Of a stretch of DNA of 64,000 nucleotides, positions 1-64,000 are shown piece by piece. Position 1 is the stretch's first letter, and the number at the start of each line of letters is the position of its first letter. Below the pieces are notes generated by a model. That model had not been told where the DNA came from. It saw only the letters and a program-made list of their open reading frames with translations, and searched no databases. The position numbers and the translations under genes are program-made. Origin of the DNA: Pleurocapsa sp. PCC 7319 (GTDB lineage Bacteria; Cyanobacteriota; Cyanobacteriia; Cyanobacteriales; Xenococcaceae). The DNA lies in the NCBI RefSeq assembly GCF_000332195.1, contig NZ_KB235922.1, forward strand, positions 4,251,322 through 4,315,321, written 5' to 3'.

Positions 1-6
1 TAATAC

Positions 7-24
7 AACTTTGTACGGCTATAT
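7..24. repeat. Edge of a TATAGC-type inverted-repeat element
   Basis: These 18 bases are, but for one base, the reverse complement of the left arm of the repeat at 15565-15682. They suggest that another copy of that element starts here and runs off the left edge of the window. The rest of the element is not visible. Confidence 0.45.
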
Positions 25-764
25 CAGCTATTTCTATTAGAGACAACCTTGGCAGGAACGCCAACAGCAATAGAGTAAGGAGGTATATCCTTTGTTACCA
101 CTGCTCCTGCACCAATCACACTTCCTTTGGCGATTGTAACTCCATCTACTACTCTGACTCCACTACCTAGCCAGCAATCGTCCTCAATGGTAATGCCTTT
201 AAAATTAACTCCTTGTTCTCTAATTTTTTTAGTGGTGTCTCCAATGTTATAGTTATGAGCGCAGATAGACGTATGAGAAGCAATTCGGCAATCTTGACCT
301 ATTTTTATTTTGCCGTGACAAACTAGGCTCGTATAAGGTCCGATGTAGGTGTGTTCTCCAATTTCTACTTGACCCCCATCGTGAGTTCTGATTATGATAC
401 CGCTGTCTAGACAAACTAAATTATCTAATTTAATCTTATTTCCCTGACCGGTAGAATTAATTTGCACATCTCGGAACAAACATACGCGATCGCCAATTTC
501 GACTGTATTGCCATGATCGATATCTATTTCAACACCCTTATTAAAGACAGTCCCAAATCCGATTTCAATATATTGAGGATTTTTCAACCTAACATCTGGA
601 TAGATCCTGACAGAGCGTCCCATTTTGCGGAAGATAATCGGATAAAAGAGATATCGTAGTCCCAGCCCTGGTAGCAGAGGTATCCATCCTAATAATGCAG
701 TCAATATCGTATTCTTCCACTGCAACCACCTCAAAACAAATTTATTTTGCTTATGAATATTCAT
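24..764 (-). CDS. Hexapeptide-repeat acyltransferase (WbbJ-like)
   Basis: This 246-residue protein belongs to the left-handed beta-helix acyltransferases that put acetyl or acyl groups on sugars of surface polysaccharides. A hydrophobic stretch at about residues 20-40 precedes irregular hexapeptide repeats from about residue 55 onward (I/V/L-G-x-x-x-x pattern). The C-terminus carries the family's [20 protein letters not shown] ending. The length is normal. It stands alone on the minus strand, with a repeat-filled gap upstream. The acceptor sugar cannot be predicted. The enzyme class is clear from the repeats and the C-terminal motif. Confidence 0.85.
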
Positions 765-822
765 CGGTCAAGATATTTCATATCTACATGAAGTTGTGGA
801 CTTGGCAAAATAATCATAACCC

Positions 823-955
823 AACGTGAGTTCGGAATTCGGAGTTAGAAGTTAGGAGTTATGTTGTTCTTAACGAAACAATCAGGACTTTAGAGATTTA
901 GAAATTAGAAAGTTGCGAAATATTTAAGTTTTTTCCACCTCGTCGAACTCACGTT
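823..955. repeat. MITE-like element, AACGTGAGTTCG family, copy 1
   Basis: This 133 bp segment is bounded by a perfect 12 bp inverted repeat (AACGTGAGTTCG / CGAACTCACGTT). A near-identical copy lies in the opposite orientation at 30261-30385. It carries no gene. Two dispersed copies with matching terminal inverted repeats suggest a small non-autonomous transposable element. Confidence 0.75.
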
Positions 956-1027
956 AACCCAAGTTATTACAAGAAACAGATTATATTAAACGCTTTATTT
1001 TGCCATATGTAGATCGAGATCAAGATA

Positions 1028-1208
1028 TATAGCATTACGCTTTAAGCTTAGGACATAACATATTGGTTCAAAGGGAACAGCGCGAAGTTGCGGTGGCGGG
1101 GGAACCCCGCTTGTCCCAAAGGGATACCGCAAGCATAAGCAAACTTCGTAAGAAGGGAACAGGGAACAGGGAGCAGAAAATGTCCTAATGTTTTCTGGTA
1201 GTGCTATA
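1028..1208. repeat. MITE-like element, TATAGC family, copy 1
   Basis: Imperfect inverted arms (TATAGCATTACG... and ...GTAGTGCTATA) flank the inner marks TTAGGACATAA and TGTCCTAATG. The middle holds purine-rich short repeats and a hairpin-rich segment. A shorter inverted copy lies at 11989-12086 and a related one at 15565-15682. No coding capacity is seen. Confidence 0.65.
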
Positions 1209-1282
1209 CTTGCCCAACGCGAGTTATAGGTTATAGGTTATCGAATTGACGTTGCCCAGATCAACTCTGCTTTTTCAAAATA

Positions 1283-2614
1283 TTAACTGAGACATTGGTT
1301 AATCAATTCTTTAACATCACTCACGGGAAAAATCGCTGTTGCTAATTGACGACTAACATTTGCAACCGTTAAGTCATCCAGAAATTTGGTATCGTCATGT
1401 TTCAGCATCAAAGAAGGTAATAAAATTCCATCACCTAAATTTTTGCCTGATAAACCTGTCAGTAAATCCTGTCCTGTGAGTAAGCCAGTGACTGTGATTT
1501 CTTGTCCCCAATACTGACTGTTTAAAGCAACTAAATTAATTTCTAATCCTGCAACTGCATTTAGTTGTTTCACTAAAGGCTGAAAAGCTTGTTCTACGGC
1601 ATTTCCCACTACCCAGGTGAAACGACGAGGCTGATCGATAGCTTGAGGTAACATTTCCTTAGCTGTTGACTGAAATTGCTTGATAAATAGGCGAATTGAG
1701 CCGACACCATTACCAATTTGAGGATAGTCTTCGTAATGAGATTCTGGGGGAATGTCTTTTCTGGCAATTAGAAACCATTCATCGGCTAACCAAGCAAAAT
1801 TACTACCAAACTGCTGTTTAAACTTGGTTTGTAACTCCTGTACCTGGTCAATTACTTCAATTGCTTTTTCTTGGCTAACAGGAATTAATTCGTCTTCGGT
1901 GGGGCGAAACTTGGTTAGACCGACAGGAACAACTGCTGCAGAGGCTACAGCAGGAATATCTCCTTGATGAAATGAAGCTAAGTCTAAAAGGGTTCGTTCT
2001 AGGTGGATGCCATCGTTAATTCCTGGGCAGACTACTACCTGAGCGTGGATTTGTAAGCGTCGTTCCTGAAACCACTTAAACTGAGACATAATTAACCCAG
2101 CACGGTTATTTTTGAGCAGACGGCTTCTGACTTCGGGTTCGGTGGCGTGTACTGAAACGTAAAGGGGAGAGAGACGCATCTGTTCAATTCTGCGCCATTC
2201 CTTGTCGGTAAAGTTAGTCAGGGTAAGATAACTACCGTAAAGAAAACTAAGACGGTAATCATCGTCTTTATAATAGAGACTGGCTCGTTTTCCAGGAGGC
2301 TGCTGATCGATAAAACAGAAAGGGCAATGATTATTACATTGAATCAAGCCATCAAATAAAGCGGTTTCAAATTCCAAACCCAAATCGTCATCATAATCTT
2401 TTTCAATTTCAATCTGATGAATTTCCCCCGCAGAGTCAATTACTTCTACCTCCAAAAATTCATCACTACAGAGAAACTTATAGTCAATTAGATCCCGTGG
2501 GGAAGTTTGATTAATAGAAACGATCGCATCACCGGGTTCAAATCCAATCTCTTCGGCGATCGAATCTGGCAATACACGACTAATTTTGGCTGGCTGAACA
2601 GTAGTTTGACTCAT
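1283..2614 (-). CDS. PDZ/DUF512 radical SAM-like protein (TIGR03279 family)
   Basis: The 443-residue product has a PDZ-like N-terminus (about residues 8-75). A cysteine cluster at about residues 93-101 (CNNHCPFCF) resembles the CxxxCxxC iron-sulfur motif of radical SAM enzymes. A DUF512 C-terminal domain follows. This arrangement matches the TIGR03279 family, which is conserved in cyanobacteria and has no agreed biochemical role. The length is normal. It lies 24 bp downstream of the uppP gene on the same strand, so the two may be co-transcribed. The family assignment is solid and the function is unknown. Confidence 0.88.
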   Translation of the reverse strand: MSQTTVQPAKISRVLPDSIAEEIGFEPGDAIVSINQTSPRDLIDYKFLCSDEFLEVEVIDSAGEIHQIEIEKDYDDDLGLEFETALFDGLIQCNNHCPFCFIDQQPPGKRASLYYKDDDYRLSFLYGSYLTLTNFTDKEWRRIEQMRLSPLYVSVHATEPEVRSRLLKNNRAGLIMSQFKWFQERRLQIHAQVVVCPGINDGIHLERTLLDLASFHQGDIPAVASAAVVPVGLTKFRPTEDELIPVSQEKAIEVIDQVQELQTKFKQQFGSNFAWLADEWFLIARKDIPPESHYEDYPQIGNGVGSIRLFIKQFQSTAKEMLPQAIDQPRRFTWVVGNAVEQAFQPLVKQLNAVAGLEINLVALNSQYWGQEITVTGLLTGQDLLTGLSGKNLGDGILLPSLMLKHDDTKFLDDLTVANVSRQLATAIFPVSDVKELINQCLS

Positions 2615-2638
2615 TTTCTAATTCCCAATCCCTATGCT

Positions 2639-3634
2639 TCATCCTTTAATTAATCCCAAAGCCAAGGCAACTAGGATAAAGACTCCAAATCCTAATCTAT
2701 ACCAAACAAATACCCAAGTGCTTCTTTTTTGGAGGAACTTAATTAACCAGGCGATCGCCAAATAAGAAAATATAGCAGAAGATATCAACGCTGCAATTAA
2801 AGAAACTAATCCAGCACTTGCTGCACCAGTATCAATTAAACCTTTTAACTCTACTAAACCTGATAAGGAAATAGCCGGAATACCCAACAAAAAAGAAAAT
2901 CGAGCCGCAGTTGCTCGATCTAAATTATTAAACAAACCGGCAGTTATGGTCGATCCCGAACGAGATACCCCTGGTATGATTGCTAATGCTTGGGCGATAC
3001 CAACTACGATGCCATCTTTGGCGGTTAAATCATCAAAATTGCGTTTCTGATTGCCTACATATTCTGCTAACGCTAATAAAAGAGCCATGACGATCGAAAC
3101 AATAGCAATTGAAGGCATACTTCTGAGAGTATTTTCATAAAAATCTGGCTCAAAAACTTTTAACAGCAAACCAAAAGCTACAATTGGAATCGTACCTATT
3201 CCAATTCCTACTGCTAACCAAAAATCTTGGGAATCATAATCCGAGGTACGAATTGCCTTGAACATTCCCTGAGTAATTTGAGTTATGTCTGACCAATAAT
3301 AAGATAAAACCGCTGCAATACTACCAAGCTGAATAACTGCCGTAAAGGAAACACCAGGGTCTCCCCAGCCTAAAAATACGGGAACTGCCTTGAGATGTGC
3401 CGTACTACTAATAGGGATAAATTCTGTTGCCCCTTGAACGAAACCTAAAACGATCGCCTGAAACAAATTTACTTGAGTTAGACCGCCAACATCGGTGGTA
3501 TTCTCTTGGGCTAATAGATTAGTAGCGTTGGCTAATGCAAAATTATGATTTAGTCCAAATATAAGAATGCTCAATATAAGACCAAAGCTCAAGAAACAAA
3601 TATAGCTGATATATTTTTTGGTCTGCCCAAACAT
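2639..3634 (-). CDS. uppP: Undecaprenyl-diphosphate phosphatase
   Basis: An integral membrane enzyme that removes a phosphate from undecaprenyl diphosphate, recycling the lipid carrier for peptidoglycan and polysaccharide synthesis. Both family motifs are present: GFVQGATEFIPISSTAHL near residue 69 and PGVSRSGSTITAGL near residue 219. At 331 residues it is longer than the roughly 270 of typical BacA/UppP. The extra length is an N-terminal hydrophobic segment (about residues 8-35) that may be an additional membrane helix or signal. It precedes the radical SAM gene by 24 bp. Confidence 0.93.
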   Translation of the reverse strand: MFGQTKKYISYICFLSFGLILSILIFGLNHNFALANATNLLAQENTTDVGGLTQVNLFQAIVLGFVQGATEFIPISSTAHLKAVPVFLGWGDPGVSFTAVIQLGSIAAVLSYYWSDITQITQGMFKAIRTSDYDSQDFWLAVGIGIGTIPIVAFGLLLKVFEPDFYENTLRSMPSIAIVSIVMALLLALAEYVGNQKRNFDDLTAKDGIVVGIAQALAIIPGVSRSGSTITAGLFNNLDRATAARFSFLLGIPAISLSGLVELKGLIDTGAASAGLVSLIAALISSAIFSYLAIAWLIKFLQKRSTWVFVWYRLGFGVFILVALALGLIKG

Positions 3635-3804
3635 AGTATATTAATTCCCAAATCTAGAACATTTACAGATCAAGTTTTCAGTTTATCTGGGAATCATACA
3701 TCACCCAAGCATTTTAAATCAGTATATTAAATTTGGATATGATTAAAAAGTGAGTACACTTAAATAAAATTACTAATTAAGCAAAATATTAATTGGAAAC
3801 CGGT

Positions 3805-4464
3805 ATGAGTTATACAACCTCCTCGGCTAGGGCAGAAATCAATGAATTACGCCGTTTGAAAACTTTGCTGCCTCCAGAATTGCAAAGCTGGGTAATTGTT
3901 GAAGGCTCAACAGAAGTTAATCCTCCTCTAATACGCAGTGAAGAAATTGGCAAAGATGAAATCGAAATTCAGATCGATTTAGGCAAATGGGATAGTCTGG
4001 CGATCGATCAACGTAATTTACTTTTTTGGCATGAGGTTGCGAGGGTACAAAATGACACTATTCCCAAGGAAGGATGGGAAATGGCAGCCTTGGCAATTGG
4101 CTTAGGTGGAGCAGTTGGTGAATTGTGGGTACAAGACGGTTTATTACTTTTGTTGGCTTTGTCACTTTGTGGTATCTCCGGTTATCGTTTATGGCAAAAG
4201 AATAGTAGCGAGAAAACTATTGCCGAAGCAATTGAAGCCGATGAAAAAGCGATCGCCTTAGCAACTCGTTTTGGTTACTCTTTACCCAATGCATATAAAA
4301 GTCTGGGTAGTGCCTTAAAAACTTTAATTGAAATGACTCCGAGCCGTCGCAAAAGAAAAAAATATGAAGAGCGACTTCAAGCATTACGTCGTAGTGCAGC
4401 CAGAGATAAAGCCAGGACACAGGAAGGAAGAGAACCTATCGGTCGAAGAGGAAATCGCCTTTGA
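3805..4464 (+). CDS. DUF3318 domain protein
   Basis: A cyanobacterial protein of about 219 residues in the DUF3318 family, function unknown. A metalloprotease-like WHE motif occurs at about residue 79 (FWHEVAR). Two hydrophobic segments follow at about residues 95-135, then a basic C-terminus rich in Arg and Lys. An in-frame TTG at 3793 would add four residues; the ATG at 3805 is preferred because the next residues (MSYTTSSARAE) look like a normal start. The gene is transcribed away from uppP, leaving a 170 bp divergent promoter region. Confidence 0.8.
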   Translation: MSYTTSSARAEINELRRLKTLLPPELQSWVIVEGSTEVNPPLIRSEEIGKDEIEIQIDLGKWDSLAIDQRNLLFWHEVARVQNDTIPKEGWEMAALAIGLGGAVGELWVQDGLLLLLALSLCGISGYRLWQKNSSEKTIAEAIEADEKAIALATRFGYSLPNAYKSLGSALKTLIEMTPSRRKRKKYEERLQALRRSAARDKARTQEGREPIGRRGNRL

Positions 4465-4757
4465 GTTAGATTTCATGACGGTACAATCTTAAATTAGTAT
4501 GTCTGACTAAATAGCTATTCCTGTAACAATATGTTGGTACAGATCGAGTGTAAAATTAAATTAACAAAACTAAATAATTACTGAATAATTTCAGGATTGA
4601 AGTTAATTTAACAATTGCCTGTTGTCTGAGGATTCTCAGCAGTCTGAGCCTGTATTATCATTACTTGACTTTTGCTTACACATTTTCTAACCAGGTTTTT
4701 TCAGCCTAAAAAAACCAAAAATAGTGTACCTTCGCCAACCAAGAAGATTGAGGATTA

Positions 4758-5732
4758 ATGATTGACGAGACACCGGAAATTCTGTTTCCCCTGTCCTTTT
4801 TTCAGGATAGCCCGACAGTAGAATTACCCGAACGATTAACAGTTTTAGAAGCGGTTATATTTAAACAAACTGTTAGTAATCTGTTGCAGCAAAATATTTC
4901 TCATCAACAGATAGTTCTTGACTTTGGTAAAACCCGATTCATTGATAGTAGTGGCATTGGTGCGTTGATTGCTAACTCTAAGTCTGCTCAGGAAAAAAAT
5001 ATTGAATTAATTTTAGAATCAGTACAACCTCCTGTAATGGCTACCCTGTCAATGACAGGATTAGTTGAAGTCTTAAATATTAGGTCTTCAGCTAAATGGT
5101 CTCGCAAAGAACCTCCAGAAACTCATCCTTCCGTAAGGTCTATAATCAAGCGTCTAATTGATATTATTGGCTCTATAATTGGCTTAACCATTACTGCCAT
5201 TATCTTGCCTCCAATTGCGATCGCCATTAAAGTTAATAGTCCTGGTCCAATTTTCTTTCATCAAACTCGCTGTGGTTGGATGGGAAAGAAGTTTCAGATT
5301 TGGAAATTTCGTTCTATGTGTTCCAATGCAGAAGCACTGAAAAAACAAATTGAAAATCAAGCAAGTGGGGCTTTCTTTAAAAACGATAAAGATCCTCGTA
5401 TTACGAAGATAGGCAATTTTTTACGACGTACAAGTTTAGACGAATTCCCTCAATTTTGGAATGTTCTCAAAGGCGATATGAGTTTAGTCGGCACTCGTCC
5501 TCCCACTCCCGAAGAGGTAGAGGTCTATCAAGTGCCTGAATGGCAACGTTTAGATGTTAAGCCAGGAATGACAGGAGAATGGCAGGTTAATGGTCGGTCT
5601 CAAGTACGTAACTTTGAAGATGTAATTAAATTAGATTTGCGTTATCAAAGAAATTGGAGTTTAGGTTATGATCTCAAGCTAATTTTCAAAACCCTGATCA
5701 TTATTTTCAACAAAAATAGCGGCGCAATGTAA
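4758..5732 (+). CDS. STAS domain-polyprenyl sugar transferase fusion
   Basis: The 324-residue protein joins two modules. Residues 1-105 form a STAS (anti-sigma-factor antagonist) domain with the usual FIDSSGIGAL motif around residue 61, where Ser64/Ser65 is the expected phosphorylation site. From about residue 125 to the end is a bacterial sugar transferase (PF02397). It has one membrane helix, the KFRSM segment, the LRRTSLDEFPQ motif and LVGTRP. Such enzymes load the first sugar phosphate onto undecaprenyl phosphate for exopolysaccharide synthesis. The fusion suggests partner-switch control of sugar loading, which is inference. Confidence 0.9.
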   Translation: MIDETPEILFPLSFFQDSPTVELPERLTVLEAVIFKQTVSNLLQQNISHQQIVLDFGKTRFIDSSGIGALIANSKSAQEKNIELILESVQPPVMATLSMTGLVEVLNIRSSAKWSRKEPPETHPSVRSIIKRLIDIIGSIIGLTITAIILPPIAIAIKVNSPGPIFFHQTRCGWMGKKFQIWKFRSMCSNAEALKKQIENQASGAFFKNDKDPRITKIGNFLRRTSLDEFPQFWNVLKGDMSLVGTRPPTPEEVEVYQVPEWQRLDVKPGMTGEWQVNGRSQVRNFEDVIKLDLRYQRNWSLGYDLKLIFKTLIIIFNKNSGAM

Positions 5733-5817
5733 CTTTTTAGTAAGTAGTTTTTTAATTGTTGTACCCTTGGATTTTAGCTTTTTACAAACAGATAGTAACT
5801 AGTATTAACGAGGTATA

Positions 5818-6726
5818 TTGAAAGAACAAATCACTATAGCTATAGTCGGAGATGTCCATGATTTGTGGGACCGAGAGGACGAAATAGCATTGAAACACCT
5901 TGGCGTTGACTTGGTTTTATTTGTGGGAGATTTTGGTAATGAAGCTGTAGAAGTAGTACGTAAAATTGCCTCAGTTACCATCCCCAAGGCCTTGATTATG
6001 GGCAATCATGATGCTTGGTATAGTGCCACTTCTTGGGGGAGAAAAAAAGCTCCCTATAATCACTCCCAAGAAGATCGAGTTCAACAACAATTAGATTTAC
6101 TCGGTGATAGTCATGTTGGTTTTTCTAAACTAAATTTTCCTCAATTTAATTTATCTGTGGTGGGCAGTCGTCCCTTTAGCTGGGGTGGCTCGAAATGGAG
6201 AAATAAAAAATTTTATAGCGATCGCTATAAAATTAATAATTTTGCCGAATCTACTTCCCGGATTGTTGCCGCAGCTAAAGATACAGCCTACGATACAATT
6301 ATTTTTATTGGTCACAATGGTCCGACCGGATTAGGCGACCAACCAGAAGATACTTGTGGTAAAGATTGGCAACCCCTAGGCGGTGATTATGGCGATCCTG
6401 ATTTTGCAGAAGCAATTAAACAAGTTCGTACTTTGGGTAAGTCTATTCCTCTAGTAACTTTTGGACATATGCATCATCGTCTCCGCCACCGAAAAGATTG
6501 CTTGAGAACAGCAATCAATAGATGTCCACAAGGAACTATTTATGTAAATTCTGCTTGTGTACCCCGCATCAAGAATGAAGCAGGAGAGTTGAAGCGTAAC
6601 TTTTCTCTTGTTTCTCTTACTCAAGGTAAAGTGACACGAGTTTCTTTGATTTGGCTTCTACAAAATAGGGAAATCGCCTCAAACAAAATTTTGTATGACC
6701 AGCACAATTTTGATGCACCTTCTTGA
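5818..6726 (+). CDS. TIGR04168-family metallophosphoesterase
   Basis: A calcineurin-like phosphoesterase of 302 residues. The metal-binding motifs appear in order: GDVHD (about residue 11), GDFGNE (about 40), GNHDAW (about 63), GHNGPTG (about 165) and GHMHH (about 218). The family is shared by cyanobacteria and plants, and the substrate is not established. The start is a TTG, chosen because ACGAGG stands just upstream and the GDVHD motif lies close behind; no ATG precedes the first motif. It follows the sugar-transferase gene by 85 bp. Confidence 0.85.
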   Translation: MKEQITIAIVGDVHDLWDREDEIALKHLGVDLVLFVGDFGNEAVEVVRKIASVTIPKALIMGNHDAWYSATSWGRKKAPYNHSQEDRVQQQLDLLGDSHVGFSKLNFPQFNLSVVGSRPFSWGGSKWRNKKFYSDRYKINNFAESTSRIVAAAKDTAYDTIIFIGHNGPTGLGDQPEDTCGKDWQPLGGDYGDPDFAEAIKQVRTLGKSIPLVTFGHMHHRLRHRKDCLRTAINRCPQGTIYVNSACVPRIKNEAGELKRNFSLVSLTQGKVTRVSLIWLLQNREIASNKILYDQHNFDAPS

Positions 6727-7406
6727 TCACCATAACTATTTCGTCTAGGTAAATTAGAAAAGCAAAAAATCGTTCCCAACACTATTCGCCATTACCCTAA
6801 GATTCAAACACTTACTAAATAAGGCTTACATGGGTTTTTGATTACTTACATTCTCTTTGAGTAGTAAGTAGTTACTAGGTTGTGAGCAAAATCTTGTCAT
6901 AATCTAACTTTGCTACAGTCATAAATTTAGCTTTGTAGTTGATCCAGTTGATACTAATTAATATATATATTGATCTAAGAACCTATTGTGTATATTCACT
7001 AGAAATCATTGTGTATATTCACTGAATCTATTATGATTGAAACTATCTTAAATTTAATTGAGTTTGGCAAACTAGTAGTTTTACTACCTTAGTTATGTCG
7101 TCTTCACTGAATTTGGCTCACTGTTTTGTGAGTAAAAATATTTAGGTAATGATTCTATTGTATTTTTCCTTCTCCCAAAAAAAGCTAAATCAGTCAAATA
7201 AATTATGCGTTTGTTTACCAAAGTTGCTGGCTGACTATTTTTGATTTTCAAGTCTTATATTGTTCAGTTGTGTTCAGTTCAGTTTACTAAATTGTCATAA
7301 TATGTGGTAGGATATGATCTTTTTTTGATTTGACTTAGGTAGTACATAGCTGGATTTGCTGTTTAAATTATTTTTTGAGATATCGCTGGTCATCGAAGAG
7401 AAATTT
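6727..7406. other. Long gene-free region before the carbonic anhydrase gene
   Basis: About 680 bp, AT-rich, without a convincing gene on either strand. The only structure seen is a direct repeat at 6984-7023 and an AT run near 6961. Confidence 0.6.
6984..7023. repeat. Two-copy direct repeat ATTGTGTATATTCACT
   Basis: The 16-mer ATTGTGTATATTCACT occurs at 6985 and again at 7008, 23 bp apart (about two helical turns), roughly 400 bp upstream of the carbonic anhydrase start. It could be a paired protein-binding site. Confidence 0.5.
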
Positions 7407-8135
7407 ATGATAAATAATTCCCCAATAGCAAGAAGAAAATTACTCAAACTTGGTGCGGTTGCTCTGGGAACAGGAGTAGTAACCAAAGTAACAGTTTCTA
7501 AGGCTAATCCTGCTAGTCGCAAGGAAACAGTTATTGCTCTTGGCGAACTTGGCGAAGATGCTACCCCAGATGAAGTTTTAGAGGAATTGTTAGCAGGAAA
7601 TAAAAGATTTATTGAAAATAAACCGGAAGCTCCAAATCAAACCTACGTGAGGTTAAAAGAAGTTTCAAGTGAACAAAAGCCCTTAGTATCTATTATGGGT
7701 TGTTCTGATTCCAGAGTTCCTCTTGCTGTTATTTTTGATCGAGGAATCGGAGATTTATTTGTTGTTCGTGATGCAGGTAATATTGCCACGCCTGAGGAAA
7801 TTGGTAGCCTTGAATATGGTGCAGCAGTATTAAATACTCCATTGTTAATGGTTCTCGGTCACGAAAAATGTGGAGCAGTTAAGGCTGCATTAGAAAATAA
7901 ACCTCTTCCAGGTCAAATAGGGAGTATTGTAGCCGCAATTCAGCCTGCGATCGACAGAGCCAATAAAAACGACTCGGAAGAATTCTATACCGAGACTATT
8001 AAAAATAATGTTAAGTTACAAATTGAAAAACTCAATGGATCTCCATTACTTCACGACCTAGTTGAGCAAGGAAAACTGAAGATTGTTGGCGCTTACTATA
8101 GTTTAAAAACTGGAGAAGTGAGCATTCTAACTTAA
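7407..8135 (+). CDS. Exported beta-class carbonic anhydrase (Tat signal)
   Basis: A zinc enzyme that interconverts CO2 and bicarbonate. The beta-class metal motifs CSDSR and HEKCGA are present. The N-terminus is a twin-arginine signal: IARRKLLKL followed by a hydrophobic run and a probable cleavage site near the Ala-Asn-Pro, so the enzyme should work in the periplasm. The ATG at 7407 is chosen over an upstream TTG at 7356 because GAAGAG sits just before it and it places the twin arginines near the start. It is a single gene of about 242 residues. Confidence 0.88.
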   Translation: MINNSPIARRKLLKLGAVALGTGVVTKVTVSKANPASRKETVIALGELGEDATPDEVLEELLAGNKRFIENKPEAPNQTYVRLKEVSSEQKPLVSIMGCSDSRVPLAVIFDRGIGDLFVVRDAGNIATPEEIGSLEYGAAVLNTPLLMVLGHEKCGAVKAALENKPLPGQIGSIVAAIQPAIDRANKNDSEEFYTETIKNNVKLQIEKLNGSPLLHDLVEQGKLKIVGAYYSLKTGEVSILT

Positions 8136-8329
8136 AACACAGATGCCAACTCTCAACTAACAAATTTAGCTGAGTTAATTTAATTATGCTTACAGGCGAT
8201 CGCCGTTAATGAATCTAAGAACAATTTCATTTTCATTAAATTGCGATCATTTTATTGAAATAGGGTTAAGGATTTAGTAGCAGCTTAAACCAAATACAGA
8301 TTCTTTGCTATTATAAATAAGCCACGCTT

Positions 8330-8414
8330 GGAGAGGTGGCAGAGTGGTCGAACGCGCTCGACTTGAAATCGAGTGAAGCGAGAGCTTCCGTGGGTTCGAA
8401 TCCCACCCTCTCCG
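8330..8414 (+). tRNA. tRNA-Ser (anticodon TGA)
   Basis: An 85-nt class II tRNA. The acceptor stem pairs GGAGAGG with CCTCTCC, and the discriminator base is G. The anticodon loop CTTGAAA gives anticodon TGA. A long variable arm and a T-arm with GGTTCGAATCCC follow. No encoded CCA. Confidence 0.97.
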
Positions 8415-8706
8415 TATCTTATTGAAGTCAAATTAAACCTGGAAAAGTACAGATTTAGATTTTTAATTTTATTATGCAAGAAGTTTGTTTAGCCAAATTT
8501 TCTTCACAAGTTCCTCAAATTTTATTTATACAATGGCTTTTGATAGAGACATAATTTTCAAACTATAGTTTTGAGCAATATGAAGAGCAGACTTCATCTT
8601 TTTACTTTTAAAGTGAAGTCATCTCTTACTCTATTTAATAGCTAACTTGAGCAATCATCTTTTTACCCAAGCTAGCCAAGAAACTATTAGTTACAAGAAG
8701 ATGATC
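8415..8706. other. Gene-free gap between tRNA-Ser and the pentapeptide gene
   Basis: About 290 bp, AT-rich. No gene or strong repeat is seen here. Confidence 0.6.
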
Positions 8707-9240
8707 ATGAAAGCGATAAAATTACTTAGTCAATACAGACAAGGAAAATTAAATTTTCAAGGTGCTAGTCTACATTCTGCTCATCTAAAAGCTGCTGATC
8801 TCACCCGAATCAATCTCACTCGAGCCGATTTAAGTCATGCTGACTTGAGTAATACTGATTTAAGCGGTGCTTGTTTACAACAGGCTAATTTGACCAACTC
8901 TAATTTAAGTAATTCTAGTTTGGTAGGAGCAAACTTGTCTGAAGTTAATTTAATTGCTGCAGACTTGGAAAACGCCGATCTTAGAGGTGCAGATTTGAGT
9001 GGTGCAGATTTGCGTTGTGCTAACTTACATAAGGCAGATTTATGTAGCGCTAATCTAACTGATGTTGACTTCAGTGGTACAGATTTGACCAGCGCTGATT
9101 TGACCGATGCTAAATTAGCTGGTACCGATATTTCCGTAGCTGAGACTAAGGGAGCAAATCTGAGTGCAGCCAGCTGGGAGCAATGTGAAAGAAAACAAGA
9201 AAGTACTTCTCATCATTGGGTTACTTGGTCTGGAAGGTAA
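8707..9240 (+). CDS. Pentapeptide-repeat protein
   Basis: From about residue 20 to 160 the protein consists almost entirely of A(D/N)Lxx pentapeptides, which fold into a right-handed quadrilateral beta-helix. A short N-terminus (KAIKLLSQYRQGKLNFQGASL) precedes them, as in many cyanobacterial members. The ATG at 8707 is favoured because an AGAAG sequence stands a few bases upstream; in-frame starts at 8647 (TTG) and 8701 (ATG) are possible. The role of this family is usually unknown. A strong terminator follows at 9382-9410. Confidence 0.88.
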   Translation: MKAIKLLSQYRQGKLNFQGASLHSAHLKAADLTRINLTRADLSHADLSNTDLSGACLQQANLTNSNLSNSSLVGANLSEVNLIAADLENADLRGADLSGADLRCANLHKADLCSANLTDVDFSGTDLTSADLTDAKLAGTDISVAETKGANLSAASWEQCERKQESTSHHWVTWSGR

Positions 9241-9381
9241 TTATGTATGAATAGAATTATTTTGTTGATGTTGACTGCCTAGAGTAGTTGTAGTCATTCT
9301 AATTTGATTCCACATTGAGAGAGATCCTATCAAAACCAATATCCTCCCAGGAAGATATAAATATTTTGATGGCATCATCAC

Positions 9382-9410
9382 CTCCAGAACCTGTTCTGGA
9401 GATTTTCTTT
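9382..9410 (+). terminator. Intrinsic terminator after the pentapeptide gene
   Basis: A perfect 9 bp stem (CTCCAGAAC / GTTCTGGAG) with a 2-base loop is followed by ATTTTCTTT, the usual form of a Rho-independent terminator for the plus-strand gene ending at 9240. Confidence 0.75.
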
Positions 9411-9599
9411 GAGACGATAAGCTTTGCCCCAGTTCAAGTAAGTTATGTAAAGCCTTGCGAGTAAGGGAATGGAGTTATAGACCAATTGTTTACTTGTTGT
9501 CTTAAGTCAAGTAGACTTGTCCGGAAATTCAACTCTCCCCCGCATGGAGTCCCACACCTACCGCGTAGTGGAGGTGCTGTGGAGGAAATGCGGACGAGA

Positions 9600-10748
9600 T
9601 TAAGCAACACATAGTCCATTACTCCTTCTTAATAAATTTGTTTTTGAAATAGAAAACTGACCGTATCTTTTCCAGTTGTGGTCATAAATACTGACAACTT
9701 TGTTTACTTCTGAATAGCCACCAATATAGCCTTTTACTGTCTTTTTTCCTTTGGTAGCAACTACTAAATCACCACTTCTAAAGCCAAACAGGGTAACAGT
9801 TCCGCCTTTACGTTTTCTGTTTCCTCCTTTACTAGGATTCTCAAAGTGCAATTGTCTTCGATATAGTTGAGGACGAGCTATTACCTTGAATGGAGCATCA
9901 GTGAGCTGAATTGAACCGACCCAATGACGACCATGACTGTTAGCAGTGTGAAAAGCCTTGTACTGCATAAATCTACTAGCACATAAGGCAATGGCATCAT
10001 TGGCATGAGTAGTTACGTCTTGAACTGACTTATCATCTTTATTCTTTTCTAGTCCTAATTGCTTCCTTAAAATGCTAGTTTTCCAGCCTTCTAGGTTATG
10101 AGTGGAGGCACCCTCGACAGTTCCTTTAACGGGGGGAACCCCCGCAACGGACTGTCTCGCAATATTAGATAGTTGCTCTAACATCCAAACCTGACCTACC
10201 ATAACTGGACTAAAACCTTTGTTACCTTTAGCTTTGACGTATTCATAAACAATGCTGGTAACAGGAAAAAGTTTGACTAACTCTTTAACTACCCTAAGTT
10301 CTAGTTGACGATTGGCTCTAATACTTGGAGGTAATTTATTGCCTCTACGATTATTGAATCTCTTTTGATGGTGCGCCCTTTGAGCAAAAGGAATATTACG
10401 ATTAATGCGTCTTCCTCTTCTTGCTCGACGAAGAAGCTTCTGAGCTTGCTTTCTGGCAATGACACGCTTAAATGGTAAAACCAAATGAGCAGTAAACAGT
10501 ACAGCTTTTTTACTAGCTGCTGCTACTCCAGAAAATAGTTTTCCAGGATCGATAGATACTACAATTTCTTGAGTTTCAGTACCACTTGGTTCTACAAGTA
10601 GCTGAACGCAAAAAATATTTAGATCGTTCCAAACTGGTTTTGCTTTACCCGCAGTAATCCACTTTCTTGCTCGTGCTGAGGTTGTCGGCATAAGCTTTTT
10701 ACCTAATGGTGATAGTACTGGTACTCGAATCGTTGGCTGTTTTTGCAT
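9600..10748 (-). CDS. isrB: IsrB RNA-guided nickase (RuvC-only IscB relative)
   Basis: The 382-residue protein begins with a PLMP domain (SPLGKKLMPTT, about residues 13-23). RuvC-I (SIDPGKLFSG, near residue 85), an arginine-rich bridge helix (RRARRGRRINRN, about 127-140), RuvC-II (SIVYEYVKAKG) and RuvC-III (HANDAIALCAS) follow. IscB carries an HNH nuclease between RuvC-II and RuvC-III. Here that interval is short and has no HNH motif, which defines IsrB. IsrB proteins are known to use an omega-RNA encoded just upstream to nick DNA. The key RuvC acidic residues (D, E, D) are all present, so the protein looks active. Confidence 0.88.
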   Translation of the reverse strand: MQKQPTIRVPVLSPLGKKLMPTTSARARKWITAGKAKPVWNDLNIFCVQLLVEPSGTETQEIVVSIDPGKLFSGVAAASKKAVLFTAHLVLPFKRVIARKQAQKLLRRARRGRRINRNIPFAQRAHHQKRFNNRRGNKLPPSIRANRQLELRVVKELVKLFPVTSIVYEYVKAKGNKGFSPVMVGQVWMLEQLSNIARQSVAGVPPVKGTVEGASTHNLEGWKTSILRKQLGLEKNKDDKSVQDVTTHANDAIALCASRFMQYKAFHTANSHGRHWVGSIQLTDAPFKVIARPQLYRRQLHFENPSKGGNRKRKGGTVTLFGFRSGDLVVATKGKKTVKGYIGGYSEVNKVVSIYDHNWKRYGQFSISKTNLLRRSNGLCVA

Positions 10749-10980
10749 TAGGTATAACCCTATATAGATTAGTATGTTTGTCTCTTCCTACACCTAAACC
10801 AAAATGTCTTGCCGTTACGCCCGACTACTCCCAGTAGTCTTGTAAATAATACAGCCGAGAGAAGAAGCTGTAAGTACGTATCAGGTTTAGGCTCTGTAGT
10901 AGTGCAATCCTTAGTTGTTAACTGGGTTTAACAAGCCCACACTTACCCGTCAGGGAAGCGATGGGTGATTGACATAAGTG
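10749..10980 (-). ncRNA. Candidate omega-RNA of the IsrB element
   Basis: The 232 bp directly upstream of isrB are gene-free and rich in hairpins when read on the minus strand. One is GACTACT-GGG-AGTAGTC (10829-10845); another lies around GTGTGGGCTTGTTAAACCCA (near 10930). For IscB and IsrB elements the guide RNA is known to be encoded upstream of the protein gene, with the guide at its 5' end. The guide would therefore come from sequence beyond 10980, inside the neighbouring gene. Position and structure fit; the ends are not defined. Confidence 0.6.
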
Positions 10981-10983
10981 TAT

Positions 10984-11538
10984 TTAGCGTAATTTCATTA
11001 TAGAGACGGCAATGCTCTTCATTTTCGTCATACTAACAACTACCCAAAGTATGCTCAAACGCCAATAGGTAAGGATCGCAACTTTCCATCGAGGACATTT
11101 AGTATCTAGAAGCTGACGACGTGCCAATAATATATCGTGTAACCAGTCTTGATATTCTGTCCATTCTGAGGATGTTTGGTTAGAAAATATTTGGGCAATC
11201 CAAACAGCTAGCTTAACCTCACCTTTTACTTTTCTTCTCATTGAGGATTTTGACTTATACCCATTGTCAATAACAATAACCAATGCAACCACAATGGATA
11301 ACCCCAAAGCTAAAACAACAGCTATATACAAAGCAAGATTTTGAGACATTCCCCAGGATGCAAACACATAGGCTAATCCTAGGGTTATAATCCCTAAAGA
11401 TATTTCAAATAAAAGTTCTTTAACCGCAAATCTAAAAAATTTCCCTATCTCTCTGATGACCGCTTTAAATAGAGATAAGCCTAGGCGAAATAATTTGAAC
11501 AGTTTATTTTTATTCCTTCTGGAATCTCTTCGTCTCAT
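10984..11538 (-). CDS. Membrane protein of a PadR operon, probably 3'-truncated
   Basis: The 184-residue product has a basic N-terminus, two or three hydrophobic helices (about residues 48-95), a soluble stretch and a final hydrophobic segment. It resembles the membrane partners often encoded after PadR regulators. It starts 4 bp after the PadR stop codon, so translation is probably coupled. Its reading frame ends exactly where the IsrB element begins (10984), suggesting that insertion removed the original C-terminus. Function unknown. Confidence 0.65.
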   Translation of the reverse strand: MRRRDSRRNKNKLFKLFRLGLSLFKAVIREIGKFFRFAVKELLFEISLGIITLGLAYVFASWGMSQNLALYIAVVLALGLSIVVALVIVIDNGYKSKSSMRRKVKGEVKLAVWIAQIFSNQTSSEWTEYQDWLHDILLARRQLLDTKCPRWKVAILTYWRLSILWVVVSMTKMKSIAVSIMKLR

Positions 11539-11542
11539 CTGT

Positions 11543-11890
11543 TTAAAGGTCTCCTAGTGCTGGTGTGAAATGCTGTAAAGTGTTCAGAAATTCTTGCTTT
11601 TGATTTACTGCTGCAATCCCAGAGCCAGTAATTTTGTAGTAACGTCGTCGGGCACCAGTGTTTTCTTCGGGAGTTTCATCACCCCAACGGGAGGTCACAA
11701 ATCCACGTTTTTCTAATTTACGTAAGTTCGGATAAAGGGAACTGAAGCCAATTTTTTTCTTGCCATTACTAGCTTGAGCGATCGCATTCATGATCTCTAA
11801 GCCATATCTTTCCCGAAATAATAAAGTATTGAGAATACTTTCTTCTGTCAAAGTTAAATTCAGCGGATCGTCTCTATTGCCTTGAGCCAT
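11543..11890 (-). CDS. PadR-family transcriptional regulator
   Basis: A 115-residue winged-helix protein with the PadR pattern: a helix around LTEESILNTLLF, then ERYGLEIMNAI, SSLYPNLRKLEKRGFV and the wing ARRRYYKIT. The length is normal for the short PadR class. It leads a two-gene operon with the membrane protein that follows after 4 bp. PadR proteins usually repress their own operon and respond to small molecules; the ligand is unknown. Confidence 0.9.
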   Translation of the reverse strand: MAQGNRDDPLNLTLTEESILNTLLFRERYGLEIMNAIAQASNGKKKIGFSSLYPNLRKLEKRGFVTSRWGDETPEENTGARRRYYKITGSGIAAVNQKQEFLNTLQHFTPALGDL

Positions 11891-11988
11891 ATTAACTAAA
11901 TAATCATTATCTAAATTGTACTAATATATTCAAAAGTTGTATATAGCTATGACGAAAGTTATCAAAAGTAAGAGTAAAATCATGAATA

Positions 11989-12086
11989 TATAGCACTACG
12001 AGAAAACATTAGGACATTTTCTATTCCCTATTCCCTATTCCCTTTGAACCAATATGTTATGTCCTAAGCTTAAAGCGTAATGCTAT
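11989..12086. repeat. MITE-like element, TATAGC family, copy 2
   Basis: An inverted, shorter copy of the repeat at 1028-1208. It has arms TATAGCACTACG and CGTAATGCTAT, inner marks TTAGGACAT and ATGTCCTAAG, and three CTATTCC repeats in the middle. It occupies the promoter-side gap upstream of the CBS gene. Confidence 0.7.
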
Positions 12087-12250
12087 GCATAAAAATCACT
12101 GAAAATATTCTTTGCTCGTTATCTAGACTTCTGGGGCTGATGCTAAAAGCTGATTAATAATAGTGAAAGTTTTGTCGTAAACGACGGCGATTCGCGATAG
12201 ATTAAATCATGAAGCTGTAGCTAATTATACGATTGATTTAAGACTAAAAG

Positions 12251-12709
12251 ATGAGCAAAACCGTCGCTGATATTATGACTACCGATCCAATTTCGGTATC
12301 TCCCGAAACATCGCTACAAGAAGCAATTCAAATTTTAGCAGACAAGAAAATAAGTGGATTACCCGTTGTTGATGAGCAGGGAAAATTAATCGGCATAATT
12401 TCTGAAACTGATTTAACCTGGCAAGCTACAGGCGTAGAACCCCCACCTTATATTATGTTTCTCGATAGTGTAATTTATCTCCAGAATCCAGCCAAACATA
12501 ATCAAGAAGTACATAAAGCCCTGGGGCAAACTGTTGGTGAGGCTATGAGCGACCGCCCTATAAGCATTCAGAGCGATAAGCTAGTTCGAGAAGCTGCCAG
12601 AATTATGCATGAAAAGAAAGTACGTCGCTTACCAGTAGTAGATGCTCAATCTCAGCTAATCGGTATCATTACTCAGGGTGATGTAATACGGATGATGGCA
12701 GCAGAATAA
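12251..12709 (+). CDS. Two-CBS-domain protein
   Basis: A 152-residue protein made only of two CBS domains (about residues 5-60 and 90-150), each with the GLPVVD or RLPVVD plus GIIT/GIIS pattern. CBS pairs bind adenosine nucleotides and act as energy sensors for a partner. The partner is not evident from the neighbours. A HEAT-repeat gene follows after 60 bp on the same strand. Confidence 0.88.
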   Translation: MSKTVADIMTTDPISVSPETSLQEAIQILADKKISGLPVVDEQGKLIGIISETDLTWQATGVEPPPYIMFLDSVIYLQNPAKHNQEVHKALGQTVGEAMSDRPISIQSDKLVREAARIMHEKKVRRLPVVDAQSQLIGIITQGDVIRMMAAE

Positions 12710-12769
12710 TCATTTCAGTTCTTGTTGAAATTGAAATTTAAAGCTAATTTAAACCCAATCAGTTGAACG

Positions 12770-13426
12770 ATGAGTATTACACCAGAATCAATCAAAGAGT
12801 TACTAAATTCCGAAGACTTTGGAGAACGTATTAGGGGGTTAAATCAACTGCGTCAAATTGAACCAGAAACTGCGTTTACTATGGTGCAACCAATGATTAC
12901 TGATAAAAATACTCGCGTGCGCTACGCAGCAGTCAGTCAGTTAGATACCTTGGGACAAGCTAATAAAACCGTTTCTCTAGAAATGTTACGCGATCGCTTA
13001 TTTAACGATCCAGAACCTGATGTCCAAGCAGCGGCAGCAGACGCGATCGGTGGTTTAAAACTGGTTGAAGCTTTTGATGATTTAGCCAATATGTATCATG
13101 ATAGTTCGGAGTGGCTGGTACAGTTTAGTATTATTGCGGCTTTGGGAGAATTAGGTGCGCCTCGGGGATTTGAACTATTAGAAGAAGCCCTCAATTCTGA
13201 TAACAATCTATTGCAGACGGCAGCGATTGGCTCCATGGGTGAGTTGGGTGATACTCGCGCTATTCCTTTATTGGCTAACTTTGCCGATAATGATGATTGG
13301 CAAATACGTTACCGCTTGGTTCAGGCTCTTGGTAAATTAGGGGGTAATGAAGCTAAAGCAATAATTGCTAAGTTAGTAGAAGATGACTCTGAACAAGTAG
13401 CTCAAGAAGCGAAAAACAACCTCTAA
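12770..13426 (+). CDS. HEAT-repeat protein, NblB-like
   Basis: The 218-residue protein consists of HEAT/PBS-lyase-type repeats (about 30 residues each, with the VRYAAVSQL and VRxxAAxALG pattern). Length and N-terminus (SITPESIKELL...GERIRGLNQLRQ) resemble cyanobacterial NblB proteins, which take part in phycobilisome breakdown, and related bilin-lyase-like proteins. No partner gene is nearby. Assignment to NblB is by recalled resemblance only; a generic HEAT scaffold is the alternative. Confidence 0.72.
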   Translation: MSITPESIKELLNSEDFGERIRGLNQLRQIEPETAFTMVQPMITDKNTRVRYAAVSQLDTLGQANKTVSLEMLRDRLFNDPEPDVQAAAADAIGGLKLVEAFDDLANMYHDSSEWLVQFSIIAALGELGAPRGFELLEEALNSDNNLLQTAAIGSMGELGDTRAIPLLANFADNDDWQIRYRLVQALGKLGGNEAKAIIAKLVEDDSEQVAQEAKNNL

Positions 13427-13675
13427 GTAAAAGTCTGAATATCTTAGCTTTTAGCTGAGATTCATAATTTTAAGTTCACAATTATAATCAATTTGGTAAT
13501 TAAATAAATTTAGAATTAAACCACTGTGCCGAAGTTGTTCTTAAACAATTCTGGGGTACAAAATTTATATCATATAGTTTATTTGTGTGTTATTTGAGGG
13601 CAAAATTCGGTTATTTATCCTGCGAATAATTTTTACAAGTCTGAGTCTGTAAAGTAGCTAATCGTCGGAAATGCT

Positions 13676-14776
13676 ATGCTTTTTAAACTTTTGAACCTCG
13701 CATCGGTTAATTTGATCGCTTTAGTAATTTTTCTCATTCCCACATTAGCTAAGACAGAATCTTCTTTAGCGATCGCTCAGACTAATCAGTTAGAACTCAA
13801 TAACCTGCTGCTCAAAGGAAAACAATATGTAGAAGAACAAAATTTTGACAAAGCTCTAGAAAATTATGAATATGCAGCAACGCTAGATCAAAACAATCCG
13901 CAAATTTTTTCTGGAATTGGCTATGTGCAAACCCTAAGAAAAGACTATAATGCGGCGGCGGCGGCTTATCAACAGGCGATCGCTTTAGCCCCAGATAATC
14001 CTAAGCTCTATTATGCTTTGGGTTACAGTTTGGGTAATGCGGGAAAAAACCTGCTAGCAGCTAAGGCTTATGAGAAAGCAATTGAGCTAGAACCAGATAA
14101 TATTCAAAATCATCTTGGTTTGGGAGTAGTGCTACTGCGAGCCAAAAAGTTTGAGCCAGCAATTGATACTTATTATCGCATTCTGGCCTTAGCTCCCGAT
14201 AATGTGCAAGCTCATAAGATTATTACTGGTATTTTAGTTGAACAACAGCGTTACACTGAAGCGATTAAGCTACTAAAATCAGCCATAGAAAAATATCCCC
14301 ATTTAGCAGAGTTACAGCTACAATTAGCAAATGCTCTTCTATACCAGGGTAATGAGGCTGAAGCGATACAGATATTAGAATTAGCTAAAGAAAACGATCC
14401 TCAAAATCATTTAATTTATCTGCAAACTGCAGATATTTTATATCAAAAGAAAAATCTAGATGGAGCTTTGGCTGAATATCAACAAGCCACTAGGCTTAGA
14501 TCAGATTCTGCCGTAGCAGTTGAAGGTATGGGCAAAATCCATTTAGCCAAACAAGATTATTTTCAAGCTATTCTCGCCTTTCGCCGTCTAACCGAAATAT
14601 CTCCTAATAATCCTGCTGGATATCACAACTTAGGTATCGCTTTAAAAGCCAGAAATAGAAATCAAGAGGCAGTAACGGCTTTTAATCAAGCCCTAAAACT
14701 ATATAAAAGGGCAGGAAATACGCAAAAAGCCAATAAAGTAGCTGTACTTATTGAAGAAGTCAATAATCAACTTTGA
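13676..14776 (+). CDS. Exported TPR-repeat protein
   Basis: A 366-residue protein with an N-terminal hydrophobic signal (about residues 5-35, ending near ALA) followed by about nine tetratricopeptide repeats. The repeats show the usual AxxxxxxAIxLxPDNxxxxxxLG pattern. TPR arrays bind other proteins; the probable periplasmic location is inferred from the signal. It is a stand-alone gene with a 249 bp upstream gap, facing the response regulator gene tail to tail. Confidence 0.85.
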   Translation: MLFKLLNLASVNLIALVIFLIPTLAKTESSLAIAQTNQLELNNLLLKGKQYVEEQNFDKALENYEYAATLDQNNPQIFSGIGYVQTLRKDYNAAAAAYQQAIALAPDNPKLYYALGYSLGNAGKNLLAAKAYEKAIELEPDNIQNHLGLGVVLLRAKKFEPAIDTYYRILALAPDNVQAHKIITGILVEQQRYTEAIKLLKSAIEKYPHLAELQLQLANALLYQGNEAEAIQILELAKENDPQNHLIYLQTADILYQKKNLDGALAEYQQATRLRSDSAVAVEGMGKIHLAKQDYFQAILAFRRLTEISPNNPAGYHNLGIALKARNRNQEAVTAFNQALKLYKRAGNTQKANKVAVLIEEVNNQL

Positions 14777-14824
14777 CACTCCACTATCCGTTGTACAAAG
14801 GCTCAAGTCACCAATACAAAAGTT

Positions 14825-15466
14825 CTACCTTCCAGAATTAGCATAGATAGCTATCTGTGCGCGATTGCGGAGATTTAGCCGATTGAGGATATGGGTAACA
14901 TGAGTTTTGACTGTTCCTTCAGCTATATATAGTTCATGGGCAATTTCACGGTTAGTACAACCAGTACCAATTAAATTTAAAACTTCTACTTCCCTGGGAG
15001 TTAATTCTGTTAGCTCAGGTTTGGCGGATTCAGTTTCGGTGGCGCTAGAGTCTAAAATGCCATCAAGCATTTTTTCCATTAATCCTGGTCCCATCTGTGT
15101 ATATCCACGATAAACTAAACGAACTGCCTGTGCTAACTCTTCCACAGGCATATCCTTAAGTAAATATCCTTTGGCTCCTGCTTTTATTGATTGAGCAATA
15201 TAGTCATCTTCATCAAAGGTGCTGACAACTAAAACTTTGGTCTCAGGAAACTTTTGGCAAATAATTCTGGTTGCCTCTCTTCCATCCATTATGGGCATCC
15301 TGATATCCATCAAGACTACTTCTGGTTTGAGAGTTTCTACTTTTTGAATAGCGGTTTGACCATTATTAGCAATTCCTACAACTTCTAAATCTGACTCCAG
15401 ATTTAACATTGCCTGTAATCCCTGGCAAACTAATTCTTGATCGTCTACTAGTAAAAGGCGAATCAT
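14825..15466 (-). CDS. NarL/LuxR-type response regulator
   Basis: The 213-residue protein has a receiver domain (residues 1-120: the DD pair at 8-9, phospho-Asp in VLMDIRMP near 55, Lys in YLLKD near 105) and a C-terminal LuxR helix-turn-helix (LTPREVEVLNLIG, about residues 150-210). It needs a HisKA_3-type kinase; the one at 31742-32989 is the only such kinase in the window. It lies downstream of the HlyD and exporter genes on the same strand. Its receiver is strikingly similar to the one fused to the HlyD protein at 38965-41043. Confidence 0.93.
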   Translation of the reverse strand: MIRLLLVDDQELVCQGLQAMLNLESDLEVVGIANNGQTAIQKVETLKPEVVLMDIRMPIMDGREATRIICQKFPETKVLVVSTFDEDDYIAQSIKAGAKGYLLKDMPVEELAQAVRLVYRGYTQMGPGLMEKMLDGILDSSATETESAKPELTELTPREVEVLNLIGTGCTNREIAHELYIAEGTVKTHVTHILNRLNLRNRAQIAIYANSGR

Positions 15467-15564
15467 AACTATTAACTCCAGCTTTTGATCTAAAAAAACT
15501 TAACTATTAATAATCTTTCAATTTAGCGAAAAATTATTACAAATTAGATACAGTACAAGGGTTT

Positions 15565-15682
15565 TATAGCCGTACAAAGTTACATTAGGACAAGTTTATT
15601 TGATTGCTCGTAAGTAACGAGTAATGAGTAATGAGTAATGAGTAATGAGTAATGAGTGTCCTAATAAAAGTCCGTATTGCCA
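15565..15682. repeat. MITE-like element, TATAGC family, copy 3
   Basis: The left arm (TATAGCCGTACAAAGTTACA, then TTAGGACA) and the right arm (TGTCCTAA, ending TATTGCCA) are imperfect inverted repeats. The centre holds about five GAGTAAT heptamers (15621-15657). It fills the gap between the response regulator and HlyD genes. Confidence 0.55.
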
Positions 15683-15710
15683 GATTTTAAAGGTTGATAA
15701 TTGACAGAAC

Positions 15711-17084
15711 TTATAAGTTGGTAGTTAATCTGGCTTTTCTCAGCAAAAATTGTAGTACAGTCTCTTCTTTAGTAATGATGTCGGTTTGTCCTTCCATGCC
15801 CAATTGAACGTTACATTGCTTATCCTCTTTACCTAAAGCAAGATTATTTGGCTCAATGGTAACTTCATAGAATGCAATACCAGTCTGCTGACTAGGAGTA
15901 TTATTTGTCGAGGGATTATTACCTGTTTCAGGAAAAGCCGCATCAGGAGCAATAGCTGTAACTTTTCCTTCGAGAGTGCCGTAATCGGAGTAGGGGCAAG
16001 CTGATACTCGCATTTTGGCTATTTGACCTTTTTCCAGCTTACCTATATCTTTGGCGGGAACTGAAGCTTGGACAACTAGTTTGGTGTTACTTGGAGCTAT
16101 TTGGGCGATTTCTTCCCCAGGGCGTACGGTCTGACCTGGATTACGCAGATTTAGCTTGGAAATGATACCGTCAGTTGTAGCAGTAATCTTAGTTTGTTTG
16201 AGATCGGTTTTAACTTGTTTTAGTTGCAGGGCATCTTGCTCTAACTGCTTATTTATTTCAATTTTTTGTTGGATCAGAGCTTCTCTTTCTTTCTTTAAAT
16301 TAGCCAGACTAGTCTTACCGTTGGCTTGGGCTTCGGCAATTCGGGAAGTGGCGATCGCTACTTCGGCATCACTGGGATTAAGAGCAGTTTGAGCGCGAGT
16401 TAAGGTAGCCTTGGCGGCAGCAACTGCCTGCTGTTGTTGGTGCACTGCTAGTTGTACTTCTTGTAATTGATCGCGAGAAATAGCTCCTTCTTTAGCTGCA
16501 CTACGATAACGATTCAGTTTGGCTTGGGCGGCACTTAAAGCTGCTTCGGTTGCTTTTAAGTTTGATTCATTTTCTTGAACTTCGGCTTGAGTTGTAATTT
16601 GTTTATCTTGATATTCTCTTTGAATGCGATCGCTTTCGGCCATTGCAGCGTCTACATTCCCCTTAATGCGATCGCTTTCGGCTACAATTTGGCTATCGAG
16701 GGCTTTAATTTGGGCGTTAATTTGGACTAACTGTAATCTTAACTGTTGAATACTGTCCTGTAATTGACTTTTTTGGTTTTGTAACTGAGAATCATCGACA
16801 GTGGCAATCACATCACCTCGTTTAACAATTTGATTACCTTTAACTGCAATCTGCATTATTTGTCCTTCAGTAGCAGCTTGAGCTAGACGTAATTCGCCAT
16901 CAGGACGAACAAGTGCTTGAGTTTTAACTGTTTCTCTATATTTAGTCACGGAAGCAACCGGAAACGCCAGAGCCACAACAGCAACGATAAATAGTCCCCC
17001 AAACCTGGTCCAACGACTAATAGGAGGTAAAAATTCGTCTTGTTGAATTGAGGGTAGAAATTTAGGATTAGAGTTAGTGTGCAT
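15711..17084 (-). CDS. HlyD-family periplasmic adaptor of a C39 exporter
   Basis: The 457-residue membrane-fusion protein has one N-terminal membrane helix (about residues 30-48). A biotinyl-lipoyl-like half, a long alternating Gln/Ala-rich coiled coil (about 85-300) and a second lipoyl/beta-barrel region follow. In type I export these proteins bridge the ABC transporter and the outer-membrane channel. It lies 206 bp downstream of the C39 ABC exporter on the same strand and should form a complex with it. No outer-membrane TolC gene is visible in the window. Confidence 0.9.
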   Translation of the reverse strand: MHTNSNPKFLPSIQQDEFLPPISRWTRFGGLFIVAVVALAFPVASVTKYRETVKTQALVRPDGELRLAQAATEGQIMQIAVKGNQIVKRGDVIATVDDSQLQNQKSQLQDSIQQLRLQLVQINAQIKALDSQIVAESDRIKGNVDAAMAESDRIQREYQDKQITTQAEVQENESNLKATEAALSAAQAKLNRYRSAAKEGAISRDQLQEVQLAVHQQQQAVAAAKATLTRAQTALNPSDAEVAIATSRIAEAQANGKTSLANLKKEREALIQQKIEINKQLEQDALQLKQVKTDLKQTKITATTDGIISKLNLRNPGQTVRPGEEIAQIAPSNTKLVVQASVPAKDIGKLEKGQIAKMRVSACPYSDYGTLEGKVTAIAPDAAFPETGNNPSTNNTPSQQTGIAFYEVTIEPNNLALGKEDKQCNVQLGMEGQTDIITKEETVLQFLLRKARLTTNL

Positions 17085-17146
17085 GGTAAATCGGGTGAAT
17101 AAGTAAGTAGTAGTCTGTTAATTTTGAAATGATGAATGCTAAAAAA

Positions 17147-17261
17147 GTTCGGAGTTCGGAGTTCGGAGTTCGGAGTTCGGAGTTCGGAGTTCGGAGTTTG
17201 GAGTTTGGAGTTCGGAGTTCGGAGTTCGGAGCTATAGGTTATAGGTTATAGGTTATAGGTT
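17147..17261. repeat. Heptamer tandem repeats (GTTCGGA)n and (ATAGGTT)n
   Basis: About twelve GTTCGGA units (17147-17231, two with a TTTGGAG variant) are followed by four ATAGGTT units (17233-17261) in the gap between exporter and adaptor genes. Heptameric tandem repeats are well known in cyanobacterial genomes. No coding role is seen. Confidence 0.9.
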
Positions 17262-17290
17262 GGTTTGAAAGTCAATTTAGGGGTAAGGAT

Positions 17291-19471
17291 TTATTTGATC
17301 ACGCGTAAGCTTCTCTGAGAAGGAATAAAGCCGTCGAGAAAATCTAAATGATCGCCAGCTAAAGAGTGTAATTCTTCGGGAGTACCTTGAACTTTTAACT
17401 TTCCTTTCTCTAGCATGACAATCCAATCAGCACGGGCAATTACACGAGGGCGATGACTAATCAGAATAGTAGTATTGCCCTGACGAAAGGATAATAATTG
17501 TTCTAAAACTTTGGCTTCACTAACTGGATCGAGTGCGCCAGTAGATTCATCTAAAATTAGGATCGGTGGATCGGTGACAATAGCTCTAGCGATCGCCAGT
17601 CGTTGTTTTTGACCACCAGAGAGATTGGCTCCGAATTCTCCTAACACGGTTTGATATTTATCGGGTAATTCACTGATAAATTCGTCCGCACCAGCGATTT
17701 GACAGGCTTTAACAATTTGCTCAAAAGTGACGTGAGGATAACTGAAGCGGAAGTTATCAACAATGGAGCGACTCCAAAAGTGGGGTTCTTGAGGTACAAG
17801 TACAACTTGTTGACGCAAACATTCCAAAGAAAGGTCTTGTTGATTATAAATACCGTAACGAATATTGCCTGATTGAACTGAATACAAACCAGCAATTAAC
17901 TTGGCAAGAGTGCTTTTTCCACAACCAGATTGACCGATTAAAGCTACACTTTGACCACCAGGAATAGTTAAGGAAAAGTCGTCGAGTAAATCTACTCTTC
18001 CTGCATGATGAAAGTTCAAACGATCGCAGATAATATCAGTATCTGAAGGGAGTTCTGCCCAAGGTTTTTTAAAGTCATTTTCATCTTCGGGGGTAGCATC
18101 AATTACTTCGGTTAAGCGTTGAATAACTACTTGTGCGGTAATAAATTCATCCACTAATCCAATGGCACTACCTAAAAATCCCAGAAAATTACCACTCATG
18201 CCGTTATAGGCGAGCAATTGACCAATACTAAGCTCGCCCTGAATAACCAGATAACTACCTAACCAGAGTAAACCAATGGAAGTGAAAGTAGATAACAGCT
18301 TGGTAATTGTGCCACTGTAAAGACCGAGTTTCATAGTACTCCAACCCAGATTAGCTAAGCGACCATAATTACCTTGGTACTCTTGCCAAGCTTGGGGTGT
18401 AGCTTGAGTAGTTTTGAGAATCTGTACCCCACGAAAGGTTTCCACCAGAAAGCCCTGGTTTTCCGTGCCTAAAACAATTTGATTACGAGTTTTTTGTCGT
18501 AAGGCAGGTAAAAATAATAAATTAACCAGAGTAACTATAATAAAAGCGGCAATGGAACCTAAACTAAGCTGCCAACTATAAGACAACATCACTGCCAAGG
18601 ACACCACGGCGATAAAAAATTGACTAGGTAAACCCAAAACAATTTGGGATACTAATCGATTAATTGCACCGACATCAGCGATTCGACTGACTACTTCCCC
18701 ACTGCGTCGACCTTCAAAATAAGATAGAGGTAAATGGAGCAGTTTTCGTCCATATTCTAAAATTAATCCTAATTGCAATTTTTGCCCAAAGTGACCAATA
18801 AGATGAGATTGAACTAAACTCACCACACTTCTAAAGACGTTCATCAGGATAACAGCGATCGCCACTGTCGCTAGAAGTTGAGTATCTCCTCTAACCAAAA
18901 CATCATCTGTCAGCAATTGCATCATGATTGGCGATGCTAAAGAAAGCAAGCCGACAGCAAAATTAATCGCGATCGCCTGGGCTAAAATCCCGCGATAGGG
19001 TAATACTCGTTTGAGATAACGTCCAAAACCTCCTATCTTGTCATCTTCCTGTTCATAAAAGCGACTATCATCGGGAGTCAATAACAACATGACTCCATTA
19101 CCCCAACCAACAGTTAATTCTCGTCGGGTTAGATGGCGAATACCAACGCCAGGGTCAGCAACAAGGTATTTTTTCCCTTTCTTACCGTATAAAACCACCC
19201 AATGATAGCCTTTCCAATGAATTACCGCTGGTAAAGGAACTTCAGATAAGCGATCCATAATCTCGGAGGTGGCTTTAACTTGACGAGCATTAAAACCAAA
19301 AGCTTCTGCACCTCGACTCAAACCCAATAGGGTAGTGCCTCTAGCACCCGTGCCAACTGCTTCTCTGATTCGACTGATAGCAAAGGTACGTCCATAATAT
19401 TTAGCCACGGTCGCAAGGCATGCAGCCCCGCAGTCTTCCTCACTATGTTGTAATACAATTGGGTGTTTCAT
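17291..19471 (-). CDS. C39-peptidase ABC exporter (PCAT type)
   Basis: The 726-residue protein combines three parts. An N-terminal C39 peptidase (about residues 1-135) has catalytic Cys14 in EEDCGAAC, a His near residue 92 and an Asp in VADPG. A six-helix ABC membrane domain (about 155-440) follows. The C-terminal ATPase has Walker A GQSGCGKST, signature LSGGQKQR and Walker B ILILDES. Such transporters cut leader peptides after Gly-Gly and export the rest. The eight double-glycine genes that follow at 20-30 kb are the obvious substrates. A version of their upstream control block lies just before this gene. Confidence 0.94.
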   Translation of the reverse strand: MKHPIVLQHSEEDCGAACLATVAKYYGRTFAISRIREAVGTGARGTTLLGLSRGAEAFGFNARQVKATSEIMDRLSEVPLPAVIHWKGYHWVVLYGKKGKKYLVADPGVGIRHLTRRELTVGWGNGVMLLLTPDDSRFYEQEDDKIGGFGRYLKRVLPYRGILAQAIAINFAVGLLSLASPIMMQLLTDDVLVRGDTQLLATVAIAVILMNVFRSVVSLVQSHLIGHFGQKLQLGLILEYGRKLLHLPLSYFEGRRSGEVVSRIADVGAINRLVSQIVLGLPSQFFIAVVSLAVMLSYSWQLSLGSIAAFIIVTLVNLLFLPALRQKTRNQIVLGTENQGFLVETFRGVQILKTTQATPQAWQEYQGNYGRLANLGWSTMKLGLYSGTITKLLSTFTSIGLLWLGSYLVIQGELSIGQLLAYNGMSGNFLGFLGSAIGLVDEFITAQVVIQRLTEVIDATPEDENDFKKPWAELPSDTDIICDRLNFHHAGRVDLLDDFSLTIPGGQSVALIGQSGCGKSTLAKLIAGLYSVQSGNIRYGIYNQQDLSLECLRQQVVLVPQEPHFWSRSIVDNFRFSYPHVTFEQIVKACQIAGADEFISELPDKYQTVLGEFGANLSGGQKQRLAIARAIVTDPPILILDESTGALDPVSEAKVLEQLLSFRQGNTTILISHRPRVIARADWIVMLEKGKLKVQGTPEELHSLAGDHLDFLDGFIPSQRSLRVIK

Positions 19472-19526
19472 TTTCAGTAAAAAATTTATGAACTAGTGTT
19501 TTTGAGCTATTTGTATCGTAGAGATC

Positions 19527-19640
19527 GTCTTCAAAAAAATCGTCTGAAAAACGTCTTTAGTTGCACCTATACTTAATGGATATATTCTGTTCTGACTTTA
19601 GTCGACTAACTAAGTAAATTTCTCTATAACTAAAGTCGTA
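19527..19640 (-). promoter_or_regulatory. Control block before the exporter gene
   Basis: It contains TCTGAAAAACGTCTT (about 70 bp before the start codon), preceded on the plus strand by another GTCTTC-type half. It also holds GACTTTAGTC and AACTAAAGTC. The same elements, in the same order, stand before all eight intact double-glycine genes. This copy is more diverged and sits closer to the start. Confidence 0.65.
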
Positions 19641-19731
19641 GTCCGTTCTGGGTTCGTGCCAATGATCTGCAAGTATTCAATAATCAGGCGATCTGCTCCA
19701 AGCCAGATAGCGATCGCCTGAATTAAATTCA

Positions 19732-19791
19732 TTAACTTGTCAATGCCAATTCTGAATTTTTAGTAAATAGTGGTTGGTTTTGTTTAGTCAT
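19732..19791 (-). pseudogene. Leader remnant of an MTKQNQ-type cargo gene
   Basis: A 19-codon frame begins MTKQNQPLFTK, like the leaders of the proteins at 20067-20462 and 21576-21965, but then runs into a stop before the Gly-Gly site. The upstream region with TTTTTTCAGGT motifs (19860-19890) is also kept. It appears to be a decayed member of the array. Confidence 0.7.
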
Positions 19792-19945
19792 TGTTGGTTA
19801 TCTGCTTAATCATTGGAATTGAATGTTAGTATTATGTCCTTTGTTTTTTCTCAGTACTAGGGGAAAAATTCAGGTGTTTTTTCAGGTAATTGGTGTTATA
19901 AATTGCCACTCAAAATTAAGATCATTCCTCAATGTCAAAACAAAA

Positions 19946-19979
19946 AGCGATCGCTGTTACCAGTACCACAGCGATCGCT
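19946..19979 (-). terminator. HIP1-armed terminator after the 20067-20462 gene
   Basis: AGCGATCGCTGT and ACAGCGATCGCT form a 12 bp stem followed on the minus strand by TTTTTGTTTTG. It lies about 90 bp past the gene's stop. Confidence 0.75.
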
Positions 19980-20066
19980 TTGATTAAATTTGCTTATTAA
20001 TGCAAATTTTTGATTTTTAGCATGTGTAAACTTCAAAAATTCGAATTTTTGTCGAGAAATATACCT

Positions 20067-20462
20067 CTATGGTAGGATCTCACCGCTCAAAGTATAAGAA
20101 GAAAACTCATTGCTAAAAATCGAGCTAAAGGTTCCAGTTCCTGAGTAAGTTCTTGTTTCGATAGGATCAGGAGCGCTAAAACCATCGTCATCATCTAAAA
20201 TCTGAATGTCGAATGTGTCACCGACTGCAAACGATTGATCAATTGAAAAAATGTTATCTGCTGGATTGTTAGATATAATTATATCCCTAAAAGAAGCCAC
20301 CGTGTTGCCATTTAGACGAATAATAGGATCGTCACCACCGATATCGTCCGATCCTGCTCGGTTAAGTCGCAGAGTGTCTAATCTCAACGTTGCTCCACCT
20401 TCAATAGCTGCTGCTTGTTCTGGAGTTAATTTAGTAAATAGTGCTTGATTTTGTTTAGTCAT
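20067..20462 (-). CDS. Double-glycine-leader beta-rich secreted protein, MTKQNQ class
   Basis: 131 residues. Residues 1-23 are a leader (MTKQNQALFTKLTPEQAAAIEGG) whose Gly-Gly at 22-23 matches C39 peptidase sites. The remaining 108 residues are acidic, lack cysteine and alternate short hydrophobic strands, with a DDDD run near residue 90. The pattern (xxxxGDDPxIRxNG ... DDDD ... YxLxGEIL) recalls C2-like beta-sandwich calcium-binding domains, but this is a guess. The start is supported by AGGA about 11 bp upstream. The closest relative is the gene at 21576-21965. Probable substrate of the exporter at 17291-19471. Confidence 0.8.
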   Translation of the reverse strand: MTKQNQALFTKLTPEQAAAIEGGATLRLDTLRLNRAGSDDIGGDDPIIRLNGNTVASFRDIIISNNPADNIFSIDQSFAVGDTFDIQILDDDDGFSAPDPIETRTYSGTGTFSSIFSNEFSSYTLSGEILP

Positions 20463-20597
20463 TGTTCATTTTTTCCTAATAATTTGAGTTAGTTATAGTT
20501 ATTTACCTGGCAACATTAATAGTGAATATTAGTAATTAATTGATAAATCTTGCTCTGGTTTTAACTGTCTTAATAATAAAAAATTGCTAAAATAAAA

Positions 20598-20714
20598 ACA
20601 TCTGAAAAACGTCTTGGATTTAGTATCAACGAAATAGATATTTAGCTTCTAACTTTCGCTTAATAGTTGAATATTTTCCCAAGACTAAAGTTAGAGTCAC
20701 AATTATTGTGCGTG
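20598..20714 (-). promoter_or_regulatory. Conserved control block, copy before 20067-20462 gene
   Basis: In plus-strand order: ACATCTGAAAAACGTCTT, TAACTTTCGCTTA and AGACTAAAGTTAGAGTC, then ATTATTGTGCGTG. The TAACTTT and AAAGTTA halves form an inverted repeat about 25 bp apart. The block starts 136 bp before the ATG. Confidence 0.75.
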
Positions 20715-20742
20715 TAAATCACTCCTCAATGTCAAAACAAAA

Positions 20743-20775
20743 AGCGATCGCTGTGGTACTGGTAACAGCGATCGC
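20743..20775 (-). terminator. HIP1-armed terminator after the 20815-21174 gene
   Basis: Stem of GCGATCGCTGT/ACAGCGATCGC, loop GGTACTGGTA region, then TTTTTGTTTTG on the minus strand. Confidence 0.75.
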
Positions 20776-20814
20776 CTTAATTTAATTAGCTTGTTAGTTC
20801 AAAATTTGGTTCAA

Positions 20815-21174
20815 CTAGCTTATGGCTTGTAAAGAAGAGATTTCCATTGCTAAATCGCCAGCACTTGTAGTCGTAAATGGTCCTACTTCAATGTAGTCTC
20901 CCTCAAAATTGGGATCTTCGTAGAATCTCCAAGTCTGACCATTTTCAACAGTAATAGATTGGGTCAAGTTGTCAAAATCGAAATCACTTAAATCTTCTAT
21001 TTTTTCATTAGTTTTAAGGCTAACTCCTCCTCGACCTGGTTCAGAAAATAAAGTCACATCGGCAAGACCATTAACTGTACTTCCTCCAGAATAGGCTTCA
21101 GCAGCTTCAGAAGTAATATCTTGAAATAATTCGATGTTATGGAGAGATTTGGTCTGATTGTTGATTTTATGCAT
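20815..21174 (-). CDS. Double-glycine-leader beta/gamma-crystallin-like protein
   Basis: 119 residues: a leader ending in Gly30-Gly31 (…ITSEAAEAYSGG), then a single beta/gamma-crystallin-like domain. Crystallin marks are the two Greek-key halves (VTLFSEPGRGG and WRFYEDPNFEGDYIEV) and a DNLTQS sequence at 68-73, close to the (N/D)(N/D)xx(S/T)S calcium site. The second half has a degenerate site (MEISS). There is no cysteine. The protein is identical to the product of 23153-23512. AGGAGCAAAAC precedes the start. Probable exporter substrate secreted outside the cell. Confidence 0.85.
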   Translation of the reverse strand: MHKINNQTKSLHNIELFQDITSEAAEAYSGGSTVNGLADVTLFSEPGRGGVSLKTNEKIEDLSDFDFDNLTQSITVENGQTWRFYEDPNFEGDYIEVGPFTTTSAGDLAMEISSLQAIS

Positions 21175-21309
21175 TGTTTTGCTCCTAATAATTTTGTAGT
21201 TGATTCTAGTTATTAACTCGGCAAAATTTAGAGAAATAACTATTTGTTTACTGATAAATTTTGCTTTGTTTTTTAACTATCTTGATCATAAAAAAAAGCT
21301 AGAAGAAAA

Positions 21310-21428
21310 ACATCTGAAAAAAGTCTCAAATCTCCCCTCAACTAAATGCATATTAAGCCTCTAACTTTCGCTTATAAGTTGGAAATATTTCCCTAAGACT
21401 AAAGTCAGAGTCACAATTATTGTGCGTG
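21310..21428 (-). promoter_or_regulatory. Conserved control block, copy before 20815-21174 gene
   Basis: Starts with ACATCTGAAAAAAGTCT, 136 bp before the ATG, followed by CTAACTTTCGCTTA and AGACTAAAGTCAGAGTC. Confidence 0.75.
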
Positions 21429-21456
21429 TAAATCACTCCTCAATGTCAAAACAAAA

Positions 21457-21490
21457 AGCGATCGCTGTGGTACTGGTAACAGCGATCGCT
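21457..21490 (-). terminator. HIP1-armed terminator after the 21576-21965 gene
   Basis: AGCGATCGCTGT/ACAGCGATCGCT stem followed on the minus strand by TTTTTGTTTTG. Confidence 0.75.
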
Positions 21491-21575
21491 TTGATTGAAT
21501 TAGCTTGTTAAAGCAAATTGATGATTCTTAATTTTCTTAAGTCTTTAAATCGAAAATTTGCCGATAACCAAATCT

Positions 21576-21965
21576 TTATGCCAAAATTTCACCTTTTAAA
21601 ATATAGGCAGAAACATCATTCTGAAAGAGTTTATTTATTATCCCAGGTCCCGTGAAAGTATTAATTCCTATCAAGTCATCATTCCCATTCAAAAAATCGT
21701 CATCATCACTCATCTCGATTCTTACTGTACCTACGTTACCTAAATCAATCGAGTTATTAATTTCTAAAATGTCATTTGCATTTACGTCTTTTTCACTAAA
21801 CAGGGTACTACCATTGACTCTAACTAGAGGATCGTCGCCTGTAATCGTATCTGCTCCTGTTTGAATAACTTCCAAAGAGTATAATCTGACACGTAATCCA
21901 CCTTCAATAACTGCTGCTTGTTCTGGAGTTAATTTAGTAAATAGTGCTTGATTTTGTTTAGTCAT
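21576..21965 (-). CDS. Double-glycine-leader beta-rich secreted protein, MTKQNQ class
   Basis: 129 residues, a diverged paralogue of the 20067-20462 product. The 23-residue leader differs at one position (AAVIEGG for AAAIEGG). The mature part shares the GDDPxxRVNG segment, an acidic DDDD stretch near residue 93 and the C-terminal YxLKGEIL. The leader is far better conserved than the mature part. That is expected if one peptidase recognises it while the cargo diversifies. No cysteine; fold unassigned, perhaps C2-like. Confidence 0.8.
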   Translation of the reverse strand: MTKQNQALFTKLTPEQAAVIEGGLRVRLYSLEVIQTGADTITGDDPLVRVNGSTLFSEKDVNANDILEINNSIDLGNVGTVRIEMSDDDDFLNGNDDLIGINTFTGPGIINKLFQNDVSAYILKGEILA

Positions 21966-22100
21966 TGTTCATTTACTCCTAATAATTTGAGTTAGTTCTA
22001 GTTATTTACCTGACAAAATTAATAGTGACAATTAGTAATTAACTGATAAGTCTTGCTCTGGTTTTAACTGTCTTAATAATAAAAAATTGCTAAAATAAAA

Positions 22101-22217
22101 ACATCTGAAAAACGTCTTGGATTTAGTATCAACGAAATAGATATTTAGCTTCTAACTTTCGCTTAATAGTTGAATATTTTCCCAAGACTAAAGTTAGAGT
22201 CACAATTATTGTGCGTG
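22101..22217 (-). promoter_or_regulatory. Conserved control block, copy before 21576-21965 gene
   Basis: Practically identical to the block at 20598-20714, again 136 bp before the start codon. Confidence 0.75.
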
Positions 22218-22245
22218 TAAATCACTCCTCAATGTCAAAACAAAA

Positions 22246-22278
22246 AGCGATCGCTGTGGTACTGGTAACAGCGATCGC
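22246..22278 (-). terminator. HIP1-armed terminator after the 22412-22804 gene
   Basis: GCGATCGCTGT/ACAGCGATCGC stem with TTTTTG on the minus strand, about 130 bp past the stop codon. A second, weaker HIP1 pair follows at about 22301-22325. Confidence 0.65.
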
Positions 22279-22411
22279 CTTAATTGAATTGGAAAAGAGA
22301 GGTGATCGCTAGTGCGATCGCCTTAAAAGACAGTATGAAGAAATATGATTAACTTTTCTTGCTTCAAGAAACAGCTATTTTATTCTGTCTAAACCCTTTA
22401 TTTTTGCTCTA

Positions 22412-22804
22412 TTAAGCTATACGCTCAATAGAGGTAATCGCATCATCATTAGCACCAAGATTATAGCCTCCTGGTGCTAAAACACCTGTATCACCCTCTC
22501 CGACATTAGTATAGAACCGCCATGTACCCTCGTTAACTACGATTGATGAAACGGTATCGTTAAAAGTAGTTTCGTTACCATTGGAATCCAAACCAATATT
22601 AATCACCTCACCTATATCCGCACCACTTACACCCAATCTCTGTCCTGTTGCGTCAGGATCCTTGTATAACAATATTTCTCCTTCAGCAAGACTGTCAAAA
22701 GAAAAATTGGCACCACCACTATAATTAGCAGCAGTCTCAGGTGTAATATCTTGCACGAAGTTAATGTTATATAGTCGATTGGACTGATTGTTAATCTTAG
22801 ACAT
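22412..22804 (-). CDS. Double-glycine-leader beta/gamma-crystallin-like protein
   Basis: 130 residues with a leader ending at Gly30-Gly31 (ITPETAANYSGG). The mature part is a beta/gamma-crystallin-like domain with two good calcium signatures: NDTVSS at 82-87 and DDAITS at 120-125. It also has Greek-key strands around ILLYKDPDATGQRL and WRFYTN. No cysteine. The start has an AGGAG sequence upstream. It is a unique member of the array, not one of the duplicated pairs. Secretion by the C39 exporter is inferred. Confidence 0.85.
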   Translation of the reverse strand: MSKINNQSNRLYNINFVQDITPETAANYSGGANFSFDSLAEGEILLYKDPDATGQRLGVSGADIGEVINIGLDSNGNETTFNDTVSSIVVNEGTWRFYTNVGEGDTGVLAPGGYNLGANDDAITSIERIA

Positions 22805-22935
22805 TATTTTCTCCTAATAATTTGAGTTAGTTCTAGTTATTTACCTGGCAAAATTAATAGTGACAATTAGTAATTAACTGATAAATATTGCTCTGGTTTT
22901 AACTGTCTTAATAATAAAAAATTGCTAAAATAAAA

Positions 22936-23052
22936 ACATCTGAAAAACGTCTTGGATTTAGTATCAACGAAATAGATATTCAGCTTCTAACTTTCGCTTA
23001 ATAGTTGAATATTTTCCCAAGACTAAAGTTAGAGTCACAATTATTGTGCGTG
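22936..23052 (-). promoter_or_regulatory. Conserved control block, copy before 22412-22804 gene
   Basis: Nearly the same sequence as the block at 20598-20714, starting 132 bp before the ATG. Confidence 0.75.
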
Positions 23053-23080
23053 TAAATCATTCCTCAATGTCAAAACAAAA

Positions 23081-23113
23081 AGCGATCGCTGTGGTACTGG
23101 TAACAGCGATCGC
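23081..23113 (-). terminator. HIP1-armed terminator after the 23153-23512 gene
   Basis: AGCGATCGCTGT stem pairing with ACAGCGATCGC; T-rich tail on the minus strand. Confidence 0.75.
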
Positions 23114-23152
23114 CTTAATTTAATTAGCTTGTTAGTTCAAAATTTGGTTCAA

Positions 23153-23512
23153 CTAGCTTATGGCTTGTAAAGAAGAGATTTCCATTGCTAAATCGCCAGC
23201 ACTTGTAGTCGTAAATGGTCCTACCTCAATGTAGTCTCCCTCAAAATTGGGATCTTCGTAGAATCTCCAAGTCTGACCATTTTCAACAGTAATAGATTGG
23301 GTCAAGTTGTCAAAATCGAAATCACTTAAATCTTCTATTTTTTCATTAGTTTTAAGGCTAACTCCTCCTCGACCTGGTTCAGAAAATAAAGTCACATCGG
23401 CAAGACCATTAACTGTACTTCCTCCAGAATAGGCTTCAGCAGCTTCAGAAGTAATATCTTGAAATAATTCGATGTTATGGAGAGATTTGGTCTGATTGTT
23501 GATTTTATGCAT
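23153..23512 (-). CDS. Double-glycine-leader beta/gamma-crystallin-like protein (duplicate)
   Basis: 119 residues, identical in protein sequence to the product of 20815-21174; the DNA differs by only a few bases. The leader ends at Gly30-Gly31 and the mature part is a single crystallin-like domain with DNLTQS at 68-73. Upstream and downstream regions are also nearly identical to the other copy, so the whole unit (block, gene, terminator) was duplicated recently or homogenised by gene conversion. Confidence 0.85.
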   Translation of the reverse strand: MHKINNQTKSLHNIELFQDITSEAAEAYSGGSTVNGLADVTLFSEPGRGGVSLKTNEKIEDLSDFDFDNLTQSITVENGQTWRFYEDPNFEGDYIEVGPFTTTSAGDLAMEISSLQAIS

Positions 23513-23646
23513 TGTTTTGCTCCTAATAATTTTTTAGTTGATTCTAGTTATTAACTCGGCAAAATTTAGAGAAATAACTATTTGTTTACTGATAAATTTT
23601 GCTTTGTTTTTAACTATCTTGATAATAAAAAAAAGCTAGAAGAAAA

Positions 23647-23765
23647 ACATCTGAAAAAAGTCTCAAATCTCCCCTCAACTAAATGCATATTAAGCCTCTA
23701 ACTTTCGCTTATAAGTTGGAAATATTTCCCTAAGACTAAAGTCAGAGTCACAATTATTGTGCGTG
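23647..23765 (-). promoter_or_regulatory. Conserved control block, copy before 23153-23512 gene
   Basis: Nearly identical to the block at 21310-21428, starting 135 bp before the ATG. Confidence 0.75.
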
Positions 23766-23793
23766 TAAATCACTCCTCAATGTCAAAACAAAA

Positions 23794-23826
23794 AGCGATC
23801 GCTGTGGTACTGGTAACAGCGATCGC
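23794..23826 (-). terminator. HIP1-armed terminator after the crystallin gene fragment
   Basis: Same AGCGATCGCTGT/ACAGCGATCGC hairpin, now downstream of the truncated copy at 23866-24027. Confidence 0.7.
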
Positions 23827-23865
23827 CTTAATTTAATTAGCTTGTTAGTTCAAAATTTGGTTCAA

Positions 23866-24027
23866 TTAGTTTATGGCTTGTAAAGAAGAGATTTGCATTG
23901 CTAAATCGCCAGCACTTGTAGTCGTAAATGGTCCTACTTCAATGTAGTCTCCCTGAAAATCGGGATCTTCGTAGAATCTCCAAGTCTGACCATTTTCAAT
24001 AGTAATAGATTGGGTCAAGTTGTCAAA
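23866..24027 (-). pseudogene. 3' fragment of a crystallin-like cargo gene
   Basis: The last 50 or so codons match the 3' half of the genes at 20815 and 23153, with a few substitutions (DFQGDY, MQISS). Similarity stops abruptly at 24027. Leader, start codon and control block are missing, and an in-frame stop lies just upstream. The break is close to the start of the methyltransferase gene, suggesting an insertion or deletion joint here. Confidence 0.85.
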
Positions 24028-24092
24028 TTTGATCGCGAGTATAAAAGAATAGATATTCTAGTCTTAAATTGAACTAAGGGAGAAAAAACACG

Positions 24093-24830
24093 GTGGCAAA
24101 ACTATCTCACAATCAAAAGTCATTCAACTCTGATAACAAGTTATTCGATGAGCAGTGGATAACTTATCAGAAGCTTCTAGATAATAATTACATGGGACAT
24201 CAAGAAATTTATAGAATTGTACATCAGTTTTTAGGCGATCGCTACAATAAGCCTTTTAATCTGCTCGATCTTGGCTGTGGAGATGCTAGTTTCGCTGCTA
24301 AAGCTTTATTAAATACTCCCATAAATTTTTACTTGGGCATAGATTTGTCTGAATCTGCTTTGGAAATTGCCCGCGACAACATGGCTAAACTCCCAGGTAA
24401 AAAACGTTTCAGCCAAGGAAATCTGTTTGAATCAATTTTTCAATTAGAGCAATCTCAAGACAATAGCTTTGATGTCATCCTTGCTTCTTTTTCCCTCCAT
24501 CATCTAACTCTTTCACAAAAAGAACGTTTTATCGCTCAGCTTCCTCATCTTTTAAAAACTGATGGAATTTTTCTGCTGATAGATATAGTCAGACTTCCAG
24601 AGGAAAACAGGGAGGAATATATTAAACGTTATTTAAATAATGTCCGTCAAGATTGGACTTTACTGACTACTCAAGAATTTTTGAGAATAGAAAAGCATAT
24701 AAAATCCAGCGATTTTCCTGAAACCCAAGAAACCTTATACTCTTTCGCTAGAAAATACGGCTTTGCTCGTATCGATCGACTTTATCAAGATCCGTTGGAG
24801 ACAACTCAATGTTTATGTTTTTATCGATAA
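24093..24830 (+). CDS. Class I SAM-dependent methyltransferase
   Basis: 245 residues with the Rossmann motif LLDLGCGDASFA near residue 57, a GIDLSESAL motif II and FDVILASFSLHHL near residue 130. The GTG start at 24093 is supported by AAGGGAG upstream. The acceptor is unknown. Standing inside the double-glycine array on the opposite strand, it could modify a product of the region, but nothing in the sequence shows this. It meets the acyl-CoA synthetase tail to tail. Confidence 0.85.
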   Translation: MAKLSHNQKSFNSDNKLFDEQWITYQKLLDNNYMGHQEIYRIVHQFLGDRYNKPFNLLDLGCGDASFAAKALLNTPINFYLGIDLSESALEIARDNMAKLPGKKRFSQGNLFESIFQLEQSQDNSFDVILASFSLHHLTLSQKERFIAQLPHLLKTDGIFLLIDIVRLPEENREEYIKRYLNNVRQDWTLLTTQEFLRIEKHIKSSDFPETQETLYSFARKYGFARIDRLYQDPLETTQCLCFYR

Positions 24831-24841
24831 TATTCTCGAAT

Positions 24842-26422
24842 TTATTCTTTTTCTCTCAGTAAATATTTTTGGACTTTACCAGTAGCCGTCTTAGGTAAAT
24901 CTCTAAATTCTACAGCTTTAGGACATTTGAACTGAGCTAAGTTTTGACGGCAAAAAGAGATGATTTCAGCTTCAGTAACTGGGGTATCTGGCTTAGGGGT
25001 AACAAAAGCTTTAGGTACTTCTCCCCTTATAGCATCAGGAATAGCAATCACTGCTACCTCTAGCACTGCGGAATGTTGATAAATTACTCGTTCAATTTCA
25101 ATAGTGGAGATATTAACCCCACTACTAATAATAATATCCTTAGCGCGATCGCGCAATTCAATATAACCGTCAGGATAAACAACTGCCAAATCACCACTAT
25201 GAAACCAACCACCACGAAAAGCAAATTCTGTAGCTTCGGGGTCATTAAAATAGCCTTTCATGACGTTATTACCCCGCATTACTACTTCTCCCATAGTTTC
25301 CCTATCGGCAGGTACATCTTGCATCTGTGAATCTACTACGCGCATTTCGGTGGCGTGGATATAGGGAACTCCTTGTCTAGCTTTGAGTAGAGCCTTTTCT
25401 GTACTTGGTAGATTATCCCAAGATTGTTGCCACTCACAGACGCTATGAGGACCATAGGTTTCGGTTAAACCATAGACATGGATAATCTCTACGCCTAATT
25501 CTTCGCTGGCTTGAATAATAGTGGGTGAAGGGGGTGCGCCTGCGGTGGCGACTCTCAAAGTCTGAGTAAGTTTTAGTTGCTTAATTGCAGGATCGTTAAC
25601 CAGCATAATCAAAATTGTCGGCGAACCACAAAAATGAGTAACTTTTTCCTGCATCAATAAAGAAATAACAGTTTTAGGATAAAACTTGCGGAGCAAAACC
25701 TGAGTTCCTCCCGCTGCCACCACCGCCCAAGTAAAACACCATCCATTACAATGAAACATGGGTAGCGTCCATAAATAAACACTGCGGTTGTCCATGCCCA
25801 CTGTTAATACTTCACCCAAAGCATTGAGATAAGCTCCACGATGAGTATACATCACTCCTTTGGGTTGACCGCTAGTCCCGCTAGTGTAGTTAATAGAAAT
25901 TAGCTCATTTTCGTCTGCTAATTTGAGTTCTACTGTTTCAGTTGTACCTGTAGCTAAGAAACTTTCATAGCCAGATGATAATTCAGAATTATCTGTAGAA
26001 CTATCGACAATCTCAATAATCTCCTCTACAGTTGTTAGCTGCTCTTTTACTTCTGTTATTAAATGAGTCAATTCCTTATCGACAAAGACAATACGCACTC
26101 CAGCATCATTAAGGATATAACAAATATCCTGAGCAGATAGTCGAATATTAATCGCCACTAAGACACCACCCGCAAGGGGAACACCAAAATGAGCTTCTGC
26201 CATCGGTGGTATGTTGGGACATAAAAAAGCTACGCGATCGCCTGATTGTAAACCCCATTTTTGTAAAGCACTAGCGAGTTGATTAACCCGTGCTGCAAAT
26301 TGGGCATAAGTCCAGCGTTGCTGACGATAAACTAGAGCATCTTTGTCAGGAAAAACTTGGGCAGTTCGGACTAAAAAACTTAGAGGAGTAAGATGGCTGT
26401 AATTAATTTGATTTGTAGACAT
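24842..26422 (-). CDS. Acyl-CoA synthetase / AMP-dependent ligase
   Basis: The 526-residue enzyme activates a carboxylic acid as an acyl-AMP and then a CoA thioester. The AMP-binding motif (YTSGTSGQPKG, near residue 178), the GLTETYGP motif (about 318), the SGD segment and the C-terminal PKTATGKVQK lysine motif are all present. It resembles medium/long-chain acyl-CoA ligases of the type that begins SPLSFLxRxA. Length is normal. Substrate chain length cannot be read from the sequence. Confidence 0.9.
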   Translation of the reverse strand: MSTNQINYSHLTPLSFLVRTAQVFPDKDALVYRQQRWTYAQFAARVNQLASALQKWGLQSGDRVAFLCPNIPPMAEAHFGVPLAGGVLVAINIRLSAQDICYILNDAGVRIVFVDKELTHLITEVKEQLTTVEEIIEIVDSSTDNSELSSGYESFLATGTTETVELKLADENELISINYTSGTSGQPKGVMYTHRGAYLNALGEVLTVGMDNRSVYLWTLPMFHCNGWCFTWAVVAAGGTQVLLRKFYPKTVISLLMQEKVTHFCGSPTILIMLVNDPAIKQLKLTQTLRVATAGAPPSPTIIQASEELGVEIIHVYGLTETYGPHSVCEWQQSWDNLPSTEKALLKARQGVPYIHATEMRVVDSQMQDVPADRETMGEVVMRGNNVMKGYFNDPEATEFAFRGGWFHSGDLAVVYPDGYIELRDRAKDIIISSGVNISTIEIERVIYQHSAVLEVAVIAIPDAIRGEVPKAFVTPKPDTPVTEAEIISFCRQNLAQFKCPKAVEFRDLPKTATGKVQKYLLREKE

Positions 26423-26481
26423 AAGCTTTATTGTTTTCTAATCTACTGTTTTTCTTTATCCTTTTGATGATTTCTAGCTTT

Positions 26482-26658
26482 CTAGCTGCCAGGAAACCTG
26501 CCAGGAATATAAATACTTTGACCTGGAAAAATTAGCTGGGGATTAATTCTAGGATTGGCTGCTACTAAAAGATCTACACTCACCCCATATTTTTGGGCAA
26601 TGAGCCATAAGGTTTCACCTGGTTGAACAACATGATACCTTCCGTTATTAGATGACAT
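26482..26658 (-). CDS. LysM miniprotein
   Basis: A 58-residue protein that is almost only one LysM domain: YHVVQPGETLWLIAQKYGV, then PRINPQLIFPGQSIYIP. LysM binds N-acetylglucosamine polymers such as peptidoglycan. The ATG at 26658 is chosen over an ATG at 26739 because AGGAG stands 8 bases upstream and the domain begins right after. No signal peptide is seen, so how it would reach the wall is unclear. Confidence 0.8.
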   Translation of the reverse strand: MSSNNGRYHVVQPGETLWLIAQKYGVSVDLLVAANPRINPQLIFPGQSIYIPGRFPGS

Positions 26659-26910
26659 TGTTTTTCTCCTTTGATGGTACGTAATTAAAATTGATAGTTT
26701 CTGTGCATGGGAGCTCGCTTTTAAAACCTGACTTGGCAAAAAACAAGAAAATTAGCAGGAAAACCTAATCGTAAGCCTATCCTCGTATGAAAAATAGTTA
26801 CAATGTTTCAATTTGAGGTCGCTACGAATGTTCGACCATCGCTGGTGCGCTCCGCGCAATCGCTGACTCGATTGAGCTAGACCACAAAATCCGTTAGAAC
26901 CAGGGATAGT

Positions 26911-26948
26911 TTAGATATATTTCCTGAAGACTTAAGTTGGGGTTCGAT
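26911..26948 (-). promoter_or_regulatory. Decayed half of the control block
   Basis: TAGATATATTTCCTGAAGACT, then TAAGTTGGGGTTCG, aligns loosely with the distal half of the conserved block (GATATTTTCCTAAGACTAAAGTTAGAGTC). The TCTGAAAA half is not found nearby and no cargo gene follows. Confidence 0.4.
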
Positions 26949-26985
26949 GTATGGTGATGAAATTATTCCTCAATATCAGACAAAA

Positions 26986-27018
26986 AGGCGATCTCTACCA
27001 GATCACAAGCGATCGCCT
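26986..27018 (-). terminator. HIP1-armed terminator after the 27051-27431 gene
   Basis: AGGCGATC and GATCGCCT form a perfect 8 bp stem; TTTTTG follows on the minus strand. Confidence 0.7.
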
Positions 27019-27050
27019 TAATCAAATTTACTTGAATGAGGTGAGAAAGG

Positions 27051-27431
27051 CTATACGATTGGCTGTGCGAGACCGTCAGCCTCACTACGATAAGATGTGA
27101 TTTCATCGTTGAAACCTGTCGGAAGAAGATCTTGAATGAACTCTCCAGGTTCCAAAGTGAAACGTTCGCCGGTATAATCAGCACCTGTATAGAAAGCCCA
27201 TCGTACATCAGTGTCATTATAAACTGCGGAAATCTGATCGTTAAACAATACCCCGTCCTGTTGATCGCTTACACTTAGGTTTTGAGAACCATCAAATTTT
27301 GCTTGTCCAGCGAAATTGGCTCCAGTGGTAACAACAATACCACCAGAAATAGTGGCAGCAGTTTCTGGGGTAATATCTTGGAACAATTCGATACTGGAAA
27401 GAGAAAGAGACTGATGATTAATTTTAGACAT
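27051..27431 (-). CDS. Double-glycine-leader beta/gamma-crystallin-like protein
   Basis: 126 residues: leader MSKINHQ... ending at Gly30-Gly31 (ITPETAATISGG), then one crystallin-like domain. The second calcium signature is complete (NDEITS, 108-113); the first is NDQISA at 64-69. Greek-key aromatic positions are kept (WAFYTGADYTGERF). It is related to, but distinct from, the two identical proteins encoded at 28130 and 29411. The region upstream is nearly identical to theirs. No cysteine. Confidence 0.85.
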   Translation of the reverse strand: MSKINHQSLSLSSIELFQDITPETAATISGGIVVTTGANFAGQAKFDGSQNLSVSDQQDGVLFNDQISAVYNDTDVRWAFYTGADYTGERFTLEPGEFIQDLLPTGFNDEITSYRSEADGLAQPIV

Positions 27432-27566
27432 TGTTTTACTCCTAATGATTTTTGAGTTGATTCTAGTTATTTACTCGGCAAAATTCAGAGAAATAACTAT
27501 TTATTTACTAATTGATTTTGCTTTGTTTTTTAACTATCTTGATAATAAAAAATGGCCAGGAGAAAA

Positions 27567-27672
27567 ACATCTGAAAAAAGTCTCGAATCTTCCTTCAACT
27601 AAATGCATATTAAGCCTCTAACTTTCGCTTATTAATTGGAGATATTTTCCTAAGACTAAAGTTAGAGTCTCG
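27567..27672 (-). promoter_or_regulatory. Conserved control block, copy before 27051-27431 gene
   Basis: ACATCTGAAAAAAGTCTCG, CTAACTTTCGCTTA and AGACTAAAGTTAGAGTCTCG, 136 bp before the ATG. Further upstream (27720-27760) is the secondary motif GGGGAAAAC...TTTTTTCAGGTG. Confidence 0.75.
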
Positions 27673-27778
27673 TATATAAGCAAGTTGTAAGTTGAATATT
27701 TGTATTATGTCTTTCGTATGTTCTCCGCACCAGGGGAAAACTTCAGGTATTTTTTCAGGTGTGTGGTACGTCAATCAG

Positions 27779-27887
27779 GGTGAACGAAAAAAGGTGTGGA
27801 GTTAAATAATAGAGACGCTTTAAGTAACGAGTAAAAAGTAACGAGTAACGGCAATTAAAATTTTGGCCACCGTAAATTTCGCTCACC
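27779..27887. repeat. 109 bp MITE-like element, GGTGAACG family, copy 1
   Basis: Ends GGTGAACGAAA and TTTCGCTCACC are inverted repeats. The middle contains AAGTAACGAGTA repeats. Near-identical copies, all 109 bp, are at 28858-28966 and 59628-59736. The third array unit, at about 30130, lacks the element. Confidence 0.85.
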
Positions 27888-27918
27888 CCGCCAATCACTT
27901 TTCAATGAAACATAAAAA

Positions 27919-27952
27919 AGCGATCGCTGTTGAAATGGCAAGAGCGATCGCC
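27919..27952 (-). terminator. HIP1-armed terminator downstream of 28130-28510 gene
   Basis: Two GCGATCGC sites about 24 bp apart form the stem; TTTTTTATG follows on the minus strand. Confidence 0.6.
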
Positions 27953-28129
27953 TTAATTCGAGTTTAATATTAGTATTTTCGTAATACTTAGGAGAAATTC
28001 GGCCACATTTTGTAGTATTTTAATTCTGAGAGGCATTTTGTAGACAATTCACAAATTACCTCCTGGCTTCCCTTCATTCTTCTTCGTGAACATAAGATAA
28101 ATGAGGTGAAAAAGTTACATCAGTTGCTG

Positions 28130-28510
28130 TTAGGGAGCTAACGGTTCACTCCGATAAGATGTGATTGTATTGTCGTAGATTGTCCCGTGAAGATTGACAG
28201 CTTGCCCAGGTTGCACCATCAAACTCTGACCAGTATAATTAGCCTCTGCATAGAAAGCCCATGGTTGTTCGGTACCGTTATAAATTACGGAAGTCTGATC
28301 GTCAATTGACATCCCTTCCTGTTGATCGCTGACCGCTAAATCAGCAACACCATCACCCATTCTTACTTGCCCAGTGAGATTAGGTTCAGTGAAAAGGTAT
28401 ACTCCAGCAGGAAGAGCACCACCAGAATAGGTTTCAGCAGTTTCTGGGGTAATGTCTTGAATAAATTCGATACTGGAAAGAGATTGGGGCTGATTATTAA
28501 TTTTAGACAT
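28130..28510 (-). CDS. Double-glycine-leader beta/gamma-crystallin-like protein
   Basis: 126 residues: leader ending at Gly30-Gly31 (ITPETAETYSGG), then a crystallin-like domain with Greek-key marks VYLFTEPNLTGQ and WAFYAEANYTGQS. It has DDQTS at 70-74 and a full calcium signature DNTITS at 113-118. No cysteine. The protein is identical to the one at 29411-29791. The gene is part of a roughly 1.1 kb unit repeated in tandem. Predicted substrate of the C39 exporter. Confidence 0.86.
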   Translation of the reverse strand: MSKINNQPQSLSSIEFIQDITPETAETYSGGALPAGVYLFTEPNLTGQVRMGDGVADLAVSDQQEGMSIDDQTSVIYNGTEQPWAFYAEANYTGQSLMVQPGQAVNLHGTIYDNTITSYRSEPLAP

Positions 28511-28645
28511 TGTTTTACTCCTAATGATTTTTGAGTTGATTCTAGTTATTTACTCGGCAAAATTCAGAGAAATAACTATTTATTTACTAATTGATTTTGC
28601 TTTGTTTTTTAACTATCTTGATAATAAAAAATGGCCAGGAGAAAA

Positions 28646-28751
28646 ACATCTGAAAAAAGTCTCGAATCTTCCTTCAACTAAATGCATATTAAGCCTCTAA
28701 CTTTCGCTTATTAATTGGAGATATTTTCCTAAGACTAAAGTTAGAGTCTCG
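28646..28751 (-). promoter_or_regulatory. Conserved control block, copy before 28130-28510 gene
   Basis: The same sequence as at 27567-27672, again 136 bp before the ATG. Confidence 0.75.
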
Positions 28752-28857
28752 TATATAAGCAAGTTGTAAGTTGAATATTTGTATTATGTCTTTCGTATGT
28801 TCTTCGCACCAGGGGAAAACTTCAGGTATTTTTTCAGGTGTGTGGTACGTCAATCAG

Positions 28858-28966
28858 GGTGAACGAAAAAAGGTGTGGAGTTAAATAATAGAGACGCTTT
28901 AAGTAACGAGTAAAAAGTAACGAGTAACGGCAATTAAAATTTTGGCCACCGTAAATTTCGCTCACC
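28858..28966. repeat. 109 bp MITE-like element, GGTGAACG family, copy 2
   Basis: Same sequence and same position in the repeated unit as copy 1, so it was probably copied with the unit and not inserted independently. Confidence 0.85.
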
Positions 28967-28998
28967 CCGCCAATCGCTTTTCAATGAAACACAAAAAA

Positions 28999-29031
28999 GC
29001 GATCGCTGTTGAAATGGCAAGAGCGATCGCC
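28999..29031 (-). terminator. HIP1-armed hairpin, second array unit
   Basis: Same hairpin as at 27919-27952, now separated from the gene at 29411 by an inserted 202 bp repeat. Confidence 0.55.
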
Positions 29032-29095
29032 TTAATTCGAGTTTAATATTAGTATTTTCGTAATACTTAGGAGAAATTCGGCCACTTTTTGTAGT

Positions 29096-29297
29096 TATCA
29101 AAAAGCTTTAAGCTCTAAGCTTTAGGCTCTAAGCTCTTAAATTGACTACCTGCGTAGCAACTTTAAACTTGTAGCTTGTGGGTTCAAGACCCCTTCCAAA
29201 CGCAGTTTGGTGGTCTACAATCAGGCGAGGTCTAAAACCTTGTCTGATTGGCTTATAGCTTATGGCTTACAGCTTATAGCTGGGGCGAAGCCCTTTT
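29096..29297. repeat. 202 bp inserted element with AGCTTATAG arms
   Basis: Comparison with the uninterrupted unit at about 28010-28025 shows that 202 bp were inserted between GTAGT and ATTTTAATTC. The ends carry imperfect inverted arrays of AAGCTYTAAGCT and AGCTTATAGCT. No gene is present. Confidence 0.75.
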
Positions 29298-29410
29298 ATT
29301 TTAATTCTGAGAGGCATTTTGTAGACAATTCACAAATTACCTCCTGGCTTCCCTTCATTCTTCTTCGTGAACATAAGATAAATGAGGTGAAAAAGTTACA
29401 TCAGTTGCTG

Positions 29411-29791
29411 TTAGGGAGCTAACGGTTCACTCCGATAAGATGTGATTGTATTGTCGTAGATTGTCCCGTGAAGATTGACAGCTTGCCCAGGTTGCACCAT
29501 CAAACTCTGACCAGTATAATTAGCCTCTGCATAGAAAGCCCATGGTTGTTCGGTACCGTTATAAATTACGGAAGTCTGATCGTCAATTGACATCCCTTCC
29601 TGTTGATCGCTGACCGCTAAATCAGCAACACCATCACCCATTCTTACTTGCCCAGTGAGATTAGGTTCAGTGAAAAGGTATACTCCAGCAGGAAGAGCAC
29701 CACCAGAATAGGTTTCAGCAGTTTCTGGGGTAATGTCTTGAATAAATTCGATACTGGAAAGAGATTGGGGCTGATTATTAATTTTAGACAT
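29411..29791 (-). CDS. Double-glycine-leader beta/gamma-crystallin-like protein (duplicate)
   Basis: 126 residues, identical to the product of 28130-28510, with the same leader, Gly30-Gly31 site and DNTITS signature at 113-118. Flanking DNA is also the same for hundreds of bases. The downstream side is interrupted by the 202 bp element, and the upstream side lacks the 109 bp element. Both intact copies should make the same secreted protein, raising dosage. Confidence 0.86.
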   Translation of the reverse strand: MSKINNQPQSLSSIEFIQDITPETAETYSGGALPAGVYLFTEPNLTGQVRMGDGVADLAVSDQQEGMSIDDQTSVIYNGTEQPWAFYAEANYTGQSLMVQPGQAVNLHGTIYDNTITSYRSEPLAP

Positions 29792-29926
29792 TGTTTTACT
29801 CCTAATGATTTTTGAGTTGATTCTAGTTATTTACTCGGCAAAATTCAGAGAAATAACTATTTATTTACTAATTGATTTTGCTTTGTTTTTTAACTATCTT
29901 GATAATAAAAAACGGCCAGGAGAAAA

Positions 29927-30032
29927 ACATCTGAAAAAAGTCTCGAATCTTCCTTCAACTAAATGCATATTAAGCCTCTAACTTTCGCTTATTAATTGGA
30001 GATATTTTCCTAAGACTAAAGTTAGAGTCTCG
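29927..30032 (-). promoter_or_regulatory. Conserved control block, copy before 29411-29791 gene
   Basis: The same sequence as at 28646-28751, 136 bp before the ATG. Confidence 0.75.
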
Positions 30033-30158
30033 TATATAAGCAAGTTGTAAGTTGAATATTTGTATTATGTCTTTCGTATGTTCTTCGCACCAGGGGAAAA
30101 CTTCAGGTATTTTTTCAGGTGTATAGCACGTCAATCACTTTTCAATGAAACACAAAAA

Positions 30159-30192
30159 AGCGATCGCTGTTGAAATGGCAAGAGCGATCGCC
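30159..30192 (-). terminator. HIP1-armed hairpin, third array unit
   Basis: GCGATCGC pair with TTTTTTGTG on the minus strand, upstream end of the array. Confidence 0.6.
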
Positions 30193-30260
30193 TTAATTTA
30201 AAAGGAAAGGATGCTAAAAATCACTTTCCTTGTAAGAATTAACTATTCATTTTGCAGATT

Positions 30261-30385
30261 AACGTGAGTTCGACGAAGTGGAAAAAGCTTAAATATTTCG
30301 CAACTTTCTAATTTCTAGATCTCTAAAGTCCTGATTATTTCGTTAAGAACAACATAACTCCGAATTCCGAATTCCGAACTCACGT
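30261..30385. repeat. MITE-like element, AACGTGAGTTCG family, copy 2
   Basis: Inverted copy of 823-955, with ends AACGTGAGTTCG and CGAACTCACGT. It abuts the 3' end of the gene at 30393-30701. Confidence 0.75.
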
Positions 30386-30392
30386 AGATTAT

Positions 30393-30701
30393 CTAATTTT
30401 GCCCCTTTACGTTGAAACAAGAGCAGATATACTTATTTCCCAGATACTTTTTCAGCTCGATAAATAATCTTCTACCTTCCATGTAAAAAATTTTCTCCAA
30501 TTCTCGGTCTGGAAACCCAGAAGAACTTGGATCTTCTAAGTTTAGGGTATTGTTATATGAGTCTGACCATGAATGAAGAGCGATTTTCAACTCATTAGGT
30601 ATATCAAGCTCGTCTGGATCGATATTTTTTAGACCTTTTTCATCCATTATCCACAACGGATAGCATTCGTAGTCAGGCATCAATTTCAAAACTTTTTTCA
30701 T
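30393..30701 (-). CDS. Unrecognised 102-residue protein
   Basis: I do not recognise this protein. It is soluble, acidic in the middle (IDPDELDIP), with aromatic positions (YECYPLWIMDEKG, WSDSYNNTLN) and a DPSSSGF motif followed by a helix and a possible Y-I-C-S end. The composition resembles small immunity-type proteins, but no toxin gene is adjacent. No leader or membrane segment is seen. The reading frame is intact and the start is a good ATG. Its 3' end touches a MITE-like repeat. Confidence 0.6.
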   Translation of the reverse strand: MKKVLKLMPDYECYPLWIMDEKGLKNIDPDELDIPNELKIALHSWSDSYNNTLNLEDPSSSGFPDRELEKIFYMEGRRLFIELKKYLGNKYICSCFNVKGQN

Positions 30702-31021
30702 CTGAAATTATTAGAGATCGTTTCATTGATGAAAAGGAAGATTTAGACATTTAAAATCATGAGCTTTCCTCACAATTACATCCTCCGAAAAGAAAACAAA
30801 ATTGAGTAACTTAATGCCGCTTATATTTTGTAATCTTAATCATTCCTCAACACCTTTAGAATCTCTTCCTCCTTATAATTTTCTAAATTTACTTATTGAG
30901 TTAGGTTGCAAAGTATTATTGGTAGATTCCATCAACAACACTATCTTGTATTCCTTAGTTTGATTTATTTCTTCTAAATCAAATTCATTTAAGTTAATCT
31001 TAAAGATTCAACTAAGGAAAA

Positions 31022-31140
31022 ACATCTGAAAAACGTCTTGTATTTAGCATCAACTAAATAGATATTAATCTTATAACTTTCGTTTATTAGTTGAAGATAT
31101 TTCCCTAAGACTAAAGTTAGAGTCACAATTATTGTGTGTG
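31022..31140 (-). promoter_or_regulatory. Orphan conserved control block
   Basis: The full block is present (ACATCTGAAAAACGTCTTG, ATAACTTTCGTTTATTAG, AGACTAAAGTTAGAGTC, ATTATTGTGTGTG), but no double-glycine gene starts at the expected distance (near 30886). A cargo gene was probably lost here. Confidence 0.7.
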
Positions 31141-31313
31141 TATATCACTCCTCAATATCCAAACTGAAAAGAGAACGCTAAAAAATAATTATTCTGAAAG
31201 TTGTGAGTTTAATATTAGTATTATGTCTTTCGTTTGTTCTCTACACCAGGGGAAAAATTAAGGTATTTTTTCAGGTGTATGTTACGCCAATCGCTTTTCA
31301 AGGCAAAACAAAA

Positions 31314-31349
31314 AGGCGATCGCTGTTGGAATGGAAAGAGCGATCGCCT
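31314..31349 (-). terminator. HIP1-armed hairpin downstream of the amylase remnant
   Basis: AGGCGATCGCTGTT...AGAGCGATCGCCT hairpin, then TTTTTGTTTTG on the minus strand. Confidence 0.6.
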
Positions 31350-31458
31350 TAACTAAATTAGCTGGTTAGTTTTGCCCATTTTCTCAACTTTAACTGGTTT
31401 TAAAAATGAGCAATTAGAGCCAAAACTATCGGTTCAAACCTGAATTTACGACCAATTG

Positions 31459-31692
31459 CTATGATTTTGGAATCCAGACAGAAACTGAACCTGCTTGACA
31501 ACGAAAATCTGCCCAACCTTCATCATTAGTAGTAATTGGTTCAGTGATATGTTCTGTTAGATCGATATAAGTTTGGTTGGGTTGACCTACTTCCATCTAT
31601 TTAGTTCCATCTCCGCCATTACTTAAAACTATTGCCATTCCTCCTGAATGCTCTTCATTACCCAGTCTTGTCCAACCAATAGTGGAAATAAA
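31459..31692 (-). pseudogene. C-terminal remnant of a GH13 alpha-amylase
   Basis: The minus-strand frame reads IGWTRLGNEEHSGGMAIVLS, NGGDGTK-stop-MEVGQPNQTYID, LTEHITEP, NDEGWADFRC and GSVSVWIPKS-stop. This is the C-terminal beta domain of bacterial cytoplasmic alpha-amylases (GWTR...SGxAxxxSxGxxGxKxMxVG...GSVSIWV). An in-frame TAG interrupts it, where the family usually has a Trp or Arg codon. The catalytic domain is missing and a stop lies just upstream. It is a dead fragment. Confidence 0.82.
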
Positions 31693-31741
31693 TTATATTT
31701 CACGGTTAAATGAAAAAAATCACTTATATTAATGTGATTCT

Positions 31742-32989
31742 ATGATTTCATCTATCAGATTCTTACGTAATCCATTTCGCTTCTTACTAATTACCGAATG
31801 GGTAATGCTTGCCAGTTGTGGCTTTTTGGTATTGGTAGAGGTTTGGCAGGGTCATACAATTCCCGAAGAACCTATCTCAGTTTTATTTCTTCTGGAACAT
31901 ATCTCAGTTTTATTTCTTCTAGGTTTGATGGGTTTAGCTTTACCCAGTGGAAACCAATTCATTAAAGTTATTTATACAGCGATCGAAATTAGCTTGATTT
32001 TTTACGGGACAGTATTTGGCTATCTCCATATCTTGCCAACGATATATCTGATTGTGGTTATGCGCAGCTGTTTCCTGTTTAAATCCTTAGGACGCTCGAT
32101 AGTTGCTGGATTAGTATTTATTTTGTTTCTTGGCGATCAGTATAAATATTTTGTAGAATTCATGCCAGATGTTCCAGTCAAACAAGTTCACTTTGGAATG
32201 CATATTGTGGCTGAAACCCTCGTATTTGGTTTAGGAGTCTTTTTTGTCTTGCAGTTAACCAACAAAGTGCTAACCGAACGCCAGATGAAACAGAAGCTGG
32301 GTCAGGCTAATGAACAATTGAGGGCATATGCTCAAAAAGTTGAAGAATTAACAACTGTGCAAGAAAGAAACCGTATTGCTCGCGACATTCACGATTCTTT
32401 AGGTCATGCTTTAATTAGTTTGAATATTCAAATGCAAACAGCTGTTAAGCTGTGGAAAAAAGAACCCGTAGAGGCTTATTCTTTTCTAACTCAGGCTCAA
32501 TCGTTAGGTAAAACGGCGATGCAAGAGGTACGAAAATCTATTAGCACTCTAAGGGAAGATATTAGAGAAGAACGACCTCTAGAAGCCAGGATCGAGAGTT
32601 TGGTAGATGATTATAGTAAGGGAACTGGATTATCGATCTGTACTAACATTTGTCGCTGCGATTCTGTTCCCGAAGCAGTAGCTAAAGCAATTTATCGCAT
32701 CGTTCAAGAATCTCTAACTAATATCTTTAAATATGCCGAAGCCACAAAAGTACACATCCAGCTAAAAACCACCCCGGAAGAATTTAACTTAAGCGTAGAA
32801 GACAATGGCAAAGGTTTCAACCCTAGGCAAAACTCCTCTGGTTTTGGACTTCGAGGTATGCAAGAGCGTGTAACGGCGGTAAGCGGAGAATTGCAGGTTA
32901 TCACCTCCCCTGGAAATGGCTGTCGCATCGAGGTCAAAATTCCTAATGCAAAGTCTTCTCCACCTATTACTCTAACAAGTTTGAATTGA
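31742..32989 (+). CDS. HisKA_3 sensor histidine kinase
   Basis: 415 residues: about five or six membrane helices (residues 10-180), a short coiled coil, the HisKA_3 phosphoacceptor region (ERNRIARDIHDSLGHAL, His near residue 217) and a C-terminal ATPase (VQESLTNIFKYA, DNGKGF, GFGLRGMQERV). This NarX/DesK-type kinase signals to NarL/LuxR-type regulators. None is adjacent; the receiver-LuxR protein at 14825-15466 is a candidate partner. It starts directly at the edge of the double-glycine region, which may point to a role there. Confidence 0.9.
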   Translation: MISSIRFLRNPFRFLLITEWVMLASCGFLVLVEVWQGHTIPEEPISVLFLLEHISVLFLLGLMGLALPSGNQFIKVIYTAIEISLIFYGTVFGYLHILPTIYLIVVMRSCFLFKSLGRSIVAGLVFILFLGDQYKYFVEFMPDVPVKQVHFGMHIVAETLVFGLGVFFVLQLTNKVLTERQMKQKLGQANEQLRAYAQKVEELTTVQERNRIARDIHDSLGHALISLNIQMQTAVKLWKKEPVEAYSFLTQAQSLGKTAMQEVRKSISTLREDIREERPLEARIESLVDDYSKGTGLSICTNICRCDSVPEAVAKAIYRIVQESLTNIFKYAEATKVHIQLKTTPEEFNLSVEDNGKGFNPRQNSSGFGLRGMQERVTAVSGELQVITSPGNGCRIEVKIPNAKSSPPITLTSLN

Positions 32990-33345
32990 GGGGTAAATTT
33001 TTGGACTCCGAATTAACCTATAACCTATAACTCCGAATGTTGAATTAGGTGCATTTACTTGGTCATTACAGAGATTGAATAAGAGTGATCGCTTTTACTG
33101 AGCTTATTTTGGCTTTCATAGGTGCAATCTCGATCAGGAGATTATGATAAAGAGAGAAAAATCAAGCAAATATAGATTATCTAGGCTTGATTGTCGTCAA
33201 AAGTAAGAAGTACAAATTAACTTTTAGGCTGGGAAGTCCCACGCTATACTCCCAAGAATGCAGGAGTTAGCGTTGGGATAAAAAGCCTGTAAGCCTTGCG
33301 AACAAATAGTCTATCATTTGCTACTAGTTATGATAAACTATCTAA

Positions 33346-34644
33346 ATGATTCTAAACTATCGTTATCGCATATACCCAGATACACAGCAAATCGAACTAC
33401 TCAATGAGTGGTTAGAAACGCTGCGCGTCAGCTATAACTATGCGTTGCGAGAGCTAAAAGACTGGATTGCTTCTAGAAAGTGTCAGATCGATAGATGTAG
33501 TTTGGAATCACAATACATTATGGCTGCGGATTATCCGTTCCCTAGTTACCATCAACAGCAAAACAACTTACCCAAGGCAAAAAAGAAATTTCCTCGGCTA
33601 AAAGCTGTGCAATCTCAAGCTTTACAAACTAACTTGAAACGGCTGCATGATAGCTGGGATTCTTTCAGAAAGAGGGGATATGGTTTTCCGAGATTCAAAA
33701 AGTACGGACAAATGAAGTCCATGCTGTTTCCTCAATTCAAGACTAATCCATTGAGTGATTGGCAAATTCAACTGCCCAAAATAGGAAAAGTCAGAATCAA
33801 CTTGCATCGACCGATACCTGAAGGATTTGTAATCAAGCAAATCAGAGTAGTCAAAAAAGCAGTAGGTTGGTTTGCGGTGATAGCTATTCAATCGGATTTG
33901 AAGCTTCCTAGTCCAGTGCCTCATGGTCATGCAATAGGTGTAGATGTCGGTTTGCTCTCTTATGTAGCAACATCGGACGGATACACAGAGGATAGACCTA
34001 AGTTTTTCAAGACAGCCTACAGTCGGCTGAAAGTGCTACAAAAGCGTCTGTCAAGAAAGATGAAGCGAGGCAAGAATTACGAGAAAGCAAGAATCAGGGT
34101 AGCCAAACAACATAATCACATAGCGTTCAAGCGTACAGACTATCAATTCAAATTAGCCCACAAACTTTGTGATCTGGCAGATACAATCTATGTTGAAGAT
34201 TGCGACTTCCGCATCATGGCAAAAGGAATGTTGGGCAAACATACTATCGATGCTAGCTTTGGAAAGCAACGAGACATACTAGAATACGTAGCTCGAAAGC
34301 GAGATGTGTTTGTAGGAAGGGTTGACCATCGTGGGACAAGTCAAATTTGCCCTAACTGTCGTTCAAAAGTAAGAAAAGATTTGAGCGTTAGGATAAGCGA
34401 CTGTCAAGAATGTGGTTATGTTGTAGATAGAGATATAGCCTCTGGGCAAGAGATTTGTAACAGAGGACAAGAAACGTATCGGGGGACTCCCGAAAAGCAA
34501 GAAATTGGCTCTCAAGTCGTACTGTCGGAGAACTTTGTTCTAAATAAGTGGCGCAACTCAACTTCGGTTGTTAGGGGAGCAAGATCCATTAGCGATAATG
34601 GAAGCCCACACTGTAATAATTTTAAAGCCAAAGCGATCAAATAA
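33346..34644 (+). CDS. tnpB: TnpB RNA-guided nuclease
   Basis: 432 residues: an N-terminal OrfB/HTH part (YRYRIYPDTQQ, about residues 4-110), then the RuvC core with Asp in GVDVGLLS (near 198), Glu in IYVEDCDF (near 283), a zinc ribbon (CPNC...CQECGY, about 337-365) and the final Asp in VDRDIASGQ (near 367). All catalytic residues are present. The C-terminus (NGSPHC...) extends into the right-end hairpin, as is usual where the guide RNA overlaps the gene. Known TnpB proteins cut DNA under guidance of right-end RNA. Confidence 0.9.
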   Translation: MILNYRYRIYPDTQQIELLNEWLETLRVSYNYALRELKDWIASRKCQIDRCSLESQYIMAADYPFPSYHQQQNNLPKAKKKFPRLKAVQSQALQTNLKRLHDSWDSFRKRGYGFPRFKKYGQMKSMLFPQFKTNPLSDWQIQLPKIGKVRINLHRPIPEGFVIKQIRVVKKAVGWFAVIAIQSDLKLPSPVPHGHAIGVDVGLLSYVATSDGYTEDRPKFFKTAYSRLKVLQKRLSRKMKRGKNYEKARIRVAKQHNHIAFKRTDYQFKLAHKLCDLADTIYVEDCDFRIMAKGMLGKHTIDASFGKQRDILEYVARKRDVFVGRVDHRGTSQICPNCRSKVRKDLSVRISDCQECGYVVDRDIASGQEICNRGQETYRGTPEKQEIGSQVVLSENFVLNKWRNSTSVVRGARSISDNGSPHCNNFKAKAIK

Positions 34645-34656
34645 TTCAGTGTTGGG
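34540..34656 (+). ncRNA. Candidate right-end guide RNA of TnpB
   Basis: The end of tnpB and the following hairpin (34605-34656) contain a second stem around GATCCATTAGCGATAATGG (34583-34601). TnpB guide RNAs are known to end at the element's right end with the guide beyond it. Here the guide would be the dehydrogenase sequence after 34656. The start is not defined. Confidence 0.5.
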
Positions 34657-34659
34657 AGG

Positions 34660-35412
34660 ATGTCACTCAATCAGCGAGTAGTCGGTGAAATTAACGCCGT
34701 GTGTGGTCAATGTCATTTCTGTCGAACTGAACAATCTACTCATTGCAGCGAACGTACAGTTTTAGGTATCGTAAACCGCAATGGTGCGTTAGCAGAATAT
34801 TTATCCTTGCCAGTTGCTAACTTACATCCTGTACCAGATAACATTACTACTGATGCTGCTACTTTTACCGAACCCTTAGCAGCAGCATTAGAAATTCAAG
34901 AACAAATTGCGATCGCTCCTGAGCATCGAGTACTAGTGGTGGGAGATGGCAAACTAGGGCAATTAGTGGCGCAAACCATGGCTTTGACTGGTTGCGATTT
35001 ACTAGTCGTCGGTCGTCATGCCGAAAAATTAGAGAAGTTAGAAACCAGAGGAATTAAAGTAGGTTTCGCTGATTTGGTAACATCGAGTAGTTTCGATATA
35101 GCGGTTGAATGTACGGGAAATCCTGAGGGTTTTAATCTGGCTTTACAGGGTTTACGCCCCAGAGGCACTTTAGTTTTAAAAAGCACTTATGCAGGTAAAC
35201 TCAGTCTAGATGCTTCTGCTTTGGTGGTGAATGAAATTACAGTTATTGGTTCTCGTTGTGGTCCTTTTGCTAAAGCCATAGATATATTGGCTCAAGACAA
35301 AGTAGATGTAACCTCTTTGATTGAAACTACTTATCCCTTAGAGCAAGGATTAGATGCCTTTGAACATGCTCAACAGCGAGGAGTACTCAAAGTTTTATTA
35401 AAGATGGATTAG
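34660..35412 (+). pseudogene. 5'-truncated zinc-type alcohol dehydrogenase (MDR)
   Basis: The frame begins in the middle of the catalytic domain (NQRVVGEINAVCGQCHFCRT...THC, the structural zinc loop). It then runs through the NAD-binding fold (VLVVGDGKLGQLVAQ) to a normal end. About 70 N-terminal residues, including the catalytic Cys region, are missing; the TnpB element lies exactly at the break. The ATG at 34660 is likely fortuitous. No 5' part is found on the other side of the element, so the gene is not simply interrupted. Confidence 0.8.
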
Positions 35413-35428
35413 TAGTAGCACCCATAAT

Positions 35429-36085
35429 ATGCAACAACAATTAAGTTTAAATTTGTCTGATACCAAGAAAACTAATCAAAAAGATTTTAAAACTTTAACT
35501 TTACCTTCGGGGGAAGCTATGCCTGATGGAGAAGTGATTATTTATCAAAATTTTTTTGAGGAGTTAGAAAGCGATCGATTCTTTTCAGCCTTATTAAACA
35601 CGATAAATTGGCGACAAAATAAAATCAAAATTTTTGGAAGGGAAGTTGATGTACCTAGATTAGAAGCTTGGTATGGAGATGAAGGAAAATCTTATATGTA
35701 CTCAGGTATTAAGATGAATCCTGATGCTTGGACACCAGCCTTAGTTGCAATCAAAGAAAAAGTTGAAACAGTAGCCAAACTGAAATTCAACAGTGTTTTA
35801 ATCAACTTATACCGAAATGGACGAGATTCTGTTTCTTGGCATAGTGATGATGAGCCAGAATTAGGAACTAATCCTACTATTGCTTCAGTAAGTTTTGGTG
35901 CTACTAGACGTTTTCAATTAAGACATAAATCAAATAAAAATCTAGAGAAACCAGAAGTTGCTTTAAATCACGGCAGTTTACTACTCATGAAAGGAGTGAC
36001 ACAGCACTTCTGGAAGCATCAAGTACCAAAAACTTCTAGAGTATTATCCGAAAGAATCAATTTGACCTTTAGAGTAATCAATTAA
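35429..36085 (+). CDS. alkB: AlkB-type 2-oxoglutarate/Fe(II) dioxygenase
   Basis: The 218-residue protein belongs to the AlkB family, which repairs methylated bases in DNA or RNA by oxidative demethylation. The iron ligands are visible in SWHSDDEPE (HxD, near residue 140) and in QHFWKHQVPK (His near 192-196). The 2-oxoglutarate Arg is in RVLSERINLTFR. Length and motif spacing are normal. It follows the dehydrogenase fragment by 16 bp and may have lost its original promoter context. Confidence 0.93.
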   Translation: MQQQLSLNLSDTKKTNQKDFKTLTLPSGEAMPDGEVIIYQNFFEELESDRFFSALLNTINWRQNKIKIFGREVDVPRLEAWYGDEGKSYMYSGIKMNPDAWTPALVAIKEKVETVAKLKFNSVLINLYRNGRDSVSWHSDDEPELGTNPTIASVSFGATRRFQLRHKSNKNLEKPEVALNHGSLLLMKGVTQHFWKHQVPKTSRVLSERINLTFRVIN

Positions 36086-36201
36086 AAATAAAAATTTTCT
36101 ACATTGCAACCCGCTCAATGAGAGAATCTAGTTTTGAAGGATAAATTACTTACAAAATAGTTCATAATTAATCATTATTAATCCACATCAAGCGGATCAT
36201 T

Positions 36202-36999
36202 TCAATTAATCGGTTTAACGGCAGTAGTCAACTGAGAAATCCAGCCAACAGATTGAGTGGCAATCTTAATAAATCCTGTAGACTTTAGCCAAGCATCAAC
36301 GCTCCCAGCGGCATAAACTTTTGAATAAGGTTCGCGAAAGAGTTTAATTAGCCAATTAGTATGACGTAATCGTTGCTGATTTCCATCAATAATAATAATT
36401 TGCCCTCCAGGCTTGAGTAGCCGTTGACATTCTTGCAGAATTGCCTGGGAAATTTGAACCGGGGTTTCATGAAATAGAAAGGCAATTGAGATTAAATCAA
36501 ATTCACTATCGACAAAGTTACTTGCCTCCGCTAGTCCCTGTTGCCAGGTAATCGCTAAACCTGCTTGTTTTCCTTTATATTCCGCTACGGTTAACATATG
36601 GGGAGATAAATCCAGCCCAATTACGTTTGCTTGAGGAAAAGCTTGCTTCAGCATTAAAGTCGAACTTCCCGTACCACAACCCAAATCGAGAATAGACTGA
36701 GGTTTTCCTTTAATCTTGGCGATCGCTTGCTGACGTAGTTTTGTTTCGTTAGGAGGAGCTGCAAAGCGTGCTACGGCATCATAGGTAACAGGGGCAATCG
36801 CATTTAAATAACCGCCTTTGATACCATGAAAATCTTTACTGCTATAGTATTCAGGATAGTTATAATCCCGAGCAACAAAGCGATCGCTTGCTTGTTGCCA
36901 ATCAACGGTATTGTATAGTCTAAGATTATCTTGACCAATAAAAACACCCACCAGTAATCTGAAAAAAGGTAAAAAGATTGGATTTTCTAAAATCGCCAC
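36202..36999 (-). CDS. Class I SAM-dependent methyltransferase
   Basis: 265 residues with the SAM motif SILDLGCGTGSST near residue 100, VIGLDLSPHML, DLISIAFLFHE and LKPGGQIIIIDGN. These match the Methyltransf_11/25 ubiE-like group. An N-terminal region of about 70 residues may place it near a membrane. The substrate cannot be named. It is divergent from the small membrane protein at 37011, sharing an 11 bp gap. Confidence 0.85.
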   Translation of the reverse strand: MAILENPIFLPFFRLLVGVFIGQDNLRLYNTVDWQQASDRFVARDYNYPEYYSSKDFHGIKGGYLNAIAPVTYDAVARFAAPPNETKLRQQAIAKIKGKPQSILDLGCGTGSSTLMLKQAFPQANVIGLDLSPHMLTVAEYKGKQAGLAITWQQGLAEASNFVDSEFDLISIAFLFHETPVQISQAILQECQRLLKPGGQIIIIDGNQQRLRHTNWLIKLFREPYSKVYAAGSVDAWLKSTGFIKIATQSVGWISQLTTAVKPIN

Positions 37000-37010
37000 A
37001 ATAAAACTAA

Positions 37011-37295
37011 ATGAAACAACAAATATTTCTTCTAATTAAAATAACCTCTACTATTCTGATAACTAGTGCTTTAGGACTAGAATTATGGAATGTTTATCTA
37101 AATCTACAACATGCTTCTCTGCCAACTAATCTGAATACTGTTTTCTGGCTCGGAAGTATTGCTCTAATCGCTCATGGCATCGAAGGATTAATCGCTGCCT
37201 TGAACGCCAATTCCCGTAATAAAAATCCTCTCACTTATGGTATCTATACCTTTTTTGTTGGCTTTGTGGGACTACAAGAGTTATTTGAGAATTAA
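37011..37295 (+). CDS. Small membrane protein, unknown function
   Basis: 94 residues with three hydrophobic helices (about 5-25, 38-62, 70-92). I do not recognise the family. It is transcribed away from the methyltransferase with only 11 bp between start codons, so the two share a promoter region. Confidence 0.65.
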   Translation: MKQQIFLLIKITSTILITSALGLELWNVYLNLQHASLPTNLNTVFWLGSIALIAHGIEGLIAALNANSRNKNPLTYGIYTFFVGFVGLQELFEN

Positions 37296-37311
37296 TTGAA
37301 TCTCTGCCGAG

Positions 37312-37965
37312 TCATTTGTTTTGAGAATCAATTACCGAACTCCAATCATCATTTTTAACTGCCGCTTCTAATTTTTGATGACGCTGAAGATCGGCTTCAC
37401 TATTGTTGCCTTGAGCTATCATTTCATCAGTCAGAGTAGCATCTGCCATTGCCTTACGTAGTTTGAGTTTTTTCTCTTCATAAGCATTGCGTTCTGCATC
37501 GCTCATGGCAGCTTTGGCTGCTTCGCCAATGGTACGCGCCCATGTTCCTTGCTCACCTGTATTACCCAAAGGAATATAATCTAACTCTGCTATCCATTTA
37601 TTTTGCAGTGCTTCCATTGCCTGACGCTTAGGAAACTTAAAAGTTTTGACTCGAATAAAAGCGCAGACTTGTTCGCCGTTCTGGGCAATGTGTCCTTTAA
37701 GCGATCGCAATACATCCCGAGAATAACCAATATACTGATAAATGCGATCGCTATTTAAAACAGCATAAACTCCAGCAACCCTAGAATTTTCAACTTGTTG
37801 TTGCCATTCCGATACTAAAACTATAGCTGTTCCGTCCGATTCTAAAGCAACTGAAGAAGTATCAACATTATGTTCATCATCAGAACTATACAAAAAACTA
37901 TGTAACCCTTGGTGAGCAGTGGGAACGTTTTGATGCTCGATGGGAGTATTATTTTCAGATTCCAC
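37312..37965 (-). CDS. GIY-YIG domain protein
   Basis: 217 residues. The segment GVYAVLNSDRIYQYIGYSRDV (about residues 73-93) is a GIY-YIG nuclease core, followed by a Lys/Arg-rich region. The C-terminal half (about 150-217) is helical and Lys/Glu-rich. Proteins of this type are common in cyanobacteria, and their role as nucleases is not certain. It has a HIP1-rich sequence and stands alone. Confidence 0.78.
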   Translation of the reverse strand: MESENNTPIEHQNVPTAHQGLHSFLYSSDDEHNVDTSSVALESDGTAIVLVSEWQQQVENSRVAGVYAVLNSDRIYQYIGYSRDVLRSLKGHIAQNGEQVCAFIRVKTFKFPKRQAMEALQNKWIAELDYIPLGNTGEQGTWARTIGEAAKAAMSDAERNAYEEKKLKLRKAMADATLTDEMIAQGNNSEADLQRHQKLEAAVKNDDWSSVIDSQNK

Positions 37966-38121
37966 AAAATTAGCCTATGTAAGCGTCACACTTAATCCTA
38001 GGGTATATTTATCTAATTAAATCAGATCTGGATAAGAATTTTAATTTAAACTGACCAGCTCAAAGCTAGATACATGAAAGACTGAAATACTCTAGTAACC
38101 TCAGTGGACTTCAAATAAAAA

Positions 38122-38892
38122 CTATGTCGTAATTATTTTATGACTAACAACTTGAACTTTTTCCGTCTGTTGTTTGAGCCATTCGGTAAATAAATCAAAC
38201 ATAATTTTCTGCTGTAACTTATGATCTAATTCTGGTTTAACAATCTCTTCAACCAAAACCAGATATATGCCATCGGCAGTAACAATTGGTTTCAAAATTG
38301 CAGGAGGATTAGCAGCAAAAACCGCTGCCGAAACTTCTGGTTTCATTTCAGTACGGTTTACTTTGCCACGATAGCCTCCCTTACGACGTAATTCCCGATC
38401 TTGAATATATTCTTTGGCAGCTTCTGAAAAACTGATTTCACCTTCTTGAATTTCATAAAAAAGCTCGATCGCTTCATCTTCATCATCAAGAACAATTTCG
38501 TAGATAATCGCACCAGCATAATCTAATTGATGTTCGTAGAAATAAGGCTCAACTTTATCTTTAAATAGGTGCTTAGTTAGTTTTTGAGAGAGTAAAGTAA
38601 TATAGACAATTTCTTCAAAATCATCGAGAGAAAGACCATATTTTTTTAACCAGGCCCAGGTAGCTTGAGCATCTTTCAGTTTACTCATCGCTCTCATTTG
38701 GTTGGCGGCTTTTTGTAATTCTTCGGTTGTTACTTCGATCCCTGCTTCTTCTATTGCTGCGCTGATAACTTTGCGGGTAACAATTTGCTCAACTATCTCA
38801 GGAATTTGACAAGATAGCTTGATCTGATGCAGGATATCTTCCTTGGTAATCGTAATAGTTTGGTTGGAATTGATTAGAGTTTGTGACATCAT
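38122..38892 (-). CDS. Parvulin/SurA-like peptidyl-prolyl isomerase of an export operon
   Basis: The 256-residue protein has an N-terminal SurA-like helical part (about residues 10-115) and a parvulin rotamase-like domain (about 125-220: FSEAAKEYIQDRELRRKGGYRG...FAANPPAILKPIVTADGIYLVLVEE). No signal peptide is seen. It is the last gene of the second exporter operon, 72 bp after the adaptor. In other cyanobacteria such isomerases travel with C39 exporters, so a role in handling cargo is likely but inferred. Alternative: a general chaperone. Confidence 0.82.
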   Translation of the reverse strand: MMSQTLINSNQTITITKEDILHQIKLSCQIPEIVEQIVTRKVISAAIEEAGIEVTTEELQKAANQMRAMSKLKDAQATWAWLKKYGLSLDDFEEIVYITLLSQKLTKHLFKDKVEPYFYEHQLDYAGAIIYEIVLDDEDEAIELFYEIQEGEISFSEAAKEYIQDRELRRKGGYRGKVNRTEMKPEVSAAVFAANPPAILKPIVTADGIYLVLVEEIVKPELDHKLQQKIMFDLFTEWLKQQTEKVQVVSHKIITT

Positions 38893-38964
38893 AATTTTCC
38901 TGTATGTATGTAATTAAAAATGAAAACTTTTTCTCCCCTACCACCTCTACTTCCCCTGCCTACA

Positions 38965-41043
38965 TCAAAGTTCCAAACCTCCTTGTTGTAACTTCTTAAA
39001 GGGATCGAGAATAAAATCTATAATGCGTCGCTGGCGGACAACAACTTCTGCCGTTGCGGTATCTCCAGGGCGTAAAGCAATGCATTTACTAGCAGCAGGC
39101 AGGCAATCGCGGTCAAGTTTAATTTCTAGATTGTAGTTAGCTACTTGCCCTTGTTCTGTATCTATCAGTTCAGAGGTAGGAGATATGTCAGCTAACTCCC
39201 CGGTGACAATCCCGTAGTCTTGGAATGGATAGGCATCAAACTTGAGCTTGACGGGCATTCCTTTGGTTAAAGAACCACTTTCAGCCGTTGCCATCTGCGC
39301 CATAACTACCAAAGGGGAATCTTCTGGGGCAATTTCGGCGATCGCCTCTCCTGGTTGAACTACCTCCCCAGCTTTAGCGATCGCCAGGTTAAATACTGTC
39401 CCTTTTACGGGTGCTTTCAGGACTCGCTGTTTTAACTGATACTGAATAGAGGCAATCTGACTTTCGCTTTGGGCAATTTCGGCGATCAGGGTGGCAATTT
39501 CGGTTTCAATATTATTGAGTTGCTCTTGACTCCTCAAGATGGCTAGCTTACCAGTATGAGTCAAAGTGCGATCGCTTTTTTCTTGTTCTTGTAGTTGTAA
39601 TTGAGCTTGTTCGATATCAGATTCAGCCTGACGAACCACTTGAGCATAACTATTTTCCTGTTCAGCTAAACGGAGTTGAGCCTGTTGAAAATCAGATTGA
39701 GCTTGATCGAAGGCTTGTTGTCTTTCGGCGATGATATCTTCTTGCTCGACTACTTGAACTTCGGCAATAATTCCTTGTTTCAAAGCTTGGCGATAGCGAT
39801 CAATTTCTGTTTGAGCTTTGGTTAAAATGGCTTGAGCAGAATTTAAAGCAGTTTGACTATAGACAACATTTTGTTTTGCCTGATTAACTTGGGCTAATTT
39901 TTCTTCTTGTTGTGAATTATAGGATTTTTGATAAAACTGAAGTTGTTGTCGCGCCTGAGCTATCTGAGCCTGTTTTTCGAGCTTTTGTGCCTGACTTTCT
40001 TGTTCTTGAGTATTAACCGTTACCAAAAGCTGTTTTTTGAGTAATTCCAACTGATTAAGTTTATTTTGTTGACCGGTTAACTGAGTTTGTAGCTGCTGTA
40101 GTTCGGCACTAACCAGATCGGATTCCAATTCTAGTAAACTCTGTCCTGCTTCTACTGGTTCACCTGCTTTGATATTAATAGCTGCTACAGTGCCAGCTAC
40201 AGGAGCATCTAAGATAAAAGTTTTACCACTTGGTTCTAATCTGCCCCTGGCAGTACCAGTTTCATCGACTTGGGAGAGCATTGCCCAAGGAAGGGCGATC
40301 GCTGTAAATACTGCCAGAAAATATAATAGTCCCCGTGTCCAAACTTTAGGTAAATTGTCGATCAGTTCTTTTGTTTGACTCGACCAATCATGCAGTTGGA
40401 TCTGAGTAGAGTGTGCTAAGACTATTTCCGAACTACTGGGAGTAACTGATGGAGTTTGAGCAGTGCTAACAGGTTGGGATTGGGAAGCAGATGGTTTAGA
40501 CTCAGTCAGGCTCGTAGATGAGGAAGTAGCTCCTTGACGAGTAGGAAGGATCACTGTTTCAACTGATTCCAGCTTTTCAAATAAACCTGGAGAAAAGTGC
40601 AGATAACCTTGATTGACAAATCTGATGCCATAAATTAATTCTTCTGCTGAAGTAGTTTTAAGTAAATAGCCTTTAGCTCCCGCATGAAGAGCTTTTTTAA
40701 GGTGTAATTCTGTTGCCGAATCACTTAAAACAATTGTTTTACTCTGAGGAAAATCTTGAGCGATCGCCGTGGTGGCTTCTAATCCCTGTATTCCAGGTAT
40801 TTCCAAATCCATCAAGACAATATTGGGGTTTAAATTTTCTACTTGTTTTAGAGCAGCACCAGCATCAATAACACTTCCGACTATGGCAAAATCTGGCTGG
40901 TGTACTAAATAGTTGCGTAGTGTTTCTCCAAATGAATTACTATCACCTACCAGCAAAATTTTTATCTTTGACCCGGTAATTCGCTTCTTAACTGGCAAAA
41001 TAGCCGTATCCTTGGAGTTGGCTGGAAATTTTCCATTAACCAT
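38965..41043 (-). CDS. Receiver domain-HlyD adaptor fusion
   Basis: The 692-residue protein joins two unlike modules. Residues 26-150 are a NarL-type receiver with probable phospho-Asp79 (VLMDLEIPG) and Lys129 (YLLKT). The acidic pair near 33-34 is reduced to Gly-Asp. After a Ser/Thr/Pro linker (about 165-215) comes an HlyD adaptor: membrane helix (about 236-258), lipoyl half, Gln-rich coiled coil (about 310-560) and barrel. It is the adaptor for the exporter encoded just upstream (50 bp). No DNA-binding domain is present. The receiver may gate export by phosphorylation; this is inferred. Confidence 0.9.
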   Translation of the reverse strand: MVNGKFPANSKDTAILPVKKRITGSKIKILLVGDSNSFGETLRNYLVHQPDFAIVGSVIDAGAALKQVENLNPNIVLMDLEIPGIQGLEATTAIAQDFPQSKTIVLSDSATELHLKKALHAGAKGYLLKTTSAEELIYGIRFVNQGYLHFSPGLFEKLESVETVILPTRQGATSSSTSLTESKPSASQSQPVSTAQTPSVTPSSSEIVLAHSTQIQLHDWSSQTKELIDNLPKVWTRGLLYFLAVFTAIALPWAMLSQVDETGTARGRLEPSGKTFILDAPVAGTVAAINIKAGEPVEAGQSLLELESDLVSAELQQLQTQLTGQQNKLNQLELLKKQLLVTVNTQEQESQAQKLEKQAQIAQARQQLQFYQKSYNSQQEEKLAQVNQAKQNVVYSQTALNSAQAILTKAQTEIDRYRQALKQGIIAEVQVVEQEDIIAERQQAFDQAQSDFQQAQLRLAEQENSYAQVVRQAESDIEQAQLQLQEQEKSDRTLTHTGKLAILRSQEQLNNIETEIATLIAEIAQSESQIASIQYQLKQRVLKAPVKGTVFNLAIAKAGEVVQPGEAIAEIAPEDSPLVVMAQMATAESGSLTKGMPVKLKFDAYPFQDYGIVTGELADISPTSELIDTEQGQVANYNLEIKLDRDCLPAASKCIALRPGDTATAEVVVRQRRIIDFILDPFKKLQQGGLEL

Positions 41044-41093
41044 GTCATTTGGTATTTCCGTAAAGCTAAGATTAAATGAGATATGTTTTTCGC

Positions 41094-43811
41094 TTAACCA
41101 ACAACAGCTAGTTGTTGTTGATTGAGATAAAAATAGTGACCGCGTTTAGCCATCAATTTTTCGTGAGTGCCGCTTTCAACTACAATTCCTCGATCCAGTA
41201 CCAGAATTACATCTGCCTTACGCACAGTAGAAAGACGGTGGGCAATCACTAAAGTAGTACGATTGTGAAGAAATTGCTCGAGGTTATTTTGGATAATTCT
41301 TTCTGACTCGGCATCAAGACTACTGGTAGCCTCATCGAGAATCAGTAATGGCGGGTTGCCTAACAAAGCCCGAGCGATCGCTAGTCGCTGTCTTTGACCC
41401 CCAGAAAGCATACCTCCCCCCTCCCCAATTTGGGTTTCGTAAGCCATGGGAAAGTCTTTAATAAACTCGTGTGCGCCTGCCTGTTGCGCAGCAGTGATAA
41501 TTGCTTCTAAGTCGGCATGGGGCTTGGAGACGCTGATATTTTCGCGAATCGTCCCCCCAAAAAGAAAAGTATCTTGATCGACAACACCCACCTGTTCTCT
41601 AAGGGAGCGCAAAGAGATATTAGCCAGATCGTAGCCATCAATATAAATCTTTCCTTCTGTAGGAGGATAAAGACCCAAAAGTAATTTGGAGATGGTGGTT
41701 TTCCCTGAACCACTGCGCCCTACCAGTGCCACTGTTTGTCCTGGCTCTACTGTAAAGGAAAGATTTTCTAAAGTATTGCGATCGCTTTCGGGATGGTAGC
41801 GAAATGTCACATTATCAAACCGAATTTGACCGCGAAGCGGTGGCAATGAAGAACAACTAGAATTTTGTAAATTTTCTTCTAATTCCGTATCAATGACATC
41901 ATTAATTCGTTCTATGGCAATGACTACTTCTTGTAATTCATTCCAGAGGACAATTAACCGTTGAAAAGGTTTAATCACGTTAACTAACAGCATATTAAAC
42001 GCCACCAACTGTCCGATAGTTAGCTCGTTGCTAATTACTAACCAGGCACCGAACCAAAGTAATGCGGTGCGGACGGTAGTTTCTATAGTCGCGCTTAATA
42101 TTTGTAGTCTGTTACCAATTACCTGTCCAGAAAAGTTCTTTTTAATTGCCTTACCGAATAAGTCTTCCCAATTCCACTGTACCGACTGTTCCACCGCCAT
42201 CGATTTAACTGTGCTAATACCAGTCAAAGATTGAATTAGATATCCTGTTTCTTCCGCATGAGCAAAAAAAATCTCACGCGAAACTCGTTTTAAGAAGGGA
42301 GTGGCGACTAATGCCAAGATGACAAACGGTGGCACAATGACCAAAGTTAACAATGCCATCTTCCAGCTATACCAAAACATCAGTCCGACATAAATGAACA
42401 CGGTTAATAAGTCGAGAATGATGGCTAAAGCTTCCCCGGTCAAGAATCGCTGAATCTTACGATTTTCTTGGACACGAGCAATAATGTCCCCTACGTAACG
42501 AGATTCAAAAAAGCCTAGAGGTAAGCGGAAAGTATGATTGATAAAGCCGACAATTAAAGAGAGATCGACTCGGTTAGCCGTATGATCTAGTAGATACTGT
42601 CGCAGTCCAGTCATCGCAACTTGAAACCAGCCAAAAATTAGTAATCCCAAACCCACGGCGGTTAAAGTTAGATTACTTTGCTGCACCACTACTCGGTCTA
42701 AAAGTAACTGAGTAAATAGAGGTGTAATTAAGCCAAAAACTTGAATTAAGATCGAGGCAATAAATATTTCTAGTAAAACTATTCCATGGGGTTTGACTAA
42801 TTCAAAAAACTGCCAGAAAGGAGTACTGGCTTCAGGAGCGTCTTTGAGAAATGCTGTCGGCTGCAACAACAGTGTATAGTTAGTCCAACGCTCCTTAAAT
42901 TCGCCATGGGAAAAGTTGCGCTGTCCAATGGCTGGATCGCAGACAATCACAGAATCTTTGGTTATTCGGTAGACGACGATGTAGTGTTTGCCTTCCCAAT
43001 GGATGATCGCAGGTAAACTTTGTTTAGCTAATTGATCTAAACTGGCTTTAACTGGGCGAGTAGTAAAGCCAATACTTTCCGCTGCTGCGGCTAATCCTCT
43101 TAAAGAAGCACCATTGCGATCGACATTGGCAATATCTCGCAGGCGACTCACACTAAATTTTTTACCCCAGTAACGACCAATCATGACCAAACAAGCTGCA
43201 CCACAATCTGAGTCACTTTGTTGAGCGTAGAAAGGATAACGACGACTAACTTTTTGCCATAAATGACCTATTTTAAGACTGGGGTTAGGAAAATAAGCTT
43301 TATTTACTTTTTTAACTCTCTTTAGCTCGGTATTAGTTGATGAAACTTCTACTGGTTTGGCTTGAGGGATAATCTGAGCCACAGCTTGATTAGAATTAGT
43401 AACCAGAGAATTAAACTCTTGAGCCTGATGATAAAGATGTTCTTGGATCTGGGGATGTCGTTGAACTAATGTTAATAGCAATTCTGGTGGCAAATAACAA
43501 AGTTCTAAATTACGAGCAGCTCTTGCCGAGTATGGTTCGAAAGCACGATCGGGAAAAAAGGTAGCCTCTCCGAAAGATTCTCCAGCTTTGAGGTTAGTAA
43601 TTAACTCTCCAGCATGATCGATTAGCCGTACTTTTCCCGCAACAATCAGATATACTCCAGCTTCGGCTCCTGTAGTCTCCCAAAACTTACCGACTTTTGG
43701 TTTGATTGTTTTGAGCTGTTGGAGACAGTTAGAAAACTCTGATTCAGAAAAAGTATGTCCCAAAATATCATTAATCTGCTGACGGGAAACCTTCGATATA
43801 TTTTGAACCAT
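41094..43811 (-). CDS. cNMP-domain C39-peptidase ABC exporter
   Basis: About 905 residues. Residues 25-130 form a cyclic-nucleotide-binding-type domain. A C39 peptidase (catalytic Cys203 in SDCGAAC), the ABC membrane domain and an ATPase (GRSGSGKTT, LSGGQRQR, ILDEATS) follow. The layout resembles HetC-type transporters of cyanobacteria. The ATG at 43811 is preferred to the TTG at 43862 because the TTG start would overlap the upstream gene by 47 bp. The start then sits 4 bp after the HTH gene. The cargo is unknown; the double-glycine genes at 20-30 kb are possible. Confidence 0.92.
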   Translation of the reverse strand: MVQNISKVSRQQINDILGHTFSESEFSNCLQQLKTIKPKVGKFWETTGAEAGVYLIVAGKVRLIDHAGELITNLKAGESFGEATFFPDRAFEPYSARAARNLELCYLPPELLLTLVQRHPQIQEHLYHQAQEFNSLVTNSNQAVAQIIPQAKPVEVSSTNTELKRVKKVNKAYFPNPSLKIGHLWQKVSRRYPFYAQQSDSDCGAACLVMIGRYWGKKFSVSRLRDIANVDRNGASLRGLAAAAESIGFTTRPVKASLDQLAKQSLPAIIHWEGKHYIVVYRITKDSVIVCDPAIGQRNFSHGEFKERWTNYTLLLQPTAFLKDAPEASTPFWQFFELVKPHGIVLLEIFIASILIQVFGLITPLFTQLLLDRVVVQQSNLTLTAVGLGLLIFGWFQVAMTGLRQYLLDHTANRVDLSLIVGFINHTFRLPLGFFESRYVGDIIARVQENRKIQRFLTGEALAIILDLLTVFIYVGLMFWYSWKMALLTLVIVPPFVILALVATPFLKRVSREIFFAHAEETGYLIQSLTGISTVKSMAVEQSVQWNWEDLFGKAIKKNFSGQVIGNRLQILSATIETTVRTALLWFGAWLVISNELTIGQLVAFNMLLVNVIKPFQRLIVLWNELQEVVIAIERINDVIDTELEENLQNSSCSSLPPLRGQIRFDNVTFRYHPESDRNTLENLSFTVEPGQTVALVGRSGSGKTTISKLLLGLYPPTEGKIYIDGYDLANISLRSLREQVGVVDQDTFLFGGTIRENISVSKPHADLEAIITAAQQAGAHEFIKDFPMAYETQIGEGGGMLSGGQRQRLAIARALLGNPPLLILDEATSSLDAESERIIQNNLEQFLHNRTTLVIAHRLSTVRKADVILVLDRGIVVESGTHEKLMAKRGHYFYLNQQQLAVVG

Positions 43812-43815
43812 GATT

Positions 43816-44433
43816 TTAATTACTGGCGAGGGGATTAAAGTTCCAAATTTCTGAAGTGTCAAACATAGAAACCGTATCTAAATTGTCGATTTGGATACCT
43901 TTACTAGAGCGATCTCCTTCTGCTTCAACTACCGGTTTTGGTCGAGTAGATAACCCCATCTGTTTTAATAATCTGTTTAGATGTTGAGGAGTTACCTTAA
44001 TCCCTAATTCTTTATGGAGATGCTGGCTGAGTTTTTGAGCAGTCCAACGTTTAAAAGGATATTGATAGTCTTGATTGGGAACATTAACCTCTTGAGGACT
44101 TTTAGTTACTAACTGTTTCAAACGCTGTAGATACTCCTCATGTACTAATGTTGGACGACCAATAGGATTTGATTTCCAATGATGGGCTTGATTAGTTCTT
44201 GCCATAGTGATCCAATGTCTAGCTGTAGCCTGACAGCAGCCTAATTCTTGGCATATTTGAGCTTGAGTTTTACCCTCATCAGCTAGAAGCATTATTTGTA
44301 TTCGTTGACGTTGTTTATCTGTCAGTTCGGGTTGCAAACTTTTTTGCAGCAACTTGCGCTGAAAAGATGTTAAATATTTACCCACAGCTTGGCATTCATC
44401 GTCTTTAGGGGTTTGGAAGTGTTTTTGTGACAT
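43816..44433 (-). CDS. HTH protein leading the second export operon
   Basis: 205 residues with two helix-turn-helix parts (about residues 35-75, KTQAQICQELGCCQATARHWI, and about 115-160). These recall the DNA-binding half of IS630-type transposases, but there is no DDE catalytic domain. It ends in an acidic, Asn-rich tail. The stop codon is 4 bp before the exporter start. Stable linkage suggests that the protein is a domesticated regulator of the operon and not an IS remnant; that is inference. Confidence 0.75.
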   Translation of the reverse strand: MSQKHFQTPKDDECQAVGKYLTSFQRKLLQKSLQPELTDKQRQRIQIMLLADEGKTQAQICQELGCCQATARHWITMARTNQAHHWKSNPIGRPTLVHEEYLQRLKQLVTKSPQEVNVPNQDYQYPFKRWTAQKLSQHLHKELGIKVTPQHLNRLLKQMGLSTRPKPVVEAEGDRSSKGIQIDNLDTVSMFDTSEIWNFNPLASN

Positions 44434-44584
44434 AACCTAACTAAGCAATAATTAAAATTTATTCTCAATATTTGTTGATTCTCAATATTTTCTGGACACA
44501 TAATTGATTTAAATTTATGATTTCTGTCAATAAAAATCACCTAATTGGCATTAGCAACAGATTAGGTACTTAATTAGGTATTAT

Positions 44585-44806
44585 TTGGTAACTACCACAG
44601 CAGGGCAGAAACGGTGGCAAGTTTATTATCAGAACTATCAATCGGATAAAAATGCTTGTAAACCAAAGTTAGAAAAGAATTCGGTTTCAGAAGGAATTAA
44701 ACAAAAAGCGATCACATTTGGAGTTTCACTACCCTTTATCGCTTTTGTTTTTGGAATTACAGCAGAGAAAAGCCCACGAGCGAAGCGAGCTTTAGCCGTG
44801 GGATGA
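44585..44806 (+). CDS. Short ORF of doubtful status
   Basis: A 73-codon frame starting at TTG. The first half is polar and Lys-rich, and about residues 45-60 are hydrophobic. Its last residues come from the IS-like hairpin at 44771-44806, so the C-terminus may be an insertion artefact. No ribosome site or family is recognised. Confidence 0.3.
   Translation: MVTTTAGQKRWQVYYQNYQSDKNACKPKLEKNSVSEGIKQKAITFGVSLPFIAFVFGITAEKSPRAKRALAVG
44771..44806. repeat. IS200/IS605-like right-end hairpin remnant
   Basis: CCCACG and CGTGGG enclose AGCGAAGCGAGCTTTAGC, the form of cyanobacterial IS605-type ends. No transposon gene remains nearby. Confidence 0.5.
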
Positions 44807-44914
44807 AAAAACCGCTCACGCTGTATATGCAATTAGGGGCATTGTTCAAACGAGGGTTACAGTTGGAGGAAAAATTCCTCTCAAAAGCTATTTTCGCGCC
44901 TGCTATTCTAGTTT

Positions 44915-46846
44915 CTACTTACGCCAAGAAAAACTAAAAGTAGTACCTTTACCGACTTGAGATTCTAACTCAATTGTTCCTCCTTGACTCTCAACTATTT
45001 TTTTGACAATCGATAAACCGATGCCTGAACTTTCATTATGATCGCGACTAGATAAGGTCTGAAATATGCCAAAGATGCGCTCTTGATGTTCTAGAGCAAT
45101 ACCATCACCATCATCGGTAACTGCAAAATAATAGAATTGGGGAGTTTCTGTAGCAGAGATTTCAATTTTTCCTGCTTGACTGTGGTGATGTTTGATCCCA
45201 TTACTAATTAAATTGCTAAAAACCTGTTCTAAAGCAATTTTTTGTGTGTTCAAAGTGGGCATCGATTCGTCAATAGCGATCGCAAATTTTGGTGGTGGTG
45301 CTATAGAATCAATAATATCCATTAATAAATCTTTAACTGCAACTATTTCCGTTGGGCTTTGTTCTCGTCCTACCCGTGAATACTTAAGTAAAGACTGGAT
45401 AAACATTTGCATTCTACCAACCCGACTTTTTAATAATTTCAGGTTTTGTCTGATATCGTCGTCGAGTTTATCTTCTAAGTCTTCTTCAATCCATTCTGAA
45501 AGATTGCGAATTGCTCGCAAAGGTGCTTTAAGATCGTGAGAGACTATATAAGTAAATTCGTCTAGTTCTCGATTACGTTTTTTTAATAAAGAAGTTGTCT
45601 GTTCTAAATCTTGGTTAATACTGATTAATCGCTCTTTTTGCTCCTTGGATAGAGCTTCTGCTCGTTTTCGCTCGCTAATGTCAATAATCGTGCCAAAATA
45701 ACCAATACGCTCTCCACGATCGCCATACATAATTACTGCTTTTCCTGATACCCAAGTTATTGTGCCATCAGGAGACTGAAAACGATATTCCGAGGTAAAC
45801 TCTGTTCCCAATTGAGCAGTTTCGTACCATTGCTGATAAACCCTGGCTTTATCTTCAGGATGCAAAGCATTACTCCAGCCTTGTCCCAATGCTTCTGCTT
45901 GGGAAAGTCCCGTAATTTCCAGCCAGCGAGGATTAACATATACACAGTCTCCTTGGCAGTTTGTTTGGAAAATACCCACAGGGGCTTGAGTTACTAAAAC
46001 TCGAAACCTAGCTTCACTTTGCTGTAGAGCTTTTTCAATTTGTTTGCGTTCGGTAATGTTGCGCCACACGGCAATAAAACCATCCTCTAGTCGATCAATT
46101 CTAATCTCAAAGACTTTAGCTTGATTTTCTGGCTCCTGAGATTTTAAAAAAAATTCTCTCGAGACAGCTTTTCCAGTTTCTATAACCTCACAGCACAAAG
46201 AAAATAGTTCACCTTGGAAATCAAAAATGTTTAGGAGGCAAGTATTTGATTCTTTTTGCCTTTGCCAATCGAACAAATTATTTTTACAAGCAGATTCATT
46301 AAGATAATCGGGACGAAAACCAATAATCTGAAAATTTTCATCGCGAATGCTGGTATAGATCCCAAAACAGTCCAGCATATTCTCAACAGAAACACGAAAT
46401 TTGTGTTCGTTGCGTTGAGCTAACTGATGTAAGCGAACCTGTTCTAGTACAGAGCGAATCGTGAAACGGAGACTATTAGCATTAGTGTTACCTTTGGTTA
46501 AATAATCTTTAACCCCTGCCTTCATTACTTTAACTGCGATCTCCTCGTTTCCTTCACCAGTTAACACTATTATTGGAGGTAGGCGATCTGGAAGAGATCC
46601 GCGAAGCTGTGCGTAACTTTCTTTCAATTTTGCTACAAACTCTAATCCATCTAAGTCTGGCAAATTAAAATCGAGCAAGATCAGATCGGGGTGATGGCGG
46701 AAAAAACGCTCTAGTCCTTCTTCTCCCGTCTCGGCTTCGATAATATTATAGGTACAGATAGGATCTTGTTTGAGATAGCGATGGTAAGTATGACGATCCT
46801 CTAAATTATCATCAACAATTAATATCGTTTTTTGAGAAGATGTCAT
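44915..46846 (-). CDS. Receiver-PAS-PAS histidine kinase
   Basis: 643 residues: an N-terminal receiver (about 8-135, phospho-Asp in LILLDFNLPD), then a PAS-like region (about 150-275). A clear PAS/PAC follows (about 283-400, GIFQTNCQGDCVYVNPRWLEITG). HisKA comes next (FTYIVSHDLKAPLRAI, His near 440) and an ATPase domain (SNGIKHH, DDGDGIA, GIGLSIVKKI) ends the protein. No membrane segment, so a cytoplasmic signalling protein. The partner is unknown. Confidence 0.92.
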   Translation of the reverse strand: MTSSQKTILIVDDNLEDRHTYHRYLKQDPICTYNIIEAETGEEGLERFFRHHPDLILLDFNLPDLDGLEFVAKLKESYAQLRGSLPDRLPPIIVLTGEGNEEIAVKVMKAGVKDYLTKGNTNANSLRFTIRSVLEQVRLHQLAQRNEHKFRVSVENMLDCFGIYTSIRDENFQIIGFRPDYLNESACKNNLFDWQRQKESNTCLLNIFDFQGELFSLCCEVIETGKAVSREFFLKSQEPENQAKVFEIRIDRLEDGFIAVWRNITERKQIEKALQQSEARFRVLVTQAPVGIFQTNCQGDCVYVNPRWLEITGLSQAEALGQGWSNALHPEDKARVYQQWYETAQLGTEFTSEYRFQSPDGTITWVSGKAVIMYGDRGERIGYFGTIIDISERKRAEALSKEQKERLISINQDLEQTTSLLKKRNRELDEFTYIVSHDLKAPLRAIRNLSEWIEEDLEDKLDDDIRQNLKLLKSRVGRMQMFIQSLLKYSRVGREQSPTEIVAVKDLLMDIIDSIAPPPKFAIAIDESMPTLNTQKIALEQVFSNLISNGIKHHHSQAGKIEISATETPQFYYFAVTDDGDGIALEHQERIFGIFQTLSSRDHNESSGIGLSIVKKIVESQGGTIELESQVGKGTTFSFSWRK

Positions 46847-47218
46847 TGTCTAGATTGACACATATAAAGCAGCACAATAATTTTAACAATATTTTAATAC
46901 TACACAACTCTACTAAGGATTGATAAGTGAAATTATTAACTCAAAAGCATTAAACCAATATTCCCAAAAGTTTTGTACTAATTAATTTATACGATTGGTT
47001 GTCGCATCTCAAATGCAAACATCTTTTGCAAATCTTCGATATCACACTTAATACTTTTGAAAACATGATTTTTTAGAACATAGATGATGAAAATTTTAGA
47101 AGTGCCATCACATTGGTTTGATTGTAAATAAAATAATGTTTTTTTCCCAACTTGGAGCCTAAACTAAATTCTATCGTTACTATTGAATAAACGGTTTATT
47201 AAAACAGTTACTTTGGTG
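46847..47218. other. Divergent gene-free region
   Basis: About 370 bp, AT-rich, between the divergent kinase and caspase genes. No repeat or clear promoter element is seen. Confidence 0.6.
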
Positions 47219-50200
47219 ATGGCTGAATTTAAACGTAGTTTGGCGGTGGTAATTGGGATTAACGAATATCACAACGGAATTGCTCGCCTCAAAACTGCAG
47301 TTCCTGATGCGATCGCGATCGCCGAAATCCTTAAAGATCATTATCAATATCAATTAGTTCATCCTAATTTTAAGACAGGAGTAATCGTCAATCACTATGC
47401 TACTAAAGATCGCCTCAAAAGCCTCTTTACAGATATTCTGCCTAATAAAATAAGGCCTACCCAGAGCGATCGCCTAGTACTCTACTTTGCTGGACATGGT
47501 ATTGCTCGTAGTAGCGATACTGGTCCAGAAGGCTATCTCGTCCCCCAAGATGGGAATGTCAATGAGCCTAATTCTTTGTTGCGGATGGGGGATTTACATG
47601 ACTGGTTGTCCTATCTCGAATGCAGACATCTATTAGTAATTCTCGATTGTTGCTTTGCAGGGACATTTCGTTGGGCAAGTACTCGTAAACTGATTCCCAT
47701 TCCAGAGAAAATTCATTGGGAGCATTACTATCGTTTTATTAAATATTCTGCATGGCAAGTAATTACCTCTGCGGCACATAACCAAGAAGCCTTAGACTTT
47801 CTCAATAATCGCGATCTCGACACTAGTCAACAACATTCTCCCTTTGCCGAAGGATTGATTAAAGCTTTGGGCGATCGCCAAGCAGATTTAATTGCTGATG
47901 GTGTAATTACTACTCCCGAACTATATCTCTATCTTCGAGATTATGTAGAGTTAAACTCCCAAGAAAAACAGACTCCAGGATTTTTCCCTTTAACCAAACA
48001 CGATCGCGGAGAATATATTTTCAAACTCCCCGATCTTGAACCACAATTAGAACCTGCACCCAAACTAGAAAAAGACAATAATCCCTATCGAGGCTTAGAA
48101 TCCTTTGAAGAAAGACATTCACGTCTCTTTTTTGGCAGACAAGAAGTTATTCAGGACTTATTTGAGAAAGTTACTCAACCTCATCAGCAGTTAACCGTAG
48201 TTTTGGGTATATCTGGTTCGGGAAAATCTAGTTTAGTCAAGGCAGGTTTAATTCCCTATTTACGGGAAAAGGAGCCTCAAAAATGGCAGATACTCGAACC
48301 GATCCGACCTGGAAATAAACCTTTTAGTTCTCTTGCTAGAGTTTTATCTGCCCTTAATAACCAAGACCAAACCAACTTTGAGGATCAAGTAGTTTTATTC
48401 GATCATAATCCCCCTACTGAAGCTAGTCGTAGTCTAGCTGGAGACACTACTATCCTCGGTCAAAAGCTGCAACAAAATCCTCATCAGTCAATTAATTCAA
48501 TTCAAACTTGGTCTCGGGAACATTCTCAGACTAAGTTGCTATTAGTCATCGATCAATTTGAAGAGTTGATTACTCTAGCACAAGCCACAGTTACTACAAC
48601 CGAGGAGCAAAAATCAACTTGGTGGAATAAACTTCAAACAAAACTTTTTTCAGCTACTAGAGGGAAAACTGACCCAGTTGAAACTCAAAAAAGAGAAGAA
48701 TGCCATGATTTTATCGATCTGCTAGCTCAAATCTTAGAGCAATGTCCCCAGGTTAGTTTAATTATTACTTTGCGCTCTGATTTTGAACCAAGATTTCTAA
48801 CTTCAGCCTTACAGTCAGATTGGGCAATTTCCCGTTTTGTAGTCCGTGCTATGCGATCAGATGAATTAAGAGATGTAGTGGAAAAACCCGCTACCGAGAT
48901 GGCATTGTATTTTGAACCGGCTAATTTAGTAGATCGTCTGGTGGATGAAGTAGCTCAGATGCCAGGAGCTTTACCATTGCTATCTTTTACTCTCAGTGAG
49001 ATGTATATCAATTTACATCGTGCCTGGATTGAAGAAGGAAAGGAAGATCGAGCCTTGACCGTAGATGCGGACTTTGAAAGAGAAGGTGGAGTAGCTGGTG
49101 CTCTAACTAGGAGAGCTAATCAAGAATATGACAATCTACCCAATCAAGCTCATCAATTAACGATGCGCCAAGTAATGTTACGGATGGTAGAAATTGATGG
49201 AGGTGAAGCTGTTAAGCGCAGGGTATTAAAGCCAGAGCTAATCTATCCTAGCCAGTCAGAGAATCAGCGAGTTGAAAGGGTATTGAATAGTTTAGTCGAT
49301 ACCCGCCTGATTGTTACGGGCAAAGATACTGAATCAGACAGCATTTATTACGAGCCTGCCCACGATTTCTTAGTCCGAGGTTGGGATAAATTGCAGGATT
49401 GGCTACAAAAAGGTCAATTACAAGATAATTTATTCTTACAGCGTCTTCTAACTCCTGCGGCATTTGAATGGCAAGAAAAGAAAAAACCGCGAGATTATCT
49501 CTGGAATGCGAATCCAAGATTAGGCATACTTAAGCAAATACTTGGGTCTGAGAATAATTGGTTTAATCAAGTAGAAAAGGAATTTGTTAAAGATAGTATA
49601 GACCAGAAAAAATTAAACGTTACCATGCGTTGGAGTGGTGCGATCGCCGTAATTACGATTTTAAGTACATTGTTAATTGCAGCTTTGTTAGCACGCATGC
49701 AAGCCAAGATTGGTCAAAGCAATGCCTCCAAACAATCTGCCAGACTTAATCTGACCTCCAATCAGTCTTTAGATTCAATGCTTGATAACCTAAGAGCAGC
49801 AACAGCTCTACAAGATTATCTTTTGAAGCTATCAGGACTTAATGAGCAATTAAAACAGCCAGTAGCAAAAACATTACAATGGTCGGTTTATCAAGTTAAA
49901 GAACTTAATCGGATGCAAGGGAATGTAGAAGATACTGTACCAGTTAGAAGTATTTTTAACCCTCAAGGTGATTTACTGGCTAGTGCCGAAGAAAATGGCA
50001 TCATTCGTTTGTGGAATCTACAAGGAGAAGAGTTAAGAAGCTGGCAAGCTGATCGGCACAGAGTCTGGACGGTATCCTTTAGTTCCGCTCAAGATTACCA
50101 AAATAACTTAGTTAGTGGTTCAGAAAGCGGGATGATTCGCCTCTGGAATTTAGAAGGAGAAGAATTAGCTGCCTGGAAAGCTCATCAAGGGCAAGTTAGA

Positions 50201-51742
50201 GATTTTGACTTTAGTCAGGACGGTCAATTAATGGTTAGTGCTGGATGGAACGACGGCACCGTAGCTTTGTGGAACTTGCAGGGAAAACTATTAAGACGAT
50301 GGCAAGCAGATTCAGACATGGTTAAAAGTGTTAGTTTTAGCCCCGACGAGCAATTAATCGCCACTGCTGGCAGAGATCAAACCATTCGTCTTTGGAATTT
50401 TCAGGGTAAATTATTGCAAAAATTTCCTGTCCATTCTTGGAAAGTAATCTTTAGCCCTAATGGTCAGTTATTTGCCAGTGCTGGAGATGATGGAGTAGTC
50501 AAAGTTTGGAATCGAAAATATCAGCTAGTAGGATCTTGGCAAGCTGATAGGCAACGCCTTTGGAACATCGCCTTTAGTTCCGATGGTCAAGCGATCGCCA
50601 GTGCGGGGGAGGATGGTAATGCTAGGGTATGGAACTTACATGGCAAGCAGTTATCAGAATTTAGAGGACATAATGGTCCTGTAAGGAGTGTTAGTTTTAG
50701 TCAAGATGGCAAACTTCTAGCTAGTTCGGGAGATGATGGCACTACTCGTTTATGGACTCTGGAGAATCAAGAGTTAGCCAAATGGCAGGGAGATAGAAAC
50801 TGGATTCAGGACTTAGTCTTTAGTATTGATGGCAAATTTTTAGCCAGTACTGGAGAAGATGGCAAGATACGCCTTTGGGATCTTGAGGGCAAACTGTTAT
50901 CAGAATTTTTAGGACATTATTCATTGATCGGTAGGATTAGTTTAAGTCCTGATGGACAATTACTAGCTGGTGTTAGTAAAAATGGGACTGTTCATCTTTG
51001 GAATTTGCAGGGTGAATTATTACAAACATTGCCAACTCAGATCCGTTCTCCAGAAACCATTAGATTCAGCCGTGATGGTCAGTTACTAGCTATTGCCGGT
51101 GCGAACGGGATAATCAAACTGTGGAACCTACAAGGTGAATTAGTAGCTGAATTGTCAGAACATGAGGGTCTAGTTAATAGTCTCAGTTTTAGTCCCGATG
51201 GTAAATTACTAGCCAGTGCTAGTGAAGACGGCACTGTGATCGTCTGGGATTGGGAATCAGAACAAGTAATCAATCAATTTCAGGATCACATTGGGGAGGT
51301 TTACGCCGTGGCTTTTAGTCCTGATGGTAAGTGGCTAGCTAGTGGTGGTCAAGACAGCACAATTCGTCGCTGGAATATTGAAAATAATTCCACTAAGTTT
51401 CCTTTGCATATTTACCAAGCAAGAGTGAATTCAGTAATCTATAGTCCTGATGGAAAAACAATTTTCAGCAGTGATGATCGTGGTTCGGTTCGACTATGGG
51501 ATTTTGATAGTGGAGAGTCTCTGGCAACTTGGACAGCTCATCAATCTGGCATTAAACGCCTTAGTTTAAATCCAGAGGGAAATTTACTTGCTACAACAGG
51601 AGAAGGAGGAGAGATTAAATTATGGCGGATTGATTCTTTTGAACAGTTAATTGGTCAAGTTTGCTCATTAATGGAGAATTATCTGCAAAATAACTCTGCT
51701 GTCGCTCAGAGCGATCGCTTTCTCTGTAATAATACACCATAA
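47219..51742 (+). CDS. Caspase-nSTAND-WD40 protein
   Basis: About 1507 residues. Residues 5-240 form a C14 caspase-like peptidase (His93 in FAGHG, Cys144/145 in DCCFAG). At about 290-760 is an nSTAND NTPase (NPYRGLESF, Walker A GISGSGKSS, LLVIDQFEEL Walker B). A hydrophobic segment lies near residue 815, and at least 13 WD40 repeats fill 890-1490. The ATG at 47219 is preferred over TTG 47183. This architecture is known from multicellular and complex bacteria and is thought to act in programmed death or defence, with WD40 as sensor. The catalytic residues look intact. Confidence 0.92.
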   Translation: MAEFKRSLAVVIGINEYHNGIARLKTAVPDAIAIAEILKDHYQYQLVHPNFKTGVIVNHYATKDRLKSLFTDILPNKIRPTQSDRLVLYFAGHGIARSSDTGPEGYLVPQDGNVNEPNSLLRMGDLHDWLSYLECRHLLVILDCCFAGTFRWASTRKLIPIPEKIHWEHYYRFIKYSAWQVITSAAHNQEALDFLNNRDLDTSQQHSPFAEGLIKALGDRQADLIADGVITTPELYLYLRDYVELNSQEKQTPGFFPLTKHDRGEYIFKLPDLEPQLEPAPKLEKDNNPYRGLESFEERHSRLFFGRQEVIQDLFEKVTQPHQQLTVVLGISGSGKSSLVKAGLIPYLREKEPQKWQILEPIRPGNKPFSSLARVLSALNNQDQTNFEDQVVLFDHNPPTEASRSLAGDTTILGQKLQQNPHQSINSIQTWSREHSQTKLLLVIDQFEELITLAQATVTTTEEQKSTWWNKLQTKLFSATRGKTDPVETQKREECHDFIDLLAQILEQCPQVSLIITLRSDFEPRFLTSALQSDWAISRFVVRAMRSDELRDVVEKPATEMALYFEPANLVDRLVDEVAQMPGALPLLSFTLSEMYINLHRAWIEEGKEDRALTVDADFEREGGVAGALTRRANQEYDNLPNQAHQLTMRQVMLRMVEIDGGEAVKRRVLKPELIYPSQSENQRVERVLNSLVDTRLIVTGKDTESDSIYYEPAHDFLVRGWDKLQDWLQKGQLQDNLFLQRLLTPAAFEWQEKKKPRDYLWNANPRLGILKQILGSENNWFNQVEKEFVKDSIDQKKLNVTMRWSGAIAVITILSTLLIAALLARMQAKIGQSNASKQSARLNLTSNQSLDSMLDNLRAATALQDYLLKLSGLNEQLKQPVAKTLQWSVYQVKELNRMQGNVEDTVPVRSIFNPQGDLLASAEENGIIRLWNLQGEELRSWQADRHRVWTVSFSSAQDYQNNLVSGSESGMIRLWNLEGEELAAWKAHQGQVRDFDFSQDGQLMVSAGWNDGTVALWNLQGKLLRRWQADSDMVKSVSFSPDEQLIATAGRDQTIRLWNFQGKLLQKFPVHSWKVIFSPNGQLFASAGDDGVVKVWNRKYQLVGSWQADRQRLWNIAFSSDGQAIASAGEDGNARVWNLHGKQLSEFRGHNGPVRSVSFSQDGKLLASSGDDGTTRLWTLENQELAKWQGDRNWIQDLVFSIDGKFLASTGEDGKIRLWDLEGKLLSEFLGHYSLIGRISLSPDGQLLAGVSKNGTVHLWNLQGELLQTLPTQIRSPETIRFSRDGQLLAIAGANGIIKLWNLQGELVAELSEHEGLVNSLSFSPDGKLLASASEDGTVIVWDWESEQVINQFQDHIGEVYAVAFSPDGKWLASGGQDSTIRRWNIENNSTKFPLHIYQARVNSVIYSPDGKTIFSSDDRGSVRLWDFDSGESLATWTAHQSGIKRLSLNPEGNLLATTGEGGEIKLWRIDSFEQLIGQVCSLMENYLQNNSAVAQSDRFLCNNTP

Positions 51743-51755
51743 ACCCATTAACCTA

Positions 51756-51826
51756 AGCGGGCGGCGGGAATCGAACCCGCGTCATTAGCTTGGAAGGCTA
51801 AGGTCTTACCATTACACAACGCCCGC
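51756..51826 (-). tRNA. tRNA-Gly (anticodon TCC)
   Basis: A 71-nt tRNA on the minus strand: acceptor GCGGGCG/CGCCCGC, anticodon loop CTTCCAA (anticodon TCC), T-loop GGTTCGAATCCC, no encoded CCA. Discriminator base T (U in the RNA). Confidence 0.95.
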
Positions 51827-52322
51827 AAAACAGCAATTTTTTTATTGCCTTAGCTATCGTAGCATAATTATTTCAAATTATGTCAATCTGACTGATGCAT
51901 CTTCAGTGAGAAATTAGAAGTACAAAGGATCTCAAAAACTACTCAATATCGGCTCCTGCTTCCTCTTCCTAAACTAATTGTCCAACTTGATTTTGGGAAA
52001 ATTCTCTGCATTTCTTTCCCTAAATAATAGCTATTGTGAACAATTCTGTTAAAAAGCTAAAACATTTTCAGGTGAAGTCTTAGTGTAGTAAGCTTAGGAA
52101 TCATGATTAATTTAAACTGAAAGTTTTAATTGCAACTTTTATGCTCTATTTTGTGACCAAAACAGATATTGAGTTCTTACTGATGTTTAATTCACATGAC
52201 AAAGTATTAAGGAAATCAAAGGTCAAAAGCATTAATTTTGGCTAAACATGATTTTTTTTGACTAATTTTTTTCGGAAACAAGGATTTTTTATTATATTGT
52301 GACTGCATGCTTACAAAAAGAC
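51827..52322. other. Gene-free region before the TpsB gene
   Basis: About 500 bp, AT-rich, without a convincing gene, promoter or repeat. Confidence 0.6.
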
Positions 52323-54131
52323 ATGAATAATCATCAGTTTAAATCGTTCAAACGAATCAATTTAATGCTCTTACCAGTAGCTATGCTAACTATGGCTACT
52401 GAAACTTCTGCTCAGGAAAAGGGTAAGACAGACATTGATCGTGTCGATCAGATTTTGTACTTGGCTCAAACTCCAGAATTGCCTCCAGGTGTTAATACGG
52501 ATAATTTACCTCGTTCTCCCCTTCCAGATACTCAGCAGAAACCGAGGATTGTTCCACTGCCACCGATTGAAGACTTTTTAGAATCTCCGCCAAACCAGTT
52601 GCCAGAAGGAGAAGCTCCAGAACTAGAAGTTGAATTCGAAGTTAATAAATTTAAGTTAGAAGGCAATACAGTTTTGAAAGAAGAAGAATTAGAAGCTGTA
52701 TTCAAAAAATATCGCGATCGCCCTTTAACTTTTGCCGATTTATTAGAGTTAGAAACTAAACTAACTAAACTCTACACTAGCAACGGTTATATAAATTCAG
52801 GGGTAGTGATTCCCCAGCAAAATGTCAGTCAAGGGGTAGTCACAATTCAAGCGATCGAGGGTAGAGTTGAAGAAATTAACGTCAACGTTGATGGTCGTTT
52901 AAAAGAAAGCTATATTCGTTCTCGTCTCAGCAGAGGAACGAAATCCCCATTAAATATTGAAGAACTGCAGGAAGCATTACAACTACTACAGCTTAATCCT
53001 TTAGTCGAGAGTCTCAATGCGGAACTATCTGTAGGCTTAAGTCGCGATCGCTGGGCATTAGATGTGGATGTCAATCAAGGAAATGCTTTTGACCCCGTAT
53101 TATTTGTCAACAATAGTCGTACCCCCAGTGTAGGCAGTGTACAACGGGGTTTAGAGCTGAATCATAACAATGTTTTAGGTTATGCCGATCGCTTTAGTTT
53201 TGTCTTTAAAAATACTGACGGCAGTAACGATTTTGATACCAACTATACTATTCCCGTTAACTCCCTTGATGGAACTGTAGGGTTGCGTTATCGCTATGTA
53301 GACAGCGATATTATTGAAGGAGATTTTGACGATTTAGATATCGAATCTCAGACTGATGAACTAGAGTTCACCCTGAGGCAACCGGTCTTTTTGAGTGCCA
53401 ATTCTGAATCGACTCAGGAACTAGCTTTAGGTTTAGAATTTTCCCGTCAAACCAATGAAGTTTCTTTGCGAGATGAACCTTTTCCTGACCTCTCTCCTGG
53501 AGCAGATGAAGATGGCGAGACCAAGATTTCTGCCCTGCGTTTTTTCCAAGATTGGACAAGACGTACTCGTAAAGATGTATTGGCAGCGCGATCGCAATTT
53601 AGCTTAGGGCTAGATATTTTTGATGCGACAGTTAATGAAGGTGCGCCAGATGGTAAATTTGTCTCTTGGCGGGGACAAGTACAGTGGTTGAGGCAATTAG
53701 CGTCCAGCTCCAATATCAATTTACTTCTACGTTCTGATATTCAGCTTTCTGGTGACGATTTAGTACCTCTGGAGAGGTTTAGCTTGGGTGGAGTAGACAG
53801 CGTTCGCGGTTATCGTCAGGATGCCCTACTAGGAGATAGTGGCTTATTTATCTCCGCTGAAGTTAGAATTCCTTTCTATCGTTGGAGTCGGCGACAAAGT
53901 AGTCTTTCAGCAATTCCCTTTATCGATTTTGGGACTAGCTGGAGTAATTCCGATAACGTTAATCAAGATGAAGATACGGTGGTATCGTTTGGAGTCGGGT
54001 TACAGTTAGATCTAAGCGATATGCTCCGTGCCCGTTTAGATTATGGTATTCCCCTAGTAGATGTGGAAGACAGTGGCGATACTCTACAAGAAGATGGTTT
54101 GTATTTTTCTCTGGAATATTTTCCTTTTTAA
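52323..54131 (+). CDS. TpsB outer-membrane transporter (ShlB/FhaC family)
   Basis: About 602 residues with a signal peptide (KSFKRINLMLLPVAMLTMATETSA). A Pro-rich linker and two POTRA domains (about 105-260, FKLEGNTVLKEEELEAVF) follow. The last part is a 16-strand barrel with GGVDSVRGYRQDALLGDSG (near residue 495), the conserved loop-6 motif. It moves TpsA exoproteins across the outer membrane. ATG 52323 or GTG 52299 could be the start. The TpsA-type protein at 60414-62759 is the natural client, with the CHAT gene between. Confidence 0.92.
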   Translation: MNNHQFKSFKRINLMLLPVAMLTMATETSAQEKGKTDIDRVDQILYLAQTPELPPGVNTDNLPRSPLPDTQQKPRIVPLPPIEDFLESPPNQLPEGEAPELEVEFEVNKFKLEGNTVLKEEELEAVFKKYRDRPLTFADLLELETKLTKLYTSNGYINSGVVIPQQNVSQGVVTIQAIEGRVEEINVNVDGRLKESYIRSRLSRGTKSPLNIEELQEALQLLQLNPLVESLNAELSVGLSRDRWALDVDVNQGNAFDPVLFVNNSRTPSVGSVQRGLELNHNNVLGYADRFSFVFKNTDGSNDFDTNYTIPVNSLDGTVGLRYRYVDSDIIEGDFDDLDIESQTDELEFTLRQPVFLSANSESTQELALGLEFSRQTNEVSLRDEPFPDLSPGADEDGETKISALRFFQDWTRRTRKDVLAARSQFSLGLDIFDATVNEGAPDGKFVSWRGQVQWLRQLASSSNINLLLRSDIQLSGDDLVPLERFSLGGVDSVRGYRQDALLGDSGLFISAEVRIPFYRWSRRQSSLSAIPFIDFGTSWSNSDNVNQDEDTVVSFGVGLQLDLSDMLRARLDYGIPLVDVEDSGDTLQEDGLYFSLEYFPF

Positions 54132-54178
54132 ATCTTTTTTATCCCTAAAAAATACTATATTGAGTTCCTGACAAAACG

Positions 54179-56959
54179 ATGAATCTAAAATTAATCTTGA
54201 GATGGCTAGGACAAGGCGTAAACTGGCTAATGAGCCAATTAAGTCAGCTTTATTTTCCTTTCAGATGGAGTAAAACTGCTGTTGGCTTTATGGTCTTAGT
54301 TACCGTTGGCATAATCACTGCCATTACCTTGCCAGCAATGTCTCAAGATGTCAATCAAGTACAGCCCCAAAAATTAGCTCAAAAAGGCAAAGAATATTAC
54401 GAAGCAGGAAAATTAGCTCGAGCAATTAAAACCTGGCAAAAAGCTACAGTAGCTTATCAAGATCAAGGCAACCTTGATGGTAGTAGAGAAAGCTATCTCA
54501 ATACTGCCACGGCGCAACAAGCTTTGGGTCTTTATCCCCAATCCTGCGATAGCCTATTAGGAGCATTTGACCTCACTAATAAAACTAGTTGTAGCAACAT
54601 CATCGAGCAAGCTCAAACTATAGAACCGCAGTTAGAGGGAATCGTTCCTATGACTGAAGAAGCGGAAGCTAAATTTTTACCCGATGTCTCTGATATCGAG
54701 CAATATCCCGATTCTGTAGATAAAGTTACCGGTTTACTTCGTTTTGGTGATTATCTTCGTGAAAGTGGCTACCCCAGAGTAGCAAGCAAAGCCTTAGAAA
54801 TGGGTTTGGAGACAACAAACAGACTTGACGATCCTCTCCAGCAAACTGCCACCTTGCTGAGTTTGGGCAATACGGCTAGAGCGATCGCTATAGAAAAACA
54901 GAATCAGTTTCCTCCACAAACTGTGGTTTTAGATACAATTGCCAACTCTGGTGGTTCAGCAGAATCTGCCTTAACACCCTATCAACCAGCTTTATCTTAT
55001 TATGAGCAGGCAGCCCAGACTTCTCCCAATCAATTAGATGGATTAAAAGCAGAACTAAATGGTCTTAGTCTGTTGCTAGATATCAAAGATTTTTGGCAGG
55101 ATGCGATCGTCGAGCTGAATCAAAATATTAATCTCCTAGAAATTAGCGATCCTGAGTTTCTTAGTCAGATTACAGATGGCTCAGAACGACTGAATCGAGA
55201 ATTAAATCAACAGCTAAACCCGCAAATTACAGCGGCAATTAGTAAAATTGAACCTGAAGTAGATAGTTTTCCCTCCACTCGAGCGGGTATTTATGGCAAG
55301 ATCAATTTTGCTCAAAGCCTAATTCGTCAGGGTAGAACTGACCAAGATACTGCGGAAATTCTGGCTACAGCAATACAGCAATCCCGTGAAATCAATAACG
55401 TAATTGCTGAAGCAGAGGCAATGGGCTATCTGGGCTATCTTTATGAACAACAAGGACAATATGCTGAAGCTAGTCGCTTAACCGAAGGTTCATTACAACT
55501 AGCTCCTACCGCAGAGTATCCTGAAGTCGCTTATCGTTGGAACTCCCAGCTAGGAAGAATCTTAGCCGCCCAAGGGAAACGTGATAACGCTCTTAACGCT
55601 TACGAGGCATCCTTTAACACCATTAAAGCTTTGCGGAGTGATTTAGCAACTACTCCGGTTGAACCAATCTTTCGAGATTATATAAGCTTACTACTAGAAG
55701 AAGAACCAACTCTTCCCCAATTAAATCAAGCTCGTGATGTCCTAGAATCTTTGCAGATTGTTAAATTAGACAACTTCTTCCGCGATCCTTGTTCCCAAGT
55801 AGCAGAAGAACCAGTGGCGATCGATGATGTAGATTCAGAAGCAGCAGTAATTTATCCGATACTGCTTCAAGACCGTTTAGAAGTAATTTTGACACTTCCT
55901 GGACAACCCCTCCGCCATTATGAGACTAAAAATCTGACTCAAAAACAAGTCGATAACACTATTAAAAAACTGCGTCGTCGCTCCCTAACTAATCCTGGTT
56001 TTGCCGAGGCTATTCGTGGTGCAAGAGGTACCGATGAACCAGAAGCAGAAATTGCCAAAATTAAACGCTCTCAAGAAGAATCCCTTCAGGAAGATATCTT
56101 ACCCCTGGCGTCAGAAATCTACAGTTGGTTGATTGAACCAGCAGAAGAAGACCTTAAAGCCAGTGGTGTTAAGACCCTCGTATTTGTTCTAGATGGTTCA
56201 TTGCGTAACATTCCTATGTCTTTGCTTTACGATCAAAAAGAACAACAATATCTAATTGAGAAAGATTATAATATTGCTCTTAGCTCTGGTTTACAGCTAA
56301 CTAATCCTCAACCACTCAAAAGACAGCAGATTAGAGTATTAGCAGCAGGAGTTACCAACGAATTTCCAGCATATCGTTTTCCACCAATTCCTAAAGTAGA
56401 AGACGAGTTAAAAGAAATCAAACGAATTTTCAATAAATCAGAAATTCTTCTCAATCAAGATTTTACAGAAGCTAGCCTTCAAGAAAAATTACAGGAATCA
56501 GATTTTCCTGTAGTTCATCTGGCAACTCACGGTCAATTTGGCTCAACATCTGACCAAACTTTTATTCTCAGTGGTGCTAAAGAAGGAAACCCCCTGATTA
56601 ACGTTAACCGATTTGATAATTTACTCCGGGCTGGGAATTTAAAACGTTCTCAACCGATTGAATTATTAGTTCTCAGTGCTTGTAATACTGCCGAAGGAGA
56701 TAGCCAGGCTATTCTTGGTTTAGCAGGGGTCGCAGTGCGTGCCGGCGCTCGTAGTACCCTCGCAACGTTATGGGGAGCTAATGACGAGGCTACTGCCAAT
56801 CTGATGGGTAAGTTTTACAATAATTTGGCGAATGATGTTCAAATTAGTAAAGCTAGAGCCTTGCGCCAAGCACAATTAGATTTATTGGCAGAAGAAGACT
56901 CTCAGTATCGTCATCCTTACTATTGGGCTCCCTTTGTATTAGTGGGTAATTGGTTATAA
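54179..56959 (+). CDS. TPR-CHAT caspase-like peptidase, membrane-anchored or exported
   Basis: 926 residues: an N-terminal membrane helix or signal (about 35-57), TPR-like helical repeats (about 65-520) and a C-terminal CHAT domain (about 600-926). The CHAT domain has catalytic His in HLATHGQFG and Cys in LSACNTAEGD. CHAT domains are caspase-like proteases. The gene begins 47 bp after the TpsB gene, so the two are likely co-transcribed. The TpsB-CHAT pairing recurs in cyanobacteria; the substrate is unknown. A bidirectional terminator follows at 57058. Confidence 0.9.
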   Translation: MNLKLILRWLGQGVNWLMSQLSQLYFPFRWSKTAVGFMVLVTVGIITAITLPAMSQDVNQVQPQKLAQKGKEYYEAGKLARAIKTWQKATVAYQDQGNLDGSRESYLNTATAQQALGLYPQSCDSLLGAFDLTNKTSCSNIIEQAQTIEPQLEGIVPMTEEAEAKFLPDVSDIEQYPDSVDKVTGLLRFGDYLRESGYPRVASKALEMGLETTNRLDDPLQQTATLLSLGNTARAIAIEKQNQFPPQTVVLDTIANSGGSAESALTPYQPALSYYEQAAQTSPNQLDGLKAELNGLSLLLDIKDFWQDAIVELNQNINLLEISDPEFLSQITDGSERLNRELNQQLNPQITAAISKIEPEVDSFPSTRAGIYGKINFAQSLIRQGRTDQDTAEILATAIQQSREINNVIAEAEAMGYLGYLYEQQGQYAEASRLTEGSLQLAPTAEYPEVAYRWNSQLGRILAAQGKRDNALNAYEASFNTIKALRSDLATTPVEPIFRDYISLLLEEEPTLPQLNQARDVLESLQIVKLDNFFRDPCSQVAEEPVAIDDVDSEAAVIYPILLQDRLEVILTLPGQPLRHYETKNLTQKQVDNTIKKLRRRSLTNPGFAEAIRGARGTDEPEAEIAKIKRSQEESLQEDILPLASEIYSWLIEPAEEDLKASGVKTLVFVLDGSLRNIPMSLLYDQKEQQYLIEKDYNIALSSGLQLTNPQPLKRQQIRVLAAGVTNEFPAYRFPPIPKVEDELKEIKRIFNKSEILLNQDFTEASLQEKLQESDFPVVHLATHGQFGSTSDQTFILSGAKEGNPLINVNRFDNLLRAGNLKRSQPIELLVLSACNTAEGDSQAILGLAGVAVRAGARSTLATLWGANDEATANLMGKFYNNLANDVQISKARALRQAQLDLLAEEDSQYRHPYYWAPFVLVGNWL

Positions 56960-57057
56960 GTATGATTTACTAAACGACTAAGATTTGTGATCATGCTCAG
57001 ATTAAGAAGCTGATAGAGAATTGCTATCAGCTATCAGCATCAAAAACGATACTAATA

Positions 57058-57099
57058 AAAAGCGATCACTCTCTTATGTAAAGGCGATCGCTTTTTTTT
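57058..57099. terminator. Bidirectional HIP1 terminator
   Basis: AAAGCGATC and GATCGCTTT form a stem around a 20-base loop, with T-runs on both sides, between the converging CHAT and desaturase genes. Confidence 0.75.
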
Positions 57100-57126
57100 C
57101 TAATCTAATTACTAAATATTTAAGAA

Positions 57127-57978
57127 TTACATCACGACTTTCTTCGCTAGTCCTAAACTGCGTAATACTTGGATTGCCCACCAGGTCACATCAATTTCCC
57201 ACCAACGTTGACCAGCTTTAGCAACACGAGGTCTGAAGTGATGGTTGTTGTGCCAGCCTTCGCCATAAGCTAGAATGCCGACCCACCAGAGGTTGAGAGA
57301 ACCATCTTCACATTCAAAGTTTTTGTAACCCCAGAAATGTGTAGCAGAGTTGACAAACCAGGTGCAGTGCCATAGAGTTACTGCTCTAACAAAGATACCG
57401 TAGATAACAAAAGACCAACCACCTAAAGCGTATAAGGCAAGACCTAAAGCAATTTGAACCAAGATAAAGTTGTTGTTTAACCAACGATAGTAGGGATCTC
57501 TATCAGTACGGGGGGCATATCTTTTATATTGATCGTAATCGAAGTATTTATCCTGTTTAAACATTAACCAACCCATATGACTCCACCAAAAACCGCGTTT
57601 AGCAGAATAAGGATCTTTGTCATTGTCTTCAGTGTGGGCGTGGTGTAAGCTGTGTCCTGCTACCCAGAAAATAGGACCACCTTGTAATGCTAGTGCACCG
57701 CAGGTTACTAGAATACGTTCTAACCATTTGGGTACTTCCAAACTGCGATGAGTCAAGATACGATGATATGCCAAGCAAATACCAATACTGCCACACAACC
57801 AGTGGAAGAAAATTGCTACCCCCAAGGCAGACCAGGAGAAAAACCAGGGTGCTGATAAGGCTATGATGTGAAAAGCAGCAAAAAAGATTATGTTAACCCA
57901 GCATAATTGGAGCTTTTCCTCTGCTGGTTGAACCGCTGACGATGACTGAATCTTGGGGGCAATCAATTGTTGTGTCAT
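57127..57978 (-). CDS. desC: Acyl-lipid/acyl-CoA delta-9-type fatty acid desaturase
   Basis: 283 residues with the three histidine boxes: HRILTH (near residue 72), HSLHHAHTE (near 109) and HNNHH (near 241). Four membrane helices are visible. The GEGWHNNHH form of the third box is typical of DesC-type delta-9 desaturases, which put the first double bond in stearoyl chains. The gene is divergent from the TetR-like regulator at 58381, which may control it. Confidence 0.9.
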   Translation of the reverse strand: MTQQLIAPKIQSSSAVQPAEEKLQLCWVNIIFFAAFHIIALSAPWFFSWSALGVAIFFHWLCGSIGICLAYHRILTHRSLEVPKWLERILVTCGALALQGGPIFWVAGHSLHHAHTEDNDKDPYSAKRGFWWSHMGWLMFKQDKYFDYDQYKRYAPRTDRDPYYRWLNNNFILVQIALGLALYALGGWSFVIYGIFVRAVTLWHCTWFVNSATHFWGYKNFECEDGSLNLWWVGILAYGEGWHNNHHFRPRVAKAGQRWWEIDVTWWAIQVLRSLGLAKKVVM

Positions 57979-58380
57979 TAATACTTGTCCTAAAGATACT
58001 TTAAGGTTAAGAGCTGAAGAGCCTGTTTATACTAGGTTTTAGCAAATACACCCTTAATACTCTTAGCTTCTGTGACGCTTGCTAGTCTGATATTTAAGAT
58101 TACTTAAATATGTTTTGCAAGTGTCGCTTACATATCGCAGTCTAACAGCTATTAATTTTTAATGCAAGTGAGACTTACATTGTTTTCTGGAAACTGCTAC
58201 TCTAGGCGTTGTCATTATTGATTTAAATAAAATAGAAACAGACATTTGAGCTTATTACCAATGGACAATTGATAAGTGATACTTGACAATTAATTAGGTT
58301 TAAAGCTGAGAGAGTTGTCTATTGTCTGTTATTGAATATTTAGCTTTGCCGAGTTTGCTGAGATATCGATTGAATATTTT
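57979..58380. promoter_or_regulatory. Divergent region with candidate operators
   Basis: Two imperfect direct copies, GCAAGTGTCGCTTACAT at 58117-58133 and GCAAGTGAGACTTACAT at 58164-58180, each contain a near-palindrome (AAGTgagACTT in the second). A related inverted sequence (GTGACGCTTGC) is at 58071-58081. The layout suits binding by the adjacent TetR-like regulator. Confidence 0.5.
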
Positions 58381-59613
58381 ATGTCTAGCCCACGAAAATC
58401 CACCAAAGCCCGTCTAATTGAAGCAGCCCTAGACTTATTTGCTGAGAGAGGAGTTACAGAAACTACTACTAAAGCTGTTGCCGAGCGCGCTCAAGTAAAC
58501 GAAGTTACCTTATTTCGTAATTTTGGCAACAAGTACCGTTTGCTTTTGGCAGTGATTCAAGATTCGGCAGTGTTTGCTAAATTGGTTCATGCGTTAGTAG
58601 AACAGGCAAATGCTAAGGATAGTGTGGCAGATTTTCTCCAGGAGTACGCTCAAGAAAGTTTAAATACCCTAGACAAAGCACCTGATTTGGTACGTTCTAT
58701 TGTCGGAGAGTCGGGTAATTATCCTATTGAAAATCGTCTAGCGTTGGGAAAGGGTCTCGATGAAGCCAGTCGCTACGTGGCAGGGTATTTAGAAGAAGCG
58801 ATCGCTAAAGAAAATTTAACTAGTAATTTGACATCAGAGCAAATAGTCAACCTACTCAACTTTATGCTGATCGGTTATTTCACCATACAGTCTAGCTGCG
58901 AAGGTTATACTCTTTGGGAAGATCAGAATGATTTTTTAGACAGTTTAGTAACCTTATTTTTACAAGGTTCTTTTGCTGGCTCTGACTTTACAAGTGCCGT
59001 TACTGAAACCAGTATTGTTAAAGTAAAGCCAAAAGAAGTAGCCGATTTACCAGCCAGTTTAGTGCGATCGCTATTTCGTAATGCCAAAAAAATGGGGAAA
59101 CAAGAATATGCCTTAGTTTATGTCTTGTTTGGGGCAGGTTTATCGGTTTCAGAAATTATACATTTAGAGCGATCGCATTCTGTAGTTGAACCTCAGCAAC
59201 ACATCTTACAAATTAATTATGGTATTGAGCGACAAGTTCCTCTCAATCAATGGGTGATGGGTTTTCGCTATGGTTCAACATCTACTAATCCCCTAACTTA
59301 TTGGTTAAAAAGTCGTAAGGATGAGCAACCAGCAATTTTTATTAATGATGCAAGTAACGCTATCTCTGAGCCAGAACTACAAACTATTTGGCAAGAGTTA
59401 ACTGCTGATTTATTAACTCCTCAAGGTCAACCTCCCATGATTGAACAAGCTAGACAAACTTGGTGTATAGAAATGTTGATGAAGGGGATGGAATTAGAAG
59501 ATTTGAGTATTTTGAGTGGCATGGAAATTAAGCAGCTACAGAAATATGCCCTTAGAGCCAGAAACAAAGCAGCACTTGAAGCAGCGGCTAAGCTAGATCA
59601 GAAGAAATCTTGA
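58381..59613 (+). CDS. TetR-type regulator with recombinase-like C-terminus
   Basis: 410 residues. The first 60 (KARLIEAALDLFAERG...VTLFRNFGNKYRLL) are a TetR DNA-binding domain, and a TetR ligand-type helical part follows to about residue 200. Residues 225-400 resemble a degenerate tyrosine recombinase catalytic domain (LFGAGLSVSEIIHLER..., RQVPLNQW, ARQTWCIEMLMKGMELEDLSILSG). The first catalytic Arg is replaced by Ser. TetR proteins are usually about 200 residues, so this is a fusion. It is divergent from desC and may regulate it. Confidence 0.8.
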   Translation: MSSPRKSTKARLIEAALDLFAERGVTETTTKAVAERAQVNEVTLFRNFGNKYRLLLAVIQDSAVFAKLVHALVEQANAKDSVADFLQEYAQESLNTLDKAPDLVRSIVGESGNYPIENRLALGKGLDEASRYVAGYLEEAIAKENLTSNLTSEQIVNLLNFMLIGYFTIQSSCEGYTLWEDQNDFLDSLVTLFLQGSFAGSDFTSAVTETSIVKVKPKEVADLPASLVRSLFRNAKKMGKQEYALVYVLFGAGLSVSEIIHLERSHSVVEPQQHILQINYGIERQVPLNQWVMGFRYGSTSTNPLTYWLKSRKDEQPAIFINDASNAISEPELQTIWQELTADLLTPQGQPPMIEQARQTWCIEMLMKGMELEDLSILSGMEIKQLQKYALRARNKAALEAAAKLDQKKS

Positions 59614-59627
59614 GTGACTTTCTCCCG

Positions 59628-59736
59628 GGTGAACGAAAAAAGGTGTGGAGTTAAATAATAGAGACGCTTTAAGTAACGAGTAAAAAGTAACGAGTAACGG
59701 CAATTAAAATTTTGGCCACCGTAAATTTCGCTCACC
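59628..59736. repeat. 109 bp MITE-like element, GGTGAACG family, copy 3
   Basis: Near-identical in sequence and identical in length to the copies at 27779 and 28858, more than 30 kb away. It lies between the TetR and DUF4399 genes. Confidence 0.88.
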
Positions 59737-59813
59737 TCTTTGACCTCTAATGAAGATATTTTTGTTATGATATCTTTACATATCTTAATAAAGTATTAAA
59801 TTGAGAAATAATC

Positions 59814-60257
59814 ATGAGTATTAAAGCAGTATTTGTCAGTATTACTTGCACCTTATTGTTTAGCTTGTTGTCGATCCAGAATGCGATCGCTGCTAATTTA
59901 GTTTCTCATGCTCCTGTTGAGGCGCAAGTATACATTATTGAACCTACAGATGGAGCAACTTTACCTGAAACGTTTACCGTTCAATTTGGTTTATCAGGAA
60001 TGGATCTAGTGCCTGCTGGAGTTGAGCAAGAAAATGCTGGACATCACCATTTATTAATCGATCAACCAGAATTATCTGATTGGACTTCATCATTGCCCGC
60101 CACAGAACAAATTCGTCACTTTGGAAAAGCTCAAACCGAAACAGAACTTACCCTCTCTCCTGGAGAACATACTCTACAATTGGTTTTAGGTAACTATGCT
60201 CACGTTCCCCATGACAACCCCGTAATCTCTGATACTATTACAGTGAACGTTAAATAG
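59814..60257 (+). CDS. DUF4399 secreted protein
   Basis: 147 residues with a signal peptide (about residues 1-26, cleaved near AIA-AN). The mature part is a beta-rich DUF4399 domain (VYIIEPTDGATLPETFTVQFGLSGM...AGHHHLLID...LSPGEHTLQLVLG). A His-rich HHH segment near residue 78 may bind metal. Function unknown. Single gene downstream of a MITE-like repeat. Confidence 0.88.
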   Translation: MSIKAVFVSITCTLLFSLLSIQNAIAANLVSHAPVEAQVYIIEPTDGATLPETFTVQFGLSGMDLVPAGVEQENAGHHHLLIDQPELSDWTSSLPATEQIRHFGKAQTETELTLSPGEHTLQLVLGNYAHVPHDNPVISDTITVNVK

Positions 60258-60413
60258 GTTAAATTTGAGCTGTTAGGGCGATCGCTAATAGTTAATGATT
60301 TAGCAGACTAGAGTTAACTTTTCTTTCGGTTGTGAACAAATCTTCAGATAATATAAATCTCTACCTTTAATTGATTTAAATTTGAATTTAAACCTACCAG
60401 GGAAATTTTAGCA

Positions 60414-62759
60414 ATGTTGTTTGTTATTAGGTATTTTCTACTATGCTCGTTTACTAGATTGCATAATAGAAAACCTCTATTGAAGCATATTATTTACTTC
60501 AATATTGCTTACTTAATAGTAATAGCGTTTTGCTTTCACTCCAATAAGGTTAGCTCTCAAATATTACCTGATGATAGTTTAAATACTCAAGTTAACCAAA
60601 ATAACAATATTGTAGAAATTACAGGAGGGCAAACTAGAGGAAGTAACTTATTTCACAGTTTCCAACAGTTTTCTCTTCTATCTGACAATGAAGCCGTTTT
60701 CGACAATGGCAATAATATTGCTAATATTTTCTCTAGAGTAACTGGCGGTAATTTATCTAATATTGATGGTTTAATTAAGGCTAATGGTGGTGCCAATTTA
60801 TACTTGATTAATCCCGCAGGTATTATATTTGGGAAAAATGCCAGATTAAATATTGGTGGCTCGTTTCTCGCCAGTACCGCAGACAGTATTCTATTTCCTG
60901 ATGGGGTAGAGTTCAGTGCAAGCGATCCTCAAGCAAAACCCCTATTAACTATCAATGCTCCTATTGGTCTCAACTTGGGGGATAATCCTGGGCAGATTAT
61001 TAATCGTTCTGTGGCAGGCGGCTTTGTGGAAAATTTGGAATTTGTCCGCCCCAAATTTACCATCGAGCAAACTCCTGTTGGTTTACAAGTAAAACCGGGA
61101 AAAAATCTTTCTCTTATTGGTGGAGAGGTCAAGTTAGACAATGGCAACATTTATGCTCCCGGTGGCAAAGTGGAATTAGGAGGGTTAGAAGAAGCAGGAA
61201 TTGTTTCAATCTCTGAGAATGGAAGCCTAAATTTTCCAAACGATAAAGTTAGAAGTAATGTATCACTTACTAATCTCCAGCAACTAGAATTTGGAAGTAT
61301 TGTTAATGTTGCTGGCGAAGATGGAGGCTCAATTAAAGTTCACGGGCGCAACTTAGAACTAAGTGGTAAAAGTTTTTTCTTTGCGGGAATAAAAGAAGCC
61401 TCCAGTACTTCAAATGCTCAAGCCGGAAATGTTGAGATTGATGTTACTGAGAATATTGTCTTAGATAGGAGCAGAATAAGTAATATTGTATCTTCTGAGG
61501 TTGAGGGCAATAGTGGCAACATTAATATTCAAACCAAAAACCTTTCAATTTTCACATCAAGAGAGTCTGATTCTAATCAAGATATTGGTAACATTAGTAC
61601 TAATATTTTAGGTACAGGTGATGCAGGAGAAATCACAATCAATGCCTCTGATAAAATTTCTCTGGAAGCGGGAAACAAACGTTTTGGTAGTATTCAAAGT
61701 ACTATAGAACCAAGTGGTATCGGCAATGCAGGAGATATTAAGATTACGACTGGTTCTTTATCATTAAAAGGACGAAATTCTGTTAGATCCAATACCTTAG
61801 GTCAAGGAGATGCGGGAAACGTTACCATCAAAGCCTCAGAGCAAATTTCTCTTGAGGGGCAATTTATCAGTGAAGATTCTAGATTTTCAACGGGAATAGC
61901 AAGTCAAGAAAGACCTGGTGCTGAGGGGAATGGCGGAAATATAGTGATTAATACTCCTTTCTTATCTCTAAGTGACTATTCTCAAATTACTGCTTCAGCA
62001 CAAAGCGGTCAAGGGGGCAATATCAGGATAACAGTTGAAGATCTTTTTCTCCGAAATACCAGTAGGATATCGGTAGGTACAGGAAACATTGCTGATGGCG
62101 GAAATCTGTTTATTGATGCTCGATTTATAGTTGCCTTTCCTGAGCAAAGTACAAATCTTCCCAACTTTGCCAATGTTGGTATTTTAGCCAATGCGAATCG
62201 AGGCAATGGAGGAAACATTGATATCACATCAACAGGAATCTTTGGTATAGAAGAGAGAGCAGAAGAAGCAGGGGTAAATTTTATTACTGCTAGTTCTAAC
62301 TTAGGTATAGATGGTGTTGTCGAAATTAATACTCCAGAAATTGACTCCACTCAAGGATTAAAAGAATTGCCGATTGCTTTTACTATTCCTCAACCTGCTG
62401 AAGGTTGCCAAGCCAATCGAGATGAAGATAGCAGCAGTTTTATGAACACTGGTCGTGGAGGATTACCTCCTAATCCCTACGATCCCTTAGATAGCAGTGA
62501 TATGTTCGTTGATGTTCAATTACCTACTGAATGGATTAATGAGTTGACTACTAATTCTTCTGCTTCATTACCAAATTCATTATCAGCAGCCGAGCCAATT
62601 ATAGAAGCAAATAAATGGGTTCTGAATGAAAAAGGCAATGTAGAACTAGTTTCTGATACATCTAATATTGTTGCGACGTGTGGCGATTACACCCCTTCGA
62701 GTGCAAGCCCTTCGGGTAGGCTTCGCGATTGGGCTCCGCCCACCGCCAGAGGCGATTGA
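60414..62759 (+). CDS. TpsA-type exoprotein (filamentous hemagglutinin N-terminal domain)
   Basis: 781 residues: hydrophobic signal (about 25-45), then the two-partner secretion domain (about 50-300: NNIVEITGGQTRGSNLFHSFQQFSL, NIFSRVTGGN, NPAGIIFGKNA). A parallel beta-helix of GNAGxI(T/N)I repeats fills about 310-650, and a Cys-containing C-terminus follows. It should be secreted through TpsB. The last residues (SPSGRLRDWAPPTARGD) derive from the 51 bp repeats at 62718, so the original end may be lost. Surface adhesin role inferred. Confidence 0.9.
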   Translation: MLFVIRYFLLCSFTRLHNRKPLLKHIIYFNIAYLIVIAFCFHSNKVSSQILPDDSLNTQVNQNNNIVEITGGQTRGSNLFHSFQQFSLLSDNEAVFDNGNNIANIFSRVTGGNLSNIDGLIKANGGANLYLINPAGIIFGKNARLNIGGSFLASTADSILFPDGVEFSASDPQAKPLLTINAPIGLNLGDNPGQIINRSVAGGFVENLEFVRPKFTIEQTPVGLQVKPGKNLSLIGGEVKLDNGNIYAPGGKVELGGLEEAGIVSISENGSLNFPNDKVRSNVSLTNLQQLEFGSIVNVAGEDGGSIKVHGRNLELSGKSFFFAGIKEASSTSNAQAGNVEIDVTENIVLDRSRISNIVSSEVEGNSGNINIQTKNLSIFTSRESDSNQDIGNISTNILGTGDAGEITINASDKISLEAGNKRFGSIQSTIEPSGIGNAGDIKITTGSLSLKGRNSVRSNTLGQGDAGNVTIKASEQISLEGQFISEDSRFSTGIASQERPGAEGNGGNIVINTPFLSLSDYSQITASAQSGQGGNIRITVEDLFLRNTSRISVGTGNIADGGNLFIDARFIVAFPEQSTNLPNFANVGILANANRGNGGNIDITSTGIFGIEERAEEAGVNFITASSNLGIDGVVEINTPEIDSTQGLKELPIAFTIPQPAEGCQANRDEDSSSFMNTGRGGLPPNPYDPLDSSDMFVDVQLPTEWINELTTNSSASLPNSLSAAEPIIEANKWVLNEKGNVELVSDTSNIVATCGDYTPSSASPSGRLRDWAPPTARGD

Positions 62760-62830
62760 ACTCCGTCCAGGCTTCGCGATTGGGCTCCGCCCAGCGCCAG
62801 AGGCGATTGGACTCCGTCCAGGCTTCGCGA
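62718..62830. repeat. 51 bp tandem repeat at the TpsA 3' end
   Basis: AGGCTTCGCGATTGGGCTCC recurs at 62718 and 62769, with a partial third unit at 62820. The spacing is exactly 51 bp. The GC-rich sequence forms hairpins (GGGCTCCGCCC). It overlaps the final codons of the TpsA gene. Confidence 0.85.
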
Positions 62831-63041
62831 TCGCGATGAAATAGACAATAGATATTAGAATTTTATAGTTTATTATGGGTATCTACTTGAGATTAGTAAG
62901 TTATTTAGCTCTAAGTATAGCTTCCGTGTACCAGTACGCTAGAGAGCGAAAAAAGTGGAGGATATTTCAGTAACGACAAATTTTCCACAGGCGATCACTT
63001 TGATATTCTATAGTTTCTTATCACAATCCAACAGAGAAAAA

Positions 63042-63248
63042 TCAAGCAGATGCAAGCTTTTGTTTCTCGGCAAGTTTGTCGGCGATCGCTTTTCTTAAAT
63101 AATCATTACGCTCTTTAGCAGGTAATGACATCCAAGCATCATATTGACTAGCAGGAACTCTCACCTGAACTGGTTTTTGCGCTGAACCTTCAGGTGCAAT
63201 TTTCGGAATTTTCTTTAACCCAGAAGTATTAGGCTTAGGATTTGCCAT
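63042..63248 (-). CDS. Small basic protein, possibly DNA-binding
   Basis: 68 residues with a Lys/Pro-rich N-terminus and a pattern V-Q-V-R-V-P-A-S-Q-Y-D-A-W followed by helices. A ribbon-helix-helix fold is possible (beta strand VQVRVP, then helices). I do not recognise the family. Confidence 0.55.
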   Translation of the reverse strand: MANPKPNTSGLKKIPKIAPEGSAQKPVQVRVPASQYDAWMSLPAKERNDYLRKAIADKLAEKQKLASA

Positions 63249-63388
63249 ACTTTTGTTTCGTTGTATACACTGATATGATACGATTAACTAAAAGGGAAGA
63301 TTGAAGTTTGGACGCTCTAATCTTCCCTACAAACTTAAAGCCAAAATTTTGGCTTTTTATCACTGTATACCCTGTTAAAAGTAAAACA

Positions 63389-63670
63389 ATGAATAATATT
63401 AGTATACACGAGACAAAAGTAAGTCCGATTGCTGAAACTTGTCAAGATACTAGTGTAGAGCGATCGCCTTCAACATACATAAATATAAAACTCTACTCAG
63501 CGGGCTTCTTTGACGGATTAACAGGACTAAACGCCGAACTTCCTCACCTAAAAGACTACTGGGAAGGCTACGCATTAGGTTATCGAGAATACTGCTGTGG
63601 TTTATTAGGGCTTGAAATACCTCCTGGTGAAATACCTATTGAAAGGTTTAGAACTTTGATGGTTGCATAA
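63389..63670 (+). CDS. Unrecognised 93-residue protein
   Basis: The N-terminus is variable and polar. The C-terminal half (INIKLYSAGFFDGLTGLNAE...YWEGYALGYREYCCGLLGLE) is Gly/Tyr-rich and may be a small conserved domain. The ATG at 63389 is preferred over a TTG at 63308. A second gene follows 94 bp later. Confidence 0.55.
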   Translation: MNNISIHETKVSPIAETCQDTSVERSPSTYINIKLYSAGFFDGLTGLNAELPHLKDYWEGYALGYREYCCGLLGLEIPPGEIPIERFRTLMVA

Positions 63671-63764
63671 TTTCGGGAATCTTGAACCTTTAAAACTTTC
63701 AAACCTAATTACCCAGATTACTTAAAGTCTGAGTAAAACCAACTTTTCTCTATCCCTTCAAACC

Positions 63765-64000
63765 ATGACCAAGAAATATCTCGCTAACCCCTTCAATGCC
63801 CTCTATTTCTATCAAGATGATATTACTATAAGTACTCTCCCAGAAATACAAGAAATAGACCAATATGCCAGAGATTTAGAAGATCGCATCGAAGGAGACT
63901 TCAATCTCGACTACATCGTCTTTGAGTTTGCTTACAACCGCCTAGCCTATGTCCGCAATGGTCTATTACTGGCTAAGTTAAAGTTCCTCAAACTATACAA
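63765..64000 (+). CDS. Unknown protein, cut by window end
   Basis: An open frame from ATG 63765 to the edge, at least 78 residues, without a stop: MTKKYLANPFNALYF... then acidic and aromatic residues (RDLEDRIEGDFNLDYIVFEF). No family is recognised. The frame continues beyond the window, so its length is unknown. Confidence 0.6.
   Translation, partial: MTKKYLANPFNALYFYQDDITISTLPEIQEIDQYARDLEDRIEGDFNLDYIVFEFAYNRLAYVRNGLLLAKLKFLKLY

What the first reader, a model, noticed from the sequence alone, without database searches (positions are those of the whole stretch)
20067..29791. Array of double-glycine-leader beta/gamma-crystallin-like proteins
Six intact genes pair a C39-type leader (ending SGG at residues 30-31) with a crystallin-like domain. 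Calcium signatures (N/D)(N/D)xx(S/T)S are visible: DNTITS, NDEITS, NDTVSS, DDAITS. C39 exporters usually carry small bacteriocins. Folded, calcium-binding Greek-key domains as their cargo would be unusual and suggest a secreted calcium-dependent matrix or coat system. No protein has cysteine and no modifying enzymes are evident.
Basis: partly seen in the sequence, partly recalled or inferred. Interest (0 to 1): 0.9.

Follow-up and report, generated by a model that had tools for sequence, protein, structure and literature searches.

The report
Bacteriocin-type exporter carrying folded beta domains
A cyanobacterium keeps an array of small eye-lens-crystallin-like and C2-like proteins, each tagged with the kind of leader normally found on bacteriocins and placed beside a matching exporter, which points to a secreted coat or biofilm-matrix system built from folded domains.

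Summary
Six intact minus-strand genes (20815-29791) join a 31-residue leader ending SGG to a beta/gamma-crystallin domain. The array runs into a C39 exporter (17291-19471) and an HlyD adaptor (15711-17084).

The pairing is conserved. Of 12 GG-leader crystallin loci in 9 genomes, 9 lie within 5 kb of this exporter or an orthologue at least 78% identical, against 0 of 8 crystallin loci where no GG leader was seen. The exporter falls in a supported clade with that of an EbfG-like locus; EbfG proteins are published biofilm-matrix proteins, but the likeness rests on layout and a motif met strictly by 1 of 3 proteins. All eight cargo genes and the exporter share one upstream element.

Calcium is only partly supported: of 23 mature domains, 9 have two canonical sites, 6 one, 8 none.

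Most likely these are coat or matrix proteins exported unfolded. Rivals are protease inhibitors and crystallin-fold antimicrobials. Cleavage, secretion and calcium binding are unshown. New variant of a known kind.

The parts
20815..21174 (-). GG-leader crystallin, 119 aa, no canonical Ca signature; protein identical to 23153-23512
   Evidence: (PF00030 39.8 bits)
22412..22804 (-). GG-leader crystallin, 130 aa, two canonical Ca signatures (NDTVSS, DDAITS)
23153..23512 (-). GG-leader crystallin, second copy of the 20815 protein (1 nt different)
23872..24033 (-). truncated crystallin gene remnant (63-aa open frame, matches only the second part of the profile)
27051..27431 (-). GG-leader crystallin, 126 aa, one canonical signature (NDEITS)
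28130..28510 (-). GG-leader crystallin, 126 aa, one canonical signature (DNTITS); the protein modelled
29411..29791 (-). GG-leader crystallin, DNA-identical copy of 28130-28510
20067..20462 (-). second cargo family: leader ending IEGG, 131 aa, 50% identical to 21576
21576..21965 (-). second cargo family: leader ending IEGG plus C2-like domain, 129 aa; modelled
17291..19471 (-). C39-peptidase ABC exporter (PCAT), 726 aa, with Cys, His and Asp in the contexts of an active C39 domain
   Evidence: PF03412, PF00664, PF00005; residue context
15711..17084 (-). HlyD-type membrane fusion protein
14825..15466 (-). LuxR-type response regulator; relative (71%) near the array in L045
   Evidence: PF00072, PF00196
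31742..32989 (+). histidine kinase; relatives (59-76%) beside the arrays in L045, L046 and L051
   Evidence: PF07730, PF02518
20601..20691 (-). shared upstream element of 20067
21313..21405 (-). shared upstream element of 20815
22104..22194 (-). shared upstream element of 21576
22939..23029 (-). shared upstream element of 22412
23650..23742 (-). shared upstream element of 23153
27570..27662 (-). shared upstream element of 27051
28649..28741 (-). shared upstream element of 28130
29930..30022 (-). shared upstream element of 29411
31025..31117 (-). shared upstream element with no GG-leader gene behind it
19543..19636 (-). shared upstream element of the exporter gene

Best explanation
A regulated secretion locus for small cell-surface or biofilm-matrix proteins. 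Each cargo gene stands alone behind its own copy of the shared upstream element. The N-terminal leader is recognised by the C39 domain of a PteB-type exporter and cut after GG, and the unfolded chain passes through the exporter, HlyD and a TolC-type outer channel encoded elsewhere. The mature domain (88-108 residues in the window; crystallin or C2-like) folds outside, helped by calcium where the canonical sites are present, and stays on or between cells as coat or matrix. Shown: genes, leaders, folds by prediction, exporter linkage, shared element, exporter clade. Inferred: cleavage, export, folding outside, calcium binding, matrix role. My estimates: about 0.85 for export through this exporter, just under 0.5 for a coat or matrix role (lowered slightly on rechecking, because the EbfG motif in L118 is met strictly by 1 of 3 proteins and a small membrane protein recurs beside relatives of the exporter).
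For: Leader plus crystallin and leader plus C2-like domain. L052 carries the LFTEL...EGG leader on a crystallin, so leader and domain are separate modules. 9 of 12 GG-crystallin loci have the exporter (at least 78% identity) within 5 kb of a crystallin gene, against 0 of 8 crystallin loci with no GG leader seen. The exporter keeps C39 active-site residues. A 19-row exporter clade (support 100/100) holds the window's exporter and that of L118, beside which three GG proteins of 88-96 aa stand in a row, one with the EbfG motif exactly and two with L at the hydrophobic place. EbfG1-4 occur in the medium, PteB is implicated in their secretion and EbfG4 is on the surface and between cells (PMC9981879, passages). 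The shared element lies upstream of 8 of 8 cargo genes and the exporter: 10 in the window, 0 in 100 shuffles. TolC-type genes lie elsewhere in the genome.
Against: No experiment. Canonical calcium sites are absent in 8 of 23 domains and net charge ranges from -12 to +12. The EbfG motif is absent from all six distinct window cargo proteins. The exporter clade also has other cargo: an 83%-identical exporter in this genome sits near an unrelated GG protein, and five exporters of 77-80% sit beside another GG family. In G006 a GG protein with a hydrophobic, bacteriocin-like core lies between crystallin and exporter (L050:2926), and a hydrophobic 126-aa protein, which could be an immunity protein, recurs in L046, L049 and L050 (not in the window or L045). 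Two GG crystallins in G002 have no exporter nearby. The element was not seen upstream of one L045 crystallin, nor in L056, L101 (2 genes tested), L102, L104, nor of the window's kinase and regulator genes, and it occurs at 9 other places in the genome.
Confidence: 0.47

Rival explanations
1. The mature domains are secreted antimicrobials with a crystallin fold, that is large bacteriocins; some yeast and Streptomyces killer or antifungal proteins have this fold (recalled; one search did not test it).
For: C39 exporters and GG leaders are classic for bacteriocins, and cyanobacterial GG precursors of 28-164 aa are catalogued as putative bacteriocins (PMC3140520, abstract and passages). Arrays of diverging paralogues fit an arms race. 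A hydrophobic 126-aa protein without a Pfam match recurs between crystallin and exporter in L046, L049 and L050, and L050 has a bacteriocin-like GG protein there.
Against: That hydrophobic protein is not in the window, L045, L052 to L058 or L101 to L131 stretches searched. No cysteines in the window proteins. C2-like companions, and the clade with the EbfG-like locus, point elsewhere.
Confidence: 0.18
2. The mature domains are secreted protease inhibitors of the I36 type, guarding cell or sheath against foreign proteases; the array is a panel of variants.
For: Inhibitor_I36 (PF03995) exceeds its cut-off and beats the crystallin model for 27051, 28130, 29411 and L050; it also exceeds its cut-off for L047, L052, L046:10661, L101:8234 and L102.
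Against: The crystallin model scores higher for 20815, 22412, L045 (both), L047, L048, L052, L046:10661, L101:8234, L102 and L104:9614, and a match to either model shows only a shared fold. No cysteine in the window proteins, whereas the type inhibitor has disulfides (recalled). The C2-like companions have no link to inhibition.
Confidence: 0.15
3. Calcium-buffering or mineral-interacting proteins of the sheath: the domains hold calcium at the cell surface and affect carbonate deposition or calcium signalling.
For: Two cargo folds that often bind calcium; acidic mature crystallins in the window, net charge -9 to -12.
Against: Canonical sites absent in 8 of 23 domains, and all five relatives in L101 are basic.
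Confidence: 0.12
4. The GG leader is a relic and the proteins act in the cytoplasm.
For: Two orphan GG crystallins lie far from any such exporter (L047, L048).
Against: The leader is well conserved (mean column identity 71% over 12 leaders in A5; 41% over 14 whole proteins in A3, a set that is not quite the same) and stays with the exporter across two families.
Confidence: 0.05

Closest known systems
EbfG1-4 / PteB biofilm proteins of Synechococcus elongatus (PMC4997328, PMC9981879)
   Different: EbfG1-3 cores carry a short amyloid motif; it is absent from all six distinct window cargo, which are crystallin or C2-like.
Microbial beta/gamma-crystallins (M-crystallin, clostrillin, Protein S, spherulin 3a, nitrollin; hahellin)
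   Same: Fold and, in part, the paired calcium signatures. Hahellin is disordered without calcium, M-crystallin is folded either way (PMC8639718, passages).
   Different: A bacteriocin-type leader and a linked C39 exporter; searches listed no paper on this combination (listings only).
Cyanobacterial bacteriocin gene clusters with C39 exporter and HlyD (PMC3140520)
   Same: Layout: GG precursors, up to sixteen copies, with C39 ABC exporter and HlyD.
   Different: The passages seen class precursors mainly by leader family; the word 'folded' does not occur in the text. Its supplementary precursor tables were not seen, so some of these proteins could be listed there.
RTX-type type I secretion
   Same: Works alike in the proposed step: chain exported unfolded, folding outside helped by calcium (recalled; listing of PMC13224072 says calcium loading drives RTX folding).
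   Different: RTX uses an uncleaved C-terminal signal and a C39-like domain without activity (recalled); here an N-terminal leader and a C39 domain with active-site residues.

Membership tests
beta/gamma-crystallin superfamily | crystallin fold (two Greek keys) | tested here: met
beta/gamma-crystallin superfamily | paired signatures (N/D)(N/D)xx(S/T)S | tested here: inconclusive
   Two sites in 1, one in 3, none in 2 of the 6 window genes; 9, 6 and 8 of 23 in the family
C2 domain (cargo 21576, and 20067 by 50% identity) | C2 beta-sandwich fold | tested here: met
C2 domain (cargo 21576, and 20067 by 50% identity) | sequence match to the C2 family model | tested here: not met
   No C2 model among Pfam matches up to E 10 for 20067 and 21576 nor up to 0.1 for L053 and L054:7649; hence C2-like, not filed as a member
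Substrates of C39 (PCAT) exporters | N-terminal leader ending GG next to a C39 exporter | tested here: met
Substrates of C39 (PCAT) exporters | cleavage after GG and export | not testable with these tools
   needs protein work
PteB/EbfG biofilm system | exporter of the PteB clade | tested here: inconclusive
   19-row clade 100/100 with the L118 exporter; that L118 is an EbfG/PteB locus rests on layout and the published motif, met strictly by 1 of 3 and with L for F/I by 2 of 3 proteins, not on a named record; PteB itself was not compared
PteB/EbfG biofilm system | EbfG-type core motif A-(F/I)-N-I-(G/S) | tested here: not met
   0 of 6 distinct window cargo proteins, strict or widened
Bacteriocins / RiPPs | modifying enzymes or immunity gene in the cluster | tested here: inconclusive
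   In the window a general methyltransferase (24093-24830) and an AMP-binding enzyme (24842-26422) lie inside the array, link to the cargo unknown; a hydrophobic 126-aa protein recurs in L046, L049, L050, not in the window
Peptidase inhibitor family I36 | family model over cut-off | tested here: inconclusive
   Over cut-off for 27051, 28130, 29411, not for 20815 and 22412
Peptidase inhibitor family I36 | protease inhibition | not testable with these tools
   needs assay

The most novel reading that the evidence does not exclude
A branch of bacteriocin-type exporters has become a general secretion route for small folded beta domains. Interchangeable leaders carry crystallin, C2-like and other domains out unfolded, and calcium outside locks many of them into shape: an N-terminal-leader, C39 counterpart of calcium-driven RTX secretion, building a protein coat.
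Probability: 0.3. Interest if true: 0.8.

Novelty: new variant of a known kind. Interest (0 to 1): 0.62.

Why it matters
Double-glycine leaders are often taken to mark bacteriocin precursors. A conserved exporter branch whose cargo include folded beta domains means some such annotations may mislead, gives a set of bacterial crystallins a likely place of action, and offers a tractable way to test how a narrow ABC exporter handles proteins that must fold after export.

Tried and rejected
Rejected: all cargo are crystallins (21576 is C2-like). Rejected as a uniform property: canonical calcium sites. Considered: an exporter specific for crystallins; not so, because exporters of 77-83% identity also sit beside other GG proteins. 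Tried: an RNA-family explanation of the upstream element, no Rfam match at E up to 1 in 14000-33500. Tried: a regulon specific to the array; the element also lies at 9 other places in the genome. Tried: a terminator after each cassette; repeated GCGATCGC inverted repeats follow the genes (10 copies of the repeat holding them, pairing seen by eye), but the terminator scan found no excess (9 against a shuffled mean of 7.0) and the promoter scan none either (38 against 40.7), so terminators are not claimed. Tried: H-type lectin for the L056 cargo, suggested by eye; no Pfam or PDB sequence match, so left unnamed. Tried: Pfam for the 'IRNKT' cargo of L109 and L113, no match. Tried: PDB sequence match for the C2-like profile, nothing below E 0.18. 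A selection test on one close pair (L046:9901 against L051) was uninformative: 4 synonymous and 11 non-synonymous changes, 0.066 and 0.049 per site. Literature: searches listed no paper joining crystallin or C2 domains with a double-glycine leader; one search also matches 'crystalline' (PMC12836880 checked, 0 whole-word occurrences). In the exporter tree rows window_32 and L113_32 are second exporters in those stretches and bear the cargo label of the locus by name only, so the label-change counts printed there are not used; row L126 has a long branch.
Full report
WHERE. The window lies in a 7.39 Mb cyanobacterial genome of 10 contigs (G000:C7:4251322-4315321). A genome of the same genus, G003, has a contig of the same length (14295 bp) and the same proteins as record JAAUOU010000120.1, Hyellaceae cyanobacterium CSU_1_1. 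The species of the window was not identified.

OBSERVATION. Six intact minus-strand genes encode a 31-residue leader ending SGG followed by a domain of 88-99 residues. They make four distinct proteins: 20815 and 23153 encode one, 28130 and 29411 are DNA-identical. A truncated crystallin frame lies at 23872-24033. Two more genes in the array, 20067 and 21576, have a 23-residue leader ending IEGG and a mature part unlike the crystallins.

CALCIUM. Of 23 mature crystallin domains examined (identical copies counted; four truncated or stop-broken crystallin genes left out: the window remnant, G006:C184, G006:C132:3-137 and G012:122401), 9 have two canonical signatures, 6 one and 8 none; 24 in all against 0.64 expected from shuffled residues. 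The signature is real and inherited, but lost in many members, including 20815/23153 in the window and four of five genes in L101. Net charge of the mature parts runs from -12 to +12.

CONSERVATION. Alignment A1 matched 10 of 60 relatives and A3 11 of 386 genomes across the phylum, the window's own included in both; the matches in G005 and G114 are to the leader of proteins with another domain. Reading the loci one by one gives 12 GG-crystallin loci in 9 genomes (G000, G002 with three, G003, G006 with two, G012, G022, G118, G149, G319). In 9 of the 12 a crystallin gene lies within 5 kb of the exporter: the window itself and eight others at 78-90% identity, that of G022 seen over 211 residues up to the contig end. 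The three exceptions are one contig end (G006:C184, beside the kinase gene) and two orphans in G002. Eight crystallin loci in which no GG leader was seen have no such exporter in the stretch fetched, only 4 kb for L108. Limits: in L105, L107 and one of two hits in L057 the frame is cut so that the start is not seen, and L103 has a Sec-type signal by eye that contains a GG within its hydrophobic stretch. Fisher's test gives 0.0014, but loci of one genome are not independent. Hits in G423 and G278:C210 were not fetched and are not counted.

MODULAR LEADERS. The leader alone (12 rows), searched in 40 genomes at E up to 0.1, matched 8 of 40; in the window's genome 6 matches, all in this array. L052 joins the LFTEL...EGG leader to a crystallin; in the window, L053 and L054 that kind of leader carries the C2-like family. 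L056 joins the crystallin-type leader to an unnamed domain beside an 82%-identical exporter. Leader and domain are therefore separate modules.

EXPORTER. The exporter at 17291-19471 has C39, membrane and ATPase domains and keeps cysteine, histidine and aspartate in the expected contexts (residue roles recalled). An HlyD protein follows at 15711-17084. TolC-type genes lie elsewhere in the genome. In 292 genomes of the phylum, at most three candidates scored in each, 47 have a match at 1e-150, and identities show a gap between 77% and 68%. In a tree of 34 exporter rows a clade of 19 (100/100) contains each full-length exporter that I found beside GG crystallins or C2-like proteins, five beside the 'IRNKT' cargo (family f33), the 83% paralogue in this genome with other cargo, L117, whose cargo looks C2-like by eye only, L118, and L126 without a recognised cargo and on a long branch. 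Within it L118 groups with L126 and L117, not directly with the window's exporter. L118 has three GG proteins in a row; one has the motif A-(F/I)-N-I-(G/S) reported for EbfG1-3 exactly, two have L in place of F or I; chance was not computed. I take L118 as an EbfG/PteB-like locus; its genome has no name here and PteB itself was not compared. In the stretches outside the clade, the GG proteins seen nearby are short and look disordered or peptide-like by eye.

REGULATION. All eight cargo genes and the exporter have an element ACTTTAGT-N68..78-ACKTTTTTCAGA upstream, 10 copies in the window (one without a GG gene) and none in 100 shuffles. Parts of it recur upstream of exporters in L045, L046 and L050, of some crystallins there, and of the two orphans in G002; it was not seen for one L045 crystallin, for L056, L101 (2 genes), L102 or L104, nor for the window's kinase and regulator genes. 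A shortened pattern occurs 18 times in the genome, 9 of them here, with 0 reversed controls, and in 5 of 13 genomes of the genus; so it marks a wider regulon. Kinase relatives sit beside arrays in L045, L046 and L051, a regulator relative in L045.

NEIGHBOURS THAT COUNT AGAINST. A hydrophobic 126-aa protein without a Pfam match recurs at 87-92% identity in L046, L049 and L050 near the exporter, and could be an immunity protein; it is not in the window. In L050 a bacteriocin-like GG protein lies between crystallin and exporter. A DUF3455 protein recurs in L045 and L046.

INTERPRETATION. The EbfG system is the nearest with published function: EbfG secretion involves the C39 transporter PteB, and EbfG4 is seen on the surface and between cells (PMC4997328 and PMC9981879, passages). 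By that analogy the array most likely makes coat or matrix proteins. A narrow exporter should carry unfolded chains (recalled for type I exporters), and one bacterial crystallin, hahellin, is disordered without calcium while M-crystallin is folded either way (PMC8639718, passages). This makes calcium-assisted folding outside plausible for members with sites and not needed for the rest. Crystallin-fold antimicrobial and protease inhibitor remain open rivals.

NOVELTY. GG-leader proteins with C39 exporters in cyanobacteria are known (PMC3140520, PMC4997328). Folded crystallin and C2-like cargo on such leaders were not found by searches, which cover open-licence papers only; supplementary tables of PMC3140520 were not seen. 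I rate this a new variant of a known kind.

Noticed in passing
G000:C7 316023, 1025185, 1489815, 1499267, 2734811, 3082222, 3091801, 3130758, 5277319: The upstream element of the array recurs at nine other places in the genome, with varied genes behind it, among them a kinase-like protein (also in G004, G005 and G006); an undescribed regulon or promoter type (genes named by eye).
   Followed up: partly
window 38122-43862: A second C39 exporter system: exporter with a cyclic-nucleotide-binding domain, an HlyD protein fused to a receiver domain, and a rotamase; 32% identical to the first exporter.
   Followed up: partly
window 24093-26422: A methyltransferase and an AMP-binding enzyme gene split the array; the truncated crystallin (23872-24033) lies at this edge, as if an insertion broke it.
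   Followed up: partly
window 26482-26658: A 58-aa LysM protein without GG leader inside the array, with only a partial upstream motif.
   Followed up: partly
window 31450-31700: Minus strand reads like a decayed C-terminal part of an amylase-type protein, by eye only.
   Followed up: no
L109, L113, L114, L115, L116: Exporters of the same clade sit beside another GG cargo family with cores like 'IRNKTRYDI...YEF...DIDLY', no Pfam match for the two tested; possibly a further beta domain.
   Followed up: partly
L050:2926-3231: Next to a GG crystallin lies a GG protein with a longer leader and a hydrophobic core that looks like an ordinary bacteriocin.
   Followed up: no
L046:13137-13517, L049:13029-13409, L050:4385-4765: A hydrophobic 126-aa protein conserved between crystallin and exporter in three genomes, no Pfam match, absent from the window.
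   Followed up: partly
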